64,000 nucleotides of DNA. It comes from Lunularia cruciata (taxonomy: Eukaryota; Streptophyta; Marchantiopsida; Lunulariales; Lunulariaceae). Positions 1 through 64,000 of the stretch are shown here, in pieces; the stretch's first letter is position 1; every line of letters starts with the position of its first letter. Made by a program: the position numbers and the translations under genes. Location of the stretch: positions 14,079,001 through 14,143,000 of the forward strand of contig OX419758.1 in NCBI GenBank assembly GCA_948567375.1, in the 5' to 3' direction. The notes below the pieces were generated by a model, which was not told the origin of the DNA, did no database searches, and saw nothing but the letters and a program-made list of their open reading frames with translations.

Positions 1-2200
1 GAGGTAGTGCTCACTATTATGTCCTGTTTTGAAATTATATTTGCATCTTTTTTGGGAGATTCATAAACTTGTACTCTCATTTTTTATTTTGTGGAAAAAC
101 CTAAGAAATTTTTTTTGCTTGAGCATCAATCAAAGTTTTTAAAAGCAGAACATTTTCTCATTTTACTTTCTCTATAATTTTCATGTTTTACTCAACTCGT
201 TCTCAAATAATAAAGTTGTACACTTGAGTTCAATAACCTTTTAGGAGTTGAAAGTATTTTCCAAAATTTTATGATTATTTATGTATTTATCATCTACTTC
301 AGCTAATTTGCTATAATTTATTTAGAAAATAGTATGATGTGAATTTCTTGAATTAAAAATAAATTTTTTTGCATGATTGAAAGTCATAGTACTACAAATA
401 ATTATTCCCTTAGTGTAGTTATATCTTGAACATGAGAAATTTAAAAACTCTCATGGATACTGGAATCTAATAGAAATGTAACAGTTTATGAATGTATACA
501 TGAAAAATTTCATATATGTTAAATAGTACATCTCTAATTAATAAGTTTTTTATTGGAAGCCTTCATAGAATGATCAAGAATTGATCAAAGCTTCATATAT
601 GCTAAATGATGTAATTGTAAACTATAAAATCTCAAATAAATCTGAAATCTAATTTTTAACTAAAAGCTTGCAAAACTAAGCCTTTATACTTACTTAAACT
701 TGAATAAATACGAAAGATAGTACAATTTTTTTCTAAATAAAAGCAGCTATTTTTTTGGAGGTATCTACTAGTTAAGATTGATTGTTACTTTGTTTAAAAT
801 CTCTAATATGTTATTATATAACTTATCACAAAACAATAAAATTAAAAATTAAACGAATACATATTTTAACTAGTCATACCAAAAACATATACATATGCAA
901 ATGAAACTTTATAGATATGAAAAATTATAGTAATAAAATATTAAATTTTAAAATTACAATGAGTGGGATGACAAAGTATCAAATATTTTATTTGTGTTGG
1001 ATCTTTATGGAAGTAAAGATAATTTTTGATTCAATTCTTCTTTTTCTTTCTTTTCTAAAATCATCTCAAATAAATAATCATACTAGGTCATGATCAACTT
1101 TATTCTTCTCAATTAGGACTAAGTAGAGAAGTTGAATATACTCCTTATTAAATTTTAGACTAGCATTTGGATAAAGTTTATTACTTAAAAACTACCATTA
1201 GCTACATGCAGGTATTTAATCATATACGTTAAATATAAATTCTCTATTTCTTGTTTAATATGATGGTACTGAAGTACCATGCAGGCATATAACCATAGAC
1301 GTTGGAATATAAATGCACTATTTCTTGTTTAGTATGTTTGTTAATGAAGGGAAAGAAAGTGAGGCACCTGGATGAAGGTTCTACAGAGGGATTCGACTGG
1401 AAATAATATTTAAAGCAAGTATACATAAGACAGAAAATATTTGGAAAGAAAACTAAATCTTTTGATGATTTTTTATATTCTTTTGATGGAATTATAGTAA
1501 AGTATAGTTACATCAAAATCTTAGAAAAAAATTACTATAGAATCCAGTTTAGAGAGAATGCACTGTACAAAAATGCAAGAAAAGGTTTCAAGAACATAAG
1601 AGATAATGAATATGCGTATCTCAATATAAAATGAATATTATTAAACTAGAAGAAGTGAGATGTTGTTTTATCAGAACTAACATCTAATTCGACTAGTACA
1701 AGAATAGGTCTTGTCCAAACGAGAAAGATAACTATGATATCAAATAAAATCTATTTAAAGAAATATAAAAATATTTATATTAAAATGTAAAACATATAAT
1801 TGTTTTGAAGAATGGTTCTAAAATTAATGAATAAAAATAAGTGATATTACATTTCATTACCTGTTGCAATAGAGATGTGACGTTTTAATTTCTTACAATC
1901 TAATTTACCTTAAATTTTTTTAACATAATAAATGCTTACGTCCATATTACTTATTTTAGTTCAAATATGTGATTATTATTTAACTTATCCAGCATTTATT
2001 TTCTAAATTAATTGATATAATATGATAAACTTCATTTCATTAATATTGAATCATATTTTAACCATTTTCCCTCTACTTTTATATTTTGTTCATGATATTT
2101 ATATAAATCTACAATTAGTGCTGCTGAGAATGGAAAAGTTTGTCAGATGATATTATGATATCACATATATGTATAATTGTGAAGTATACGAGACTATCAA
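1..2200. other. AT-rich intergenic stretch, no gene seen
   Basis: This stretch is strongly A+T-rich on both strands, with only short chance reading frames and no recognisable protein motif, RNA gene or LTR. Apart from the small tandem repeat listed separately, nothing in it can be supported as a feature. It is ordinary non-coding plant DNA upstream of the OSB gene. Confidence 0.7.
1205..1340. repeat. Diverged tandem duplication, period about 74 bp
   Basis: Two adjacent units both contain a CAGG start, an 'ATAAAT' core and the string 'CTATTTCTTGTTTA'. One begins near 1209 and the next near 1283. The units differ by several substitutions and a small indel, so the duplication is not recent. No coding function is apparent. 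Confidence 0.6.
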
Positions 2201-2376
2201 CTCGGAGTCATTGATAGGATTTCAGAAGATTTCAGAAGATTTCAATTGGGTTTCAGAAGATAGGATGGAAAAACCCGTATATATCACTGGAAAAGATTCA
2301 GAAATATAAGTAAAAAGATAGATATTCTCCTTGGACCGAAAGAGGAGGAGAAAGCACCGTTCTCTAAAGCAAGCGT

Positions 2377-2758
2377 TCTCTCCCTTGTACGGCTTGATGG
2401 GGTCTTCCCATCCTTCATTTTTCCTACGCGGTCGCCTTTTTTTTCGTTCTAAAGCATACGTAAGAGTTATATGCTATTAGCTTCGATTTTTAGCATAATT
2501 ATAACTTGTTCATGACTAGAATGTTTATCCGAAATTGCTTTTTATATTTTTAACATATACATTCGATTACATTGTTTAGCGCAAACATTCTTGCTGTTTT
2601 GTCTTCTAACTTTGTCCATGAAGTTGTCGAGATAGACTGGCATTCATTACGTTGCATAAGTTAATCTAAGTGACATCCAACTCCCTAACCTATTTTGTCT
2701 CTCCCTTGTACGGCTTTATGGGGTCTTCCCTTCCTTCGTGTTTTCTTCTTGGTCGCCC
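2377..2758 (+). repeat. Direct repeat of about 60 bp, 321 bp apart, upstream of the OSB gene
   Basis: The segment starting TCTCTCCCTTGTACGGCTT occurs at 2377-2438 and again at 2698-2758. Both copies continue with GGGGTCTTCCC and a GGTCGCC motif. The second copy lies about 320 bp before the OSB start codon. It may be a duplicated leader or promoter segment, or the ends of an old short insertion; no clean target duplication or terminal motif decides this. Confidence 0.6.
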
Positions 2759-3079
2759 TTGTCACTCCTGGACAGCCTCCGGCGCTATCCTGCGGCCAGT
2801 CTGCCTGTATAGAACTGTAGTTCCGAACTTGGTCTTGAATGGAAGCTATTCCTCAGATAAAAGTAAACGTACTTGGACTGGGATTGGCCCTGCGAGGTCC
2901 CCTGCAGTAGGAACTTCTGAAAGCGTGAAGAGCAAGTGTGTAGGACAAAGGATTGCGCTACTGGGGGTTTAGGCAACGATTTTCTCGCGTGTGGCGCAAG
3001 GGTTTATGAGTTCGACAAAGAAAGCCTAGACCCTGCACCTTTTTTCTTGAAATTCTCGAGTTGAGCTTCAATAGAGGCT

Positions 3080-6019
3080 ATGGCGTCCATCGGGCGCTCG
3101 GCGGGCTTCTGCTGCAGTCGATGCTCTCCTGCAATTCACACTTGCAATAGTCCGTCTTTGTTCAGCTCTGCTGGTCGAGTCTGCGCTGCTCCTCAGAGGC
3201 AGACGAAGACAGTTTCCGGGTCAGGATTTGCACTATTTAAGGGTTTGAGTTTTAAGGTTGCCGCACAGCAGGGTATTAGTAGGAGTAAGGGGGTGAATTC
3301 GTTTCCTTCGAAATTTCCGTTGTCGAAGGTGGCCTTCAACTTGCTTTCACCGGCTGCACGAGCTTATTATTCGGAATCAGGGTTTCAATATGGTCGGACT
3401 GGTTCACCCGTGGAGCAGTACGGGCAGGCTGAGCAGGATGGAGATCAGTTTCCAAGGCCGCCTCTGATTCCGTGGGAGAAGGACTTGGCAAATGCTGTGC
3501 AGCTGATTGGGAACGTGGGGAAAGATTTAGATATTAAGTACTTGGACACCGGGAAGATTGTGGCAAAGTCATCCCTCGCCGTGAAGAAGTCAGCACAAAA
3601 GAACGAAGAGCCTAGCTGGTAGTACGTCCATTTGAGATGCTTGGAGAACTCTAGAAATTAATGTCAACTTGGAATGGGGTTTCACTCGTGCGTGCGTTAC
3701 TCAAGAGATAGTTCTGGGGAATCGAGATTGATGCAGAGAGGTCTCCATTTGTTCTTGGTAGGATTTTTGATAAATAAGAATTGTGGAACGGTAGTGAGGC
3801 CGCTAATGCGGAATCTCCTCCTTCTGGGTTGAGGAGTGACTTTCTTTGGGCTCTGAGCTACTTCCACCTTATGAATATCACCCGATTATTACGCTTTTGA
3901 AATTTAAATTCGCAGGGGAAGTAATTTGGTCTTTCTTGAAACCAAGGGAATGCATGCGTCAAAACTGTAATTTTAACTTGGAAAAGGGCAGCCGGTACTC
4001 TTGCCTAGGTTGGGTTTATGATCTGCAATCTGGTTGCGAGAACACTGTTTCAGTAAACCTGAAGGACGTACTTTTCCCGCACTGATGCATTGTTTGTCTA
4101 CTGTACAGGTTTGAATTGGAGTTCTGGGATGAATTGGCTGAAATTGCTGCGCATCATGTGAAAAAAGGAGATCAGATTTTTGTCACTGGAAGGATTATTG
4201 TTGATAGAGTTGCAGGAGCTGAAGGCACCTACACCAGAGTTAAGGTAGATCTGCTACAACTTGTTCACTTCCTCATGAATTCTACTAAATTTCGAAAGAT
4301 TTGAAGGAGATGAAATTATTCATGGTTGACAGAGTAGCGACTGCATCACTGTTCCGATCTTGAATCCTACACTGCCGATGTGCTTCAACTTGTTCATGTC
4401 CTTGTTTTTGTAGGTCTCTGTAAGCAATTTATGTTTCGTGGAACCTTTTAGCGGTCAAAGGCGAGCCTATGTTCAGCCCAACACTTCCTCGAATGATGGC
4501 TTTGTAGATAGAGGTGACAACAGCTGGCCGCGAGACACACCATCTGTAGCGCCACCTCAACAAAGTTGGAACACTCAACCTCAGTCAGCACAGGCCGCCT
4601 CTCCTGCTACAGGTGCGTGATTGAGTATTCCTTCCAACAGCAGACCAGACGTGCCAGCCTACGAATGTGGCCATGAACATTCCCCTTGATCTTAACAGCT
4701 TTACCAAGAAACTTTATGAGCATAACACCGTCAACATCATAAGCTGTACATTTGTTTGTGATTCTCGGGATGGACTTTAAGAGATTTGGCAAGTAAAAAC
4801 TCCACTTACTAGATGGCTTTGGAGGGAAGTCGAGGAACCGTAGATTGTCCAGATAAAAAACTTACGAGCTAAGTACCTTCGATTTACTAAGCTCAACATC
4901 TATTTTTGATAATCGGAATGGACTTTGAGAGATTTGGCGAGTCAAACACCCACCTCACCTTTTTACAGATGGCTGCTCCGAAATGGAGTCGAGGAAGCCT
5001 AGATTTTCGAGATGACGTATTGTATGCGCGCTTTTCTTCGTTAGTCGGTTGCTTTGTTTAACAGTTGGGCCCAGTTTATCATTTAAAAGTAGAGCTAGTA
5101 AGCAAAGTACGTAATAGTGGGAACTTTTCCGCTTTGCCTAGGGGTGTGTTTCTGAGATCTGTCTTCAGGAGTGCTAGTGTCAGTACTATCGGATCCTTTC
5201 TTTCACCAGGTGGTGGACCCAGTGGTCGTAATTATCTTAGAGAATGAAAACGATAGAAGACTAAATCTCCATCATCCATTTGGCTCGCAGGCACTACGGT
5301 AAAAGGTTCTTACGAAGAAGAATCCCTACTGACAGAGAAACGGTGGCAAGCATTTTTTGCGGATCCATCGCAATGGTGGGACAATCGAATCAATAAGGTC
5401 AGTGCGCAATTACCACAACTGCAATTTCGAGATGAGGCATCAATGAATTTGTGAGGTCAGGATGTAGTGAAGCAAAGTTATGTTCGATACCGTGAGTGGA
5501 ATTGTTCGTTAGTTTTATCATCCTTGTTTCGACTCGAATGGTCGGATTTACTTAGAGAGTGCCGACCTTGCACGTAAGGAAGAAATCATTAACCATCTGA
5601 GTTAAAACCATTAACCATTAAGAAATCATTAACCATCTGAGTTAAAAGAAACTGGTGAAACCAGTTTTGAGAGGTTTCTTGGGAGTCTCTTATCCTTTCT
5701 TGGTTTGTTGGACTTTCAAAGCCTGAAGTGTCTCCGCTTCCAGTTTCTGGGTAAGAAGGATGTCGCTCTCTGACTTTTTGCTGATTTTTATAGTTATTAT
5801 ACTGATTTTGGAGTGGTATTTCAGAAAAATCCCAAGGCACCTGACTTCAAGCACAAAAGCACTCAAGAAGTTCTATGGTTGAACAGTTGGAACAATCCCC
5901 CATGGGTGGCTGCACAAGTTGCAGCTTGGGAAGAGAAACAGGCACGAACGGGTGAAGTTACTGGACAGCGGTCGAATAAGAACAACCTATCTTCTTTCAA
6001 GGATTCGGACTTCATATGA
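3080..6019 (+). CDS. OSB: Organellar single-stranded DNA-binding protein, OSB family (five coding exons)
   Basis: Coding exons read as 3080-3618, 4109-4244, 4414-4612, 5291-5397 and 5825-6019. All introns are GT-AG and the frame stays open for 391 codons to a TGA. Residues 1-98 lack acidic residues and are rich in Ser, Arg and Ala, like a mitochondrial or plastid presequence. Residues about 129-245 form the OB-fold (IPWEKDLANAVQLIGNVGKD, SSLAVKKS, FWDELAEIAAHHVKKGDQIF, SVSNLCFVE). Residues about 310-357 carry the plant OSB 'PDF' motif (RWQAFF, WWDNR, PDFKHK, WLNSWNNPPWV), with Pro-Asp-Phe at 333-335 just after the exon 4-5 junction. Arabidopsis OSB proteins bind organellar ssDNA and restrain recombination of mitochondrial DNA; the same role here is by homology. 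The start is the first Met of the presequence-like exon. No inactivating change is visible, although the gene borders a retrotransposon cluster. Which OSB paralogue this is cannot be told. Confidence 0.9.
4755..5015 (+). repeat. Diverged tandem duplication in OSB intron 3, period about 148 bp
   Basis: Both units contain GGA(A)TGGACTTT, AGAGATTTGGC and a downstream GTCGAGGAA(C/G)C block. One is centred near 4769 and the other near 4915. The repeat lies wholly in intron 3, so the reading frame is unaffected. Confidence 0.6.
5579..5650 (+). repeat. 40-bp tandem duplication in OSB intron 4
   Basis: AAGAAATCATTAACCATCTG occurs at about 5579 and about 5619 with an identical continuation (AGTTAAAA). 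The copies are nearly identical, so the duplication is recent compared with the intron 3 repeat. Confidence 0.75.
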
Positions 6020-8029
6020 AATAGACCTCTCGATCCTTCCAATTTGCGTTGCGGTTTGTCAACCTTCCTTGGTCATGTCCATCCACAAGAAAGTACTTGT
6101 ATTTTTGTAGTACGCTCACTTATAATGCCGGGGTAGACAAGCATAGGAAGCTCGCAGCTCAAATGTGTGCTGCGTAGAATTGGTGATGTACATAAAGATA
6201 AAGTTATGTTGAGCGCAAAAGTTTAGGAAAAATCGATCATTGTAACTGGTAGAAGTTGTAGCTATTTGCAGTTATTATTCCAAATTGTACTTCAGTATTG
6301 GCAATTAGTATCGGAAGTTTTTGCAAAGATTCTTGCCATACATTCTCTATCTGTGCATGATCATGGTCCTCATTTGGAGTTTAGCGCCAGTTAGCAGCCT
6401 AATAGACATATCATCACCTCGTCATCAGATAGTTAATCTCAGGTCTCTTTAATAGCATGTGTTTTTGTCTTTTTATATGACTAGGATTTGTTACTCTAAT
6501 CCACGTGGCTGATCACCTAATCACAAAGAGAATCCAAGGCTCTCTTTCTCTTCGAACCTCCTCCTTCCATCTCCCTCTCTTCTTTCGTTTTCCATTAGGT
6601 TTCTGTCTCATTTTCATCTCTTAGCTTCCGATGTGTGTTTTCTAATGCCTGTGTCGATTTCATCTGATTTCTTTGTTTTTGCTTCACTAATCTTGGTTGG
6701 CTTTCAGGTCTTCACCAGGTATGTATCGTTCTCTTCCAGATTTCTTCTTCTGCTCATCTGACATTGCAGACTTTATATAATTTTCAACGATCTTTTCTCA
6801 CTTTTTCTCTCATTTTGATCACTGACTTATGAGTGACACCTTAGGAAGCAACCGAGGTTGCCTTGGCACTCATTAGCTTTCGAAGAGAAATTCAGTTCGA
6901 GGAGTACTGACAATACCGACAGTACTCAGCTATTTCGGCACTACATTTGGCACTGGTGAAGTTGGACGGACTTTCAAGGAGGCTCTCTATGGCCACCTTC
7001 TGCTTCCTCTGCCCTGGCTATTTCAGTGTATCAGGACTCATGGGTCCATAGTGCATGCAGTGATGTACTCTATCCAGTCCCCTAATGCCATACTCTAATT
7101 TACTTCCCCAACCGGGGAAGCAAAGCAGAGTGGAAATCCTTCTAAGAAGGATTTCCTCTACTTTTTCATACCCAATATCCCGGGTTTGGTTTCAATCAAG
7201 TAGTTCTCCATTAATTCAGTTTGGTTTTCAATTGTTTCACATTTGCTTATTTCGAGATTTCTTGATATGAGAAGATTCTTCGTTTCCTCAGTACACATTG
7301 GTGCACGGGTTCTCTACATGCAGTTATATATGAGCGTTACTAGACAATGCATGCTTTTTATGACCTAGATTTCATCTACTATTCGCATGATTCTTAGCCA
7401 GTTCTGCTTTCATTTTATTGCCATTTCATGTAGATTTCATTTGCATCACCCGTTCTTCGAGCGGCTTCTGTCCCCGTAACTCCAATATCATCACCTCCAA
7501 ACGTTATCGTTCATATGCGTTGAATATATGTTAACGTTAGAAGACTCCAAAGTTAAAAACGATACATATTATCTCTTAATTAATCAAAGATACTGTTTTC
7601 TACGCGGTCTCCCTTTTCTCTTCATTAAATAAAGAGAACTAAGAGCTTGTGTCACTTCTCTCTTAGTTAAATTTCTTCAAAAAATTTATATTCTCATCAG
7701 ATTTTGGTATAAAATTTATTGAAATTAGAGTAGAATTTTTGAAATCTGTTATCTTTAGATACGTAATACTTAATTTTGACACATATAAAATATAAATCTG
7801 GTTATTGTGGGGGTTACTCATTTAGATCAAAAGATGGCGCATCACCTTACTTTTAAGAAACTTATGTAAAGTATAATACAAATTGTAGATTTGAATAAAA
7901 TAGAGAATGGTGAGAACTAATGTTTAAAGAATGTTATTTGCATTTATGGATCTCTCCAATTTGTAAACTAAAGAGTTTTGAAGTCTTTGGGTAAATTTTT
8001 ATAATGTTTATATACATTATTATGCAACA
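6020..8029. other. Region downstream of OSB, no gene supported
   Basis: The beginning should contain the OSB 3' UTR. 6538-6740 is pyrimidine-rich, with runs such as CTTTCTCTTCG and CTCCTCCTTCC and a possible intron-like GGTATG, resembling a plant 5' UTR. The following kilobase has no reading frame that continues from it and no recognisable domain. It could be a relic of a host gene. The last 500 bp is AT-rich. Confidence 0.5.
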
Positions 8030-8184
8030 TATACCAACTCTAAAGGGTTACAACTGCACTCTAGCGTGTAGATAGATATGTCATATGCTCTGTGGTGAAC
8101 AAAGATCAAGAAGCAGCGGGGTAGTATGCACCCCTTAGCCCCATTTTTGCAATTTATTCGATATGAGGAGTGAACTAGCAAAAG

Positions 8185-8757
8185 TATTAAGTTCATTGAG
8201 TACATAGCCATTACACTTGAGGAACCACCATGAGGGGAGGGTTAAACATATGCCATCCTTTTGAACAACTATCACATTCTAACATAGTAATAGTTTCATT
8301 ACTAGAGCTACATAACAAATATTGCAAGCATAGATATACAACTACCAAGCTTGGGTCCATCATGCCATCAATATTTAGGAGATTACATGTCACACAACTG
8401 TGCACATGACTCTTCCAAACACACATAATGTCCTTCCAAAATGAGGCTTCTAGAAGGTAAACTTTACACACTTGCAAGATAGTGCATTATGTAGTCACAC
8501 CAAGAATAATCAGTATAGTCTACAATAGATATACATAATCATCCATTGAAATTGACAGATCGAGGTCTATAACCTTCTCCTCGAATAGTGGCATCATGTA
8601 AGTATCCCTATGTTGAGAAATCACTAAGTTCTAGAAGATCATCGGCATCGCAATCCAAAAGATCTATACTTGTTGAGAACATGCATTCACCCATATATCT
8701 AACTTATCTAAGTCCAAATGTATCATAGAATCACGATGGATAGTTGTAAGTACATCT
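8185..8757 (-). pseudogene. M2 integrase C-terminus with PHD finger (decayed)
   Basis: A minus-strand frame at 8211-8477 reads NIDGMMDPSL, LLCSSSNETITMLECDSC, then SKGWHMFNPPLMVVPQ. It preserves the CX2C pairs and Trp-His of the PHD finger seen in M1 (the M1 Cys after His is Asn-like here). After the Gln the frame meets TAA and then reads Trp-Leu-Cys. This shows that the Trp codon, which is TAG in M1, was originally present. Upstream integrase sequence to 8757 is recognisable only by nucleotide similarity to M1. Confidence 0.7.
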
Positions 8758-9011
8758 TGTTAGATTATAGCATCTTGAATTCATTTGATTATTTTACTTT
8801 ACTCATACGAGATTTAGATTAGTATGATCTAAAGATCTGGACTAGCATTTATCCTAGTCAGACATATCTATTCATGTTGAATAAAAGTCCTATATCTATA
8901 GCTAATGTTGGCTTCTGATTCTACCTTTTCTAACAAGAGAGTATATTATACTATTCTGTAAAATCAATGTAGTGACATTGAACTCTCTCTTCTTGACTAA
9001 TAATTCTCACA
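8758..9011 (+). repeat. Copia2 5' LTR
   Basis: A TG...CA-bounded 254-bp segment, followed by the primer-binding site at 9012. The last 80 bp align with 14203-14285. About 24 bp covering the LTR end and primer site (ATTCTCACATGGTATCA) are duplicated directly downstream at about 9026. Confidence 0.8.
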
Positions 9012-9432
9012 TGGTATCAAAGCCGATTCTCACATGGTATCACATGGAAACTTTATAGTTAGTTTTTGATTCCTCATTGTCTCAGATTTATAGAAGGATA
9101 GGAGAGGATGCTTTTATACTCTCTAAAAGTCTGTAGACTAAAAATGTTGGAGAGAAATTCTCCAAAATTCAATTGCTTGGCCCAAGATTCTGAACCCAAA
9201 ATTGGGACGTTCCAATAGTAATTTCAAGGGAGTAATTCTCCCCCAAAAATTGCTAGGAGAAAAAATCTTAACCTGAAAATTTTATACATTCATAGTACAA
9301 TGACCTACACAACTATATCTACCCAATTTTTCATTCCTAGTAGAACGACCTACATAACTACATCTACTCAATTTATCCATAATATGATAATTATTAATAA
9401 TTATGATCTATGCATATCTACCTTAATTTGCC

Positions 9433-9650
9433 TATATATGTAGCGTGACACTTATGGATGATTTATAGTGACCCATTATTTGAATTAAAATTTAAGATAA
9501 TCTATGCTAATTAAATCAAAGTACTTTTGAATATGCCATATATGTAGCGTGACACTTATCGGTGATTTATGGTGATCCATTATTTGAATTACAATTTAAG
9601 ATAATCTATGCCAATTCAATCAAAGTACTAGTGAATATGCCATAGTCATT
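9433..9650 (+). repeat. 104-bp tandem duplication in the Copia2 leader
   Basis: TATGTAGCGTGACACTTAT occurs at 9437 and 9541, with the following ~90 bp also repeated (GATTTAT, TTATTTGAATTA, AATCTATGC). It lies in the untranslated leader between the primer site and gag. Confidence 0.8.
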
Positions 9651-10199
9651 GACTGAAATATCTGAACTATCTCGACCCAACCCAAGAATGTTTTGGAATT
9701 CAAGTGTCAATTGTCAATTTACCCAACACAAAGTACCTTTAGCACTTTGATAAATAAAAGTATTTTTGTATCTCCTTGACCCAAAGACATGACTTGACCT
9801 AAATTTAGGACCGCCATTACCCAACATGAAGCTATATCAATTGTTCACCTATTTCCCATTGATGTTTAGATCCAAGGCCTTGAGGGTTAAATCAAGAATT
9901 ATTTTGTTTTATTCAACATCTATTATGATTCTAAGGCAAACTACTATGTTAAAGGTTAAAGATATCCCAAAATTTAACGTGACATATTCTTTCATTTGGA
10001 AATTATGTATGAGCTTGTTCTTCAAGCTATAGGTCTGATGGGGATAGTCAATGGTACTCAACACTATCTAACTTAACTTGTTGTTGATCACACACATGCT
10101 GGTCAAACAATTACTACAATTCCCATTTTGCCATATTAATAGGCCTGGTAGCATTGTTGATTGGGGCACAAGTAATGCTTTTGCATTATCCTTTATTAT

Positions 10200-11040
10200 G
10201 AATTGACTTGATGATAGTCAGATTCATCCCAATTAGCTTTTGACGCTTTGATTATTTTTGAGCAATTACATGAAGCTCAAGATGATGTCACGAGAGTGTA
10301 TATGGAAGATGAACTTAAGATGCTAAAAATGAAGGAAGGTGAAAATGCTACTAAACACTTGTATCAGTTCACAAATTTTGTTGACCAATTACAAGAGTAC
10401 AAACTTCTAACAAAAATCAAATGCTTACTATGATGCACAACATGCCAATCAATTTTGGAACCTTTTGACATCATTGTGCGGTCAACATAATTTGACCTTG
10501 CAAAAGTTAGTAACATATCTCCTTAAGGAGGAGAAAATGTTAAGATTTAGATGTTTGAGCACACAAATGCATTGTATACTTCTAAGGGAAATTTCCCTTT
10601 CAGAAACAAGTCTAATGTTAGGAACCAAACAAATTGGAATTTCTACAAAGGCAAAAATAGATCATTTAGTACTTCAGCTCCTTCACCATCTTCATAAGCA
10701 CATTATACAACTAATCAGCAAAATCCCAACAAAAAGATGAGTGTTTCTATTGCCATCGTACTGAACATATCCCTTTAAGGAATGCAAAAAATGATTTGCT
10801 TATGAATCTGTAGCAACTTCACAAAGATCAAAAGGTCAAGCAAACTCTATTGCTTATTTATATGGTTCTTGCTTACAATATTATATCTTTTTCAAGCCAA
10901 TATAAGTCTTGGTATCTAGATTTTGGAGCTACCCACAACGTGACTCACTCAAAAGATAATTTTCTTACTTATCAACCTTATGCCATATCCAAAAAAAGTA
11001 TATCTTGGTGATAAATCCACCCAAGACATCATCAATTTAG
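10200..11040 (+). pseudogene. Copia2 gag and protease remnant
   Basis: A plus-strand frame at 10248 reads like a copia gag helix segment (EDELKMLKMKEGENATKHLY, then FTNFVDQL). Near 10910-10960 the protease motif reads WYLDFGATHNVTHS, with Phe where the catalytic Asp-Ser/Thr-Gly triad normally has Ser or Thr. Several stops and frame changes separate the pieces, so no product is expected. Confidence 0.7.
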
Positions 11041-11469
11041 GTTGAGTGATTCTTTTGCCTTCCCTACGGTGATTCAAAATTTTTGAAGAATGTTTCACAC
11101 ATCCCAAGCTTTCAGAGAAATTTTTTTCTCCATCAAGAAGTTAGATCTTGTGGGAGTAATTGCATCCACGAGTTAACAACATTGTATTTTACATGATACA
11201 CAAGGTAATTTAGTTGCCAAATGTCCCTTGACAATAGATTTATATAAACTTGGAGTTACAAATGTTCCTTCTTGAATCAAAACATCTCCTATTGTCCATA
11301 ATCCATCTGATTTATGGTACAATTGATTGGGTCATATTGGCTCTTATCTACTTCATCAGCTTTTCTCAAAAGACTTGGTTGCAAATGTTCCAAGTTTCAC
11401 AAAAAAAAAACTCCCTCCTCACTATACTGCTTGTTTATATGGTTCAGTAGATAATGGTTGTTGGGATTG

Positions 11470-11975
11470 CTTGCCTCCTATATAGGAGGTATTTGGGGAG
11501 ATAAAGCTTTGCTAGTGCAGCGGTTCTGGACATAGTTTGCTATGATAATTGCTTCTCTTCAATAAGTCTTTGGTAAATTTGACTCATATAACATGCAAAG
11601 AACTGCATTGATGGGTATGCAATTTTTGCATTCTAACACTCCGTTCTGTGGGGGAGTATAAGGTACCAAAAACTGCTGCTGTATTCCTCTAGAAGAACAA
11701 TAGAGGTTTAAGGAAACACTCTTGTATTCTCTAACATTATCACATCTCAACATTTTTATCCTTGAGGGAAAATGATTTGTTGCAACACTCATATAATATT
11801 GTGTAAAATGGATTAATGCTTCTTGTTTGTTTTGCATGGGTACAAAAAAAATCAAGATAAATCATTGATAAATGAAATAATATATTGGTACACTGAATAT
11901 CTAGGAAGAGATATTGGACTACATATATCTGAATGAACAAAACCAAGTAATTTCTTGGCTCAAAATCACATCAAA
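11470..11975 (-). pseudogene. Inverted integrase core of Copia2
   Basis: The minus strand reads, in order: a VHSDICSPIS-like start, PMQNKQEALIHF, LRCDNVREYKS (second catalytic Asp), YTPPQNGVLECKN (region of the catalytic Glu) and the KTY...REAIIIANYVQNRC region. In a plus-strand copia element this module should be on the plus strand. The sequence around 'AACTATGTCCA' is present at both ends in opposite orientation (about 11540 and 11974). The inversion therefore carries a short inverted duplication, or the segment came from another copy. Confidence 0.75.
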
Positions 11976-14165
11976 CTATGTCCAAAAACTGCTGCCCCAA
12001 CAAAGCCTCATCTCGCAAAAAGTACCCCTATATTGTATGGTTAATCCATAAGCCTTCTTTGAAACACTTGCAAGTGTTTGGCAGTCCTACTTTTGCCCAT
12101 ATTAATAATAACATGTGCTGTAAACTTGATTTTTGTACAACAACATGTATTTTCCTACGATACAATGAGGAAAAGGAATTGATTGGAACATAAAAGTGAT
12201 ATTAAAATTGTTATCTCATGAGGTGTCGTGATTCTTGAGGACTAAATTGGGACAAATCAGTTGCTATAATCTAATAATTCCCATGCAGATGAAGATCTCA
12301 CTCTCCAATCTGATCTTCTTTTCTTTTGTGCATCTTCTCATTCTAGTGTTCTTTCATCCCTTCCCCAAATTTACCTATTTTAGTGGGAGCTCTCATTACT
12401 ATTTCCACTTCAATGGAAGTTCCTTCAACTTTTATAAATTCTAAGCCAATGCATGCCCACTCAACCCCTCCTATTTCTCCCTCCTCTCCTATGAGAGAAT
12501 GAACTCCACTTTATTATAAAAGAATGCCAAGACACCATATGTTCCCTTTATTACTCCCATACTCCCTTATATGAACTCAAGCAAAATTCTCAAATTTCCA
12601 AGGCCGTTGCAAATTATGACTAGGTGGTGGAAGCCCAAAAGATTAAAGGTTAAAAATGGGCATTTCTATCTTCCTAAAAATCTTTTACCAAGCCTTCTAC
12701 CTATAATGAAGATATTTCAAGACCTAATTCTACACATTGGAAAGCTGCTATTCAAGTTGAGCTACAAAACATGGCTACAAAGCAAGTATGGAACTTGGTT
12801 TCTTTACCTATTGGCTGGACTATTGTTGGCTATCAATGGGTCTCCAAAATCAAACCCACAGTTGATGTTCAAATACAAGAATATAAAGCTTGTCTTGTGG
12901 CTAAGGGATTTACTCAAATTCTTTGGCATTGGTTATATCAAGATCTTCTCTTTGATTGTGAAACTTCAATCACTATGGATTTTATTTGCTTTGGCAATGC
13001 ATTTTGATCTAGAGCTGCATTTTTTCTGTTTTTCTCTATGGAAAACTCATGAGCAAATCTACATGGTGTTTCCTAAAGAATTACTAGTTTCTGATCTTGC
13101 TCTTGTTTTTCTACTTAAAAGATCTATCTATGGTCTAAAGCAATCCGTACATATGTGGAATGAATGTCTACACTATGCTTTGACGGATATTGGTTTTATC
13201 AGCTCCATAGTTGATAATTATATATAGGTTATTCACAAAGATTTTGCTATGCTTATATTAGGGTTATTTGTTGATGACTTAATATTGGGTACCTCAAGCC
13301 CTACATTAATCAAGATAGTTAAAATTTTACTCAATCAGGAGTTAAAACTGACAAACTTGGGTGAAGCTTATCATGTTCTTGGTATGCATCTCCAATGAGA
13401 TAGGAACCAAGGATGGCTGAAGGTCAATCAAACCAGTTATATTTGCAACAAGCTTGAACAATTCAAGTTGTTCAATTGTAAAGCTTTTTTGACTCTTGGT
13501 GCTCATTGCATGTCTCTCAACATTGATCAGTCATCCTCTACCCAAGCTGAAATAGATTATATAGATTATATGAAGACCATTCCATATCAAAGTGATGTTG
13601 GCAGTTTAATGTGTGTGATGATATGTTCTCAACCTAATATTGCATACTTTGTCAATATTGTTGCTCAGTACATGTCCAATCCAAGACCTTAAATGAATTT
13701 TCTGCTATCTGCAAGGGACTCTATAGTTATCCCTCAAGTATTCTTGTTCAAGATCACCATTCAATTTACAAGGATTTTTAGTTTCTACATATGGTGACAA
13801 TGTGAATACCCGCAAATCTATTGGTGTGCTTTGTTTCCTCCTTGCAAGAGGAGTAGTAAGTTGGGTGAGTAAGAGGCAAAAGTTAGTTGATCTATTGAGT
13901 ATTGAAGCTGAGTACATGGCTTTAACCAAGGCCAACACTAAAGAAATATGAATAAGACAACTACTTTCAAACATTGGTTATCCTCAAAAGACAATGAGTA
14001 TTTTTTGTGATAACAAGAGTGTAATAGTTAATGGTTCCACTAGCAACAATCATGATAGAACTAAGCATATTGATATTCAATATCGTTTTTATCAATGATC
14101 AAATGCTTAGTGGGGAAATCAACATTAGTTATTTACCTATGAAGATATGTGTGTTGATGTGCATA
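11975..14165 (+). pseudogene. Copia2 integrase C-terminus, RT and RNase H remnant
   Basis: The plus strand reads LKHLQVFGSPTFAHI (integrase end), then RT motifs (WVSKIKP, CLVAKGFTQ, RSIYGLKQS, LFVDDLILG) with the Val-Asp-Asp catalytic pair. RNase H motifs follow (IEAEYMALTKA, FCDNKSVIV, RTKHID). Frames change at least four times and stops are frequent. The expected end of RNase H runs into the truncated 3' LTR. Confidence 0.8.
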
Positions 14166-15399
14166 TGTTGGTTTATGGTAGTTCTACATTTTATGTTCCA
14201 ACATAAGAGTCTATTATTCTATTTTGTGAGATCAATGTATTGACATTGAACTCTATCTCTCCCTCCTTGACTAATAATTCTCACATATCTAAATGTCATA
14301 TATATAGTAAGAAATAAGGAGAGAAGGATGCTTGTTGGTTCACTCTATAACCCATAGCCAACCAATGTAAGTAGAGATCCCAATCTACCAAGTGATCTCT
14401 TTGCAAACCATACTTATGCAATCACCTCTTCATCATTTGAACAACTCTCTCTATTAAACCATCTACATTAGGGTGATCTCAAGATGTAGTAGGATGATCA
14501 ATCAAAGCCTTGTTACACAATAACTAAAACTCTCCAAAGAGCTTTGTGCCTTGATCAATCAAGACCTTGATTGATGCACCAAAACAACTAAGAACCCAAT
14601 CTAAGAACAAATAAGCTACCCCTTTATTGGATTTGTCAAGAAGTACAATCAACTCAATCCACTTAGAGAAGTGCTCAATCATAACCAAAACATACTGATA
14701 TGACTATGATATCTCATAGTCAACAATAAAAGTCCAAAATTTGATAGTAACCTAATCCCATGATAGGTAATGGATGTAATTGTAGGATAAGAGCATGAAA
14801 TGATGCTTTAACTTGGTCACAAACCACATATGTGGTACCAAAATATTATACATTGGTTTTCATACCATGCCACTAAGAATGACTTTGAAGTAAGTTATAG
14901 GTTAGTTTCAATCCAAAAATGTCTTAGCTCCTCATGAGCATGTCAAACCAACTATGTTCTTTGAGATGGAAGTGGTACTACTTGCACTATCATCTTCTTA
15001 TATATAAGGAAGATGTTTGCACTCCAATCTAAACCACTTGGCATGTTGAAATACATGGTCTCTTTCCTTGGTACTAATTGTGCTAATCACAATACAAATA
15101 TGAAGATAGTCTATTACCAAGACATCATCATACACATCTTTTTTACCTATACCAATATCCCTACTCTCTATTTTGAGACCTCAATAACTCTTCTTTTTTG
15201 TTCTAATAGAGATACCACTAGAGTCCCAATCAACATATACAAAAGGTAGATGCATGCCAATCTAATATAATCTACTCATCTGTCTCACCATGCAAACATA
15301 CTCCTATATGATCATGCTTAATGGTACATGAGTTTCTACTAAACCCATTAATATCATACTTCACCATTTTAGGTTTGTGAAGAATCATGAAATCATATT

Positions 15400-17329
15400 A
15401 ATTGCTTTTTATGTGGCTTGGGAAAATAATCTACTCTTCCTCAAAATGATCTTTACTTTTATCATCTTTGGACTCTTCTTACTCCAAAAATTACAATTAC
15501 AAAGATCATAATCAGATTCTTTCAATGAAGTCTCTTCAACACTAAGCTAATGCAAAGAAGTTCCTTTACCTCTAGTCTTCTAAGGAGAAGTTCTATCCTC
15601 TTCTTGTAATCTGCTATTTCTACCATTGAAATATCACGGGATTTTGTGAACTTTTTAACTACATGCTCCTTGAACTTTATGGTTAATCTATCCATCTTTG
15701 GATCTTTGTAGGTCTTCCCTTCCCGCATCTAAACTTGCAGCTTGAGCTTGTGTAGCTTTGTCTTTGTCATTTGGCCCATTGCTACTTTTGCCTTGATCAC
15801 CACCATATAGTCCCAAAGATCTTTTAGTCCTTGAAGTCTCTTTGCTTCAGCTTCCTTTGGAGTAGCATACAAGCTCCAAAGTTTTGCAATGACTTCCTCT
15901 ATGATGTATGGTCTTTCTATAACTTGCTTTGCCTTTTTCCTTTTCTGACTCTACTTTTAGTAATTCTAATCAAAGGTTGGTCCCTTTCTTGTACTCAAAT
16001 GATATATTTTCTCAATAGGCACTTCTTGCTTTCTCACCCTACAAGTCACACTACAACTTATTAATGTGAGTTATCTTGGTATTAATATCAAACTTATACC
16101 ACTTCTACCTCTTGGAGTGCATTTAGGTCTTTTTGAAGTTTCCAGAGTGCATAATCTTGGCTTTTTCTTGCACTCTTGAGCAAGGTCTTCTTTCTATTTA
16201 GGTCCTTTGCATCTTGCAAGAGTATGTCTCCTCTCCTAAAATCTCCCTTGTACAATACTTGGTACTTCTCCACTTCATCCTACCAATGGTTGCTCTTTGC
16301 CTTCATTGCAAAATCATTGGCATGACCTCTTTGCCAATAAAGTGTAATTGTTCACCAATCTTCTTGGTATTGTGGCAAAATTGCCTACAATTAGGTAAGC
16401 AAGGATCCTACTGAATTAATTAAGACTGAAACACTATCAAAGCATATTATTGATTGCACTTTAGGTATTACAACTTCTTTGTGGATTAATCCTCCAAGCA
16501 TATCCTTATCCTTGGATACAAATCCCCTTTTCTTTAGCCCCTCCTTCTTTGTTCTTAATCATCTCCATCTCCAAAGGTGATTTTGGTTGCACAAGAATAG
16601 GTGGTTCTTCTTTGTTTCAAAGGTATTATTGATCTTTGTGTGGTGACTTGCCTCACCTTGTGGAGAAAAATCTGCTCCTCTTTATGTTTTCTCCTTCAAT
16701 CTCTATTTTGGGCTCTGTAAGGTAAGTTCATCCTCCTCATCTTTATCTATTTCATCTTCAACTTCATCTTCTTTTGAAGAAACCTTGATCACTTGCAGAT
16801 TTCTCCTTACTCTCTTTGTAAGACTTTTTGGTCTTGATGGAATGCTTTGCTTCTTTTCAAGAACCATGTCTTTTCTCACTTTCTTACTATGGACAACAAA
16901 TTGCTGTCAACTTCTTGGATTATTTTGATTATTCTCCTTCCTTCAAAATGAATAAAGTGATCTTCAAGGTGGATATGCATGGTGAACTTCTTCCTCTCCT
17001 CCTTGGTCAGAAAATTGACATCCATGTAGAAATGAATAGCAAAGGGGACCAAATAGGTAGATCCTCCATCCTCCTCTAATTCTTGAATCATAGATGATGT
17101 GTATTGATGAATGCAATTTACTACCACTTGTTCATATATCTGGTCAAAGGAGATTGCTTGGTTTATGAGAAAACTAAACTCTGTAGAAGGAAGATAACCC
17201 AAGGGATGTGCAACATTGGAAAGTTAGTAGCTATGGAGCAAGGACAAGAGCCTACAAAAGGGACTCCAACAAAGAAGGCTCCCAAAAACATAAATCCTTT
17301 GGCAAAGGAGACCTTTGTTATGAAGGAAG
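15400..17329 (-). pseudogene. E1: unidentified reading-frame remnant related to E2
   Basis: The clearest open stretch is 16876-17202 (minus), containing EEDGGSTYLVPFAIHFYMDV and NFLTKEERKKF. E2 on the plus strand has the comparable MVSPFIIHFYLEMNLL followed by KKEKYP. Downstream the frame becomes Lys/Glu-rich, and 15522-15728 reads like a charged coiled coil (IADYKKRIELLLRRLE). I do not recognise the family. It may be the coding part of another mobile element or a degraded host gene. Copia1 truncates its upstream side at 17329. Confidence 0.45.
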
Positions 17330-17645
17330 TGTTATGTTTGGCTTGTCAAGAGCAAAATCAAATGTAACTAATGGCCGTTGCTTGTCACTTGTCTAGAAGT
17401 TCAAGTGGACAGTCACTTGTCTAGAAGTTCAAGTGGATGACAGTGATGGACAGTGATGGACCTGTTTATAATGTATAAATATGTGCAATGAGAAATAAAG
17501 CTTTAAGAAGGCTGGTGTGAGTCTGTTTCAGTAGTGGAGGTAGCTTGGAGTGAACCATGTTATTTCTCATTAGTCTTATGATTTCTTTTTAATGTGGTTG
17601 TGATGTGCTATTGTGAGAGGTCCTAAGGACTGTGTTTTTCTAACA
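17330..17645 (+). repeat. Copia1 5' LTR
   Basis: A TG...CA LTR of 316 bp. A TATAAAT box lies at 17474-17480 and AATAAA at 17494-17499. An internal 28-bp tandem duplication (GTCACTTGTCTAGAAGTTCA units near 17384 and 17412) is shared with the other LTR. About a dozen substitutions and a 9-bp indel separate the two LTRs by eye. Confidence 0.93.
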
Positions 17646-17741
17646 ATTGGTATCAGAGCTTAGTTGGTCCTGAAGAGGGACTTAAGATCTGGAGGGGGCT
17701 GTGGAGAGGGTCAAGAAGCAAGTCCCCAGCAAAGCAAAGCA

Positions 17742-18269
17742 ATGGCAGGGGTGATATCTATATCAAATGATAAATTTGCAGTGGAGAAGTTTGATGGGAA
17801 AAACAATTTTGGACTTTGGCAACTGAAGATGAAGGACCTTCTTGTCCAGCAAGGACTACATAGAGCACTGAAGAAAAAACAGGAGTACAAAAGTAATGAA
17901 GATGAAGAAGATGAAGATGCAGATCTCAAAGCTATCAGCATTATTTGGTTGAACCTTGCTGATGAAGTGCTATACAATGTTATGAATGAGGAATCTGCAC
18001 CAAAACTATGGGCCAAATTGGAGAATCTTTATATGACCAAGTCATTGACGAATAGATTATATCTTAAACAAAAGTTGTATATGTTGCGGGTAAAGGAAGG
18101 CCAAAGTATTATGGAGCACCTCAATGCTTTCAACAAAATCATTTCTGAGTTGATGGGCATAGAGGTCAAGTTAGAAGAGGAAGATAAGGCATTTCTGTTA
18201 TTGAATTCACTTTCTCCTTCATATGAGCATCTGGTCATAACTCTTCTATATGGGAAGGATAAACTGTGA
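17742..18269 (+). CDS. Copia1 Gag, N-terminal part
   Basis: This starts at the ATG 83 bp after the primer site (MAGVISISNDKFAVEKFDG), which has the usual copia Gag opening 'KFDGKNNFGLW'. It continues through LWAKLENLYMTKSL and FLLLNSLSPSYEHL (UBN2/gag-polypeptide type). A TGA stops it at 18267-18269. The frame continues beyond with the (GA)n-encoded Arg-Glu tract and then a zinc knuckle, so this is a truncated Gag. The full protein would package element RNA into virus-like particles. Confidence 0.85.
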   Translation: MAGVISISNDKFAVEKFDGKNNFGLWQLKMKDLLVQQGLHRALKKKQEYKSNEDEEDEDADLKAISIIWLNLADEVLYNVMNEESAPKLWAKLENLYMTKSLTNRLYLKQKLYMLRVKEGQSIMEHLNAFNKIISELMGIEVKLEEEDKAFLLLNSLSPSYEHLVITLLYGKDKL

Positions 18270-18360
18270 GGAGGTTACTTCAACATTATTGTCCAATGAG
18301 ATGCAGAAAAGACCCAACCAAGAAAAGACAAATCCAGAGGCTCTATTTATTAGAGGAAGG

Positions 18361-18363
<3 letters not shown>

Positions 18364-18449
<86 letters not shown>
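18364..18449 (+). repeat. (GA)n microsatellite inside Copia1 gag
   Basis: About 43 uninterrupted GA units. In the Gag frame they encode alternating Arg and Glu between the capsid-like domain and the zinc knuckle. Flanking codons (RGRT before, SKSRSKSRTG after) suggest growth from an original Arg/Ser-rich linker. Confidence 0.98.
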
Positions 18450-18451
<2 letters not shown>

Positions 18452-18489
18452 AATCAAGATCCAAGTCTAGAACTGGAGGTTTTAAAGGC

Positions 18490-21330
18490 AAATGCTAGAT
18501 TTGTGGGAAAGTTGGACATTTCAAGAAGGATTGTAACAACAAGAGGCTTGAGTCCAATAAGAATAAAGGTCAACTTTCAGATCAAGCAAGTATTGCTGAG
18601 GCATCTGGTATTGTGGATGATGTTCTATGTGCTACCCAAGACAAAGATAAATTTGAGGAGTCATGGATATTGGACTCAGGTTGCTCTTACCATATGTGTC
18701 CAAATAAGGAGTGGTTTCATGAGTACAAACCATTCAATGGAGGATCTATAATAATGGGGAACAACATGACTTGCAAAGCTATTGGCATTGGTACAATACG
18801 CATTAAGATGTTTGATGGTATTGTGAGGACTCTTGCTGATGTGAGGCATGTTCCTGAGTTAAGGAAGAATTTGATATCACTAGGCACTTTGGACTCAAAT
18901 GGTTGGAGATGGGGAGCAAAAAATGGAACACTCAAGGTATCGAAAGGAGCATTGGTTGTAATGAAGAGCAAGAAGATAGGAAATCTTTATGAGCTTGTTG
19001 GAGAGACCATTACTGGAGGAGTGGCAAGTACCATTTCAGAAAGTGAAGATCCTAAAGATCTTACTCAATTATGGCACCTACGTTTGGGTCATATGAGTGA
19101 AAGAGGTCTAAGTGAATTGTCCAAGCAACAACTTCTGAGGGTCTTAAAAGTTGTAAGTTAAAAATTCTGTGAGCATTGTGTAATAGGAAAGCAACGAAGG
19201 GTAAGCTTTTCCACAGGAGTTCATTGCACAAAGGGAATTTTAGACTATGTGCATTCTGATGTTGGGGCCCTGCACTTATAGCTTCAAAATCTGGAGCATT
19301 ATATTTTGTGTCTTTGGTTGATGATTACTCTAGGAGAGTATGGGTCTACACCATGAAGCAAAAATCAGAGGTCTTCTCTATCTTTAAACAATGGAAGGTG
19401 ATGATGGAGAAACAAATTGGAAGGAAAGTGAAGTGTTTGAGATCTGATAATGGTGGAGAATACAAATCTGGAGAGTTTGATAGATATTGTAAGAGTGAAG
19501 GGATAATTCATCACTTTACAGTTCCGGGTACCCCTCAACAAAATGGAGTGGCGGAGCGGATAAATCATACACTCTTGGAGAAAGAAAAAATTATGTTAAG
19601 CAATGCCAGATTGGAGAAGAGTTTTTTGGGCAGAAGCTATAAATACAACTTGTCATTTGATCTTGGAAATGAAGAAATATCATCTCTTGTAGATCTACCA
19701 AGTGAACCATTAGAAGAGCAAAGTCTTGAAGTGATTCATGAATGTAGGTATCCAAATAGGGATAGGAGACCTCCAAAGAGATTTGATGATTCATTCATAG
19801 CTTATGCTCTTCTTATGGAGAATGGTGAGCCTTCTTCATATGAAGAGGCAATACAAGATCAAGAGTGTCAAAAGTGGCATTGTGCAATGCAAGAGGAGAT
19901 GAAATCTTTGGCCACAAACCAAACTTGGAGATTTGAAAAATTGCCTATGGGAAAGAAGGCAATTGGTTGCAGATGGATATTCCGGAAGAAGGAAGGACTT
20001 CCAAAATTAGGTGGAGATCGATACAAAGCAAGGCTTGTAGCAAAGGGTTATAGCCAAAAAAAAGGTATTGACTTCAATGAGATTTTTTCACCAGTGGTAA
20101 AAATCTCTTCAATTTGTGCACTATTGGCAATAGTTGCATTGCATAATTTGGAGTTGGAGCAACTAGATGTTACAACTGCTTTTTTACAAGGAGAATTGGA
20201 GGAGGAGATTTTCATGCATCAACCTGAAGGTTTTGTGGTACCAAGGAATCATAACCTGATTTGTAGGTTACAAAAGTCTTTATATGGACTAAAGCAAAGT
20301 CCAAGACTTTGGTACATGAAATTTGATACTTTCATGTTGAAGCATGGATATAACAAAAGTGAATCAGATTGTTGTGTGTACCTCAAGAAGCTACATGGAC
20401 CTAGTGTTTTTGATTTAATCATCTTGGTACTATATGTGGATGATATACTGATTGCTGCGGAGGATATGGTTGAGGTGGAGAAATTGAAAGCACAACTTGG
20501 TAAGGAGTTCAATATGAAGGACTTGGGTTCTTCAAAGAGGGTGCTTGGGATTGAAATCCATCAGGATTGAAAGTTATGGATATCTCAAAGGAGATATTTG
20601 GAAAAATTACTTGCTTGGTTTGGCATGGAGAATGCAAAACCAGTGAGCACTCCAATGGCAAGTCATTTCAAGATATCATTGAAGCAATGTCCATCAAATG
20701 AAGAGGAGTAATGTCAAATATTCCTTATGCTAGTGCTGATGGGAGTTTAATGTATGCTATGGTCTGCACTAGACCAGACATCTCATATGCTATGAGTATA
20801 GTGAGTAGATACATGGAAAATCCAAGGAAACAACATTGGGAAGTTGTGAAGTGGATACTTTGTTACTTTGAAAGGGACTATAAATATTAGCATTACCTTT
20901 GATGTGGAGAAGAACCAAGAAGGAGGAATTAGAAGGTATGTAGATTCTGACTTTGTAGAGAAGGTCTACAACAAGGTTTGTTTTTACCCTTTTTGGTGGT
21001 GTAGTAAGTTGGAAGTCTACTCTACAATCTACAGCTGCTCTTTCTACTACAAAGGTGGAATATATAGCAACAACTGAGGCTGCCAAAGAAGCAATATGGC
21101 TACAAAGATTAGCCAAGGATGTAGGACTCCCTTACATGAAGTCCACACTTTCTTGTGATAGCCAAAGCGCTATTCACTTGGCCAAAAATCAAGTATATCA
21201 TTCAAGGACAAAGCATATTGATGTGAGACATCATTTTATCAAGGAAGCTATGATAAATGGTGAGATCAATTTGCAAAAACTTGGCATAGAGGTAAATGCA
21301 GCTGATATGTTATGTTGACTAAACCTGGTC
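18490..21330 (+). pseudogene. Copia1 gag end and pol (protease, integrase, RT, RNase H), frame-broken
   Basis: In order: a CCHC knuckle (ICGKVGHFKKDC, preceded by TAG), protease WILDSGCSYHMCP, GAG-pre-integrase LWHLRLGHMSERGL, integrase with VDDYSR, RSDNGGEYKS and NGVAERINHTLLE (the three catalytic acids), RT from RWIFRKKEG through YGLKQSPRLW to LYVDDILIA, and RNase H VEYIATTEAAKEAIW to RTKHIDVRHHF. Breaks include a stop near 19161, a frame change near 19280, a deletion joining integrase to the pre-RT linker near 19630, stop and frame changes at 20570-20800, and a 5-bp TATGT duplication near 21308. The longest open part is 19308-20570. Confidence 0.9.
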
Positions 21331-21421
21331 CTGTTGAGAAGTTCAAGTTATGCATGAACTTGCTCAACCTTGAATTATGCTCTTTAGGATGATATGGTGG
21401 ATACAAGCAAAAGGTGGAGAT

Positions 21422-21746
21422 TGTTATGTTTGGCTTGTCAAGAGCAAAAGCAAATGTAACTAATGGCCGTTGCTTGTCACTTGTCTAGAATTTCAAGTGG
21501 ACAGTCACTTGTCTAGAAGTTCAAGTGGATGACAATGATGGACATTGATGGACCTGTTTATAATATATAAATATGTGCAATGAGAAATAAAGCTTTAAGA
21601 AGGCTGGTGTGAGTCTGTTTCAGTAGTGGAGGTAGCTTTCGGGATAGGGAGTGAACCATGTTATTTCCTATTGGTCTTATGATTTCTGTTTAATGTGGTT
21701 GTGATGTGCTATTATGAGAGGTCCTAGGGACTGTGTTTTTCTAACA
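21422..21746 (+). repeat. Copia1 3' LTR
   Basis: A 325-bp partner of the 5' LTR with the same ends. It contains an 'TTCGGGATAG'-type insertion near 21640 that the 5' copy lacks. It is preceded by the purine tract and followed by the GGAAG target duplication. Confidence 0.93.
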
Positions 21747-21869
21747 GGAAGACCCTCAACCTTGAACAATATGTAAATGTGACACCAACTTATCACAAAC
21801 TAAAATTGATGACTATTTGTTTTTACTAAAATATTCATATGTGTGGGACACAACTGCTCATATCAAGCA

Positions 21870-22063
21870 TGTCAAGATTCTTTGAACTCACACAAGAGAG
21901 AGAGAATAGGGATGAATCAAGAGAATGAGTAGGTAGATAGTGCCCTTGGCGGCAAATTTTTAACTAACTTTGTAACAAGTATACTAAGCGAGAACTCAAT
22001 GATATACAAGTTCAATCTAAGTCTAAACTAGTTCACACCTATAGAGAGCTTGGAAGCTCAACA
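21870..22063 (-). repeat. Copia3 3' LTR (internally deleted)
   Basis: 194 bp, ends as in the 5' LTR. It lacks about 70 bp corresponding to 34250-34330 of the other LTR. It is followed (in element orientation, preceded) by the GAG-rich polypurine tract. Confidence 0.8.
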
Positions 22064-22069
22064 CTCTCC

Positions 22070-24830
22070 CTCAAGCTCCTATCAATGCAATATATACCTA
22101 ACTAATCTTGGAACATATCAAATGTGTCTTTAGGCAAAGCCCTTGCAAAGATGTCAACTACTTGCTCGCTTGTACCTAAAATACAAGATCTATCTTACCT
22201 GCTAGTACCTTCTCCCTAATAAAGTGATGCTGCACCTGAATGTGTTTTGTCCTAGCATGAAACATGGGATTACCAATAAGTCTAATACTACTCTTGTTAT
22301 CTATATTAGATAAAAATTGCACTAGAGACACATACACCAATGTCAGCAAGTAACCTTCAAAGCCAAACTACCTCACATGTAGTGTTGGTTGCACCTCTAT
22401 ACTTTGCCTTGCAAGAAGACAAGGATACCATAGTTTGCTTCTACCAATTAATAGCTACACTCCCTAAATTGAAAGTATATCCAGATGTGGGTTGCATGTC
22501 CAAAGTACTCCTAGCTCAATTTGCATATGTAACCCACACAACTACCTACTCTTTGTGGCTATATAATGAAGTCCAAACTATATAGTGAACTTGATGCACT
22601 GGATAATCCTCCAAATTGCATCAAGATGTGGCTTCTAAGGAGTTTGCATGAATTGACTCACAAGTCCCACATTGTAGCTCAAATCTGGCTTAGTGATAAT
22701 GAGGTAGATCAAACTCCCCACCATCTATCTATACATGATAGGATCTTCAAGCAGCTCCCTCTTAATAGGACTCAACATCAAATTCTGTTCTAAAGGTGTG
22801 GAGATGGGCTTGCAAGCCATCATACCAGACTTGGCAAGGATGCCAATAGCATATTATCATTGCAACAACCACATATCTTCATCATCCTTGATGAACTCAA
22901 CTGAAAGAAGGTATCTTAACTCTCACAAGTTCTTCATTTTGAACTTAACCTACAACTTAAGTTTAATCTACAAAATCCACTTCTCACAACTTCGACTTAG
23001 GATCAAATCATCCATATGGATTGTAATGACAATGCAACAATTTGTTATACTTAGTACATAGAGTGAGGAGTTTGAATCACATACACTTAAATGCCTACAA
23101 GACACCAATGATCTTACCATACCAAGCTCTAGGAGCTTGCTTGAGTCCATATAAGGCCTTCTACAACCTACACTCTAGAGCTAGAGAACCTAGGTCTTCA
23201 CACCTAAGTGGCTGCACCATATACACCTCTTCTTGAAGATTTGCATGCAAGAAGGTATTTTTTACATGCATCTAATGCAACTTCCAATGCTTACTAGTTG
23301 CTATTGCTACTCCTATTTGAATAGTAGCCATCTTAGCAGCAAAATTAAACGTCTTATCATAATTGATTCCATGCTCTTGTGGTTAACCCTTGACTACCAA
23401 TCTAGCCTTATAGAGCCATCCTGGTTTTTCTTGATATTGTATACCCATCTACAACCAATTGCCATCTTATTGGGTGGTAAATCCACTCCCATGTTTGTTG
23501 TTGACTTGCAAAAATCTCCTCATCCACAGCTGCCATCCCCTACTTGTTTTGCAATGCTTCTCAAATAGTATTTGGCTCAGAGTCTTGGAGCACTTTCACC
23601 ATATATGCATGATGAGAGGCAACAAAACCTGCATACATGAACCTTTGAATTAGATGTTAGACTTTGCTTGAACATCAAGGTAGTTGGTCCATTGTAGAAC
23701 CATCAGCACTACCTCTTACATCTGCCACTAGACTTGTGGTATCCTTAGGGCAATCCAAAGTGCAAGCATCAGAACATGCACTATTGCTAGGTTCTAAGTC
23801 AGACTTTGGTTGATAGCACACCCTACCAAACTAGGGACATTGTACATTTGAAGTTTTTTTCACTCCTTATTGAAGTAGTGGGTTCTATTTATTGGTGAAC
23901 ATTCTTCCCCTTAGAAGGCAATCAAGGAGCAATAATAGGCTCTAGCGGTACATACCAAGCCTTTGCTCATTAAATGCAACATCCCTAGATACATAAAGCC
24001 TCTACATGGAGGGATAATAACATCTCTATCCCTTTGCCTAGAGAGCATAGCTTAAGAATACACAACACATAGCTTTGGGATCAAGCTTGTTATGCTTCTC
24101 ATTTGGAATGTGCACAAAACATACATAACCAAGGACTTCTAGGCATGAAATATCAGGCTTATTGCCTATAAATGCCTCTGTTAGGATGCTGGAAGGAATC
24201 ATTGCTGATGGACATCTATTCATCATGTAAACTACACATGTAACAACTTCTACCCAATATATTTTAAGCATATGAGTCTTGTTTAGCATAGCTTGCATGG
24301 CCTCTACTATATGACAATTCTTGCATTATGCAATGCCATTCTATTCTGGACTATAACTATAGCTTTGTTGGCATTGGATGCCATGATGTTGTTAAATCCA
24401 TTGATAGGTATTTATCTCTTCCATCTAACTTGAATTGAAGAATATGGTGTCATGATTGATTCTCTACAAGGGTCTTGAAGGTTTGGAAATTAAAAAGCAC
24501 TTCAGATTTTTGCTTCAAAAAATATGCCCAATTGAATATGGAGAAATCATTAATAAAGGCCAAGAAATACTAAGAACAGTCAAGCTAGATGTCAAAGCTG
24601 TCCATACATTGTTGTGCATCAACTCAAGTATTTAGTTGCACATTTTCCTTGGTAACTAGAGTGCTGCATAGCCTATTTTCCAAATTGACAAGCGTGGCAA
24701 ATCTTTGCACTACCATTACATGTAAACTATGGAATATCTGTAAGTATAGTAGTGTTTTGTAGATTCTTTAGGTTTTGGACATTCATGTGGCCAAGGCACT
24801 TATGCCAAATCTTCATTTCAGTCACATTGA
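22070..24830 (-). pseudogene. Copia3 integrase end, RT and RNase H remnant
   Basis: The minus strand contains an integrase C-terminal part (YWVEVVTCVVYMMNRCPSAM, then LEVLGYVCFVHIPNEKHNKL). It also has a recognisable RT region including IHMDDLILS near 23040, in the place of the usual Val-Asp-Asp. Stops and frame changes occur every 100-300 bp and there is no usable reading frame. Confidence 0.75.
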
Positions 24831-25027
24831 TCCACTCTATCCATACAATGCCGCTTGAATCCGAGGCATTGTGATATTTAGTTTCAATAGCCTACCGCAT
24901 CTAGTCCTTATAACTATCACTATCCACATAGCTATACTTGTATCACACAACCATTGTGATTTAACAAAACTTGATACCATGACTCTAGAAATTGGCCTAT
25001 TGAGACACAATTTTGAGTGATGGTTGG

Positions 25028-25450
25028 TGTAAAAGATTGAGATCAAGGAGAATGGAAACTCACATTGGGACACTTGAATATGGGAAAACTCTGAATGCCT
25101 AGTACAAACTTTTGTATACTCTGAACTTTGGCTTTGGTGTATATAGGTAGCATACAAGGCCCTTTGAGAAACTTCTCAAGAAGCTTCTTTGAGCCGCTTT
25201 CTTAGAGTGCAAGCCAAGTTAATTAGGAAGCTTCTCAAGAAATTTCTTTCTAGAAGTCGTCTACTTGGCATGCAAGCTAAGCTAGTTGGAAGCTTCCTTC
25301 TAGAAGCTACTTGCTTAGGGTGCAAGTTAAGCTAGTCTGAAAACTTCCCAAGAAGCTTTCTAGATGCTTCTAGAATATTCTAAGCTAAATTGGCTTATTC
25401 TCTACTTCATTAGCCTTACTAACTACATTGCTAAACTCCATATTGTTACA
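25028..25450 (-). repeat. Element G 3' LTR
   Basis: 423 bp matching 31141-31566. It contains several copies of a GAAGCTT(CT)C-type palindromic motif (e.g. CTTCTCAAGAAGCTTC, CTTCCTTCTAGAAGC), which could fold into hairpins. Confidence 0.88.
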
Positions 25451-26547
25451 TATTCCCCCACCGCTAGATAGTGATGTCCTTGTAGCCATTGAAGCTTCAA
25501 ACTCTTGGATGGCCGTCTGTACATTTTGGAGGTGAGAAAGAGGTTCCCATGTGGCATCATGAAGGGGATACCCTTTCCAAAGGACCTTGTACTCTGTATG
25601 TTGTCTATGTCCTTGTTAAATGTGGCAATGCACAAGGATATGATCAACTTTGTACTCCTCATGATCATTGATAGGGATGGGAGGAGGAGGAGATTGGACA
25701 CAAGAGGAACAAGAAGATGGGTTAGGAACAAAGGGTTTCAACTTGGGAATGTGAAAGGCAAGGTGGATGCGCATATGACAAGGTAGGGCAAGTTGATAAA
25801 CAATAAGAGAGATGGATTTGGATGACATCAAAGGGTACTATCCTAGGGTCCTAGGGGCAAGTTTACAAACTTGGGTATCAAGTGGGAGGGGTAGGTTACT
25901 AGAGGATAACATGACTTTATCACCAACTTCAAATGTGAGATCAAGATGATGGTGGTCTGTATATTGTTATTGATGATTTTGAGCAACAAGGAGGTGAGAT
26001 TTGGCTTGTTGGAGAGATTGAGATATGGTGGTCAAGAAGGTTGACTTATGAGGGACCTAAGATGGAGGAGGAGCAAGAAGAGAATCTGGAACAAGCAGAT
26101 CTTGGCCAAAATTGAGAAAGAAAGGAGACAATCCGATGCTTGCATGTTTGGAATTATTGTAGGCAAATTCTACAATTGCAATATATTCATCCCAATTGGT
26201 ATGGTGGACATTGACAAAGGCATGCAACATGTCCTCCATGGTACAATTTGCATGTTCAGTTTGTCTATCTATTCGAGGATGATAGGCTGTGGACAAAGCA
26301 AGCTTGGTGCCGATTATATGGAAGAGTGCTTGCCAAAACTTCCCAATGAATCATGGATCACGGTCAAAGATGAGTACAAGTAGCATCTCATGATGCTTGA
26401 AGACATTGTTGAAGTAGATTTGCACAAGGTTGGAACATCTATGATATCAAAGGTTGGTAGTAAGTGGATTTGCTTATCCACAAACACCATGATTGTTGTG
26501 TGTCCTTGCTTTGTCTTGGGCAAGGATGTGATGAGATCCAAACTCAT
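25451..26547 (-). pseudogene. Element G integrase and chromodomain remnant
   Basis: 26314-26547 begins MSLDLITSLPKTKQGHTTIM (first Asp) and 26057-26296 reads STAYHPRIDRQTEHANCTME (Glu region) to FAYNNSKHASIGLSPF. 25616-25831 reads FHIPKLKPFVP followed by EEYKVDHIL, the usual start of a chromodomain, but the rest is frame-broken. This matches the chromovirus order of integrase then chromodomain. Confidence 0.78.
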
Positions 26548-27025
26548 GTGTTCCTATCAAGCGGATGGAATGGGGAGTGGTTGAAGGAATCCACTCGGCT
26601 TTTGGTTACTGGCCTTGCTACATTGGCAGTTCTCACATGATTGGACAAACTCTCAAACATCTTGTGTCATGCACGTCCACCATCGGCATTGGAAGGTACC
26701 CAAGGTCTTATTCAGACCCATGTGACCAACTATTGGTAAATTATGGGCTTCTTGAAGGCACACAAGTCGGAGATCACCTTTGGCATGAACATAGATCTGG
26801 TCCTCATGGAATAGTAGGACTTCCTTGAAGGAGAAGGTGTTTTACTCCTTGTTACATGCTATAAGATGACCATGTACTATTTGGAAGAAGAGATCTTGTT
26901 GTAGAGCTAATCAAAACTTGTTTTTGACCTTGGAGTCAATTGACACCATTGTAATTGCTACTGTGATGAGAGGAAGAGACTTCAAATCGGGTCATCATGA
27001 TAAAGCATCAGGGATGACATGGAAC

Positions 27026-27928
27026 TGTGAGCCGGCTTGTCTCTCACTCAGGATGAACCTCTGATGGCTATTATGGTAGCGCACCATGGACTAAGGAGGC
27101 AAGGAATCCCAACTCCATCATATTCCTCCAAGGCTAACACTCCAAGACTCAAGACATTGCTCACTAGAGAACTCAATGAGAGAGAGATAATTGAAAATGA
27201 AAGGATGATGAGTACCTCCTCACCTCTTGTTTATATACTTGTGAAATAGTTACACACCAAAGTTACTAATTATTGGAGTAACTCAAGTTATTAGGCTAAA
27301 AGTCAAGTAAAGTCAAAAATTAGAAAGGAATATCCATTCACATGAGCATATTTCCCTAAGCATGTGGTCTTATCTTGACCCAACCACTAAGTCAAGGATT
27401 CCTTCACATGGGTTATCCTTGGAATATAGAAGAATCCAAAACAAAAAGGCTTGCGGGCCCAAGAGTTCTCAACTCTTTCCTCAAAGCCAAACATCTAGTT
27501 ACTAGGCTAAAAGTCAAGTAAAGTCAAAAAGTAGAAAGGAATATCCATTCACATGGGAATATTCTCCTAAGAATGTGGTCTTATCTTGACCCAACCACTA
27601 AGTCAAGGATTCCTTCACATGAGCTATCCTTGGACTATAGAAGAATCCAAAACAAAAAGGCTTACGGGCCCAAGAGTTCTCAACTCTTTCCTCAAAGCCA
27701 AACACCTAGGAATAATACCAAGTCAACACACTTAAATCCAAAATAGTGGTGCTCATCTTTTCTATTTCCTCTAAAGTAAGGTCCCCTCTATCTTAGCTAT
27801 GACTAACTTTAGCTAACCATGACCAATATAGAACCATCCTTTATCTCTATATAAATAATTTCTCTTAAGTACTTGTAATACCAAGCTAAATATCACAATA
27901 CCACACACATGCACAAATGTGTGTTACA
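27026..27928 (-). repeat. Solo LTR of the C-element family, with an internal 210-bp duplication
   Basis: On the minus strand it starts TGTAACACACATTTGTGCATG and ends GCCGGCTCACA, matching the LTRs of element C. It is 903 bp rather than about 690 bp, because the block beginning AGGCTAAAAGTCAAGTAAAG (27293) is repeated from 27503. It interrupts the RNase H end of element G. No clear target duplication remains. A TATATAAAC box is conserved. Confidence 0.88.
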
Positions 27929-28346
27929 AAATAGACCTGGTTTGTACTCAAGTTTGATGTCAAACAATTAGAGTTGCTCCTCCCATCAATGATGTCAACT
28001 CTTCATGTGTTCCAAGTGTAAGGTCTGCAACAATGGTTGTGATTGGTTTGCGTGATCACTTGTTTCCCTAAGAGATAATGCCTCCATAACTTGGTGGCAT
28101 ATACCATTGCAAGTTGTTCACAATCTCAAGTAGAGTAATTTCTTTTAGTTGTATTTAGTTGGTGAGACACAAAGGCAATGGATGTAGTTCATTTGGGAAT
28201 TCTTATTGCAACACTGCTCCAATTGCAAAGTTAGAGGCATCAAAATCAACCACATAAGGTAGGTGAGGATCATATGGTTGAAGGATGGGTCTTGAAGATA
28301 CTATATGTTTCAACTTTTGGAATGGTTCTTCATGCTTGGTGGTCCA

Positions 28347-29160
28347 CTAGAAGCTCAAGTTCTTCCCTAAGAGGTAAGTCAATGGTGCAACCACATGAAC
28401 ATAATAATGGATGAACCGTTGGTAAAAATTGGCCAATCCATTAAATGCTTGTACTTCTATAGCATCCTTCAAAGTAGACCAATCAATAATGGCATTGATT
28501 TTCTCCTCTTCCATCTTGATCTCTTCCAATGAGATCTTGTGACCCAAGAAGGTGACCTCCTTTTACCAAAAGGCACACTTCAATTTCTTGCAATAAAATT
28601 TCCATTATCATAGTTGTTTAAGGACTTCTTGCACGTGATGCATATATTCTGCCTCAGTCTTGCTATAGATTAAGATATCATCCAAGAACACCACCACGTA
28701 CCAATCCAATAGTCCATCCAACACCCGATGCATATGATCCATGAAGATTGCTGGAGCATTAGCAAGCCCAAAAGGTAGAACTCTCCAGTCAAAATGCCAA
28801 TACCTTGTGCAAAAGGTAATCTTTTGTACATCCTTCCTATCAATAGTGATTTGCCAATAACCTTTGCAAAGATCCAACTTGGAAAAGTATTGTGTTCCAC
28901 TCAGTTGATCAAACAAATCATCAATTCAAGGCAAGGGATATGTATTCTTCACTATTTTCTTATTGAGCCCACGGTAATCAATATAGATACAAAGTCCTCC
29001 ATCCTTCTTTGGAACAAATAGTACCAGTGCTCCCCATGGAGAGGTACTATCTTGTATGAAGTCCTTCTCCAACAACTCCATAAGTGTTATTTGCAACTCC
29101 TCCAACTCCTTTGGTGAGAGTCAATAGATTGGTCTGCTCATTAGAGTATTCCTTGGCAAT
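28347..29160 (-). pseudogene. Element G reverse transcriptase remnant
   Basis: 28608-28916 (minus) reads KLDLCKGYWQITID, LPFGLANAPAIF and VVFLDDILIYS, the gypsy RT core with its catalytic Asp-Asp intact. 28347-28547 continues with NGLANFYQRFIHYY, the thumb/RNase H connection. Stops near 28560 and 28920 break the frame. Confidence 0.85.
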
Positions 29161-29339
29161 AACTTGATCTTGAAGGGCATACCATGATCGGAGGGTAATC
29201 CCTTTGGCAAATCATCCATAAACATGTACACAAACTCCTAAACTATCTGATCAACCATTTCTTGATGAGGCTCTTGGCACTCCTCAAATTGTCCTTGTGC
29301 AATCGGCTTGATCCACATTGCAAATACATACTTATCTTC

Positions 29340-29515
29340 CTCCAAAGCTTGCTCTATGGCTGCTTCACTAACAAACTTCCCATCTAGGGACTCATCTTTC
29401 TTCAAAACTTGCTCTATGGTTGCCTTCTTGGAAAACTTCCCACCTTGGGACTCATCTCCATTCAAGGCTTGCTCTATGGCTACCTTCTTGACAACTTCCC
29501 ATCTTGGGACTGGCT
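29340..29515 (-). repeat. Three 63-bp tandem repeats between protease and RT of element G
   Basis: The minus strand encodes repeated 21-residue units (DESQGGKFSKKATIEQVLKK, then DESLDGKFVSEAAIEQALEE, then a third partial unit). At the DNA level CTTGCTCTATGG recurs at about 29349, 29409 and 29468. The repeats stay in phase, so they arose while the frame was coding. Confidence 0.85.
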
Positions 29516-29630
29516 ATTCTTAGGTGTCTTACTCAAAGGTGCTAGACAACCTAATTGGGAATTCCTACCTTGGTGTTGTACTTGAATTTGTTGGGTGGGT
29601 GCAATCAAATTGAACCTTATGACGTTCAAG

Positions 29631-29831
29631 TCAAGGTAGATCTAGAATGATATCATAGTGTAGAGGTGACACTACAAACCTCATACACTCCAAATACTCC
29701 TTCCCAATCTTAAAGGTAACAAGATGCGAGGTAAAAAATGTAGAACCCTTTCTTCCATCCACCATCATCAATCTACTTCTACTTATTGGCTTGATAGGAA
29801 TACCTAATTCCTTTGCTACTTGCATAGACAT
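29631..29831 (-). pseudogene. Element G protease region remnant
   Basis: The minus-strand frame reads AKELGIPIKP and then ECMRFVVSPLHYDIILDLP, the C-terminal half of a gypsy aspartic protease leading to the 'DIILG' segment. The N-terminal Asp-Ser/Thr-Gly is upstream of a break near 29860 and not clearly readable. Confidence 0.65.
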
Positions 29832-30217
29832 GTAATTCTCTGAACTTCCAAAATCAACCTACAACCTTGATTAGAAATTGTACCTTGCAAGTGAAGCAAA
29901 CTTGCGTAGGTCAAGCCTTCAATCCCATTGGAACTAATCAATCTCCTAGTAGGTGGTTCAAAATCTCCTACTAGGATTCCTTTTTTCCTTGATCATTCCG
30001 CTCCACAAAACTTATCTGGTCAACTTGTTAAGGTCACCCATTCTTGAGTGGAAATTTTGTGATACAATGTCCCAATTGGTGACAATAAAAAAAACCACTA
30101 TTTTGTCACAATTTCTCTCTATCTACAATGCCAAGTAGTCTTTGTGACATCAATCTCCATTGGTGCTGGCTCCTCCACCTGTATGTAGTGTATCGGTAGG
30201 TTCTATGGGGGTCAAGG

Positions 30218-30860
30218 TCAAGACCAAGTTGTTGCAACCAAGGAATCAAAACATTTGGCCAACTGCATGGTATCCTCCAAGTGTTGTAGCCCTTGCATGG
30301 TTACCTCTAATTTTGTTCTTGACTTCAAGCCCCTCACTAATTGATCTAGAGCTTCATCTTCTAGGATATTTGGAATTTGCATGATGGTGTTATGGAATTG
30401 CATGATGTAACTTCTTACAAAACCAATATGTTTCAATTTTGCCAACCTATCCCATGCAGCTTGTGTGGCATTTATAGCTTGGAACTGACTAATTATTGCA
30501 CTCTTGAATTCTACCCATGTCAAGATTGGTGCAACAATTTGTCATTTAGCTTGCTCTACTCGGAATCTCCACCATAGCTTTGCTACTCTGTCCAATTGGC
30601 TAGAAGCCAAGAGAATCTGTTTTTGCTCGTCTTGTAGATTGGTAGCTTCAAAATAACTTTCACAGTCAAACACAAAATTCTCCACTGCACCCAAGAGATT
30701 CTTGCCTTCAAATACCTTGGGTTTAGGGAATCGGATTTGCTCTTCTCCTATTTGAACCGGTACTCTCTCTATGTGCTCTTATCGCCAAAGATCTTGTTCA
30801 TCCAACAATCTAGTAAGGTGCTTGATTTATTGCTGCATAGCAAGGATAACATTGTGCATT
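30218..30860 (-). pseudogene. Element G Gag remnant
   Basis: 30218-30523 (minus) reads TWVEFKSAIISQFQAINATQ and then LDQLVRGLKSRTKLEV, a retrotransposon-gag domain. Upstream, in interrupted frames, come AEMHNVILAMQQ and FPKPKVFEG, the usual Gag N-terminus. Several stops prevent a complete protein. Confidence 0.75.
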
Positions 30861-31140
30861 TCCGCCATGGTTGCTACTCTATCATACCACCCCTAATCTA
30901 TCTAATTCATTAACACATAGAAGTAGCACGTCCATCATTCTCCATAAGTTACCACTGGAAGCACCAAGGGTTCCTCATATATGGTGATCATATGAAAAAA
31001 ATCTTATCCAAAGTATGAGGTGATGAATTGTGTGAAATGATACTTGGGTAGTACTTGGACACAGAAATCCCAATGGTTTGGTGGAAGTGGATTTGGTGGT
31101 CCATTAAATTCCATCCATCCCCTTCCTGCTCTAATACCAA

Positions 31141-31566
31141 TGTAAAAGATTGAGACCAAGGAGAGAAATAGGAGAATTGAAACTCACATTGGTATACTTG
31201 AATGTGGGAAAACTCCAAATGCCTAGCATGAGCTTTAACTTTGGTATTTATAGGTAACATACAATGCCCTTTGAGAAGCTTCTCAAGAAGATTCCTTGAG
31301 CTGATTTCTTAGAGTGCAAGCCAAGTTAACTAGAAGGCTTCTCAAGAAGCTTCCTTCTAGAAGTTGCCTACTTGGCATACAAGCTAAGCTAGTTGGAAGC
31401 TTCTTGAAACTTCCTTCTAGAAGCTACCTGCTTGGAGTGCAAGTTAAGCTAGTCGAGAAGCTCCCAAGAAGCTTTCTAGATGCTTCTAGAATATTCTAGG
31501 CTAATTTTGATTATTCTCTACTTTGTTAGCCTTACTAACTACGTTGTTGAACTCCATATTTTTACA
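31141..31566 (-). repeat. Element G 5' LTR with adjacent primer site
   Basis: 426 bp. In element orientation it ends CTTTTACA and is followed by TTGGTATTAGAGC, an initiator-Met-type primer site with one mismatch. Confidence 0.88.
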
Positions 31567-31810
31567 ATTGATACAAATAGAACATCCTTAATGTTAAAAT
31601 ATTGGACTTCAAGGCAACAAGATGCACTTTACCCTTATGAGTGATATGATGTTGGGAATCATTGCCAATAACAACAATGATGGGATGTTGAACTGGTTTT
31701 GGATGATTGGACCAACCTTGATGTCCTATCATATTGTTGCTGGCTCTGGAGTCAATGTACCGCTCCTCAATAAGCTGCACCATAGTTCCCATGACACAAG
31801 TCATTGTCAA
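31562..31810 (-). pseudogene. Copia3 protease remnant
   Basis: It reads RYIDSRASNNMIGHQGW and then VIGNDSQHHITHKGKVHL, matching the copia protease 'YIDSGAS(N)HMTG' region. The catalytic Asp-Ser-Gly has become Asp-Ser-Arg. The frame is cut by the element G insertion at 31566; its continuation is found beyond 25027. Confidence 0.78.
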
Positions 31811-32189
31811 TAGGATCTCTTCTTCAAGATCATCACAGTCACCAAAATCAAAAGCTACAAAATTCTAGTGAGCAATGTAGCCTTTGCTCTTGTTTGTTTG
31901 TTGTTGACTTTGTTGTGGTTGGGCCAATCATGATGTTGATATCCATGATTGGATGCACGTCTTCTATTACCATTGTATGGAAAACTCCCACATCCAAAGA
32001 CATGTCCATGACCCCTACCTTTGCTTGCACTTGCATACATAGCTTGATCTTGTTGCTACAAATTTTAGGAAGACCTTTGGTTTCTTGTCAATCATATCTC
32101 TTCATTTACCAACAAGGAGGTCAAGTCTTGAAGTGAAAGATAAGTCTCATGCACAACAATCAATGTTTGAAAGGATTGGAACTGAAGAT

Positions 32190-32867
32190 TGTAACACCCA
32201 TTTGTGCATGTATTTGCTATTATGATATTTACTTTGGTATTAGAAGTACTTGAGAGATATTATTTATATATAGAAGTGAAGGATGGTTCTACATTAGTCA
32301 TGATTAGCTAAATTTAGTTATAACTAAGATAGAGAGAACCTTACTTTAGAGGAAGTGGGAAAGATGAGCACTATTATTTTGTATTCTAGTGTATTAACTT
32401 GGTATTATTCTTAAGTGTTTGGCTTTGAGGAAATACCCACAAGCCTTTTTGTCTCAAATTCTTCTATAATCCAAGGATAGCCCATGTGAAGGAATCCTTG
32501 ACTTAGTGGTTGGGTCAAGATAATGCCACATGCTTAGGGGAATATTCCCATGAGTATGGATATTCCTTTAGACTTTTGATTTTATTTGATTTTTAGCCTA
32601 GTAACTTGAGTTACTTCAGTAATTAGTAACTTTAGTGTGTAACTATTTCATAAGTATATAAACTAGGGGTGAGGAGATACTCATCATCCCTTTATTGGCA
32701 ACCATTCTCTCTCTCATTGAGTTTTTAATGAGCAATGGTTTGAGTCTTGGAGTGTTAGCCTGGAAGAGTATGATGGAGTTGGGGTTCTTTGTCTACTTGA
32801 GTCCATGATGCACTACCATAATAGCAATTAGAGGTTCATCTTGAGTTGAGAGACATGCCAACTCATA
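32190..32867 (+). repeat. Solo LTR of the C-element family, plus orientation, in Copia3 gag
   Basis: It starts TGTAACACCCATTTGTGCATG and ends CCAACTCATA (CA changed to TA), about 678 bp. TATATAAACT lies near 32655. Copia3 gag sequence lies on both sides, so this is a solo insertion. A target duplication is not readable. Confidence 0.85.
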
Positions 32868-33015
32868 GGACCTGATCCTTGTAAAGTAATCATGCTCAAA
32901 TTGTCATTGTCTATTGTGACTCCAATACTATCAAGTTGGTCAACAATACTCCTTATGGATAGAATGTATGCATTCATAGGTTGTGATCCCTTCTTGATAA
33001 CATTAAGCTTCTATT

Positions 33016-33342
33016 TCAATTGCAACTTGCACACCTTGTAGATGTTTCAAACATCCTTCCAATTGCCTCCCACACATCTTGTAGTGTATTTGCACCTTGA
33101 AAATAACCACACATAGAGGCAAAAATGGAAATTTTGAGGTAATGCAAGAATTGGTTGGCTTGCTTCTTCCATTTTCTTACATCTAGGCTCTTATTATCTC
33201 CTTTTGGTTTCATCTCCTTCCCTATGATAAGTTCCCATAGTTCTTCTCCCATTAGAAAATACTTCATGCATAGTTTCCATACATAGTAGTTGGCCTTGTC
33301 AAGCTTCTTGCATGTAATGGAGCTCACATTGAATTCAGCCAT
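33016..33342 (-). pseudogene. Copia3 Gag N-terminal remnant
   Basis: The minus-strand frame MAEFNVSSITCKKLDKANYY, then VWKLCMKYFLMGEELWELI, is the usual copia Gag start. It continues to LQDVWEAIGRMFETST before breaking. A C-type solo LTR interrupts the remaining gag downstream. Confidence 0.8.
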
Positions 33343-34174
33343 ATTTGATCTTTACTCAAAAAATTAATGACTCAATTGTTTGCTTTAATTGAGCATAATC
33401 CACCATGCATGTTTTCAACTCTACTCTCAACTCTATGCTTCCCAAAATGTGTACATCCATCAACCCCAAAAGAAGACATGAAAGTCAAGAATCTATCATG
33501 AAACATAGGAAAAAGACACGCTCAAAGTACACTTGACAAAAAGAGACCTCTACAATAGTGATCAAAGGCAAAACACGCCAGAAATGCCAAGAAAATATGG
33601 ATTTCAGAGTTTGAAGGCAAAAAAAGTTATCCCTTGAAATTATAAATTTTTTGCCCCAATTTGCATAGATGGGTACCTCCTACTCTTATTGCTAGTATTA
33701 TTTCCTATAGATGGGATCTAGAAAGGTTCTATTTTGAAGATATTGGCTTTCAAAGAATTTGTTATAAAAATCTTTGAATCATGCTAGAACTTGGTAGATA
33801 ACCAAATTCAAGCCTTCTTAACAAGCTAGCTCCAAGGCACCTGGGTAATGTCATTTTGGTCAAAAAGTGGTCAAAAAGTGTTATCTTGGCCCTCAAAAAC
33901 ACAATGAAGGTTATGGTGATGCATAATATTGGCAACTCTCTTCACCATCTTTTTGCTGATGGGAATCTAGGTTTAGCAACACATCATGCTACTATACAAC
34001 AACAAGGATTGATTTTTGTAAGCACCATCTTTTGGCTGATTGAACTCTAGGTTTAGCAACACGTCAAGCTATTGTACAACAACAAGGATTTTTTTCTCTA
34101 AGCTTCACTTCACTTGCTCACCTTGCACTTATATGCATCCAAGGCTCTTAGTGCTCTCTATTGTTATGATACCA

Positions 34175-34438
34175 TGTCAAAATATCTAAACTCACACACA
34201 TGAGAGAGAGAGAGAGAAATTAATAAAATGAGTAGGTAGGCATCACCACCTAGTATATATAAAAATCAGAGAAAAATGTGCTACCCACATGGAGGGTAGG
34301 CCAAGAACTAGTGCACTACATAGGCAATGGCTTTCTAACTAACTCTCTAACAAGTATACCATGTGGGAACGCAATGCTATACAAGTTCAATTAAACCTTG
34401 AACTAGTTCACGCTTATAGAGAGTTTGGAGTCTCAACA
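34175..34438 (-). repeat. Copia3 5' LTR
   Basis: 264 bp. In element orientation it begins TGTTGAGACTCC and ends ATTTTGACA, followed by the TGGTATCATAAC primer site (plus-strand 34163-34174). It contains a short GA run. Confidence 0.83.
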
Positions 34439-34639
34439 AATCACATGTACCAAAAATTCATAATGGTTAAGCCATCTAATTAAATACTTGAGGAGGGTTG
34501 GTCAATTTTAATTTTACAAAATTGGAGAAGTATGAGTTGCAACAAGGATAGAATTCTCCCTACTTTTGGTAAGAAGTTGCAAGGTTTAGGATTTCAAGAA
34601 GAGGTCAAATCTCTACAAGAAAGGCAATTGATAGAGATG

Positions 34640-37430
34640 AAAGGGATGGAAATAACTATAGCACCTTGAGGGCCTAGGCACAAAAGGGAATTGTTTGAGT
34701 TCATCATTAAATCCCTAGGGGTGACCAAGTGGTCACTCCATTATAGGGTAGAGTTTCTCCACAACAAGAAGGTGGAATTATTGCTATGGAATTAGGAGCT
34801 AAGTGATCATGTAATATTGCATGAAATTAGAGACAATAGAGATCTAAGAACAGAGCACTTGAGAGGGAACCTCTTTGCCTGAAAAAGGAACACTAATAAG
34901 GAGTGTTTGGGCTAGAGTATTCTCCCCCAAACACCATGACCCTAGATTCTACCTAGACCCACCTAGACCTGAGCATAAAAGCAAGATTTTGGGCAACATT
35001 CAAGGACCATAAGACCAAGATTGGTTGGTCTGTGCTTTGCTACAAGGATCTATAACACCCATTGGTGCATGTATGCTCTATTGTGATATTTAGTTTGGTA
35101 TTGCAAGTAATTGGGAGATATAAAGATATTGTTTATATAGAGTTTAACCAAGGTTCTACATAGTCATAATCAACTAAAGTTAGTTGTAGCCAAGATAAAG
35201 GTGACCCTACTTTAGAGTAAGTAGATCAAATGAGCACTACTATTTTTTATTCTAGTGGATTGACTTTGTATTAATAATTCCTAGGTGCTTGGCTTTGAGG
35301 AAAGAGTTAAGAACTCTTGGACCCACAAGCCTTTTTGGTTTGGATTCTTTTATAGTCCAAGGATAGCCAATGTGAAGAAATCCCTGACTTAGTTGTTGGG
35401 TCAACATAAGATCACATACTTATGAGATTATTTCCATGAGTTGGATATTCCTTAAGACTTTTATTCTTTATATGAATTTTTACCTAATAAATTAAGTTAC
35501 TATGTAATTGATAACTTTGGTGTATAAATATTTCACAAGTATATAAACCAAGGCTGAGGAAGTACTTGTCATCCTTTCATTTACAACTATCTTTCTCTCA
35601 TTGAATTCTTTAGCAAGCAATGGCTTGAGTCTTGGAGGTGCCTTGGAGTTCTAGCCTTGAAGGAGTGTGATGGGGTTTAATTCTTTGCCTTCTTAGTCCA
35701 TGGTGCACTACTCTAATACCCATCAGAGGTTCATCTTGAGTGAAAGACAAGCCTACTCATAGATCCTACCAAAAGGGCACTTGCCAAGTCTATAATGAAG
35801 TTGTTCAAGTCCAAACAAACTAGTTATTTGAACAACAACACTACCATCTTCTTTGAGTACTTGTATGAAGGAAGGCTTGTAATTTGGGCTTCCATGTTTT
35901 GATGATGAGTGCAAAAAATTGCAAGAGATATGAACAAAAAAGGAAGAGTTACCATGGTATCTCCCTTTATCATTCACTTTTATTTAGAGATGAACCTTTT
36001 ATCCCCAATCAAGAAGGAGAAGTACCCAAATCACTACTTCCATGAAGTTTGTTTTGAGGAGCTATGGGAGAAGGAGATGATGCAAAAGAAATATATATTT
36101 GCGGATGCAAAATTTTCTTGCATAAGGAAATTTGTCCTCATAGACAAAGCTCACAATAATTTGGGCTTTGGGAAGAAGAGGCAAATAGAGTTGGCTTAAG
36201 AATCCCAAATGAAGGAGAAGAAGAGACTAACCTCTAGGCCAAAGATGAAGACCAAGAAGAGAGCTACAAAGATTCATATGGTAGAAAATTTAGTGGACAA
36301 AGATGAAGTTAAACAAAAACTAGAGGCAACATCCACAACCAGCAAACAATCACTCATCCACATTGTAATCTCATTAGACAAGGAGAAAGGAGAAGACCCC
36401 AAGTTAGAAGTCTCTAACATTGAAGAAGGCTGTTCAAGTAGAAGAAGAATGCTTAGCTAAGGAAAATACAATGCCAAAGCATGACCTTTCAGCATTGGGA
36501 AGGAAGTAGGAGGAAATTAAAAAGTGATGGAACTTATCATATCTCCATAGAATGAAGAAGTACTACCTCAAGAGGAAGGAATAATCAGAGTGGAAGAAGT
36601 GCTCAAGGCCAAAGAGGTACTTGAGGATGAAGAGTCATGTCAAGCCAAAGGTGGACTTCAAGCATAAGGATAAGATCAAGACAAAGGAATTTTATGGGCC
36701 AAAGATCCAAGTAAGGCAAGAGTGGAGAAGGAGAAGGAAGAACCCATTTTTCTTGTTTATCAAGGAGGAAATTGATACTTTGGTGTCCTTTAGGACTAAA
36801 GAAGATGCTCATTCTAGCAAGAAAGAGGTCCTACCAATCATCATGGTGCCTCTTTCTAAGCTGGTCATCCACATAGTAGGACCAATGCCTGAGTTGATGG
36901 AGAAAATCCTCCAATAGGACAAGGAGTGTCACAAAAAAATCATAGATTATATCATTCATATGACATATCCATCACATTGCACAAGGAGTTATGCAAGGAA
37001 GGACAAAGACATAAAATGAATTGGCAGAAGTCTGTGCTTTGCATTTGGAATGCATTCAGAAGTAAAAAAAATGATTTAGCACAAGTGGTGGCCCAACTTA
37101 GGGAAGAAGGAGTGGCCTTGATAGGGAAGTAAGATGAACAAGAGAAGAAGTGGTCAGATGAAGAGAAGATTTATTATGAAGAAGGGGAATAGTGCCAAAC
37201 TCAATTTGAAGAGTAGATGAAGGCTCAAGAGGAAGAAATCAATGCTTTGAAAGGAGAGGTTGAGAAGACAAAGGTGGTTCTTGTCATGGGAGATGTAAGA
37301 CACAAGAAGAGCAATGAGTTGTTGAGTGCATATCAAGAAGCTTGCGGGAAAGCTAAAGGAGAAAGAAGAAGAACAAGCTCAAGATTGTGAAGCCTTTTGG
37401 GGAGGAATTTTGTTAGATGTGTAAGAAATC
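34640..37430 (+). pseudogene. E2: unidentified long reading-frame remnant, split by a solo LTR
   Basis: Plus-strand pieces in order: FEFIIKSLGVTKWSLHYRVE with FLHNKKVELLLWN (about 34690-34800), FKDHKTKIGWSVLCYKD up to the solo LTR at 35050, then PTKRALAKSIMKLF directly after it. Next come MVSPFIIHFYLEMNLLSP (35960), a Lys/Glu-rich tail (36209-36460), and charged coiled-coil-like sequence to about 37430 (e.g. EEEINALKGEVEKTKVV). I do not recognise the family. No zinc knuckle, RT, integrase or transposase motif is visible. E1 is a minus-strand relative. Confidence 0.5.
35051..35761 (+). repeat. Solo LTR of the C-element family in E2, 4-bp target duplication
   Basis: It starts TATAACACCCATTGGTGCATG and ends CCTACTCATA; both TG and CA termini have changed to TA. 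It is flanked by GATC on both sides (35047-35050 and 35762-35765). Removing the LTR and one GATC rejoins the E2 frame (CYKD then PTKRA). Confidence 0.85.
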
Positions 37431-38846
37431 AAGACATAGTTGAACCTCGAGAAGACCAAGATCTTGGCATAGATGGAGATCATCTTTTGCATCTGCACCA
37501 AGATCAAGTGGTGGGAACTCTAGAGGAGACAATGGAGTCCTCCTAGGAGAAATTGAAGTTATAGGAGTCAAGATCCTAGGAGCATGCTTTGATGATAAAA
37601 GTGTATATAGATGAGTAGTTGAGCAACTTATGATAGCCCAATATTGATGTACTTATAGTATAATCAATAAGAATGGGTTGTTCACACAAAGATACAAGTT
37701 GGAAATGACTAAGAATGAATCAAAGTGTCATAATGTCACAATTCATCTATTATTTCCTATTTAACCTATGCAACATAATAAATATCACTTTTGCGGTAAT
37801 CAAGTAAGTAAAGTTAGCTCCCGCAAAGATACAATTCAGAATTGGTCAAATATGAAGCAAACAATAACAAGTTGTTCTTCTTGGTTGCATCTTTAATCTC
37901 TCAGGTAGAAACTACACCTAAAAGAGAATAACAAGCACTGATTCACAGACTCGTCACAAGTTAACATTCATTAATCACAACTTCATTAAATAAATTTCCA
38001 AACAATTCTTGATTGTGATAATTCAATCTCTCCCAAAAATGGCACTTCACTACAAAACGACTTTGCCTCAAAATTGTGTTCCACCTCTCCATTGAAGGCA
38101 CAACTTCCTTGATCAAAATTGCTTCACGTCAACACTACACTACACTCACAACTGCAAAATATTACCAACACTACAATTCCTCTTAGATTTGTGAAGGCAT
38201 TGCTCTAATTGCACTTCACTCAGGATCAAACACACAAAATGAAGATCACGGCCACGGAATCCAACATCCAACACACACATTGACTTGCACTTCAGAATTC
38301 TCCACACACCCACAAACACAATGCTGATACTCAGAATTAAGTACAAGCAATGAGCATTGCTTCGCAACACTTTGCTTTATCTATTCTCAAAATTATGAGT
38401 ACTAAACAACAACACACTATGAATGTCACCTTTAAATAGTAGAGCAATCGATAGTTGCTAACAACTATACCGTTCTACAACAACTTTACAAACCTTTAGA
38501 TCCAAAATGCCAATGCACCTCTTCATATCTGCCCTTCAAAATCTCGAATCTTTTACTTCTCCAATCCAATGTCAACTTTGACTTGGGCTTCCAAACCTGA
38601 TGTTCTTTCAAGAATTTCTATGTCTTTGGATCTACTCAATTTCCACTCCTAATTCTTCTATTTCTATGATTTCTTCACTACAACCTACAATTGAGGTCAA
38701 AGGTAATCTTCCTAACTCTTTAGCTCTTGACCCATTCTTCTCTAATGTTTTAGCTTGTGGGTCTAAAGACACCTGAACTCCTACTTCACTTACTTTGGGT
38801 CTTCTAACTACGTGCATTTCATTACAAAGTTTATCCAACTCCGTCA
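37431..38846. other. Unassigned stretch between E2 and the element C LTR
   Basis: No recognisable domain. A minus-strand open stretch enters from the LTR at 38846 and runs to 38632 (TELDKLCNEMHVVRRPKVSE, then acidic). Plus-strand CTTTAAATAG near 38430 is, on the minus strand, a TATA-like box, so part of this may be an unrecognised LTR. This is weak. Confidence 0.3.
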
Positions 38847-39538
38847 TGTGAGTTGGCTTGTCTCTCACTTGGGATGAACCTCTGATGGCTATTGTGGTAA
38901 CGCACCATGGACTAAGAAGGCAAAGAACCCCAACTCCATCATACTCCTCCAAGGCTAACACTCCAAGAATCAAGACATTGCTCACTAGAGAACTCAATGA
39001 GAGAGAGATAGTTGCAAATGAAAGGATGATGAGTACTTCCTCACCCCTTGTTTATATACTTGTGAAATAAATATGCATCAAAGTTACTAATTATTGGAGT
39101 AACTCAAGTTACTAGGCTAAAAATCAAGTAAAGTCAAAAAGTATAAAGGAATATCTATCCACATGGGCATATTCCACTAAGCATGTGATCTTATCTTGAC
39201 TCAACCACTAAGTCAAGGATTCCTTCACATGGGCTATCCTTGGACTATAGAAGAATCCAAAATAAAAATTCTTATGGGCCCAAGAGTTCTCAACTCTTTC
39301 CTCAAAGCCAAACACCTAAGAATAATACCAAGTCAACACATTAGAATCTAAAATAGTGATGCTCATCTTTTCCACTTCCTCTAAAGTAAAGTCCACTTTA
39401 TCTTAGCTATGACTAACTTTAGCTAATCATGACTAATGTGGAACCATCCTTTATCTCTATGTAAATAATATCTCTCAAGTAATTATATGCGCAAGCTAAA
39501 TATTACAATACCACACACATGCACAAATGGGTGTTCCA
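38847..39538 (-). repeat. Element C 3' LTR
   Basis: In element orientation it begins TGGAACACCC (TGTAACACCC in relatives) and ends GCCAACTCACA. It is about 692 bp and closely matches 60170-60861 and the three solo LTRs. Confidence 0.82.
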
Positions 39539-40027
39539 TTTACCATGGGACTAAGTTTTCACTTTGTCCTCAAAGTGAAGGTCTCTCTACCTTCTATGAT
39601 ACATCTTCAACTTATCATGGTTAATCCTATCAAAGTGTCTTCCTTCCAACTCCTTAAGATCATAGGTGTAATTGCCTCACACCTTCTCCACTATGAAAGG
39701 TCCAAAGTACTTAGGAAAAAACTTATTTTGCACTCTCTTGAATGGAATAGAATCAAACAACATTACCCAATCACCTTCTTTGAAAGGCTCCACCTTCTTC
39801 TTGCCTTGCCTCTTGTTATAGCTCTCATTTTTTTTTCCTTTGGGCTTGCTCCACTTGAACCATAGCAGCTGCTCTTGCCTCTTCCAACTCCATGAGTTGA
39901 TCCTTCCTTGACTTCTCTACATCACCTCCTTGTGCCTTCTTCAATCTCCTATGAATGCTTTGGAATGTAGGAAGATCAAAGTGAATAGGTAAGGTAGACT
40001 CAATACCGTATACCAATTGAAATGGAG
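39539..40027 (-). pseudogene. Element C integrase C-terminal part
   Basis: The minus-strand frame reads YSPFQLVYGIESTLPIHFDL, the end of a gypsy integrase core, then a charged tail (EKSRKDQLMELEEARAAAM). It continues the frame cut at 57240 (STRY). The two halves are separated only by M1 and its TATT duplication. Confidence 0.82.
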
Positions 40028-40031
40028 AATA

Positions 40032-40136
40032 TGTCATGCGTATATACATCGCTACACAACATACATCGCTGTCAACATCATACACTATAGAAGCACAACT
40101 CACACATAAGTCATACATAGACTCTAAAGTGCCACA
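40032..40136 (-). repeat. Extra copy of the 105-bp LTR head at the outer 3' edge of M1
   Basis: This segment (plus-strand TGTCATGCGTATATACATCG to GTGCCACA) is nearly identical to 40600-40704, the first 105 bp of the 3' LTR. It lies outside the LTR end and directly abuts the target duplication, whereas the 5' LTR lacks this segment altogether. Confidence 0.9.
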
Positions 40137-40704
40137 ATAATCAGATTGCTTAACACTTTCAACTCAACTCAACTCAACTCAACTCAGATCAGTACTTGAT
40201 TTGTCACTCTATAAACTGCCAACAACTGGGCACTGATTACAGTCAAGCCACACCCACTCAAGCATAGAGAATCCAGGTGACGCTCGCCGGCCTCTGTCCA
40301 CCATAGCCAGGAACTCGAAGGCTCAACATCAGAGAAGTGAGCTCTCTGGAGCTCACTTGGAATCTATACCCCCCTGGACTTGAGCTAGCACTGGAACCCT
40401 AATGGTCCTGCTGACGGCACACTCGACGGTGCGAACGGTGCAAAGTGACGGTGGGCCCCACCGTGAAGTCAGTACCTCGAACACCAAATCAGACTGTCGG
40501 AAAGTAGTCCATGAGAAACTACTAAAATAACTCTAACTACTATCACTAGAACTCTAGTGTCCGAGCAACTAGATGCGGAACTACAAATGGTGTGACAGCT
40601 GTCGTGCGTATATACATCGCTACACAACATACATCGCTATCAACATCATACACTATAGAAGCACAACTCACACATAAGTCATACATAGACTCTAAAGTGC
40701 CACA
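40137..40704 (-). repeat. M1 3' LTR
   Basis: In element orientation the tract TAGGGGGGCAAT is followed at once by TGTGGCACTTTAG, taken as the LTR start. A 105-bp head, the palindrome GACAGCTGTC, and then about 460 bp shared with the 5' LTR follow. A TCAAC pentamer array is two units longer here (near 40160) than in the 5' LTR (near 56808). Confidence 0.82.
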
Positions 40705-40876
40705 ATTGCCCCCCTAGCTGGCGGTTAGGTCCCTCTAACTCCAGATAGCCATCTACTCTAAGTATATGGTATACCCTCTAATGGGCAAAGATCAGGAGGC
40801 CGGGTGCTATGGAGCCCCATCGTTAGTCGCCTGTCTGCAATCTATACCATATAAAGAATGAACTAGCTATAGGTCA

Positions 40877-41014
40877 AGTACATCTAGGACATAACTACTG
40901 TCCCTGAGGAACCACCATGAGGGGAGGAGTCATACATGCCATATGCCATCCTCTCAAACAGCTATCACACACTAACATAGTAGCAGCTCCACCAGAAGAG
41001 CCACATAACATACA
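40877..41014 (-). other. PHD finger coding segment at the end of M1 pol
   Basis: In the 550-residue open stretch 40895-42547, Cys512-X2-Cys515, Cys527-X2-Cys530, His535 and Cys538 match a PHD finger, including the Gly-Trp before His. A TAG at 40895-40897 ends the frame exactly where PHD fingers have Trp. The next codons read Leu-Cys-Pro-Arg-Cys-Thr and then TGA, supplying the last zinc pair. PHD fingers read histone H3 tails; a role in targeting integration is inference. Confidence 0.85.
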
Positions 41015-42547
41015 CCTCAAGCCTGCACGTACAAGTGCCAAGCTTGGGTCCATAGTACCATCAATGTTTGGGAGGTGGCATGGTGCACAATTGCGCACAT
41101 GATCCTTCCAAACAACACCATCACGTCCTTCTAACACAAGGACTCCAGATGGCAAAATCTCACGCACCCTCAAGATAGTGCGGCCTGTAGAAACATCAAG
41201 TGTCGCCGGTGCTGTCTGCTGTAGATATACATAGTCGCCTGGATGAAATCGACGGATTGAGGGTCTATAACCTCCTCCTCGAATGGTAGCATAGCGTAAA
41301 GTATCTCTATGCTGAGCAATTGCCAAGTTCTCAAAGGTCACCGGCATCACTCTTTGAAAGATCTCTGCCCGTTGAGAACATGCGCTCATCCACACATCGG
41401 GGTCATCCAAGTCCAAAACTACAGTAGCATCTTGACAAATGGCTGCAGGTAAATCTGGATCTCGTCCATAGAGTAGAAAGTATGGAGAGAAGGATGCTAA
41501 GGAGGCTTGCCGGCTGAACCAATAGCCCATGGCCAACCAAGGAAACTGGAGATCCCAATCTCCCAAGTGGCCTCTCTGCAAACCATACTTTTGCAACTCC
41601 CTCTTCATCGTCTGAACCACTCTCTCGGCTAAGCCATCTGCCTCAGGGTGATCTCGGGATGTAGTACGATGATCAATCAAAGCCTTGTCACACAAGACCT
41701 GAAACTCCCCCAAGAACTCTGTACCCTGATCAGTCAAAACCTCAGCTGGTGCACCAAAATGACTAAGAACTTGATCCAGGAACGAGTAAGCCGTCCCTTC
41801 ACTAGACTTGTCAGGAAGTGCCACCAACTCAATCCACTTGGAGAAGTGCTCCACCATCACCAAAACGTACCGATGATGTCTCACAGTCAACGGTAAAGGT
41901 CTGGCAAAGTCCAAACTCCAACGGTAACCCAATCCCATGATAGGTAATGGATGTAACTGTGGCGTAGGAGCATTGAATGATGCTCTAACTAGGTCACAAA
42001 CCATACATCTGGCAACAAACTGCTGTATCTCGGTCTGCATACCACACCACCAATAATGACTCTGGAGTAAGCTATATGTATGCTTTACTCCAAAATGTCC
42101 TAGCTCCTCATGAGCATGACAGACCAACTGTGGTCTCTGTGATGGAAGTGGTACTACTCGCACTCTACCATCCTCCCATACACGCAAAAGGTGTCTACCC
42201 TCCAATCTGAACTGTCTGGCTCGCTGAAGAACACGGTCTCTCTCCTTGGCCCCAACTATGCCACCCACAACACCAGTGCAAAGATAGTCCATTAATAAGA
42301 CATCATCATGAATGTCTCGCTGAACTGTACCAATATCTTCACTCTCTGGATCTGTGACCTCAATAACTCCTCCTGTATGCGCTGAGAGAGATACCACCAA
42401 AGTCTCTGCAAATATACACAGAAAGGCCAATGCATGCCAACCTGGCACCATCTCCTCATCTGTCTCACCATGCCAACGTGCTCCGGTCTGATCCTGCTGG
42501 CTGGGACATGGGTTTCTACTCAACCCATCTGCATCACGGTTCACCAC
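40895..42547 (-). CDS. M1 integrase with C-terminal PHD finger (550-residue open stretch)
   Basis: It begins inside the RNase H end (NRDADGLSRNP). The H2C2 zinc-binding module follows (HAHEELGHFGVKHTY...CMVCDLV), then the DDE core (SLDFARPLPL, LTDQGTEFLGEF, GLAERVVQTMKREL). A GPY/F-like region follows (RFHPGDYVYLQQ, IRG-rich), with the PHD finger last. All three catalytic acids are present. The product would insert element cDNA into chromosomes. The first part is out of frame with the preceding RT piece, so this is not a complete polyprotein; the M listed as start is only the first Met of the open stretch. Confidence 0.85.
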   Translation of the reverse strand: MVNRDADGLSRNPCPSQQDQTGARWHGETDEEMVPGWHALAFLCIFAETLVVSLSAHTGGVIEVTDPESEDIGTVQRDIHDDVLLMDYLCTGVVGGIVGAKERDRVLQRARQFRLEGRHLLRVWEDGRVRVVPLPSQRPQLVCHAHEELGHFGVKHTYSLLQSHYWWCGMQTEIQQFVARCMVCDLVRASFNAPTPQLHPLPIMGLGYRWSLDFARPLPLTVRHHRYVLVMVEHFSKWIELVALPDKSSEGTAYSFLDQVLSHFGAPAEVLTDQGTEFLGEFQVLCDKALIDHRTTSRDHPEADGLAERVVQTMKRELQKYGLQRGHLGDWDLQFPWLAMGYWFSRQASLASFSPYFLLYGRDPDLPAAICQDATVVLDLDDPDVWMSACSQRAEIFQRVMPVTFENLAIAQHRDTLRYATIRGGGYRPSIRRFHPGDYVYLQQTAPATLDVSTGRTILRVREILPSGVLVLEGRDGVVWKDHVRNCAPCHLPNIDGTMDPSLALVRAGLRCMLCGSSGGAATMLVCDSCLRGWHMACMTPPLMVVPQGQ

Positions 42548-43640
42548 TCCAGGTCTGTGAACAACCGTGAAAGCATAGGAGCAGATGTCAACCTCTCCTT
42601 GAGCTCTACAAAAGCTCTCTCCTGCTCATCTCCCCAACACCACTCTTGTGTAAGCTTGGTCAGCTTCGTCAAGGCCTTGGCAATGGCACTAAATCCTCTA
42701 ACATAGCGGCAATAGAAGTTTGCCAACCCAAGGAATGCTCGCACTCTGCTCACATCCGTAGGCCGAGGAATACGTGCAATAGCCTCCACCTTGGTCTACT
42801 AAACACCAAGTCCTCCGGGGTAGATAGTGTGACCCAAATACTCAACCTGCTCGTGAAGAACCTACACTTCCCAAGATGTAATTTGAGTCCATGAGATCTC
42901 AACCTCTCAAACACCTCCAACAATTGTCTCTCATGCTCCTCCACAGTAGTGCTATAGACCAAAATGTCATCAATATAACACCGAGCAAAATCCAATCTAG
43001 CTAGGATCCTATCCATGACCCTCTGGAACTCAGTAGGAGCATTCTTCAACCCAAATGGTAAGAATCTCCACTGATATAACACATCCTTGCCGTGAGGATC
43101 AATAGCCCAAAATGATGTCTTGGACTTATCTTCCTCCCTGATCGGCAACTGATGATATCCTACTCAAAGATCCAAAGTACTGAAGACCTTTGCATGCCCA
43201 ATCGCATAAAAAATCTCCTCCGGTGTAGGCATGGCATACCGATCAGCCCTGGTCTGTCGGTTGATAGGATGGTAATCTCCACACATCCGCATATCTATAT
43301 AGTTGCCATGCATATCCTTCTTGGCTGGCATCACTGTCGCTGATGCATACTCTCCATGTGAAATCTCCACCAAACCAGCTTCAAAAAGGTCACTACTCCG
43401 GCTCTGAATCAATGTCCTCTCCATATCACTATATTGATAAGGACGTCGGAAAACAGGTGTGTCATTAGTCAGCTCAATCCGTATACCAGGTCCCTTCAGA
43501 GCACCCAAATCCTTCATACTGAAGGCAAAACAACTCGTGTGACTCCTCAAGAACCTCCAAACCCTCCGTCTTTCCTCTCCAGTAAGCTTGGGTCCAAGAT
43601 CTGGCTCCCAAGTATCCTCTATAACTGTAGTAGGAGTGGA
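42541..43640 (-). pseudogene. M1 reverse transcriptase, with most of RNase H missing
   Basis: 43164-43550 holds the RT N-terminus (PGIRIELTNDTPVFRRPYQY, then RMCGDYHPINRQT). 42750-43148 holds LPFGLKNAPTEFQRVMDRI and CYIDDILVYS with the catalytic Asp-Asp. 42541-42789 holds the thumb (AFLGLANFYCRYV). A TGA lies at 43164-43166 in LDL-X-VGYHQ and a frame change near 42845. At about 42570 the sequence jumps from the early RNase H (LTSAPML) to its end (HRPGVVNRDADG). Roughly 110 residues, including the RNase H active site, are gone. Confidence 0.88.
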
Positions 43641-43658
43641 AGACGTACTGACTGGCTG

Positions 43659-45515
43659 CTACACTGGGCCCTTGGGAGCAATAGTGTCATGCTCCCGACC
43701 ACTAGAGGTCCCAACCTCTGTGTGAAAAACTCCCTCCACTCTGGCTGCAAGCTCCACACGTCCTCTGGCTGCATCCCATGTGGACCAAGGGTGTAATCCA
43801 AGTAGCCCACGCTCACCTGGATGGACTCCAAGTAGACCACTCTCCCTAGTAGCTACTGGATGTGTCCCAAGAATACCATGTCCACTCGGTCCATCGCCCC
43901 CAGCATGTGCCTGAATCGTCTCGATAGGCACAGGGCTCACAAGTGTCCGAGTGGTGATGGCTATCAAGCGCATCCTACGCTGCTCTGCCAAACCAAGGCT
44001 CACAATCCAGGTCAAACAGTTCAGGTCCATAGCCTGACCTAACACCTGACGCCTGGATGCCTCTGACACTGTTGGAACAGCGGTAATACCGGTGCAAAAA
44101 CCCATTGCCCGCTCTCTCTCATCAGCATTGGGCTCCACCAACTGCTATAACTGTGAGTCCCAAACAAGTCCAAGTCCTCCCTCTCAAAAAGCATGAGAGC
44201 CTGGGAAACTCATGAGTGTAGGAAATGCAGCTCTAGGCTGTCCAACTAGGTTCACTACTGCCATAGGTGACCTATCAGCCACTACCACTGTCTGAGACTG
44301 ACGCCCAACATCCAAGATATCATCAACAAGAATGTGGTCTAGTCGCTGAATCCCATCATAACTACGCTGTAGAACCTCTCTGGGTAAAAGGTTCATCCAC
44401 CAAAGGCAAAGACGATGAGCCCGTGATCCCACTCTGGCTGCATCTAACAATACTGGCTGCATCTAACAATACAGTAGGTCCCATCCAAGAATGGACCTGA
44501 TGTGTACTCGCCACCACTCTAGTGCGAGAATCACCCAACAAAGGAACGTTCTCCAAAAGGTAAGCTGAAGAAACAGATTGATGAGATGTCGTAATATCCG
44601 TAACATCTCCCAAAACACACCAGAATGAGGATCTTGAAGACCCAAACCGCGGCCCGCACGTGTATGTCCCTGACATGGCCATCCAGAAATCACCAAGTGA
44701 ACAGGTCCATGTCTCTCTAGGTCATGCGCTCCCAGTAAGGAAATGTCTCCTGGTAAGGCCTTCTGGTAACCTCTGACTGCTGACATTGGTAATAACTCCG
44801 GATACCGATAGGCCAAGTGTGCCACATGATGTAGAGAGACTCGCCTAGCAATCTCATCTCTCTCTACATACAAGTACCTCTGTACTCGGATACCCACCTG
44901 TAACACCGCAGCTAGTCCGGTGCTGATCCCACCAAACAACTCCAATAGGCATATCCCCTCTACTGGGTACTGCCAAGCAATGAGTGTGGTATCCAGAGGT
45001 GTCAAAGAAATCGCCTCTGGAGGCTCATCCTCACACTCATCCCTTGATGGTACGAAGGCTCCACTCCAAGCCTGCTGCACCAACTGATCTGCATGTTGCT
45101 GCAATGCTTCCTCTGAACTCCACAATGGAACATCCAAGGTGGATGGAACAATCCCACTCGTACTCCAAAGTCGAGTGATCTCCTCTAGTACTGGAGTATC
45201 CTCTGCATGGGAGTTCCCCTCCAACAAGTCACCAGGCCAAGTAACTACACCACTGAAAGCCAAAACTGATGCTGCCATGGTCCCGGACTATAGTGAGCCA
45301 AGACTGCCACTATTGAAATGTACTGGTAGGCGACATACCTGTCCCTCACTAGACTGCCAACCAGGTCTATAAGAGGCTGTCTCCTCCCAATAGTCAATGT
45401 TGAAACCCATGGGGTATAACACCGCTCCTCCAACTAGCACATCATATGACTCAGCTATCGTCGCAATAGCCTAAGCTCTCATCACCGAGCTATCAGTCGG
45501 ATGACCAGGCTGAAC
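43659..45515 (-). pseudogene. DNMT3-type cytosine-5 DNA methyltransferase domain inside M1 pol (frame-broken)
   Basis: The open stretch 44463-45278 carries motif I (CLLELFGGISTGL, about 44951-44913), an acidic SAM-site strand (YLYVERDEIA) and motif IV with the catalytic Cys (VISGWPCQGHTRAG; Pro-Cys at 44678-44673). Motif VI (LLENVPLLGD; Glu codon 44551-44553) is in another frame. Motif VIII (SRAHRLCLWWMNL) returns to the first frame in 44184-44462. Motifs IX-X (ERERAMGF, RRQVLGQAMDLNCLTW) are in 43659-44141. The order I-IV-VI-VIII-IX-X is that of DNMT3, not the rearranged DRM order of flowering plants. Breaks: TAG at 45288-45290, 45471-45473 and 45516-45518, TGA at 44184-44186, a 7-bp deletion near 44584 relative to M3, and a 19-bp duplication at 44434-44471. 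The enzyme would methylate cytosines using SAM; this copy cannot make it whole. Confidence 0.87.
43788..43877 (-). repeat. Short peptide repeats in the linker between methyltransferase and RT
   Basis: In the minus-strand frame GILGTHP, GLLGVHP and GLLGLHP recur at 10-13-residue spacing just after methyltransferase motif X. It looks like a duplicated flexible linker; no function is claimed. Confidence 0.7.
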
Positions 45516-46550
45516 CTAGACAACAAGCTCTCCACGTGTGATGTACTGTGTCGAACCACCACCAAGAGATGTCTGGATCTGAAATGGACACCTCTCCACA
45601 TCGGTCTTCCGTAACTCCGGACCAACAACTACAGCCTTCCCCAACATAAGGGGCTGGGCACCAGAGTCTAACAAGACTCTCTGTGGTGTATAGACCTCCC
45701 CTAAAGGTCCCACCAAACAAAAGATCCCCCTCTGGTTATCCAATAGGACAACACCAGGTGTAAACCGTGCTCTCTCAAAGGCCGGTCTAGTTGGCAACTC
45801 CTCCAGTCTAGCCGCTGCTGCCTGCCACAACCCATTGGTCGCTGAACGGATCCCATGCTCCTCAACCAAGTCAGATCCACTACCAACCACCTCTGCTCTA
45901 GTAGTAGGAACTGCACCATCCCTACTCTCACACAATGTGGCAGCCAACCGAAACACTAGGGCTGGGTCAACTCCCAATGTAAACATGTCACTGGCTGAAA
46001 ACAAAGGATGCCGCATAATCAGCTGAGCCGCCCCCAACATCATGCTAGACTGAGTCTGTGTAGTAGCAGGTGGCTGACTAGCAGGTAGTCCATCATGTAC
46101 TCCATCACCACCTACCACACCTACACTGGGACGTCTAGGAACCATGGATGTTGTCTGCAATGCCTCATATAGCATGAAAGACTGGGGAAGTCTGACCTGT
46201 CTCCCAACCTCTCCTCTCTGTGGGTCCAACTCCACTGATGCTCCTCTAGGCTCTGGAGCACGTACTGCACTCCTAGTCACTGCTGCAAATGCATCCACCT
46301 GTGCTGCTCCGCACATGAAGTCCAAAGCATCTCTATCACCAACATATGAGGTGGAAGCCTCAGCACTCGAATCTGATCTCCTCTGAGCAATAGCCATACT
46401 AGCCAATCTTTGCTCCAACTGCTCAATCCAAGTAGCCATAGCTGTGTCAAAAGCAAGGGCAGGTACTGCACCCCTACTAGGTGTAGATCCTCTACCACCA
46501 CCTATACCACCTCGTCCTCCATGAACTGGAGCTCCTCTACTACCTGCCAT
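45516..46550 (-). CDS. M1 Gag C-terminal region and aspartic protease (344-residue open stretch)
   Basis: The stretch begins in the Gly-rich tail after the zinc knuckles (GAPVHGGRGGIGGGRG). It continues through a helical segment (WIEQLEQRLASMAIAQRRSD) and a low-complexity linker, and ends with a pepsin-like retroviral protease: EVYTPQRVLLDSGAQPLMLG, with catalytic Asp-Ser-Gly, then SLGGGSTQYITRGEL. Protease cleaves the polyprotein during particle maturation. A TAG ends it; the same frame continues through two more TAGs into the methyltransferase. M3 carries a decayed equivalent. Confidence 0.85.
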   Translation of the reverse strand: MAGSRGAPVHGGRGGIGGGRGSTPSRGAVPALAFDTAMATWIEQLEQRLASMAIAQRRSDSSAEASTSYVGDRDALDFMCGAAQVDAFAAVTRSAVRAPEPRGASVELDPQRGEVGRQVRLPQSFMLYEALQTTSMVPRRPSVGVVGGDGVHDGLPASQPPATTQTQSSMMLGAAQLIMRHPLFSASDMFTLGVDPALVFRLAATLCESRDGAVPTTRAEVVGSGSDLVEEHGIRSATNGLWQAAAARLEELPTRPAFERARFTPGVVLLDNQRGIFCLVGPLGEVYTPQRVLLDSGAQPLMLGKAVVVGPELRKTDVERCPFQIQTSLGGGSTQYITRGELVV

Positions 46551-46559
46551 AGCAGCCCT

Positions 46560-47126
46560 ACCACTCCGTAACTCCGGGTGTAGGTCAAAACACCGGTCAC
46601 TAGTGTGACCAAATCTGTGGCAGTGCTCACACTACCTCTGTGCTGGCTGTGATGCACCACAGGTATCAGGTCCGCTGCCTTGAGTACACTCTCTCCTATG
46701 GTGAGGTCCACCACAAGTCCAACAAGCAACACCACCACTCACTGGCTGCTGTTGACCCAAAAATGAGGGTAAGGGTTTAACTCCACTAGGCCCTCCACTC
46801 GCTCCATAGGATCTGGGCTATCCACCTTGTCCTTGAAAACCAACTAAGTGTGGTGCACTCTTCTGCACTCTAGAAGAAGTCACAACCGTGGTTGAGGTCT
46901 CTCTACCAAATCCAGCTGTCACCACTCTCTCCTCCACCATGTTGAGCTCAATGCGCTCAGCCAAACCAAAGACTACTGCCAAAGTGGACGAAGTAGCCTG
47001 CAACAACATAGCATCACGAACTCTACGTCGCAACTCCCTGTCCAGTATCCCATACCAAAACTGGACTGCCTGGGCCTCAGTAACTCCCTGAGTGAAACTG
47101 ATCAGCCACCTCATGCGAGTGTATGC
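46560..47126 (-). pseudogene. M1 Gag, C-terminal half with two zinc knuckles
   Basis: Read from the B insertion: KAYTRMRWLISFTQGVTEAQ, LAERIELNMVEERVV, then CWTCGGPHHRREC and CEHCHRFGHTSDRC; the second is a perfect CX2CX4HX4C. TAG at 46818-46820 and at about 46634 interrupt it. M3 has Gln codons at both places but a TAG two codons away from the second. Gag would bind element RNA. Confidence 0.85.
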
Positions 47127-47131
47127 CTTGC

Positions 47132-48845
47132 TGTAATACTCCGAGGACAAGAGAAGAGAGAAAACACAGATTGCACACTCAAACATTCGATGCCCCAAGG
47201 GAGCACCTTCTCTTTATTATATAGACAAAGAGGATCTCCTACAAGGAAGCTCCACCATAGGATTAGGGACACAGATAGGTGACATGTCGGCAAGGTCCAC
47301 CCTTGGATTACTTACTTGGATGGGTGACCTGTTTGGTCTAGGTCCTATCTGGTTGGTCAAACGAGCTTTGACCGGAGGGAATCTTTTAGGGAATCTTCCT
47401 GTAGGAATCTCAGAATCACATGAGTAAGGTACCGTTGGAAAGCTCTCGATGAGACAAACCAGGGGGGATGGAAGGCCAACCTTCTTCTCTATTGGGGGGG
47501 AATCTGCACATTTTCGAGGCCTAATTCATCCGTTTAGGCCTCCGAAATTGCCTTCAAAGATTTCAGGCATATTTCGATTCCTACTCTATTAATAGAAGTC
47601 CCCTTTTGGTGATACCTCTTTCTGATCTGTTTAGTCCATCATGTGTAACATCATTCCAGATTTACCAAACCAATTCTCACCTTTAAATCATATGTCTAGC
47701 TATTGGTTCTAAGGTTCTCAAGTCTATTTCGGTTTCTGCCCTATTAGTAGAAGTACTCTTTTGGTGATACTTCTATCTGATCTGGAGACAACAATTCAAC
47801 ATGAAAATCATGTGTGTGGAAGGCAAGAGGATACTTGCAAATGCATTTTAGTTATGGCAAACAATCTGGTAGTAGAGGTCAAGATGAAGCTAAAATTCTA
47901 GCCAAAGATTCTTATTGTTGCAAAAACTGACCCACAAATTATAGGAGCTCAATCATCCAAAGGCATAACCAGTACCCAAGGACTCACCTTTCATGATGGT
48001 AAGCTATGGATCTTAGATTCCATAGATATAAGAACCACCATCCTAGCAAAATGTCATGATTTTACCATTGTAGTCATGTTAGAGTGGACAAGACCTTAGA
48101 TGCAGTCAAATGCAATTAATATTAGCCCACTATGAGAAACAATGTGATGGAGTATATTCAAAGTTGTCTACTTTGTCAACAAAATACAGCTTCTAATCAA
48201 GCTCCCATAGGACTCCTTCAACCCCTCCCTACTCCTACACAACATTGGAAATAGGTAACCATGGATCTGGTTTGTGAATTGCCCAAGACCTCCTCATCAT
48301 AGTATTTGTTGATAGACTCAAAAAAATAATTCATGTACATCCTACCACTAAGGACATGATTGATCCACAATTAACTCAATTGTACTTAGCTATAATCTTT
48401 TCTCACCATGGCCTGTCTCAAGTGCTCATCATCAATAGAGGTACTAAATTCACTTGTTTGTTTTAGAGAACACTCTTTGGCATCTTCAAAACCAAACTTG
48501 ACATATCCATGGCTTACCATCTACAAACCAATGTACAAATTGAGTGGGCTAATCATACTATTTAGGAAAAGCTTCAAGGCTTCACCTTAGATTAGCAAGA
48601 GAGGTGTGACACCTTATTTCCACTGGTAGAATTTTTCTACAACAATTTAGTGAATGTATCCACACAACTCATACCATTCTTCCTCATGTATAAAGAGCAT
48701 CCTTTTACACCTTTGAGCTTGATGAAGATTCTACTTAGTGGCTACTTAGTAGAAGTACTCTTTTGACCATCATGTATAACATCATTCTAGATGTTACCAA
48801 ATCAAATTTCACATCTAGATCATATGGCTAACCCTTGGTATTATA
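47132..48845 (-). repeat. Element B 3' LTR, enlarged by an antisense pol insert
   Basis: 47132-47795 and 48746-48845 match the 745-bp 5' LTR with few differences. Between them are about 950 bp not present in the 5' LTR. In element orientation the LTR start has changed from TGTAATACC to TATAATACC. Confidence 0.93.
47797..48745 (+). pseudogene. Plus-strand pol fragment of a B relative inside the B 3' LTR
   Basis: Read on the plus strand it parallels B pol from the RNase H end to the integrase core (B 50415 down to about 49435). Recognisable pieces are [31 protein letters not shown] and PFFLMYKEHPFTP. It is far more decayed than B itself, with stops throughout, and is antisense to B transcription. 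Confidence 0.88.
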
Positions 48846-48858
48846 GACCTCCCTCCTT

Positions 48859-51800
48859 TTAAGACGCAACGTCCTCGTTGTGCAATTGTTGCTCAAATGC
48901 TTGCACCAACACCGGTGCATGTGCCAAATTGGCAGCGGGTTCCCAGGTTGCTTCATAGAGAGGGTAACCTTTCCATTGTACTAGATATTCCACCCGTGGA
49001 TGGCGAGTACCACGCATACGCTTTTGGAGAATCCGCTCTACTTCATATTCCTCTGTGCCATCAATGACTGTCGGACAAGGTCGAATGTCCTGTGTGGAAG
49101 TACCTTGGCCTGATCGGGGAGCATATCTGTGTAATAGGGAGACATGGAACACTGGATGGATCTTCATGTGTGGTGGTAGCTCAAGGTGATAGGCCACAAC
49201 GCCGATGCGACGAAGAATCGAGAAAGGCCCAATAAAACGAGGTTTGAGCTTACGAGATCCAACTAATGTGAGGTTGGTTGTTGATAGCCACACTTGATCC
49301 CCAACATTGAACTCCATATGCCTACGGTGTGCATCAGCATACTGCTTTTGTCGATTTTGCGCAATCTGTAAACTGTGCTTGGCGCTCTCCACACCTTGTT
49401 GGATTCTAGAAACAAATGTGTTGACTGCATCAACCTTGGTAGTCACTGGACGGATCTTTATCAAGCTAGAAGGTGTGAAGGGATGCTCACCATACATGAG
49501 GAAGAACGGAGTGACCTGGGTGGAGGCATTCACTGAATTGTTGTAAGCGAATTCCACCAACGGTAGTAGGGTGTCCCACCTCTCTTGCTCTTCTAAGGTG
49601 AAGCCGCGTAACATGTCTTCAATCGTGCGATTAGCCCACTCTGTTTGGCCATCTGTTTGTAGGTGGTAAGCTATAGATATGGCCAACTTGGTTTTGAAGA
49701 AACCAAAGAGTGTTCGCCAAAACAAACTGGTGAATTGGGTGCCTCTATCGGTGATGAGTACTCTAGACAAGCCATGGTGAGCAAAGACTGCATCTAAGTA
49801 TAGTTGAGCTAGTTGTGGAGCGGTCACCTCCTTGGTGGTAGGGCGTACATGAATCATTTTGCTGAGCCGGTCCACAAAGACCACAATGGAGTCAAACCCT
49901 GAGGTGGTCTTGGGTAATTCACAGACGAGATCCATACTCACTTGTTCCTAACGTTGGGTAGGAGTGGGAAGAGGTTGAAGGAGCCCTGCAGGAGCTTGAT
50001 TAGAAGCTTTGTTCTGTTGACAAAGTAGGCAGCTATGCACATAGTCCATCACGTCGTTGCTCATCTTGGGCCAATAGTAATGGCGCTTGACTGCCTCCAA
50101 GGTCTTGTCCACTCCGACATGAGCTGCAATGGCCAAATCATGACATTCCGCTAGAATGGTGGTGCGTAATTCTGGGACATTTGGGATCCACAATCGGCCC
50201 TCTCGAAAGGTGAGTCCTTGGGTGCTGGTGATACCTTTGGACGCTTGTGCTTCTACAATCTGTGGGTCAGTTTTTGTAGCAGCTAGAATCTCTTGCCAGA
50301 ATTTAGGGTTATTCTTAACCTCTACCGCCAAGTTGTTGGCCATTGGCATGCGGGTGAACGCATCTGCAAGTTGCTTCTTACCTTCCACGTAGGTGATTGT
50401 CATGTTGAAGCGTTCTCGCCACTCTGCCCACTGAATTTGGTGACGAGATAGATCTTTCTGCGTCTCGAGGTAGACTAGAGGTTTGTGGTCTGTCTCTACT
50501 ACAAATGCCTTCTCGCCCAAGTAGTGCTTCCAATGCTTGGTTGCTAGAACAATGGCCAGCTCTTCTCGTTCTGTGGTGTGGTAGTTGCGCTCTGCCGGTA
50601 ACAACTTTCGAGAGAAATATGCAATTGGATGCCATCCGTCATGCCACTCTTGTTGTAGGACTGCTCCTATTGCTATGCCTGATGCATCCGTAGCCAACTT
50701 GATTGGACGTTTTGGGTCATACCACTTCAAGATTGGTGCATGTAGCAAGGCGGCCTTCAATTCTTGAAAGGCCAACTCTTGTGCAGTTCCCCATGTCCAC
50801 TTCTTCCCCTTGCCAAGTAGTGCCGTTAAAGGCTGTGCAACCTTGGAGAAGTCCTTGACAAATCTACGATAGAATCCCGTCAACCCCAAGAAGCTCTTAA
50901 GTTGAGTCTGATCTTCTAGGGCACTCCATTTTTGAATGACCTCTATTTTATCTGTCAATACTTGAATGCCCTCTGCACTTACTCTATGCCCTAAGTAGTC
51001 TACTTCAGACTTGCCAAACTCACACTTTGAGATTTTGGCATACAACTGATTCTGTCTTAGAATCTGGAGGACCTCTCGTAGATGTTGTTTGTGTTCTGTC
51101 ATTGTGCTACTATATACTAAGATATCATCCAAGAAGACGATAATAGACTTATCCAAGTGTGGACGAAATATGTCATTCATTAGGCTCATGAAAGTGGCAG
51201 GCGCATTGGTGAGGCCAAAAGGCATCACAAGATACTCAAAGTGGCCATACCTGGTTCGAAAGGCAGTTTTGTACACATCCTCCTCTGCAATTCGGATTTG
51301 ATTGTAACCGCTCCGCAAGTCTAGTTTGGTGAAGTATCTCGCTCCATGGAGTTGATCAAACAAGTCATCCATGCGAGGTAAGGGGTATTTGTTCTTCACT
51401 GTTTGCTGATTGAGACCCCGATAGTCAATGCACATGCGCATTGTACCATCCTTCTTCTTCACAAACAAGACAGGGGCCCCATATGGTGATACGCTAGGTT
51501 GGATGAACCCTTTCTGTAGCATCTCCTCAATTTGAGTCTTACACTCCTCCAACTCATGAGGTGATAGGCGATATGGGGCCTTACAAGGAGGTGTCTTCCC
51601 TGGGAGTGTCTCTATTTTGTGATCTACTCGCCTTTTAGGTGGTAATCTTGAGGGTAGATCATCGGGAAAGACATCTTGAAACTCATCCACCACATCCTTC
51701 AATTTCTCAGGAATTTGTCCAGCGAGTTGTGCACTCTGGACTTCTCTTATTAGACCCAGAAAACATCTATCGGTCTTACAGACAGTTGTCGTCCCTACGA

Positions 51801-52284
51801 CATATAGAGGCAGTTTCTGCCTGTGTGATTTTTCTTTAACCCCAATGATTGACCATTGGTGGGTTCTCACTACTTTCTTCCTCCAATCCACCATTGGGTT
51901 GTACTGCTCGATCCATGGCATGCCTAAAATTGCATCATAACGGGCTAACTGTATCACTCGCCACTCAATTGCTTCCTAATATTCTCCTACAGAGAGGGTT
52001 ACTCGTCTAGGTAATGATTCAATCCTCTCTGTTTGCCCATTTGGTAACTCTACTTCTTCACTTCCATCTCTCTCTAGATCCATTCCCAATCTGATTGCAA
52101 CAGAGCGAGACAAGAAATTCTCTGTTGCTCCCGGATCTATTAATACTCTCACTTGATTACCTTCTAGGATTCCATTCACAACAATCAATTGTGAGGTTGC
52201 CTTTCGGGATCTTTGCGCATTATTCTTCTTCCTTCCCTCGCTTCTCTGCTTCCTTATTGAGCCAGTAAGGCCGCGAGGTACATT
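48859..52284 (-). pseudogene. Element B Pol: protease, RT, RNase H, integrase, chromodomain (two in-frame TAGs)
   Basis: In one frame: protease VLIDPGATENFLSRS (52188-51976; Asp-Pro-Gly in place of Asp-Ser/Thr-Gly). RT at about 51500-50950 has [25 protein letters not shown] and [11 protein letters not shown]. RNase H has [15 protein letters not shown] and [11 protein letters not shown]. The zinc-binding domain reads [12 protein letters not shown]...CLLCQQNK. The DDE core has SMDLVCELPKT, ITDRGTQFTSLF and GQTEWANRTIEDM. The chromodomain reads YEVERILQKRMRG, YLVQWKGYPLYEATWEP. TAGs at 51976-51978 and 49948-49950 break it; at the latter, Trp is expected before Glu-Gln-Val. Chromodomains steer such elements to heterochromatin. 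Pol lies in the -1 frame relative to Gag. Confidence 0.93.
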
Positions 52285-53381
52285 TACTGGCGATCTTCAT
52301 TTTCCGAAGTGGTTTCCACCTCCTCCTCTTCAATATGCCTCTCCATGTTGTTCAAAGATCGCCTGTACGAAGGCCGAGGGCCTCTAGGGAAACGAGTGTG
52401 ACAATTGGTAGATATGTGCCCAATACGGCCACAATTGTAACAACGGCGTTGTTCTCCTCGAGTCCCTTCTCCTCGTGGGACTCCATCTCTTCGTTCTTCT
52501 ACCCGTCCTCGCTCTCCTTGAAGCGGCCGTGCTCCTCGATCCCGGAATCGAAGGTTGCCCAATTCCATCGGTACTAGTCCACCCATGTGTGGCATTTCTG
52601 CCCGATAATGTTGAGGTGGAACTACTCCTTCACCTCCACCTAATGCTCCAGCTATTCTCTGCACACAAGCAATGGCTTCAAATACCGTGCGAGGGTTTTG
52701 CACCATGACTTCTTGGCAAATCCGCTCTTTCAACCCTCGTTTGAAATTGTCGAGAGCCTCTGCTGGACTCATTGCAACTTGTAGATCCATAAATGCCTCC
52801 ACATACTCTTGTACGTTATTCTTCTGTCTCAATCCCCATAGTCGGGTTCGAGCCATCTGCACAGAATCCACCGATTGGAAATTCTTGAGCAATCCTTCTT
52901 GCATTGCTGTCCATGTGACCTCCCTTCTCTCTGCCAGCATGGATCGTTCCCAAGCATCATACCATGTGAGGGCTTTATCGGTCAAGTACCCACATGCAAA
53001 CACGCATGCAACATGCTTTGTGATCTCTGTTGAGAACAATCAAAAATATCGATTCATTCTTGAGATCCAATTCTCCACTACTCCCATCGTATGCTGCCCC
53101 TTGTAAGGCTCGATGTTGCAGGTCTTCTTCATCCGGAGTAGCAATGTGGCTTCATCGTTGATAGGGTTCGTAGGCACGGGTGCCTCTCCAAGTACTTCAG
53201 TCGCAGGTACTGGGTTTTGAGACGGCTCTTCTTCTTGCATGGCTTGATCGTTCCTGAGGATCTGCACTTGACTTTGCAATGTCTCCATGGTCATCTTAAT
53301 CTCTCGAAATTCATTCAACATCCCTTGCATTCCTTGCACCAGCTCTTGCAACTGCGGATCCATGGTGCCTGCAACACCCAA
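52284..53381 (-). pseudogene. Element B Gag (one in-frame TGA)
   Basis: It begins MGVAGTMDPQLQELVQGMQG with a heptad-like helix. It continues through the retrotransposon-gag domain (LTDKALTWYDAWERSML, DLQVAMSPAEALDNFKRGLK) to an Arg/Gly-rich segment and the knuckle CYNCGRIGHISTNCH. TGA at 53040-53042 in 'NRYF-X-LFSTEI' interrupts an otherwise continuous 365-codon frame; Arg (CGA) at this place would fit C-to-T decay. Confidence 0.9.
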
Positions 53382-53953
53382 TTGCTAACGTCTACTTCAA
53401 TACAGAGTCAATATAATCACTCTGGAAGGCGCACGAACTATCAGAACTACCATTGGGACCTCAGAAGCTATCACTTGGTGATAATACTCCTCACCAAAAT
53501 TCCTAACCACAAAATCTCTAAACATCAATTTCGGCCTCACTACATAACGGATTTCTACTTGAGTGTTGAAAGGGAGAGGATTTGGGACATTCATATCCAT
53601 ATTATCATAATAGAATGTAGATCGTCAAATCCCACTCTCTGTCATATATCACCACAGGTAGAATCACCGGGTTTGGTGAGTTCATCACTCTGTCCATGAA
53701 TTCAGCACCGAAGTGATAAACTAGCGATACTCTCATCTGCTCACGCTGGATGTACATAACCTTGATGTGGAATGGGTTTGAGAATGGAAAGCTAGGTGCG
53801 GGAAATTGTCCCCCCGGCGCATTCATCCCATCCGCTCTCTAAAGTCCTTCCTAAGTCTAGCGATTACTCTATGTTCTCCACCTCAAATTACTCAGTTTCA
53901 GTAGTTTGTGCTATTCCAAGAGGGGTGATCCACTCTCTTGGACTAGAACACTC

Positions 53954-53965
53954 GCTCTGATACCA
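53954..53965 (-). other. Element B primer-binding site
   Basis: The minus strand reads TGGTATCAGAGC, the standard 12 nt complementary to plant initiator-Met tRNA, one base inside the 5' LTR. Confidence 0.93.
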
Positions 53966-53966
53966 T

Positions 53967-54711
53967 TGTAATACTCCGAGGACAAGAGAAGAGAGAAAAC
54001 ACAGATTGCACACTCAAACATTTGATGCCCCAAGGGAGCACCTTCTCTTTATTATATAGACAAAGAGGATCTCCTACAAGGAAGCTCCACCATAGGATTA
54101 GGGACACAGATAGGTGACATGTCGGCAAGGTCCACCCTTGGATTACTTACTTGGATGGGTGACCTGTCTGGTCTAGGTCCTATCTGGTTGGTCAAACGAG
54201 CTTTGACCGGAGGGAATCTTTTAGGGAATCTTCCTGTAGGAATCTCAGAATCACATGAGTAAGGTACCGTTGGAAAGCTCTCGATGAGACAAACCAGGGG
54301 GGAGGGAAGGCCAACCTTCTTCTCTGTTGGGGGGGAATCTGCACATTTTCGAGGCCTAATTCATCCGTTTAGGCCTCCGAAATTGCCTTCAAAGATTTCA
54401 GGCATATTTTGGTTCCTACTCTATTAGTAGAAGTCCCCTTTTGGTGATACCTCTTTCTGATCTGTTTAGTCCATCATGTGTAACATCATTCCAGATGTTA
54501 CCAAACCAATTCTCACCTTTAAATCATATGTCTAGCTATTGGTTCTAAGGTTCTCAAGTCTATTTCGGTTTCTGCCCTATTAGTAGAAGTACTCTTTTGG
54601 TGATACTTCTGATACTATCTGATCTATTTTGACCATCATGTATAACATCATTCTAGATGTTACCAAACCAAATTTCACATCTAGATCATATGGCTAACCC
54701 TTGGTATTACA
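53967..54711 (-). repeat. Element B 5' LTR
   Basis: 745 bp, TG...CA. It contains a TATATAATA box (plus 54052-54059) and two diverged tandem copies of about 150 bp (TATTAGTAGAAGT, TTTTGGTGATAC, CATCATGT(G/A)TAACATCATT) at about 54415 and 54575. Confidence 0.95.
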
Positions 54712-54716
54712 CTTGC

Positions 54717-55446
54717 GTAGGCTCTCTACAACCTTCCGCTGGAACTCCTGCAAGCTCCTCAGCTTGTCAGTCCGCACTCCCTGGTAGTTCTGCCTCAAAC
54801 ATAAGAAGAACTCCACCATGGGATTAAATCCCGGTACCACACCACCTCCTGCAGCGGTACCTCCACTCGTAGTAGCACTATCTCCAGCTAGTGCACCTCC
54901 ACTAGCTCCACCAACACTACTCGAGCTAGAACTCGTAGGTACAGCCGATCTACTCCTGGCCACCGAGCCTGAAGTGATGGAGACATAGTGTGGAGACCAA
55001 TACTGTCTCCATAACTCAATCTCCTCCAAATGAGCTCTCCTGAACTCATGGTAGTCATCCATCGGCGGACCTTCCAGATGCTGGAACAACCCCTTCCATG
55101 CCATGAAAGGTGTGAACAAAGTCAGGTTCCGCATCTGCTGCAGATCACACCAACTGTCAAACTCCTGGATGAAGTCATCCAACTCAATAGTACCCACTGT
55201 ACCAAAGTAACGCCTAGGGCCTTTGGAGGTCCCATTAATCTCGTCCATGTCCCACAACAACGATGCGGACACACCAAGTGCACTCTCAACTGAATCAGCT
55301 CCTGTGTCGAACTCCAACTCAGAGTCTATCTCCTCCCTCACTGGGACCTGAGATACAGGCTGATACCGAGCACCACTCTGAGTAAACCCACTGTGTACTG
55401 CAGGGCTAACTCCTCTGGAATCTCCAAAGAACTCTGTCGTGACCAC
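54717..55446 (-). pseudogene. M1 Gag, N-terminal half (cut by element B)
   Basis: The open stretch from 55446 reads VREEIDSELEFDTGADSVES, FGTVGTIELDDFIQEFDSW, FTPFMAWKGLFQHLEGP. A Ser/Gly-rich linker follows, then LRSLQEFQRKVVESLRK, where B is inserted. The frame resumes with AYTRMRW beyond B. The domain layout is Gag-like, but the first part has no family motif I can name. Confidence 0.8.
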
Positions 55447-56783
55447 TTAACTGCAACAGCAAACCCGAACCACCAACTGCAACCGCAAGTCGCAACCGCA
55501 AGTGCCCCACCAAGTGCCAACACCACCACGTGCCAACACCAACTAGACACCACCCACTAATGTAACTCTAACCGAGATAACTACACTAGGGGAAAGGCAA
55601 CCTGTAACCTACCATCATAACACGCACTCTCACGGTCTGCAGGTCATCACTTCCTGCCTCACCAGAGAGAAACAAAGGTAGTCTGACTGGTCATCACTCC
55701 AGCCTCACCACCAAGAGCACACCAGAGCACCAACGCTCAAAAGTCAGGGCACCTCACACAAACATGGTGCACAAACAAGAAGTAGAGAATGGAGGGGATC
55801 CAATCACAAGAAATCTAAACAAAAACCCTCCATCTCATAACACAACACGGGACTGACTCTGCCACCATTTGGCATTTGACATAAGAGTAGTTCGTCTCTA
55901 AGTCCTAAGCTACCAGGATCACCAAGAATGGGATAAAACTGCCTCTCCTAGCCAAAGCTACATGTGTATAGATAACAGTGGCGTAGCCACTAGGACAACA
56001 AGTGAGGGTGGACCAGTTGGCTAGGGCACCAGTCTAGGAACAAGAGATCTAGGGGTCAAACCCTGTTGCGCACAATCTAGCAAGAAAGGCAGATTTTGCC
56101 AACCAATGACCAAGATCTACTCTAAACTAGCTAGTCTCACGCCAGCAAGCTGGCTTGCTGGCCCTTCTAGGCCTTCGTAGCCTCTCATAGCCCACAGCCC
56201 TATGCCTCGAAGCCTCTAAATGCCAAATGTGGCCTTTCTTGTTGCCACTTCGAACCTCCTCCAAAATTGGCAAAACTTCTCCAAATCTGTGAAACTCCTC
56301 CAAACTAGCAAAACTTCTCCAAATCTGGCCAAACAGCGAAACTCCTCCAATTCTGGCCATAAATCTGACGTAAAATCTGACATAAACCCTAAAGATGGAT
56401 GTCCGCCAAATCCCCCGCTAACTTTCCACTCGAGCCAAATTGACAAAACGGGTTTTTCCAAATCACAATTTCATGAGAAGAGCTTTCCAAATCCACCTTC
56501 AATTTCACTTTTTGAGCCCAACTCGCAGCAGATTGGTCCTGCCCTTCACCTCTTGAGCTCAAAATCACAACACTGCTCAAAAATTGCTCCTTCTTTGCTC
56601 GAAATTTGGCCAGCGCTTCCGCACACCATCCGCCTAACTGCCAAATCTGCATCAACTGAACGAGCTTCTGCACACTAGGGAAACACCGAACTTGAATCGA
56701 GCTACCACAATCCACCGAGCTTGGAGATACCACCAACAGTCAACGTTCTTGCACCCGATTTCCCCCTGACTTCACTTCTCTGA
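55447..56783 (-). other. M1 leader between 5' LTR and gag
   Basis: 1.3 kb without a continuous frame into gag. 56255-56365 contains four degenerate repeats of (G)GCAAAACTTCTCCAAATCTG / GAAACTCCTCCAA(A/T)CT on the plus strand, G-rich in the element RNA. No standard TGGTATCAGAGC primer site follows the LTR; the adjacent sequence is TCAGAGAAGTGA. Confidence 0.6.
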
Positions 56784-57235
56784 TGTAATCAGATTGCTTA
56801 ACACTTTCAACTCAACTCAACTCAGATCAGTACTTGATATGTCACTCTATAAACTGCCAACAACTGGGCACTAATTACAGTCAAGCCACACCCACTCAAG
56901 CATAGAGAATCCAGGTGATGCTTGCCGGCCTCTGTCCACCATAGCCAGGAACTCGAAGGCTCAACATCAGAGAAGTGAGCTCTCTGGAGCTCACTTCGAA
57001 ACTATACCCCCCTGGACTCAAGCTAGCACTGGAACCCTAACGGTCCCGCTGATGGCACACTCGACGGTGTGAACGGTGCAAAGTGACGGTGGGCCCAATC
57101 ATGAAGTCAGTACCCCAAACACCAAATCAGACTATCGGAAAGTAGTCCATGAGAAACTACTAGAATAACTCTAACTACTATCACTGGAACTCCAATGTCC
57201 GAGCAACTAGATGCGGAACTACAAATGGCGTGACA
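56784..57235 (-). repeat. M1 5' LTR, lacking the first 105 bp
   Basis: 452 bp matching 40138-40597, with roughly two dozen differences. In element orientation it begins TGTCACGCC right at the target site and ends CTGATTACA. The 105-bp head that starts the 3' LTR (TGTGGCAC...) is absent. Confidence 0.85.
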
Positions 57236-57239
57236 AATA

Positions 57240-58141
57240 CCTCGTGGAAGTCTTCATGGTTGTCCTATACTTCCACAAAACCGCATGAATCCTCTTGTCC
57301 CAATGATGTTTAGCCCCTTCCATTTCTGCATCTTTGGCCAACATCATGCACAAGGTCTGATCGGTTCTCTTTGCCAAGCCATCATATTTTGGCTTATATG
57401 ATGTAGTTACTCTATGTGTGATAGAGAAATGTTGTAGCATGGTTGTAGTGATGCTTCCTATAAACTCTACTCCTCTATTAGAAACCAACTCCAAAGGGCA
57501 TCCAAACCTAGTGATAATGTGTTCATAAAGAAATCTACCAATTTCATCTTCATTCTTGTCCCTCAATGGTCTAGCCTCAACCCACTTGGTAAGGTAAAGT
57601 TCCTTGGGGTTCTATTGAGAGGACCTTCAAAATCAATTCCCCACTTCTCAAAAGGTCCTAGCAATGGAATTGATCTAAGTGGTGGAATGGATGTAGACTT
57701 TCTAGCGAAAGCTTGACAAACATGACAAGTTTTGCAATAATCAAGACAATCATTGAAAATCCCTCTCTTATGGTAACCTGCATCTAGAATCTTGAAAACA
57801 GTCACCTTTCTTACAAAGTGTCCTCCAAATACTAAACCTTCATGAAACTGCTTTATGAGTAGGATAGACTCTTCCTTACCCACTGCTCTTTGAAGTAGAC
57901 CATCTACTCCTTGGAGAAAAAGAATATCCTCTACCATTGTATAAGGTCTAGATCTTGCTGCAAGGGCCTTTATCTCCCTAGCATGCATCCCTTCTGGATA
58001 GTTACCTCTTGTCACAAAATCCATATTTTCCTTGTACTCCATTGGAACCTCTTGAGTGATTGAGATTATCATGAGCTCTTCATCTGGGAAAGAATCATCC
58101 ATTGGTTCATCTCCATCATGATCATAGGCCCCAAATAACAA
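57240..58141 (-). pseudogene. Element C integrase, N-terminal part
   Basis: 57563-58141 contains KQFHEGLVFGGHFVRKVTVF...CLDYCKTCHVCQAFARKS (zinc-binding) and WGIDFEGPLNRTP (first catalytic Asp). 57240-57566 contains LELVSNRGVEFIGS (second Asp now Asn) and DGLAKRTDQTLCM (Glu now Lys). Both active-site changes are single G-to-A. The frame ends at STRY, where M1 is inserted. Confidence 0.85.
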
Positions 58142-60160
58142 AAATCAACATTTGCATGTTTCTTCTCAATCTTCCCACAAAATTTTTGATGAGCATGGCC
58201 TCTATGCCAATCATAGTAGTCTCTACATCATCCCCACTCTTCCTCAACACTATGCAAAATCTGGACTCTAACGTTTCCACTCTTTCCACATAGACTCTCA
58301 TTTTCTCTCCATCTCCTTGTTTGAGAAATGTAACTTCACTCATCAATCTCTCATAACTTTCATATGGAAGAAAGCTCTCAATGAGTGCTGAAGTCAAATT
58401 CTCCCAAGACTCTTCTTCCCCATCTCTCCTCTCTCTCTTTTGGTATTCTGACTCCTACCATGTAAGTGCTGCATCCTCAAAGAAATTTGGTAATAATGAG
58501 GCCTGCTCATTCTTCCTCCTTTCATTGTTTCCTATGCAAGCTCTCTTGAAGTCTCTCACAAAGGTCTCCACATCTTCTCCATCCTTGCCAAAGAAAATTG
58601 GAAGTTTTCCCATCTTAACCCTCACTATCTTTCTTTTCTCTCAATTTTTTTTCTTTTCTCTCACTCTATAACTAATAGAGTATATACATGACTAACACCA
58701 TCTGAGAATAATCCACCCTAGGGAACAAAAAAGTTTTAGGTTACTCCAAGATTTCTATAGCAACATCAAATCCTAGAGTGGATATTAATCAAACTCTTAT
58801 GGATAGTTTATCCATAAGTTGAAAGATTATCTCCATCACTAATCTTGAGAACTAGGTGATGAAGGTGGTAGTATTTTTGTAGCTGTACTAAGACTCTCTC
58901 CAAGATCATACACCAAAGTCTCCAAAATTGCTTTTACTCCACTACACTCATGCCCTTTTGGAAGTCCTTCCATTCCACAAACCTCACACAACTCCTTGGT
59001 CTTAGATCTTCTCCCTCCCAATCTTGGTTAAGAAGGTCCAACACACAAACCCAAATCAAGTAATCATCTCCTTTCTCTCAATCTTTTGCTCTCAAAGGTC
59101 AATGGACATGAACTTGCCTTATTTTCCTTCTCTCCATAGAGACAACACTAAGACTCACTCTTTCCTCCAAGTGGTGTAGGTTTTTGTATCATCTCAACAC
59201 TCTCTTCAAATTCTATTCTAAACTCTTTTTTACTTAAATCCACCCCTAAAATCACCTCAAAACCTTGGGGAACTTTTCATAGTCTGAATTTCCACTCTTG
59301 ATGATCCTCCATATTCCCAAGATGAATCTAAACATTCAAACATGCTTTTTGTTGCTCTCAAACTCCTCATGCATGAGATCTCAACTCTGCAAAATTGACC
59401 CTTCATCACAATGTCCCTAAAATCTCTCAATTGGTTTTTTGCAGTCCTTTGAAATTTTGCACACTTGATCACAACTCTAAGGTGTCACTCCTTGAAAATT
59501 TTTTAGATTTTTTCATTGAGCCATTTGGCCTAAACACCTTTCTATTTAGCACACATATTTCAGATTTTGTCTAAAACCCACCCCCTCACTTTAAAAACTT
59601 ATAATTCTTTGCGCAAGAATGATCTCTCTCTAGTTTTTGTGTCAACAAGTAGGATACAATGCATTGAATTTTCTGAAAATTTTCAGGAAAATCCACTAAA
59701 AATTTAAGAAATGGCACACTCTATAGAATTTTCCAGAGAGCATGTAGTTGCGGGAGCAATTTACCCTATCAACTTTCAAAAATTCTAGCATAGTGCGCAT
59801 AATAGCTCTCACAATAATTTCAAGTGTAGTAACTGAAAGATAGCCCAAGCTATCATTTGTAGAAATTTTAGGTCCAGATCCTAAACTTGAGATTTTGCTC
59901 AAAATCACCTTAATCTCCAAAATCTGCAATCCACCTCACACAATCTCTCCAAATGCTCTCAAGTGTACAAGATGTACAAAATCACCTCAAAGATATCATA
60001 ATGAAGTACATGGTATACAAATGGGTCCAAATTCTCTAACATAAGTTCAGCCCTCTCCTCCCCTAAAGTTCTCTCCAAGTGAGCTCTCATAGTCTCCTTT
60101 TGTCTAATATAGAATTGTACACAGAACATATCTTGCCTTCTAGAGAGGTCTTAGCAACGG
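58122..60160 (-). pseudogene. Element C gag and leader remnant
   Basis: 58122-58397 reads FLPYESYERLMSEVTFLKQG, then MRVYVERVETLESRF and MIGIEAMLIKNFVGRLRRN, a gypsy Gag segment. It runs straight into the integrase region at about 58130, with protease, RT and RNase H deleted. 58839-59021 has a Cys-rich CEVCGMEGLPKGHEC. The rest, to the 5' LTR, is non-coding leader. Confidence 0.7.
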
Positions 60161-60169
60161 AACCAAAAA

Positions 60170-60861
60170 TGTGAGCCGGCCTGTCTCTCTCACTCAGGAT
60201 GAACCTCTAATGGCTATTATGGTAGCGCACCATGGATTAAGAAGGCAAGGAACTCCAACTCCATCATACTCCTCCAAGGCTAACACTCCAAGACTCAAGA
60301 CATCGCTCACTAGAGAACTCAATGAGAGAGATAGTTGCAAATGGAAGGATGTTGAGTACCTCTTCACCCCTTTTTTAATATACTTTTGAAATAGTTGCAC
60401 ACCAAAGTTACTTATTATCATAGTAACTCAAGTTACTAGGTTAAAATTCAAGTAAACTCAAAAAGTAGAAAGGAACATCCATTCACATGGGCATATTCCA
60501 CTAGCATGTGATCTTATCTTGACCCAACCACTAAGTCAAGGATTCTTTCACGTGGACTATCCTTGGACTATAGAAGAACCCAAAACAAAAAGGCTTGCGG
60601 ACCCAAGAGTTCTCAACTCTTTCCTCAAAGTCAAACACCTAGGAATAATAGTAAGTCAACACACTAGAATCCAAAGTAGTGGTGCTCATCTTTTCCACTT
60701 CCTCTAAAGTAAGGTCCCCACTATCTAAGCTATGACTAACTTTAGCTAATCATGACTAATGTAGAACCATCCATTATCTCTATATAAATAATATCTCTCA
60801 AATAATTGTAATACCAAGCTAAATATCACAATACCAAACACATGCACAAATAGGTGTTATA
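60170..60861 (-). repeat. Element C 5' LTR
   Basis: In element orientation it begins TATAACACC (TG changed to TA) and ends GGCCGGCTCACA, followed by TTTTTGGTTCCGTTGC, a likely primer site. It abuts M3 at 60862. Confidence 0.83.
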
Positions 60862-60879
60862 GCTTTGCCAAGCCAAGGC

Positions 60880-62153
60880 TCACAATCCAAGTCAAATAGT
60901 TCAGGTCCATAGCTTGACCTAACACCTAATGCATGGATGCCTCTGACACTATTGGAACAATGGTAATATTGGTGCAAAAACCCATCACCCGCCCTCTTTC
61001 ATTGGCATTGGGCTCACCAACTGGTGTAATTGTGAATCCTAAACCAGTCCAGGACCTCCCTCTCAAAAAGCATGAGAACTTGGGAAACTCATAAGTGTGG
61101 GAAAAGCGGCTCTAGGCTGTCCAACTAGGTTCACCACTATGATAGGTGACCTATTAGCCACTACCACCATCTGAGACTAACACCTAGCATCCAAGATATC
61201 ATCCATATGATGTATTCTAGTCACTAAATCCCTTCATAAGTTCATTCTAGAACCTTTCTAGGTAAGAGGTTCATCCACCAAAGACAAAGACGACGAGCTC
61301 GTGATCCTACTCTAGCTACATCTAATAAAACAACAAGTCCCATCCAAGAATGGACCTAATGTGTACTTGCCACCAATTAGGTGTGAGAATCACCCATCAA
61401 AGCAATGTTCTTCAAAATGTAAGCTTGAGAAATGGACTAATGAACCTAGAGATGTTGCAATATCTATGATGTCTCCTAAAACACACAAGAATGGGGATCT
61501 TGATGAACCAGACCTTGGCTAGCACATGTATATCCCTAACATGGCCATCCAAAAATCACCAAATGAATAGGACCATGTCATTCTAGATCATGCACCCCCA
61601 GCAAAAAAAAGTCTGCTGGTAGGACCTTTTGGTAACCCCAGACTGCTGACATCAATAATAACTCAGGATACCAATAGGCCAAGTGTGCCACATGATGGAG
61701 AGAGACTCGCCTAGCAATCATATCTCTCTCCACATACAAATACCTTGTACTCGTATATCTGCTTGTAATACCATAGTTAGTTCAATGCTAATCCCACCAA
61801 ACAACTCCAGTAAACATACTCCCTGTATTGGATACTGCCAAGCAAAAAATGTGGTATCCAAAGGTGTCAAGGTAATCAACTATGGAGGCTCATCCTCACA
61901 TTGGTCTCCTGGTGATAGAAAAGCTCTACTCCAAGCCTATTGCACCAACTAATCTACATGTTGTTACAATGCCTCCCCCAAACTCCACAAAGGAATATCA
62001 AGGTGGATGGAACAATCCAACTTGTACTCCAAAACCAAGTGATCTCTTCTGATACTAGAGTATCTTTTGCATGGACATTCTCCTCCAATAACTCACCAGG
62101 CCAAGTAACAAAACCATTGAAAGATGAACTATAGCCGCCATGGTCCCGGACTA
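60880..62153 (-). pseudogene. M3 methyltransferase remnant
   Basis: Nucleotide alignment with M1 covers motifs I to X. The motif VI Glu codon has become Lys (AAG), so the catalytic Glu-Asn-Val is lost. It retains 7 bp near 61450 that M1 lacks, and has only one copy of the segment duplicated in M1 at 44434-44471. These two differences show which M1 indels are private. Confidence 0.8.
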
Positions 62154-62159
62154 TAGTGA

Positions 62160-63990
62160 TCCAAGATTACCACTACTGAAGCATATTGGTAGGTGACATA
62201 CTTGTCCCTCACTAGACTGCCAACCTGGTCTATAGGAGGCCACCTCCTCCCAATAGTCGATACTGAAACCCATGGGGCATAACACTGCCCTCCCAACTAG
62301 CACATCATATGACTCAACTATTTTTGCAATAGCCTAAGCTCTCACCACCGAGCTATCAGTTGGGTGACCAGGCTGAACCTAGAAAACAAGCTCTTTACAT
62401 GTAATGTATTATTTTGAACCACCACCTAGAGATGTTTGAATCTAAAATGGACACCTCTCTAGATTGATCTTCTATAATCCTAGACCGATAATTGCGGCCT
62501 TCCCCAACATAAGGAGCTACACACCAGAGTCTAATAAGACTCTCTATGGTGTATAGACCTTCCTTGAAGGTCCCACCAAACAAAAAATCCCCTTCTAGTC
62601 ATCCAATAGGACAACACCAAGTGTGAACCGTACTCTCTCAAAGGCCTGTCTAGTTGGCAACTCCTCCAATCTAGCCGCTACTACCTACCATAAACCATTG
62701 GTCGTTGAGCAAATCCCATGCTCCTCAACCAAGTCAACTCCACTATCAACCACCTTTGCTCTAGTAGTAGGGACCACATTATCCCTACTATCACAAAGCA
62801 TGGCAGCCAACCAGAACATTGGAGTTGGGTGAACTTCCAATGTACACATGCCATTGGTTGAAAATAACGGATAGCACATAATCAGCTGAGCCGCCCCCAA
62901 CATTGTGCTAGACTTAGTCTATGTAGTAGCAAGTAGTTGACTAGTAGGTAGTCTATTGTGCACCACATCACCACCTACCACACCTACATTGGGATGTCTA
63001 AGAGCCATAGATGATGTTTGTAGGCCCTCAAAGAGCATGAAAGACTAGGGGAGTCTGACTTGTCTCCCAACCTCTCCTCTCTATGGTTCCCACTCCATTG
63101 ATGTGCCTCTAGGCTCTGAAGAATGTAATACACTCCTAGTCATTGCTGCATATGCATCCACTTGTGCTACTCCGTACATGAAGTCCAAAGCATCTTTATC
63201 ACTTGCATATGAGGTGGAAGCCTCAAAACCTGAATCTGATCTCCTCTGAGCAATGACCATACTAGCCAATCTCTACTCCAATTGCTCAATCCAAGTAGCC
63301 ATAGCTATATCAAAAGTAAGGGTAGGTATTGCACCCCTACTAGGTGTAGATCCTTTACCACCACCTTGTCCTCCATGAATTGGAGCCCCTTTACTACCTG
63401 CTATAGCAGTCCTACCACTCCATATCTCCAGGTGTTGGTAAAAGCACTTGTCACTAGTGTGACCAAATCTATGGCAATGCTCACACTGCCTCTATGCTGG
63501 TTGTGATGCACCTAAGGTATCAAGTCCGTTGCCTTGAGGGCACTCTCTCCTATGATGAGGTCTACCACAAGTCCAACAAGCAACACCACTACTCATTGGC
63601 TGCTATTGACCAAAAAATGAAGGTAAAGGTCTAACTACAGTAGGCCCTCCACTCGCTCCATAGGACCTAGGTTGTCCACCCTGTCCTAAAAAACCAACTA
63701 GACGTGGTGCACTCTATTGCACTCTAGAAGAAGTCATAGTTGTGGATGAGGTCTCCCTACCATATCCAATGTCTTTACTCTCTCCTCCACCATGTTGAGC
63801 TCAATACGCTTAGCCAAAACAAAGACCACCACCAAAGTAGGCAAAGTAGCTTATAACAATGTAGCATCACTAACTCTACGTCAAAACTCTCTATCTAGTT
63901 TCTCATACCAAAAGTGGTTGCTTGAGCATCAATAACTCCTTGAATGAAACTAATCAGTTGCCTCATGCGAGTGTATACCTTGCATAGGCT
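62160..63990 (-). pseudogene. M3 gag and protease remnant
   Basis: 63081-63269 reads ASMVIAQRRSDSGFEASTSY and DALDFMYGVAQVDAYAAMTR. 62685-62903 reads MLGAAQLIMCYPLFSTNGMC. Both align with M1 45516-46550. The zinc-knuckle region is recognisable at about 63470-63600. Stops and frame changes are frequent. Confidence 0.8.
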
Positions 63991-64000
63991 CTCTCTAACC

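Follow-up and report, generated by a model that had tools for sequence, protein, structure and literature searches.

A DNMT3-class methyltransferase in the Gag-protease frame of a gypsy-type element kept at thousands of genomic places

By analysing a window of 64,000 nucleotides (C7:14079001-14143000) together with the genome around it, we found that a DNMT3-class C5-methyltransferase (MTase) is a regular part of the Gag-protease-MTase frame of a gypsy-type retroelement. The evidence supports a gypsy-type polyprotein with a DNMT3-order enzyme that was constrained during the spread of the family and has been kept at thousands of places. The kind of element is already known from the alga Klebsormidium nitens (KnitGypsy-Dnmt3), and the element in the window represents a large, probably bryophyte branch of it. 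The genome comprises 566 Mb in 74 contigs, eight of which (60–85 Mb each) account for nearly all of it; for Lunularia cruciata, the part of the published description drawn on here gives 580 Mb and bursts of Ty3/gypsy elements (PMC9985172).

The window copy and its methyltransferase

The copy lies on the minus strand. It starts with TGTC in terminal repeat A1 (56786..57235, pairing with A2), ends with GACA in repeat B2 (40032..40138, pairing with B1) and is flanked by a target-site duplication (TSD), found by eye, at 57236..57239 (TATT in the element's direction) and, with the same four bases beyond B2, at 40028..40031. The 5' part of gag (54700..55542) was assigned by a protein match to residues 1-281 of P0001, with a likely first Met at 55248. 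It is split from the rest by a nested second gypsy element (47148..54699, minus strand), recognised by its own repeats (47132-47431/53967-54266 and 47662-47774/54498-54610) and by protein matches. The remaining gag, a zinc knuckle (46605-46631) and the protease (LLDSGAQ, 45654-45674) occupy 45516..47147, and the MTase, which has frame changes in this copy, 44001..45017, both by motif mapping and protein matches. An in-frame TAG (43659..43661), followed by CAG CCA, was read between the MTase and the reverse transcriptase (RT; 42565..43445). Domain and protein matches place the end of RNase H, the integrase and a PHD finger at 40877..42580, the PHD finger (about 40877-41026, by protein match) containing a stop in this copy. 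Repeats B1 (40600..40706) and A2 (40138..40597) follow. Since the element ends and TSD enclose the MTase, the possibility that it is an exon of a host gene was ruled out.

The earlier note had read a set of C5-methyltransferase motifs between protease and RT. Motif mapping located this set on the minus strand: motif I (LLELFGGISTGL, 44913-44948), motif IV with SGWPCQGHT (44661-44687), motif VI with LLENVPL (44539-44559), motif VIII with SRAHRLCLWW (44397-44426) and two parts of IX-X, ERERAMGF (44097-44120) and GQAMDLNCLTW (44007-44039). Their order, I-IV-VI-VIII-IX/X, is the canonical DNMT3 order and not that of DRM, as had been claimed; the DRM-type rearrangement, with motifs VI-X before I-IV, is absent from the window MTase, and the genome's own DRM (L002) is rearranged. 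The placement given earlier stands in so far as the MTase lies between protease and RT, but it ends a Gag-protease-MTase frame and is not simply inside Pol. In the window copy motif VI is in a frame different from that of the remaining MTase motifs, so the enzyme is broken, and because gag is also split by the nested gypsy, the copy makes no enzyme. With its frame changes and nested element this copy is dead and cannot itself be a source of the MTase.

Against the best open piece in the window, PF00145 gave E 3.8e-4 and 20.4 bits, below the 22-bit cut-off; against P0002, a stop-free MTase copy from L009, it gave E 2.4e-8 and 34.2 bits, above the cut-off, so that the family assignment proposed earlier becomes significant in better copies. 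In a comparison of P0002 with PDB sequences, DNMT3A, DNMT3B and DNMT3C fill the top 29 of 53 matches (best E 8.8e-12); HaeIII comes next (E 6.6e-4), DRM gives E 0.013-0.12, and DNMT2-type enzymes lie far behind those of DNMT3 type. A PF00145 match, DNMT3 ahead of other C5 enzymes, canonical order from I to X and the presence of both catalytic Cys and Glu place the element's MTase in the DNMT3 class. Its canonical order and weak DRM matches rule out an origin from DRM.

A second, more diverged and decayed copy (M3; 60812..63993, minus strand) contains gag, protease and MTase, the MTase pieces (60881-61876) being 52–73% identical. The recurrence of the arrangement, which had been noticed before, is real. 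Protein matches within the window gave no RT adjacent to these pieces, and M3 has no readable MTase/RT junction. Two minus-strand fragments, at 14302-15397 (49–70% identity) and 8190-8756 (46%), match the RNase H-integrase-PHD part of the element; no MTase matches were found near them, and each may represent a further branch of the family.

The nested gypsy at 47148-54699 has no MTase, and its integrase end is chromodomain-like by reading. It is judged to be young because its terminal repeats are 99–100% identical. Chromoviruses are Ty3/gypsy elements with a chromodomain, and we take the nested element to be an example. Their integrase likewise ends in a module that reads chromatin, in their case a chromodomain, whereas the MTase element has a PHD finger there and an added MTase.

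Copies, repeats and the stop junction

Within three mismatches, a 27-mer from MTase motif X occurs at 4,209 places in the genome and an integrase 27-mer at 3,588, the reversed control giving 0 for each; these are motif places, not complete elements. The MTase motif is therefore at least as common as the integrase motif; it would be rarer if many copies lacked the MTase segment. The thousands of places rule out a single accident common to two copies. In the first 58.9 Mb of C1 an exact MTase motif lies 2-4 kb upstream of 42 of the 72 exact integrase places, mostly at a distance of 2,633-2,634 bp; this pairing uses exact matches alone, and the remaining 30 may hold an inexact MTase motif or none.

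Twenty 10-kb copies were fetched, picked for long open frames or MTase score, and twenty shorter ones were also picked by MTase score. Conservation of motifs IV and VI among the fetched copies is biased by this selection. The repeat order A1-coding-B1-A2-B2, with A of about 449 bp and B of about 107 bp, is seen in 17 of 21 copies (the 20 of 10 kb plus the window). In L010 and L015 the B pair is visible, accompanied in L010 by a short piece of A, and L016 and L024 have no such repeat pair within the fetched stretch; a plain pair of two equal long terminal repeats is present in none of the 21. The element ends are TGTC...GACA, and 4-bp TSDs were read by eye in all six copies whose two flanks fall within the stretch (L011 CATA, L014 ACTT, L017 AACC, L018 TCTT, L027 ATGT and the window TATT). 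Gag, protease, RT, RNase H and integrase are in Ty3/gypsy order, and a Pfam scan of P0001 and P0003 found the rve integrase domain and no tyrosine recombinase. Split direct repeats are shared with DIRS/PAT elements, but the tyrosine recombinase and absence of TSDs that characterise those elements do not apply here. Ends, TSDs and rve domain thus indicate insertion by a DDE integrase, the repeats themselves being of DIRS/PAT type. The A-I-B-A-B order would be the expected product of a two-LTR circle opened within an LTR.

In L009 and L010 an open frame of 1428 aa comprises Gag (with two zinc knuckles), protease and MTase; among the best 120 of 13,557 first-look candidates, eight match this frame without a stop. 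It ends at TAG, after which come RT, RNase H, integrase and PHD finger. Protease, MTase, RT, integrase and PHD were matched in all 20 ten-kb copies and gag in 19. The PHD finger at the integrase end (E 6.3e-11) has CHD4, KMT2D, PHF12, DPF3 and KDM5B as its nearest solved counterparts.

We surveyed the junction between MTase and RT in 45 sources (L005-L048 and the window), one of which, L034, is without both MTase and junction. TAG CAG was read in 44/44 junctions and TAG CAG YYA in 42/44. Genome-wide the junction motif occurs at 3,036 places within three mismatches (control 0); allowing any codon after TAG gives 946 exact places, and among the 100 listed CAG is kept in 91, as counted by eye. 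Leaky stops of tobamovirus type have the context UAG-CARYYA, which the element's junction shares at the level of sequence. Because the Gag-protease-MTase frame ends at TAG-CAG-YYA, RT, RNase H and integrase are probably made by stop readthrough.

Possible roles of the methyltransferase

Judging from the junction, it is likely that most ribosomes would stop at the UAG, so that the MTase would be made in Gag amounts and packaged, readthrough supplying RT and integrase. Such a Gag-level supply is no rule for the whole family, since Closterium P0196 and Klebsormidium P0217 have a frame that continues from MTase into RT with no stop. The packaged MTase would methylate new cDNA in the particle or in the pre-integration complex. 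A fresh copy would then enter the nucleus already marked and would be less exposed to the responses that a host mounts against unmethylated foreign DNA; alternatively, the gain from marking might lie in the timing of the element's silencing. The integrase would insert the marked cDNA, and the PHD finger would read the tail of histone H3. We tentatively regard this methylation of cDNA before its insertion as the most likely function of the MTase. The MTase may also act on host chromatin, and the earlier note's suggestion that it masks the element from host silencing, or exploits that silencing, is a further possible role.

The 2018 authors named self-restraint as an option (PMC5890265, in the part used here): the MTase would seed methylation on integrated copies of the element itself, lowering activity and host cost so that the family persists. 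The copies do show changes of the C-to-T type. Divergence between A1 and A2 within a single copy ranges from 0.3 to 10% (17 copies), 161 of the 187 differences are C/T or A/G, and C/T-type differences per site are 0.113 at CG, 0.054 at CHG and 0.023 at CHH. This gradient is, however, what methylation is expected to leave behind in a plant genome and is uninformative on the methylating enzyme; the host's two DNMT3s, DRM and CMT-like gene would leave an identical trace. Moreover, a family at thousands of places looks unrestrained, and we consider self-restraint unlikely.

Less probable again is a domain that methylates or binds RNA, or that plays a structural role in the particle. The domain does share the Gag-protease frame and adjoins nucleic-acid-binding zinc knuckles. 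In the portions of the published yeast work consulted, the Klebsormidium domain gave no DNA methylation, an outcome that its authors call inconclusive, and a dinoflagellate DIRS DNMT3 domain carried out de novo CG methylation. Against an RNA or binding role, the closest solved relatives are DNMT3 DNA enzymes, well ahead of the DNMT2 type. In addition, the catalytic Cys is invariant in 23/23 aligned relatives, with the motif VI Glu nearly so, and both are kept in 31/31 own copies, which were chosen by this very stretch. Methylation of the cDNA before insertion is for us the preferred reading.

Relatives, origin and persistence

Protein searches returned 176 relatives (120 of them listed), 49 and 51. 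Their records are labelled as Marchantia polymorpha, M. paleacea, Riccia sorocarpa, Calypogeia fissa, three Sphagnum species, four Closterium strains and Klebsormidium nitens, and many more are environmental. Both MTase and RT are visible in 24 of the 49 proteins of one search. The MTase precedes RT in seven of these (Marchantia, Sphagnum, Closterium and P0172) and follows it in 17 environmental proteins, where it lies before the integrase whenever an integrase is visible. PHD matches were obtained in 16 of the 49, namely 12 of the 17 with a moved MTase and four with the MTase directly before the integrase, whose RT falls outside the record. The PHD finger, present in 20/20 own copies, was found by pattern in P0172 as well, and in none of six Closterium proteins and one Klebsormidium protein, some of them incomplete.

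The environmental P0146-P0162, P0167 and P0169 are gypsy polyproteins with the MTase between RNase H and integrase; in P0163 the MTase alone was seen and the domain order is not readable. P0172, also environmental, is a very divergent MTase-RT-integrase-PHD polyprotein (MTase 30% identical, longest branches in the quick trees) and may be an older side line. Closterium has many diverse MTase-bearing polyproteins, several also with PF00098 zinc knuckles, and its P0196 is a single open frame from Gag to integrase with no PHD. Among viral contigs one stretch fit a pattern, and none encoded a relative of P0002.

For the MTase trees, 218 proteins with the domain were reduced to 117 with at least 80% of it, to 87 by thinning and to 78 in a quick tree; a careful tree was built from 31 hand-picked rows. 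The quick tree splits 74 element MTases from a small non-element sample (two own DNMT3s, one DRM and human DNMT3A) with support 100. The careful tree gives the same split at 100/99, and its element side includes Klebsormidium, Closterium, the bryophytes and the branch with the moved domain. The comparison with host and retrotransposon methyltransferases that the earlier note had called for thus returns the element MTases as one clade. Forcing the bryophyte-type elements together with the host DNMT3 of this genome was rejected (p-AU 0.00108), which rules out a recent capture from this genome's own DNMT3.

By reading, the host genes L001 (C7:31989837) and L004 (C1:51668693) are intron-split DNMT3s of canonical order, L002 a rearranged DRM and L003 a CMT-like gene. 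Together with the closest relatives of the element, this gene set suggests that the host is a bryophyte, and so a land plant. Host DNMT3 and DRM are C5 methyltransferases too, and the DNMT3 motif order is that of the element MTase; they fall, however, in clades separate from the element MTases, and DRM is rearranged.

In the RT tree the MTase-bearing elements form one clade relative to two other gypsies of the window (99 in the quick tree; 100/99 in the careful one, which leaves out P0172 and represents Klebsormidium by P0217 alone). The branch with the moved domain groups as a single clade (96/94). Elements whose MTase precedes RT form a grade, suggesting that this position is older; since forcing them into a clade was not rejected (p 0.217), the direction of the move is likely, not proven. 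We have good confidence in one old capture of an MTase by a gypsy lineage and one later domain move in a sister branch, and one old acquisition is more likely than several.

Occurrence of MTases in dinoflagellate and charophyte retrotransposons, mentioned in the earlier note, is described in PMC5890265. In the sections of that paper used here, KnitGypsy-Dnmt3 combines gypsy domains and DIRS-like repeats (Fig. 4 legend) with a DNMT3 that lacks introns, is not rearranged and is under purifying selection. All of these features recur in our element, and the K. nitens MTases P0208 and P0217 (identified by species name, not by published accessions) group with the elements here in a shared clade. Unlike KnitGypsy-Dnmt3 as there described, our element has a TAG splitting MTase from RT and a PHD finger ending the integrase, and occupies thousands of places as against few copies. 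KnitGypsy-Dnmt3 was published as an independent acquisition in the Klebsormidium lineage, whereas it is placed here with bryophyte and Closterium elements. Of the suggestion that the window holds a further or related case, the relation to the charophyte element therefore stands, in preference to a separate capture. Symbiodinium SymbioDIRS-Dnmt3, which in the same sections has two different domain orders, is alike in carrying a DNMT3 within a retroelement polyprotein and A-coding-B-A-B repeats. It differs in its tyrosine recombinase and DIRS-type RT, in place of the rve-type integrase, gypsy RT and 4-bp TSDs seen here; its MTase was left out of the trees.

If related gypsy elements, the bryophyte ones among them, had captured host DNMT3s several times independently, this would agree with the 2018 reading of the Klebsormidium element and with the two MTase positions among related elements. 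We find this improbable in view of the single clade of element MTases (100/99), the rejected grouping of bryophyte-type elements with the host DNMT3 of this genome (p 0.001) and the single moved-domain clade in the RT tree (96/94). One old capture is the reading that we retain.

In the 31 copies whose MTase is ungapped, omega of the domain is 0.372 (bootstrap 0.34-0.41); it is 0.359 outside the stretch used to find copies and 0.392 in the 13 copies without stops. Elsewhere in the element omega is 0.234 for RT, 0.253 for gag, 0.360 for protease, 0.502 for integrase and 0.748 for the linker from MTase to stop. Neutral simulation with the observed mutation types gave 0.743 (0.595-0.868, 20 runs), so that the purifying selection for which a check had been proposed is seen on the MTase (0.37 vs 0.74). 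A stop in the MTase is found in 18/31 copies, compared with a mean of 20.9 in the neutral simulation. Together, omega and stop counts show that the MTase was constrained during the spread of the family and that copies decay freely after insertion. A passenger MTase carried without selected function would suit the stops in 18 of the 31 sampled copies, but is very improbable given an omega of 0.37 against 0.60-0.87 in 20 neutral simulations and the retention of the motifs by Closterium and environmental relatives even at an identity of about 35%.

As a whole, a captured DNMT3, a leaky stop and cDNA methylation form the best explanation, to which we give roughly even chances. Rather more doubtful is the full history, in which DNMT3 would have been taken up near the base of the streptophytes and passed at least partly by descent into bryophytes, with thousands of copies, leaky-stop supply and cDNA methylation before integration. 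Titles and abstract starts of the literature on DNMT-bearing streptophyte retroelements gave no land-plant case, and supplements may list bryophyte ones. Relative to the literature found, what appears new is the thousands of places in a probable land-plant genome, the relatives in liverworts, Sphagnum and Closterium, the readthrough-type junction, the PHD finger, the TSDs with split repeats, and a tree that speaks for a single old capture more than for the independent acquisition put forward in 2018.

The streptophyte case described in the literature found is one alga, and our trees suggest one old family reaching bryophytes. The combination of split repeats, DDE integrase and TSDs bears on the replication mode of such elements. 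If the proposed scheme is true, a retroelement with split repeats joined by a DDE integrase would write the host's silencing mark on itself during replication. Cytosine methylation classically targets retroelements, and a family that encodes a methyltransferase at thousands of places reverses the roles. With Marchantia polymorpha, a transformable genetic model, among the plants that this family appears to reach, the benefit that a DNMT brings to a transposon could be put to the test there.
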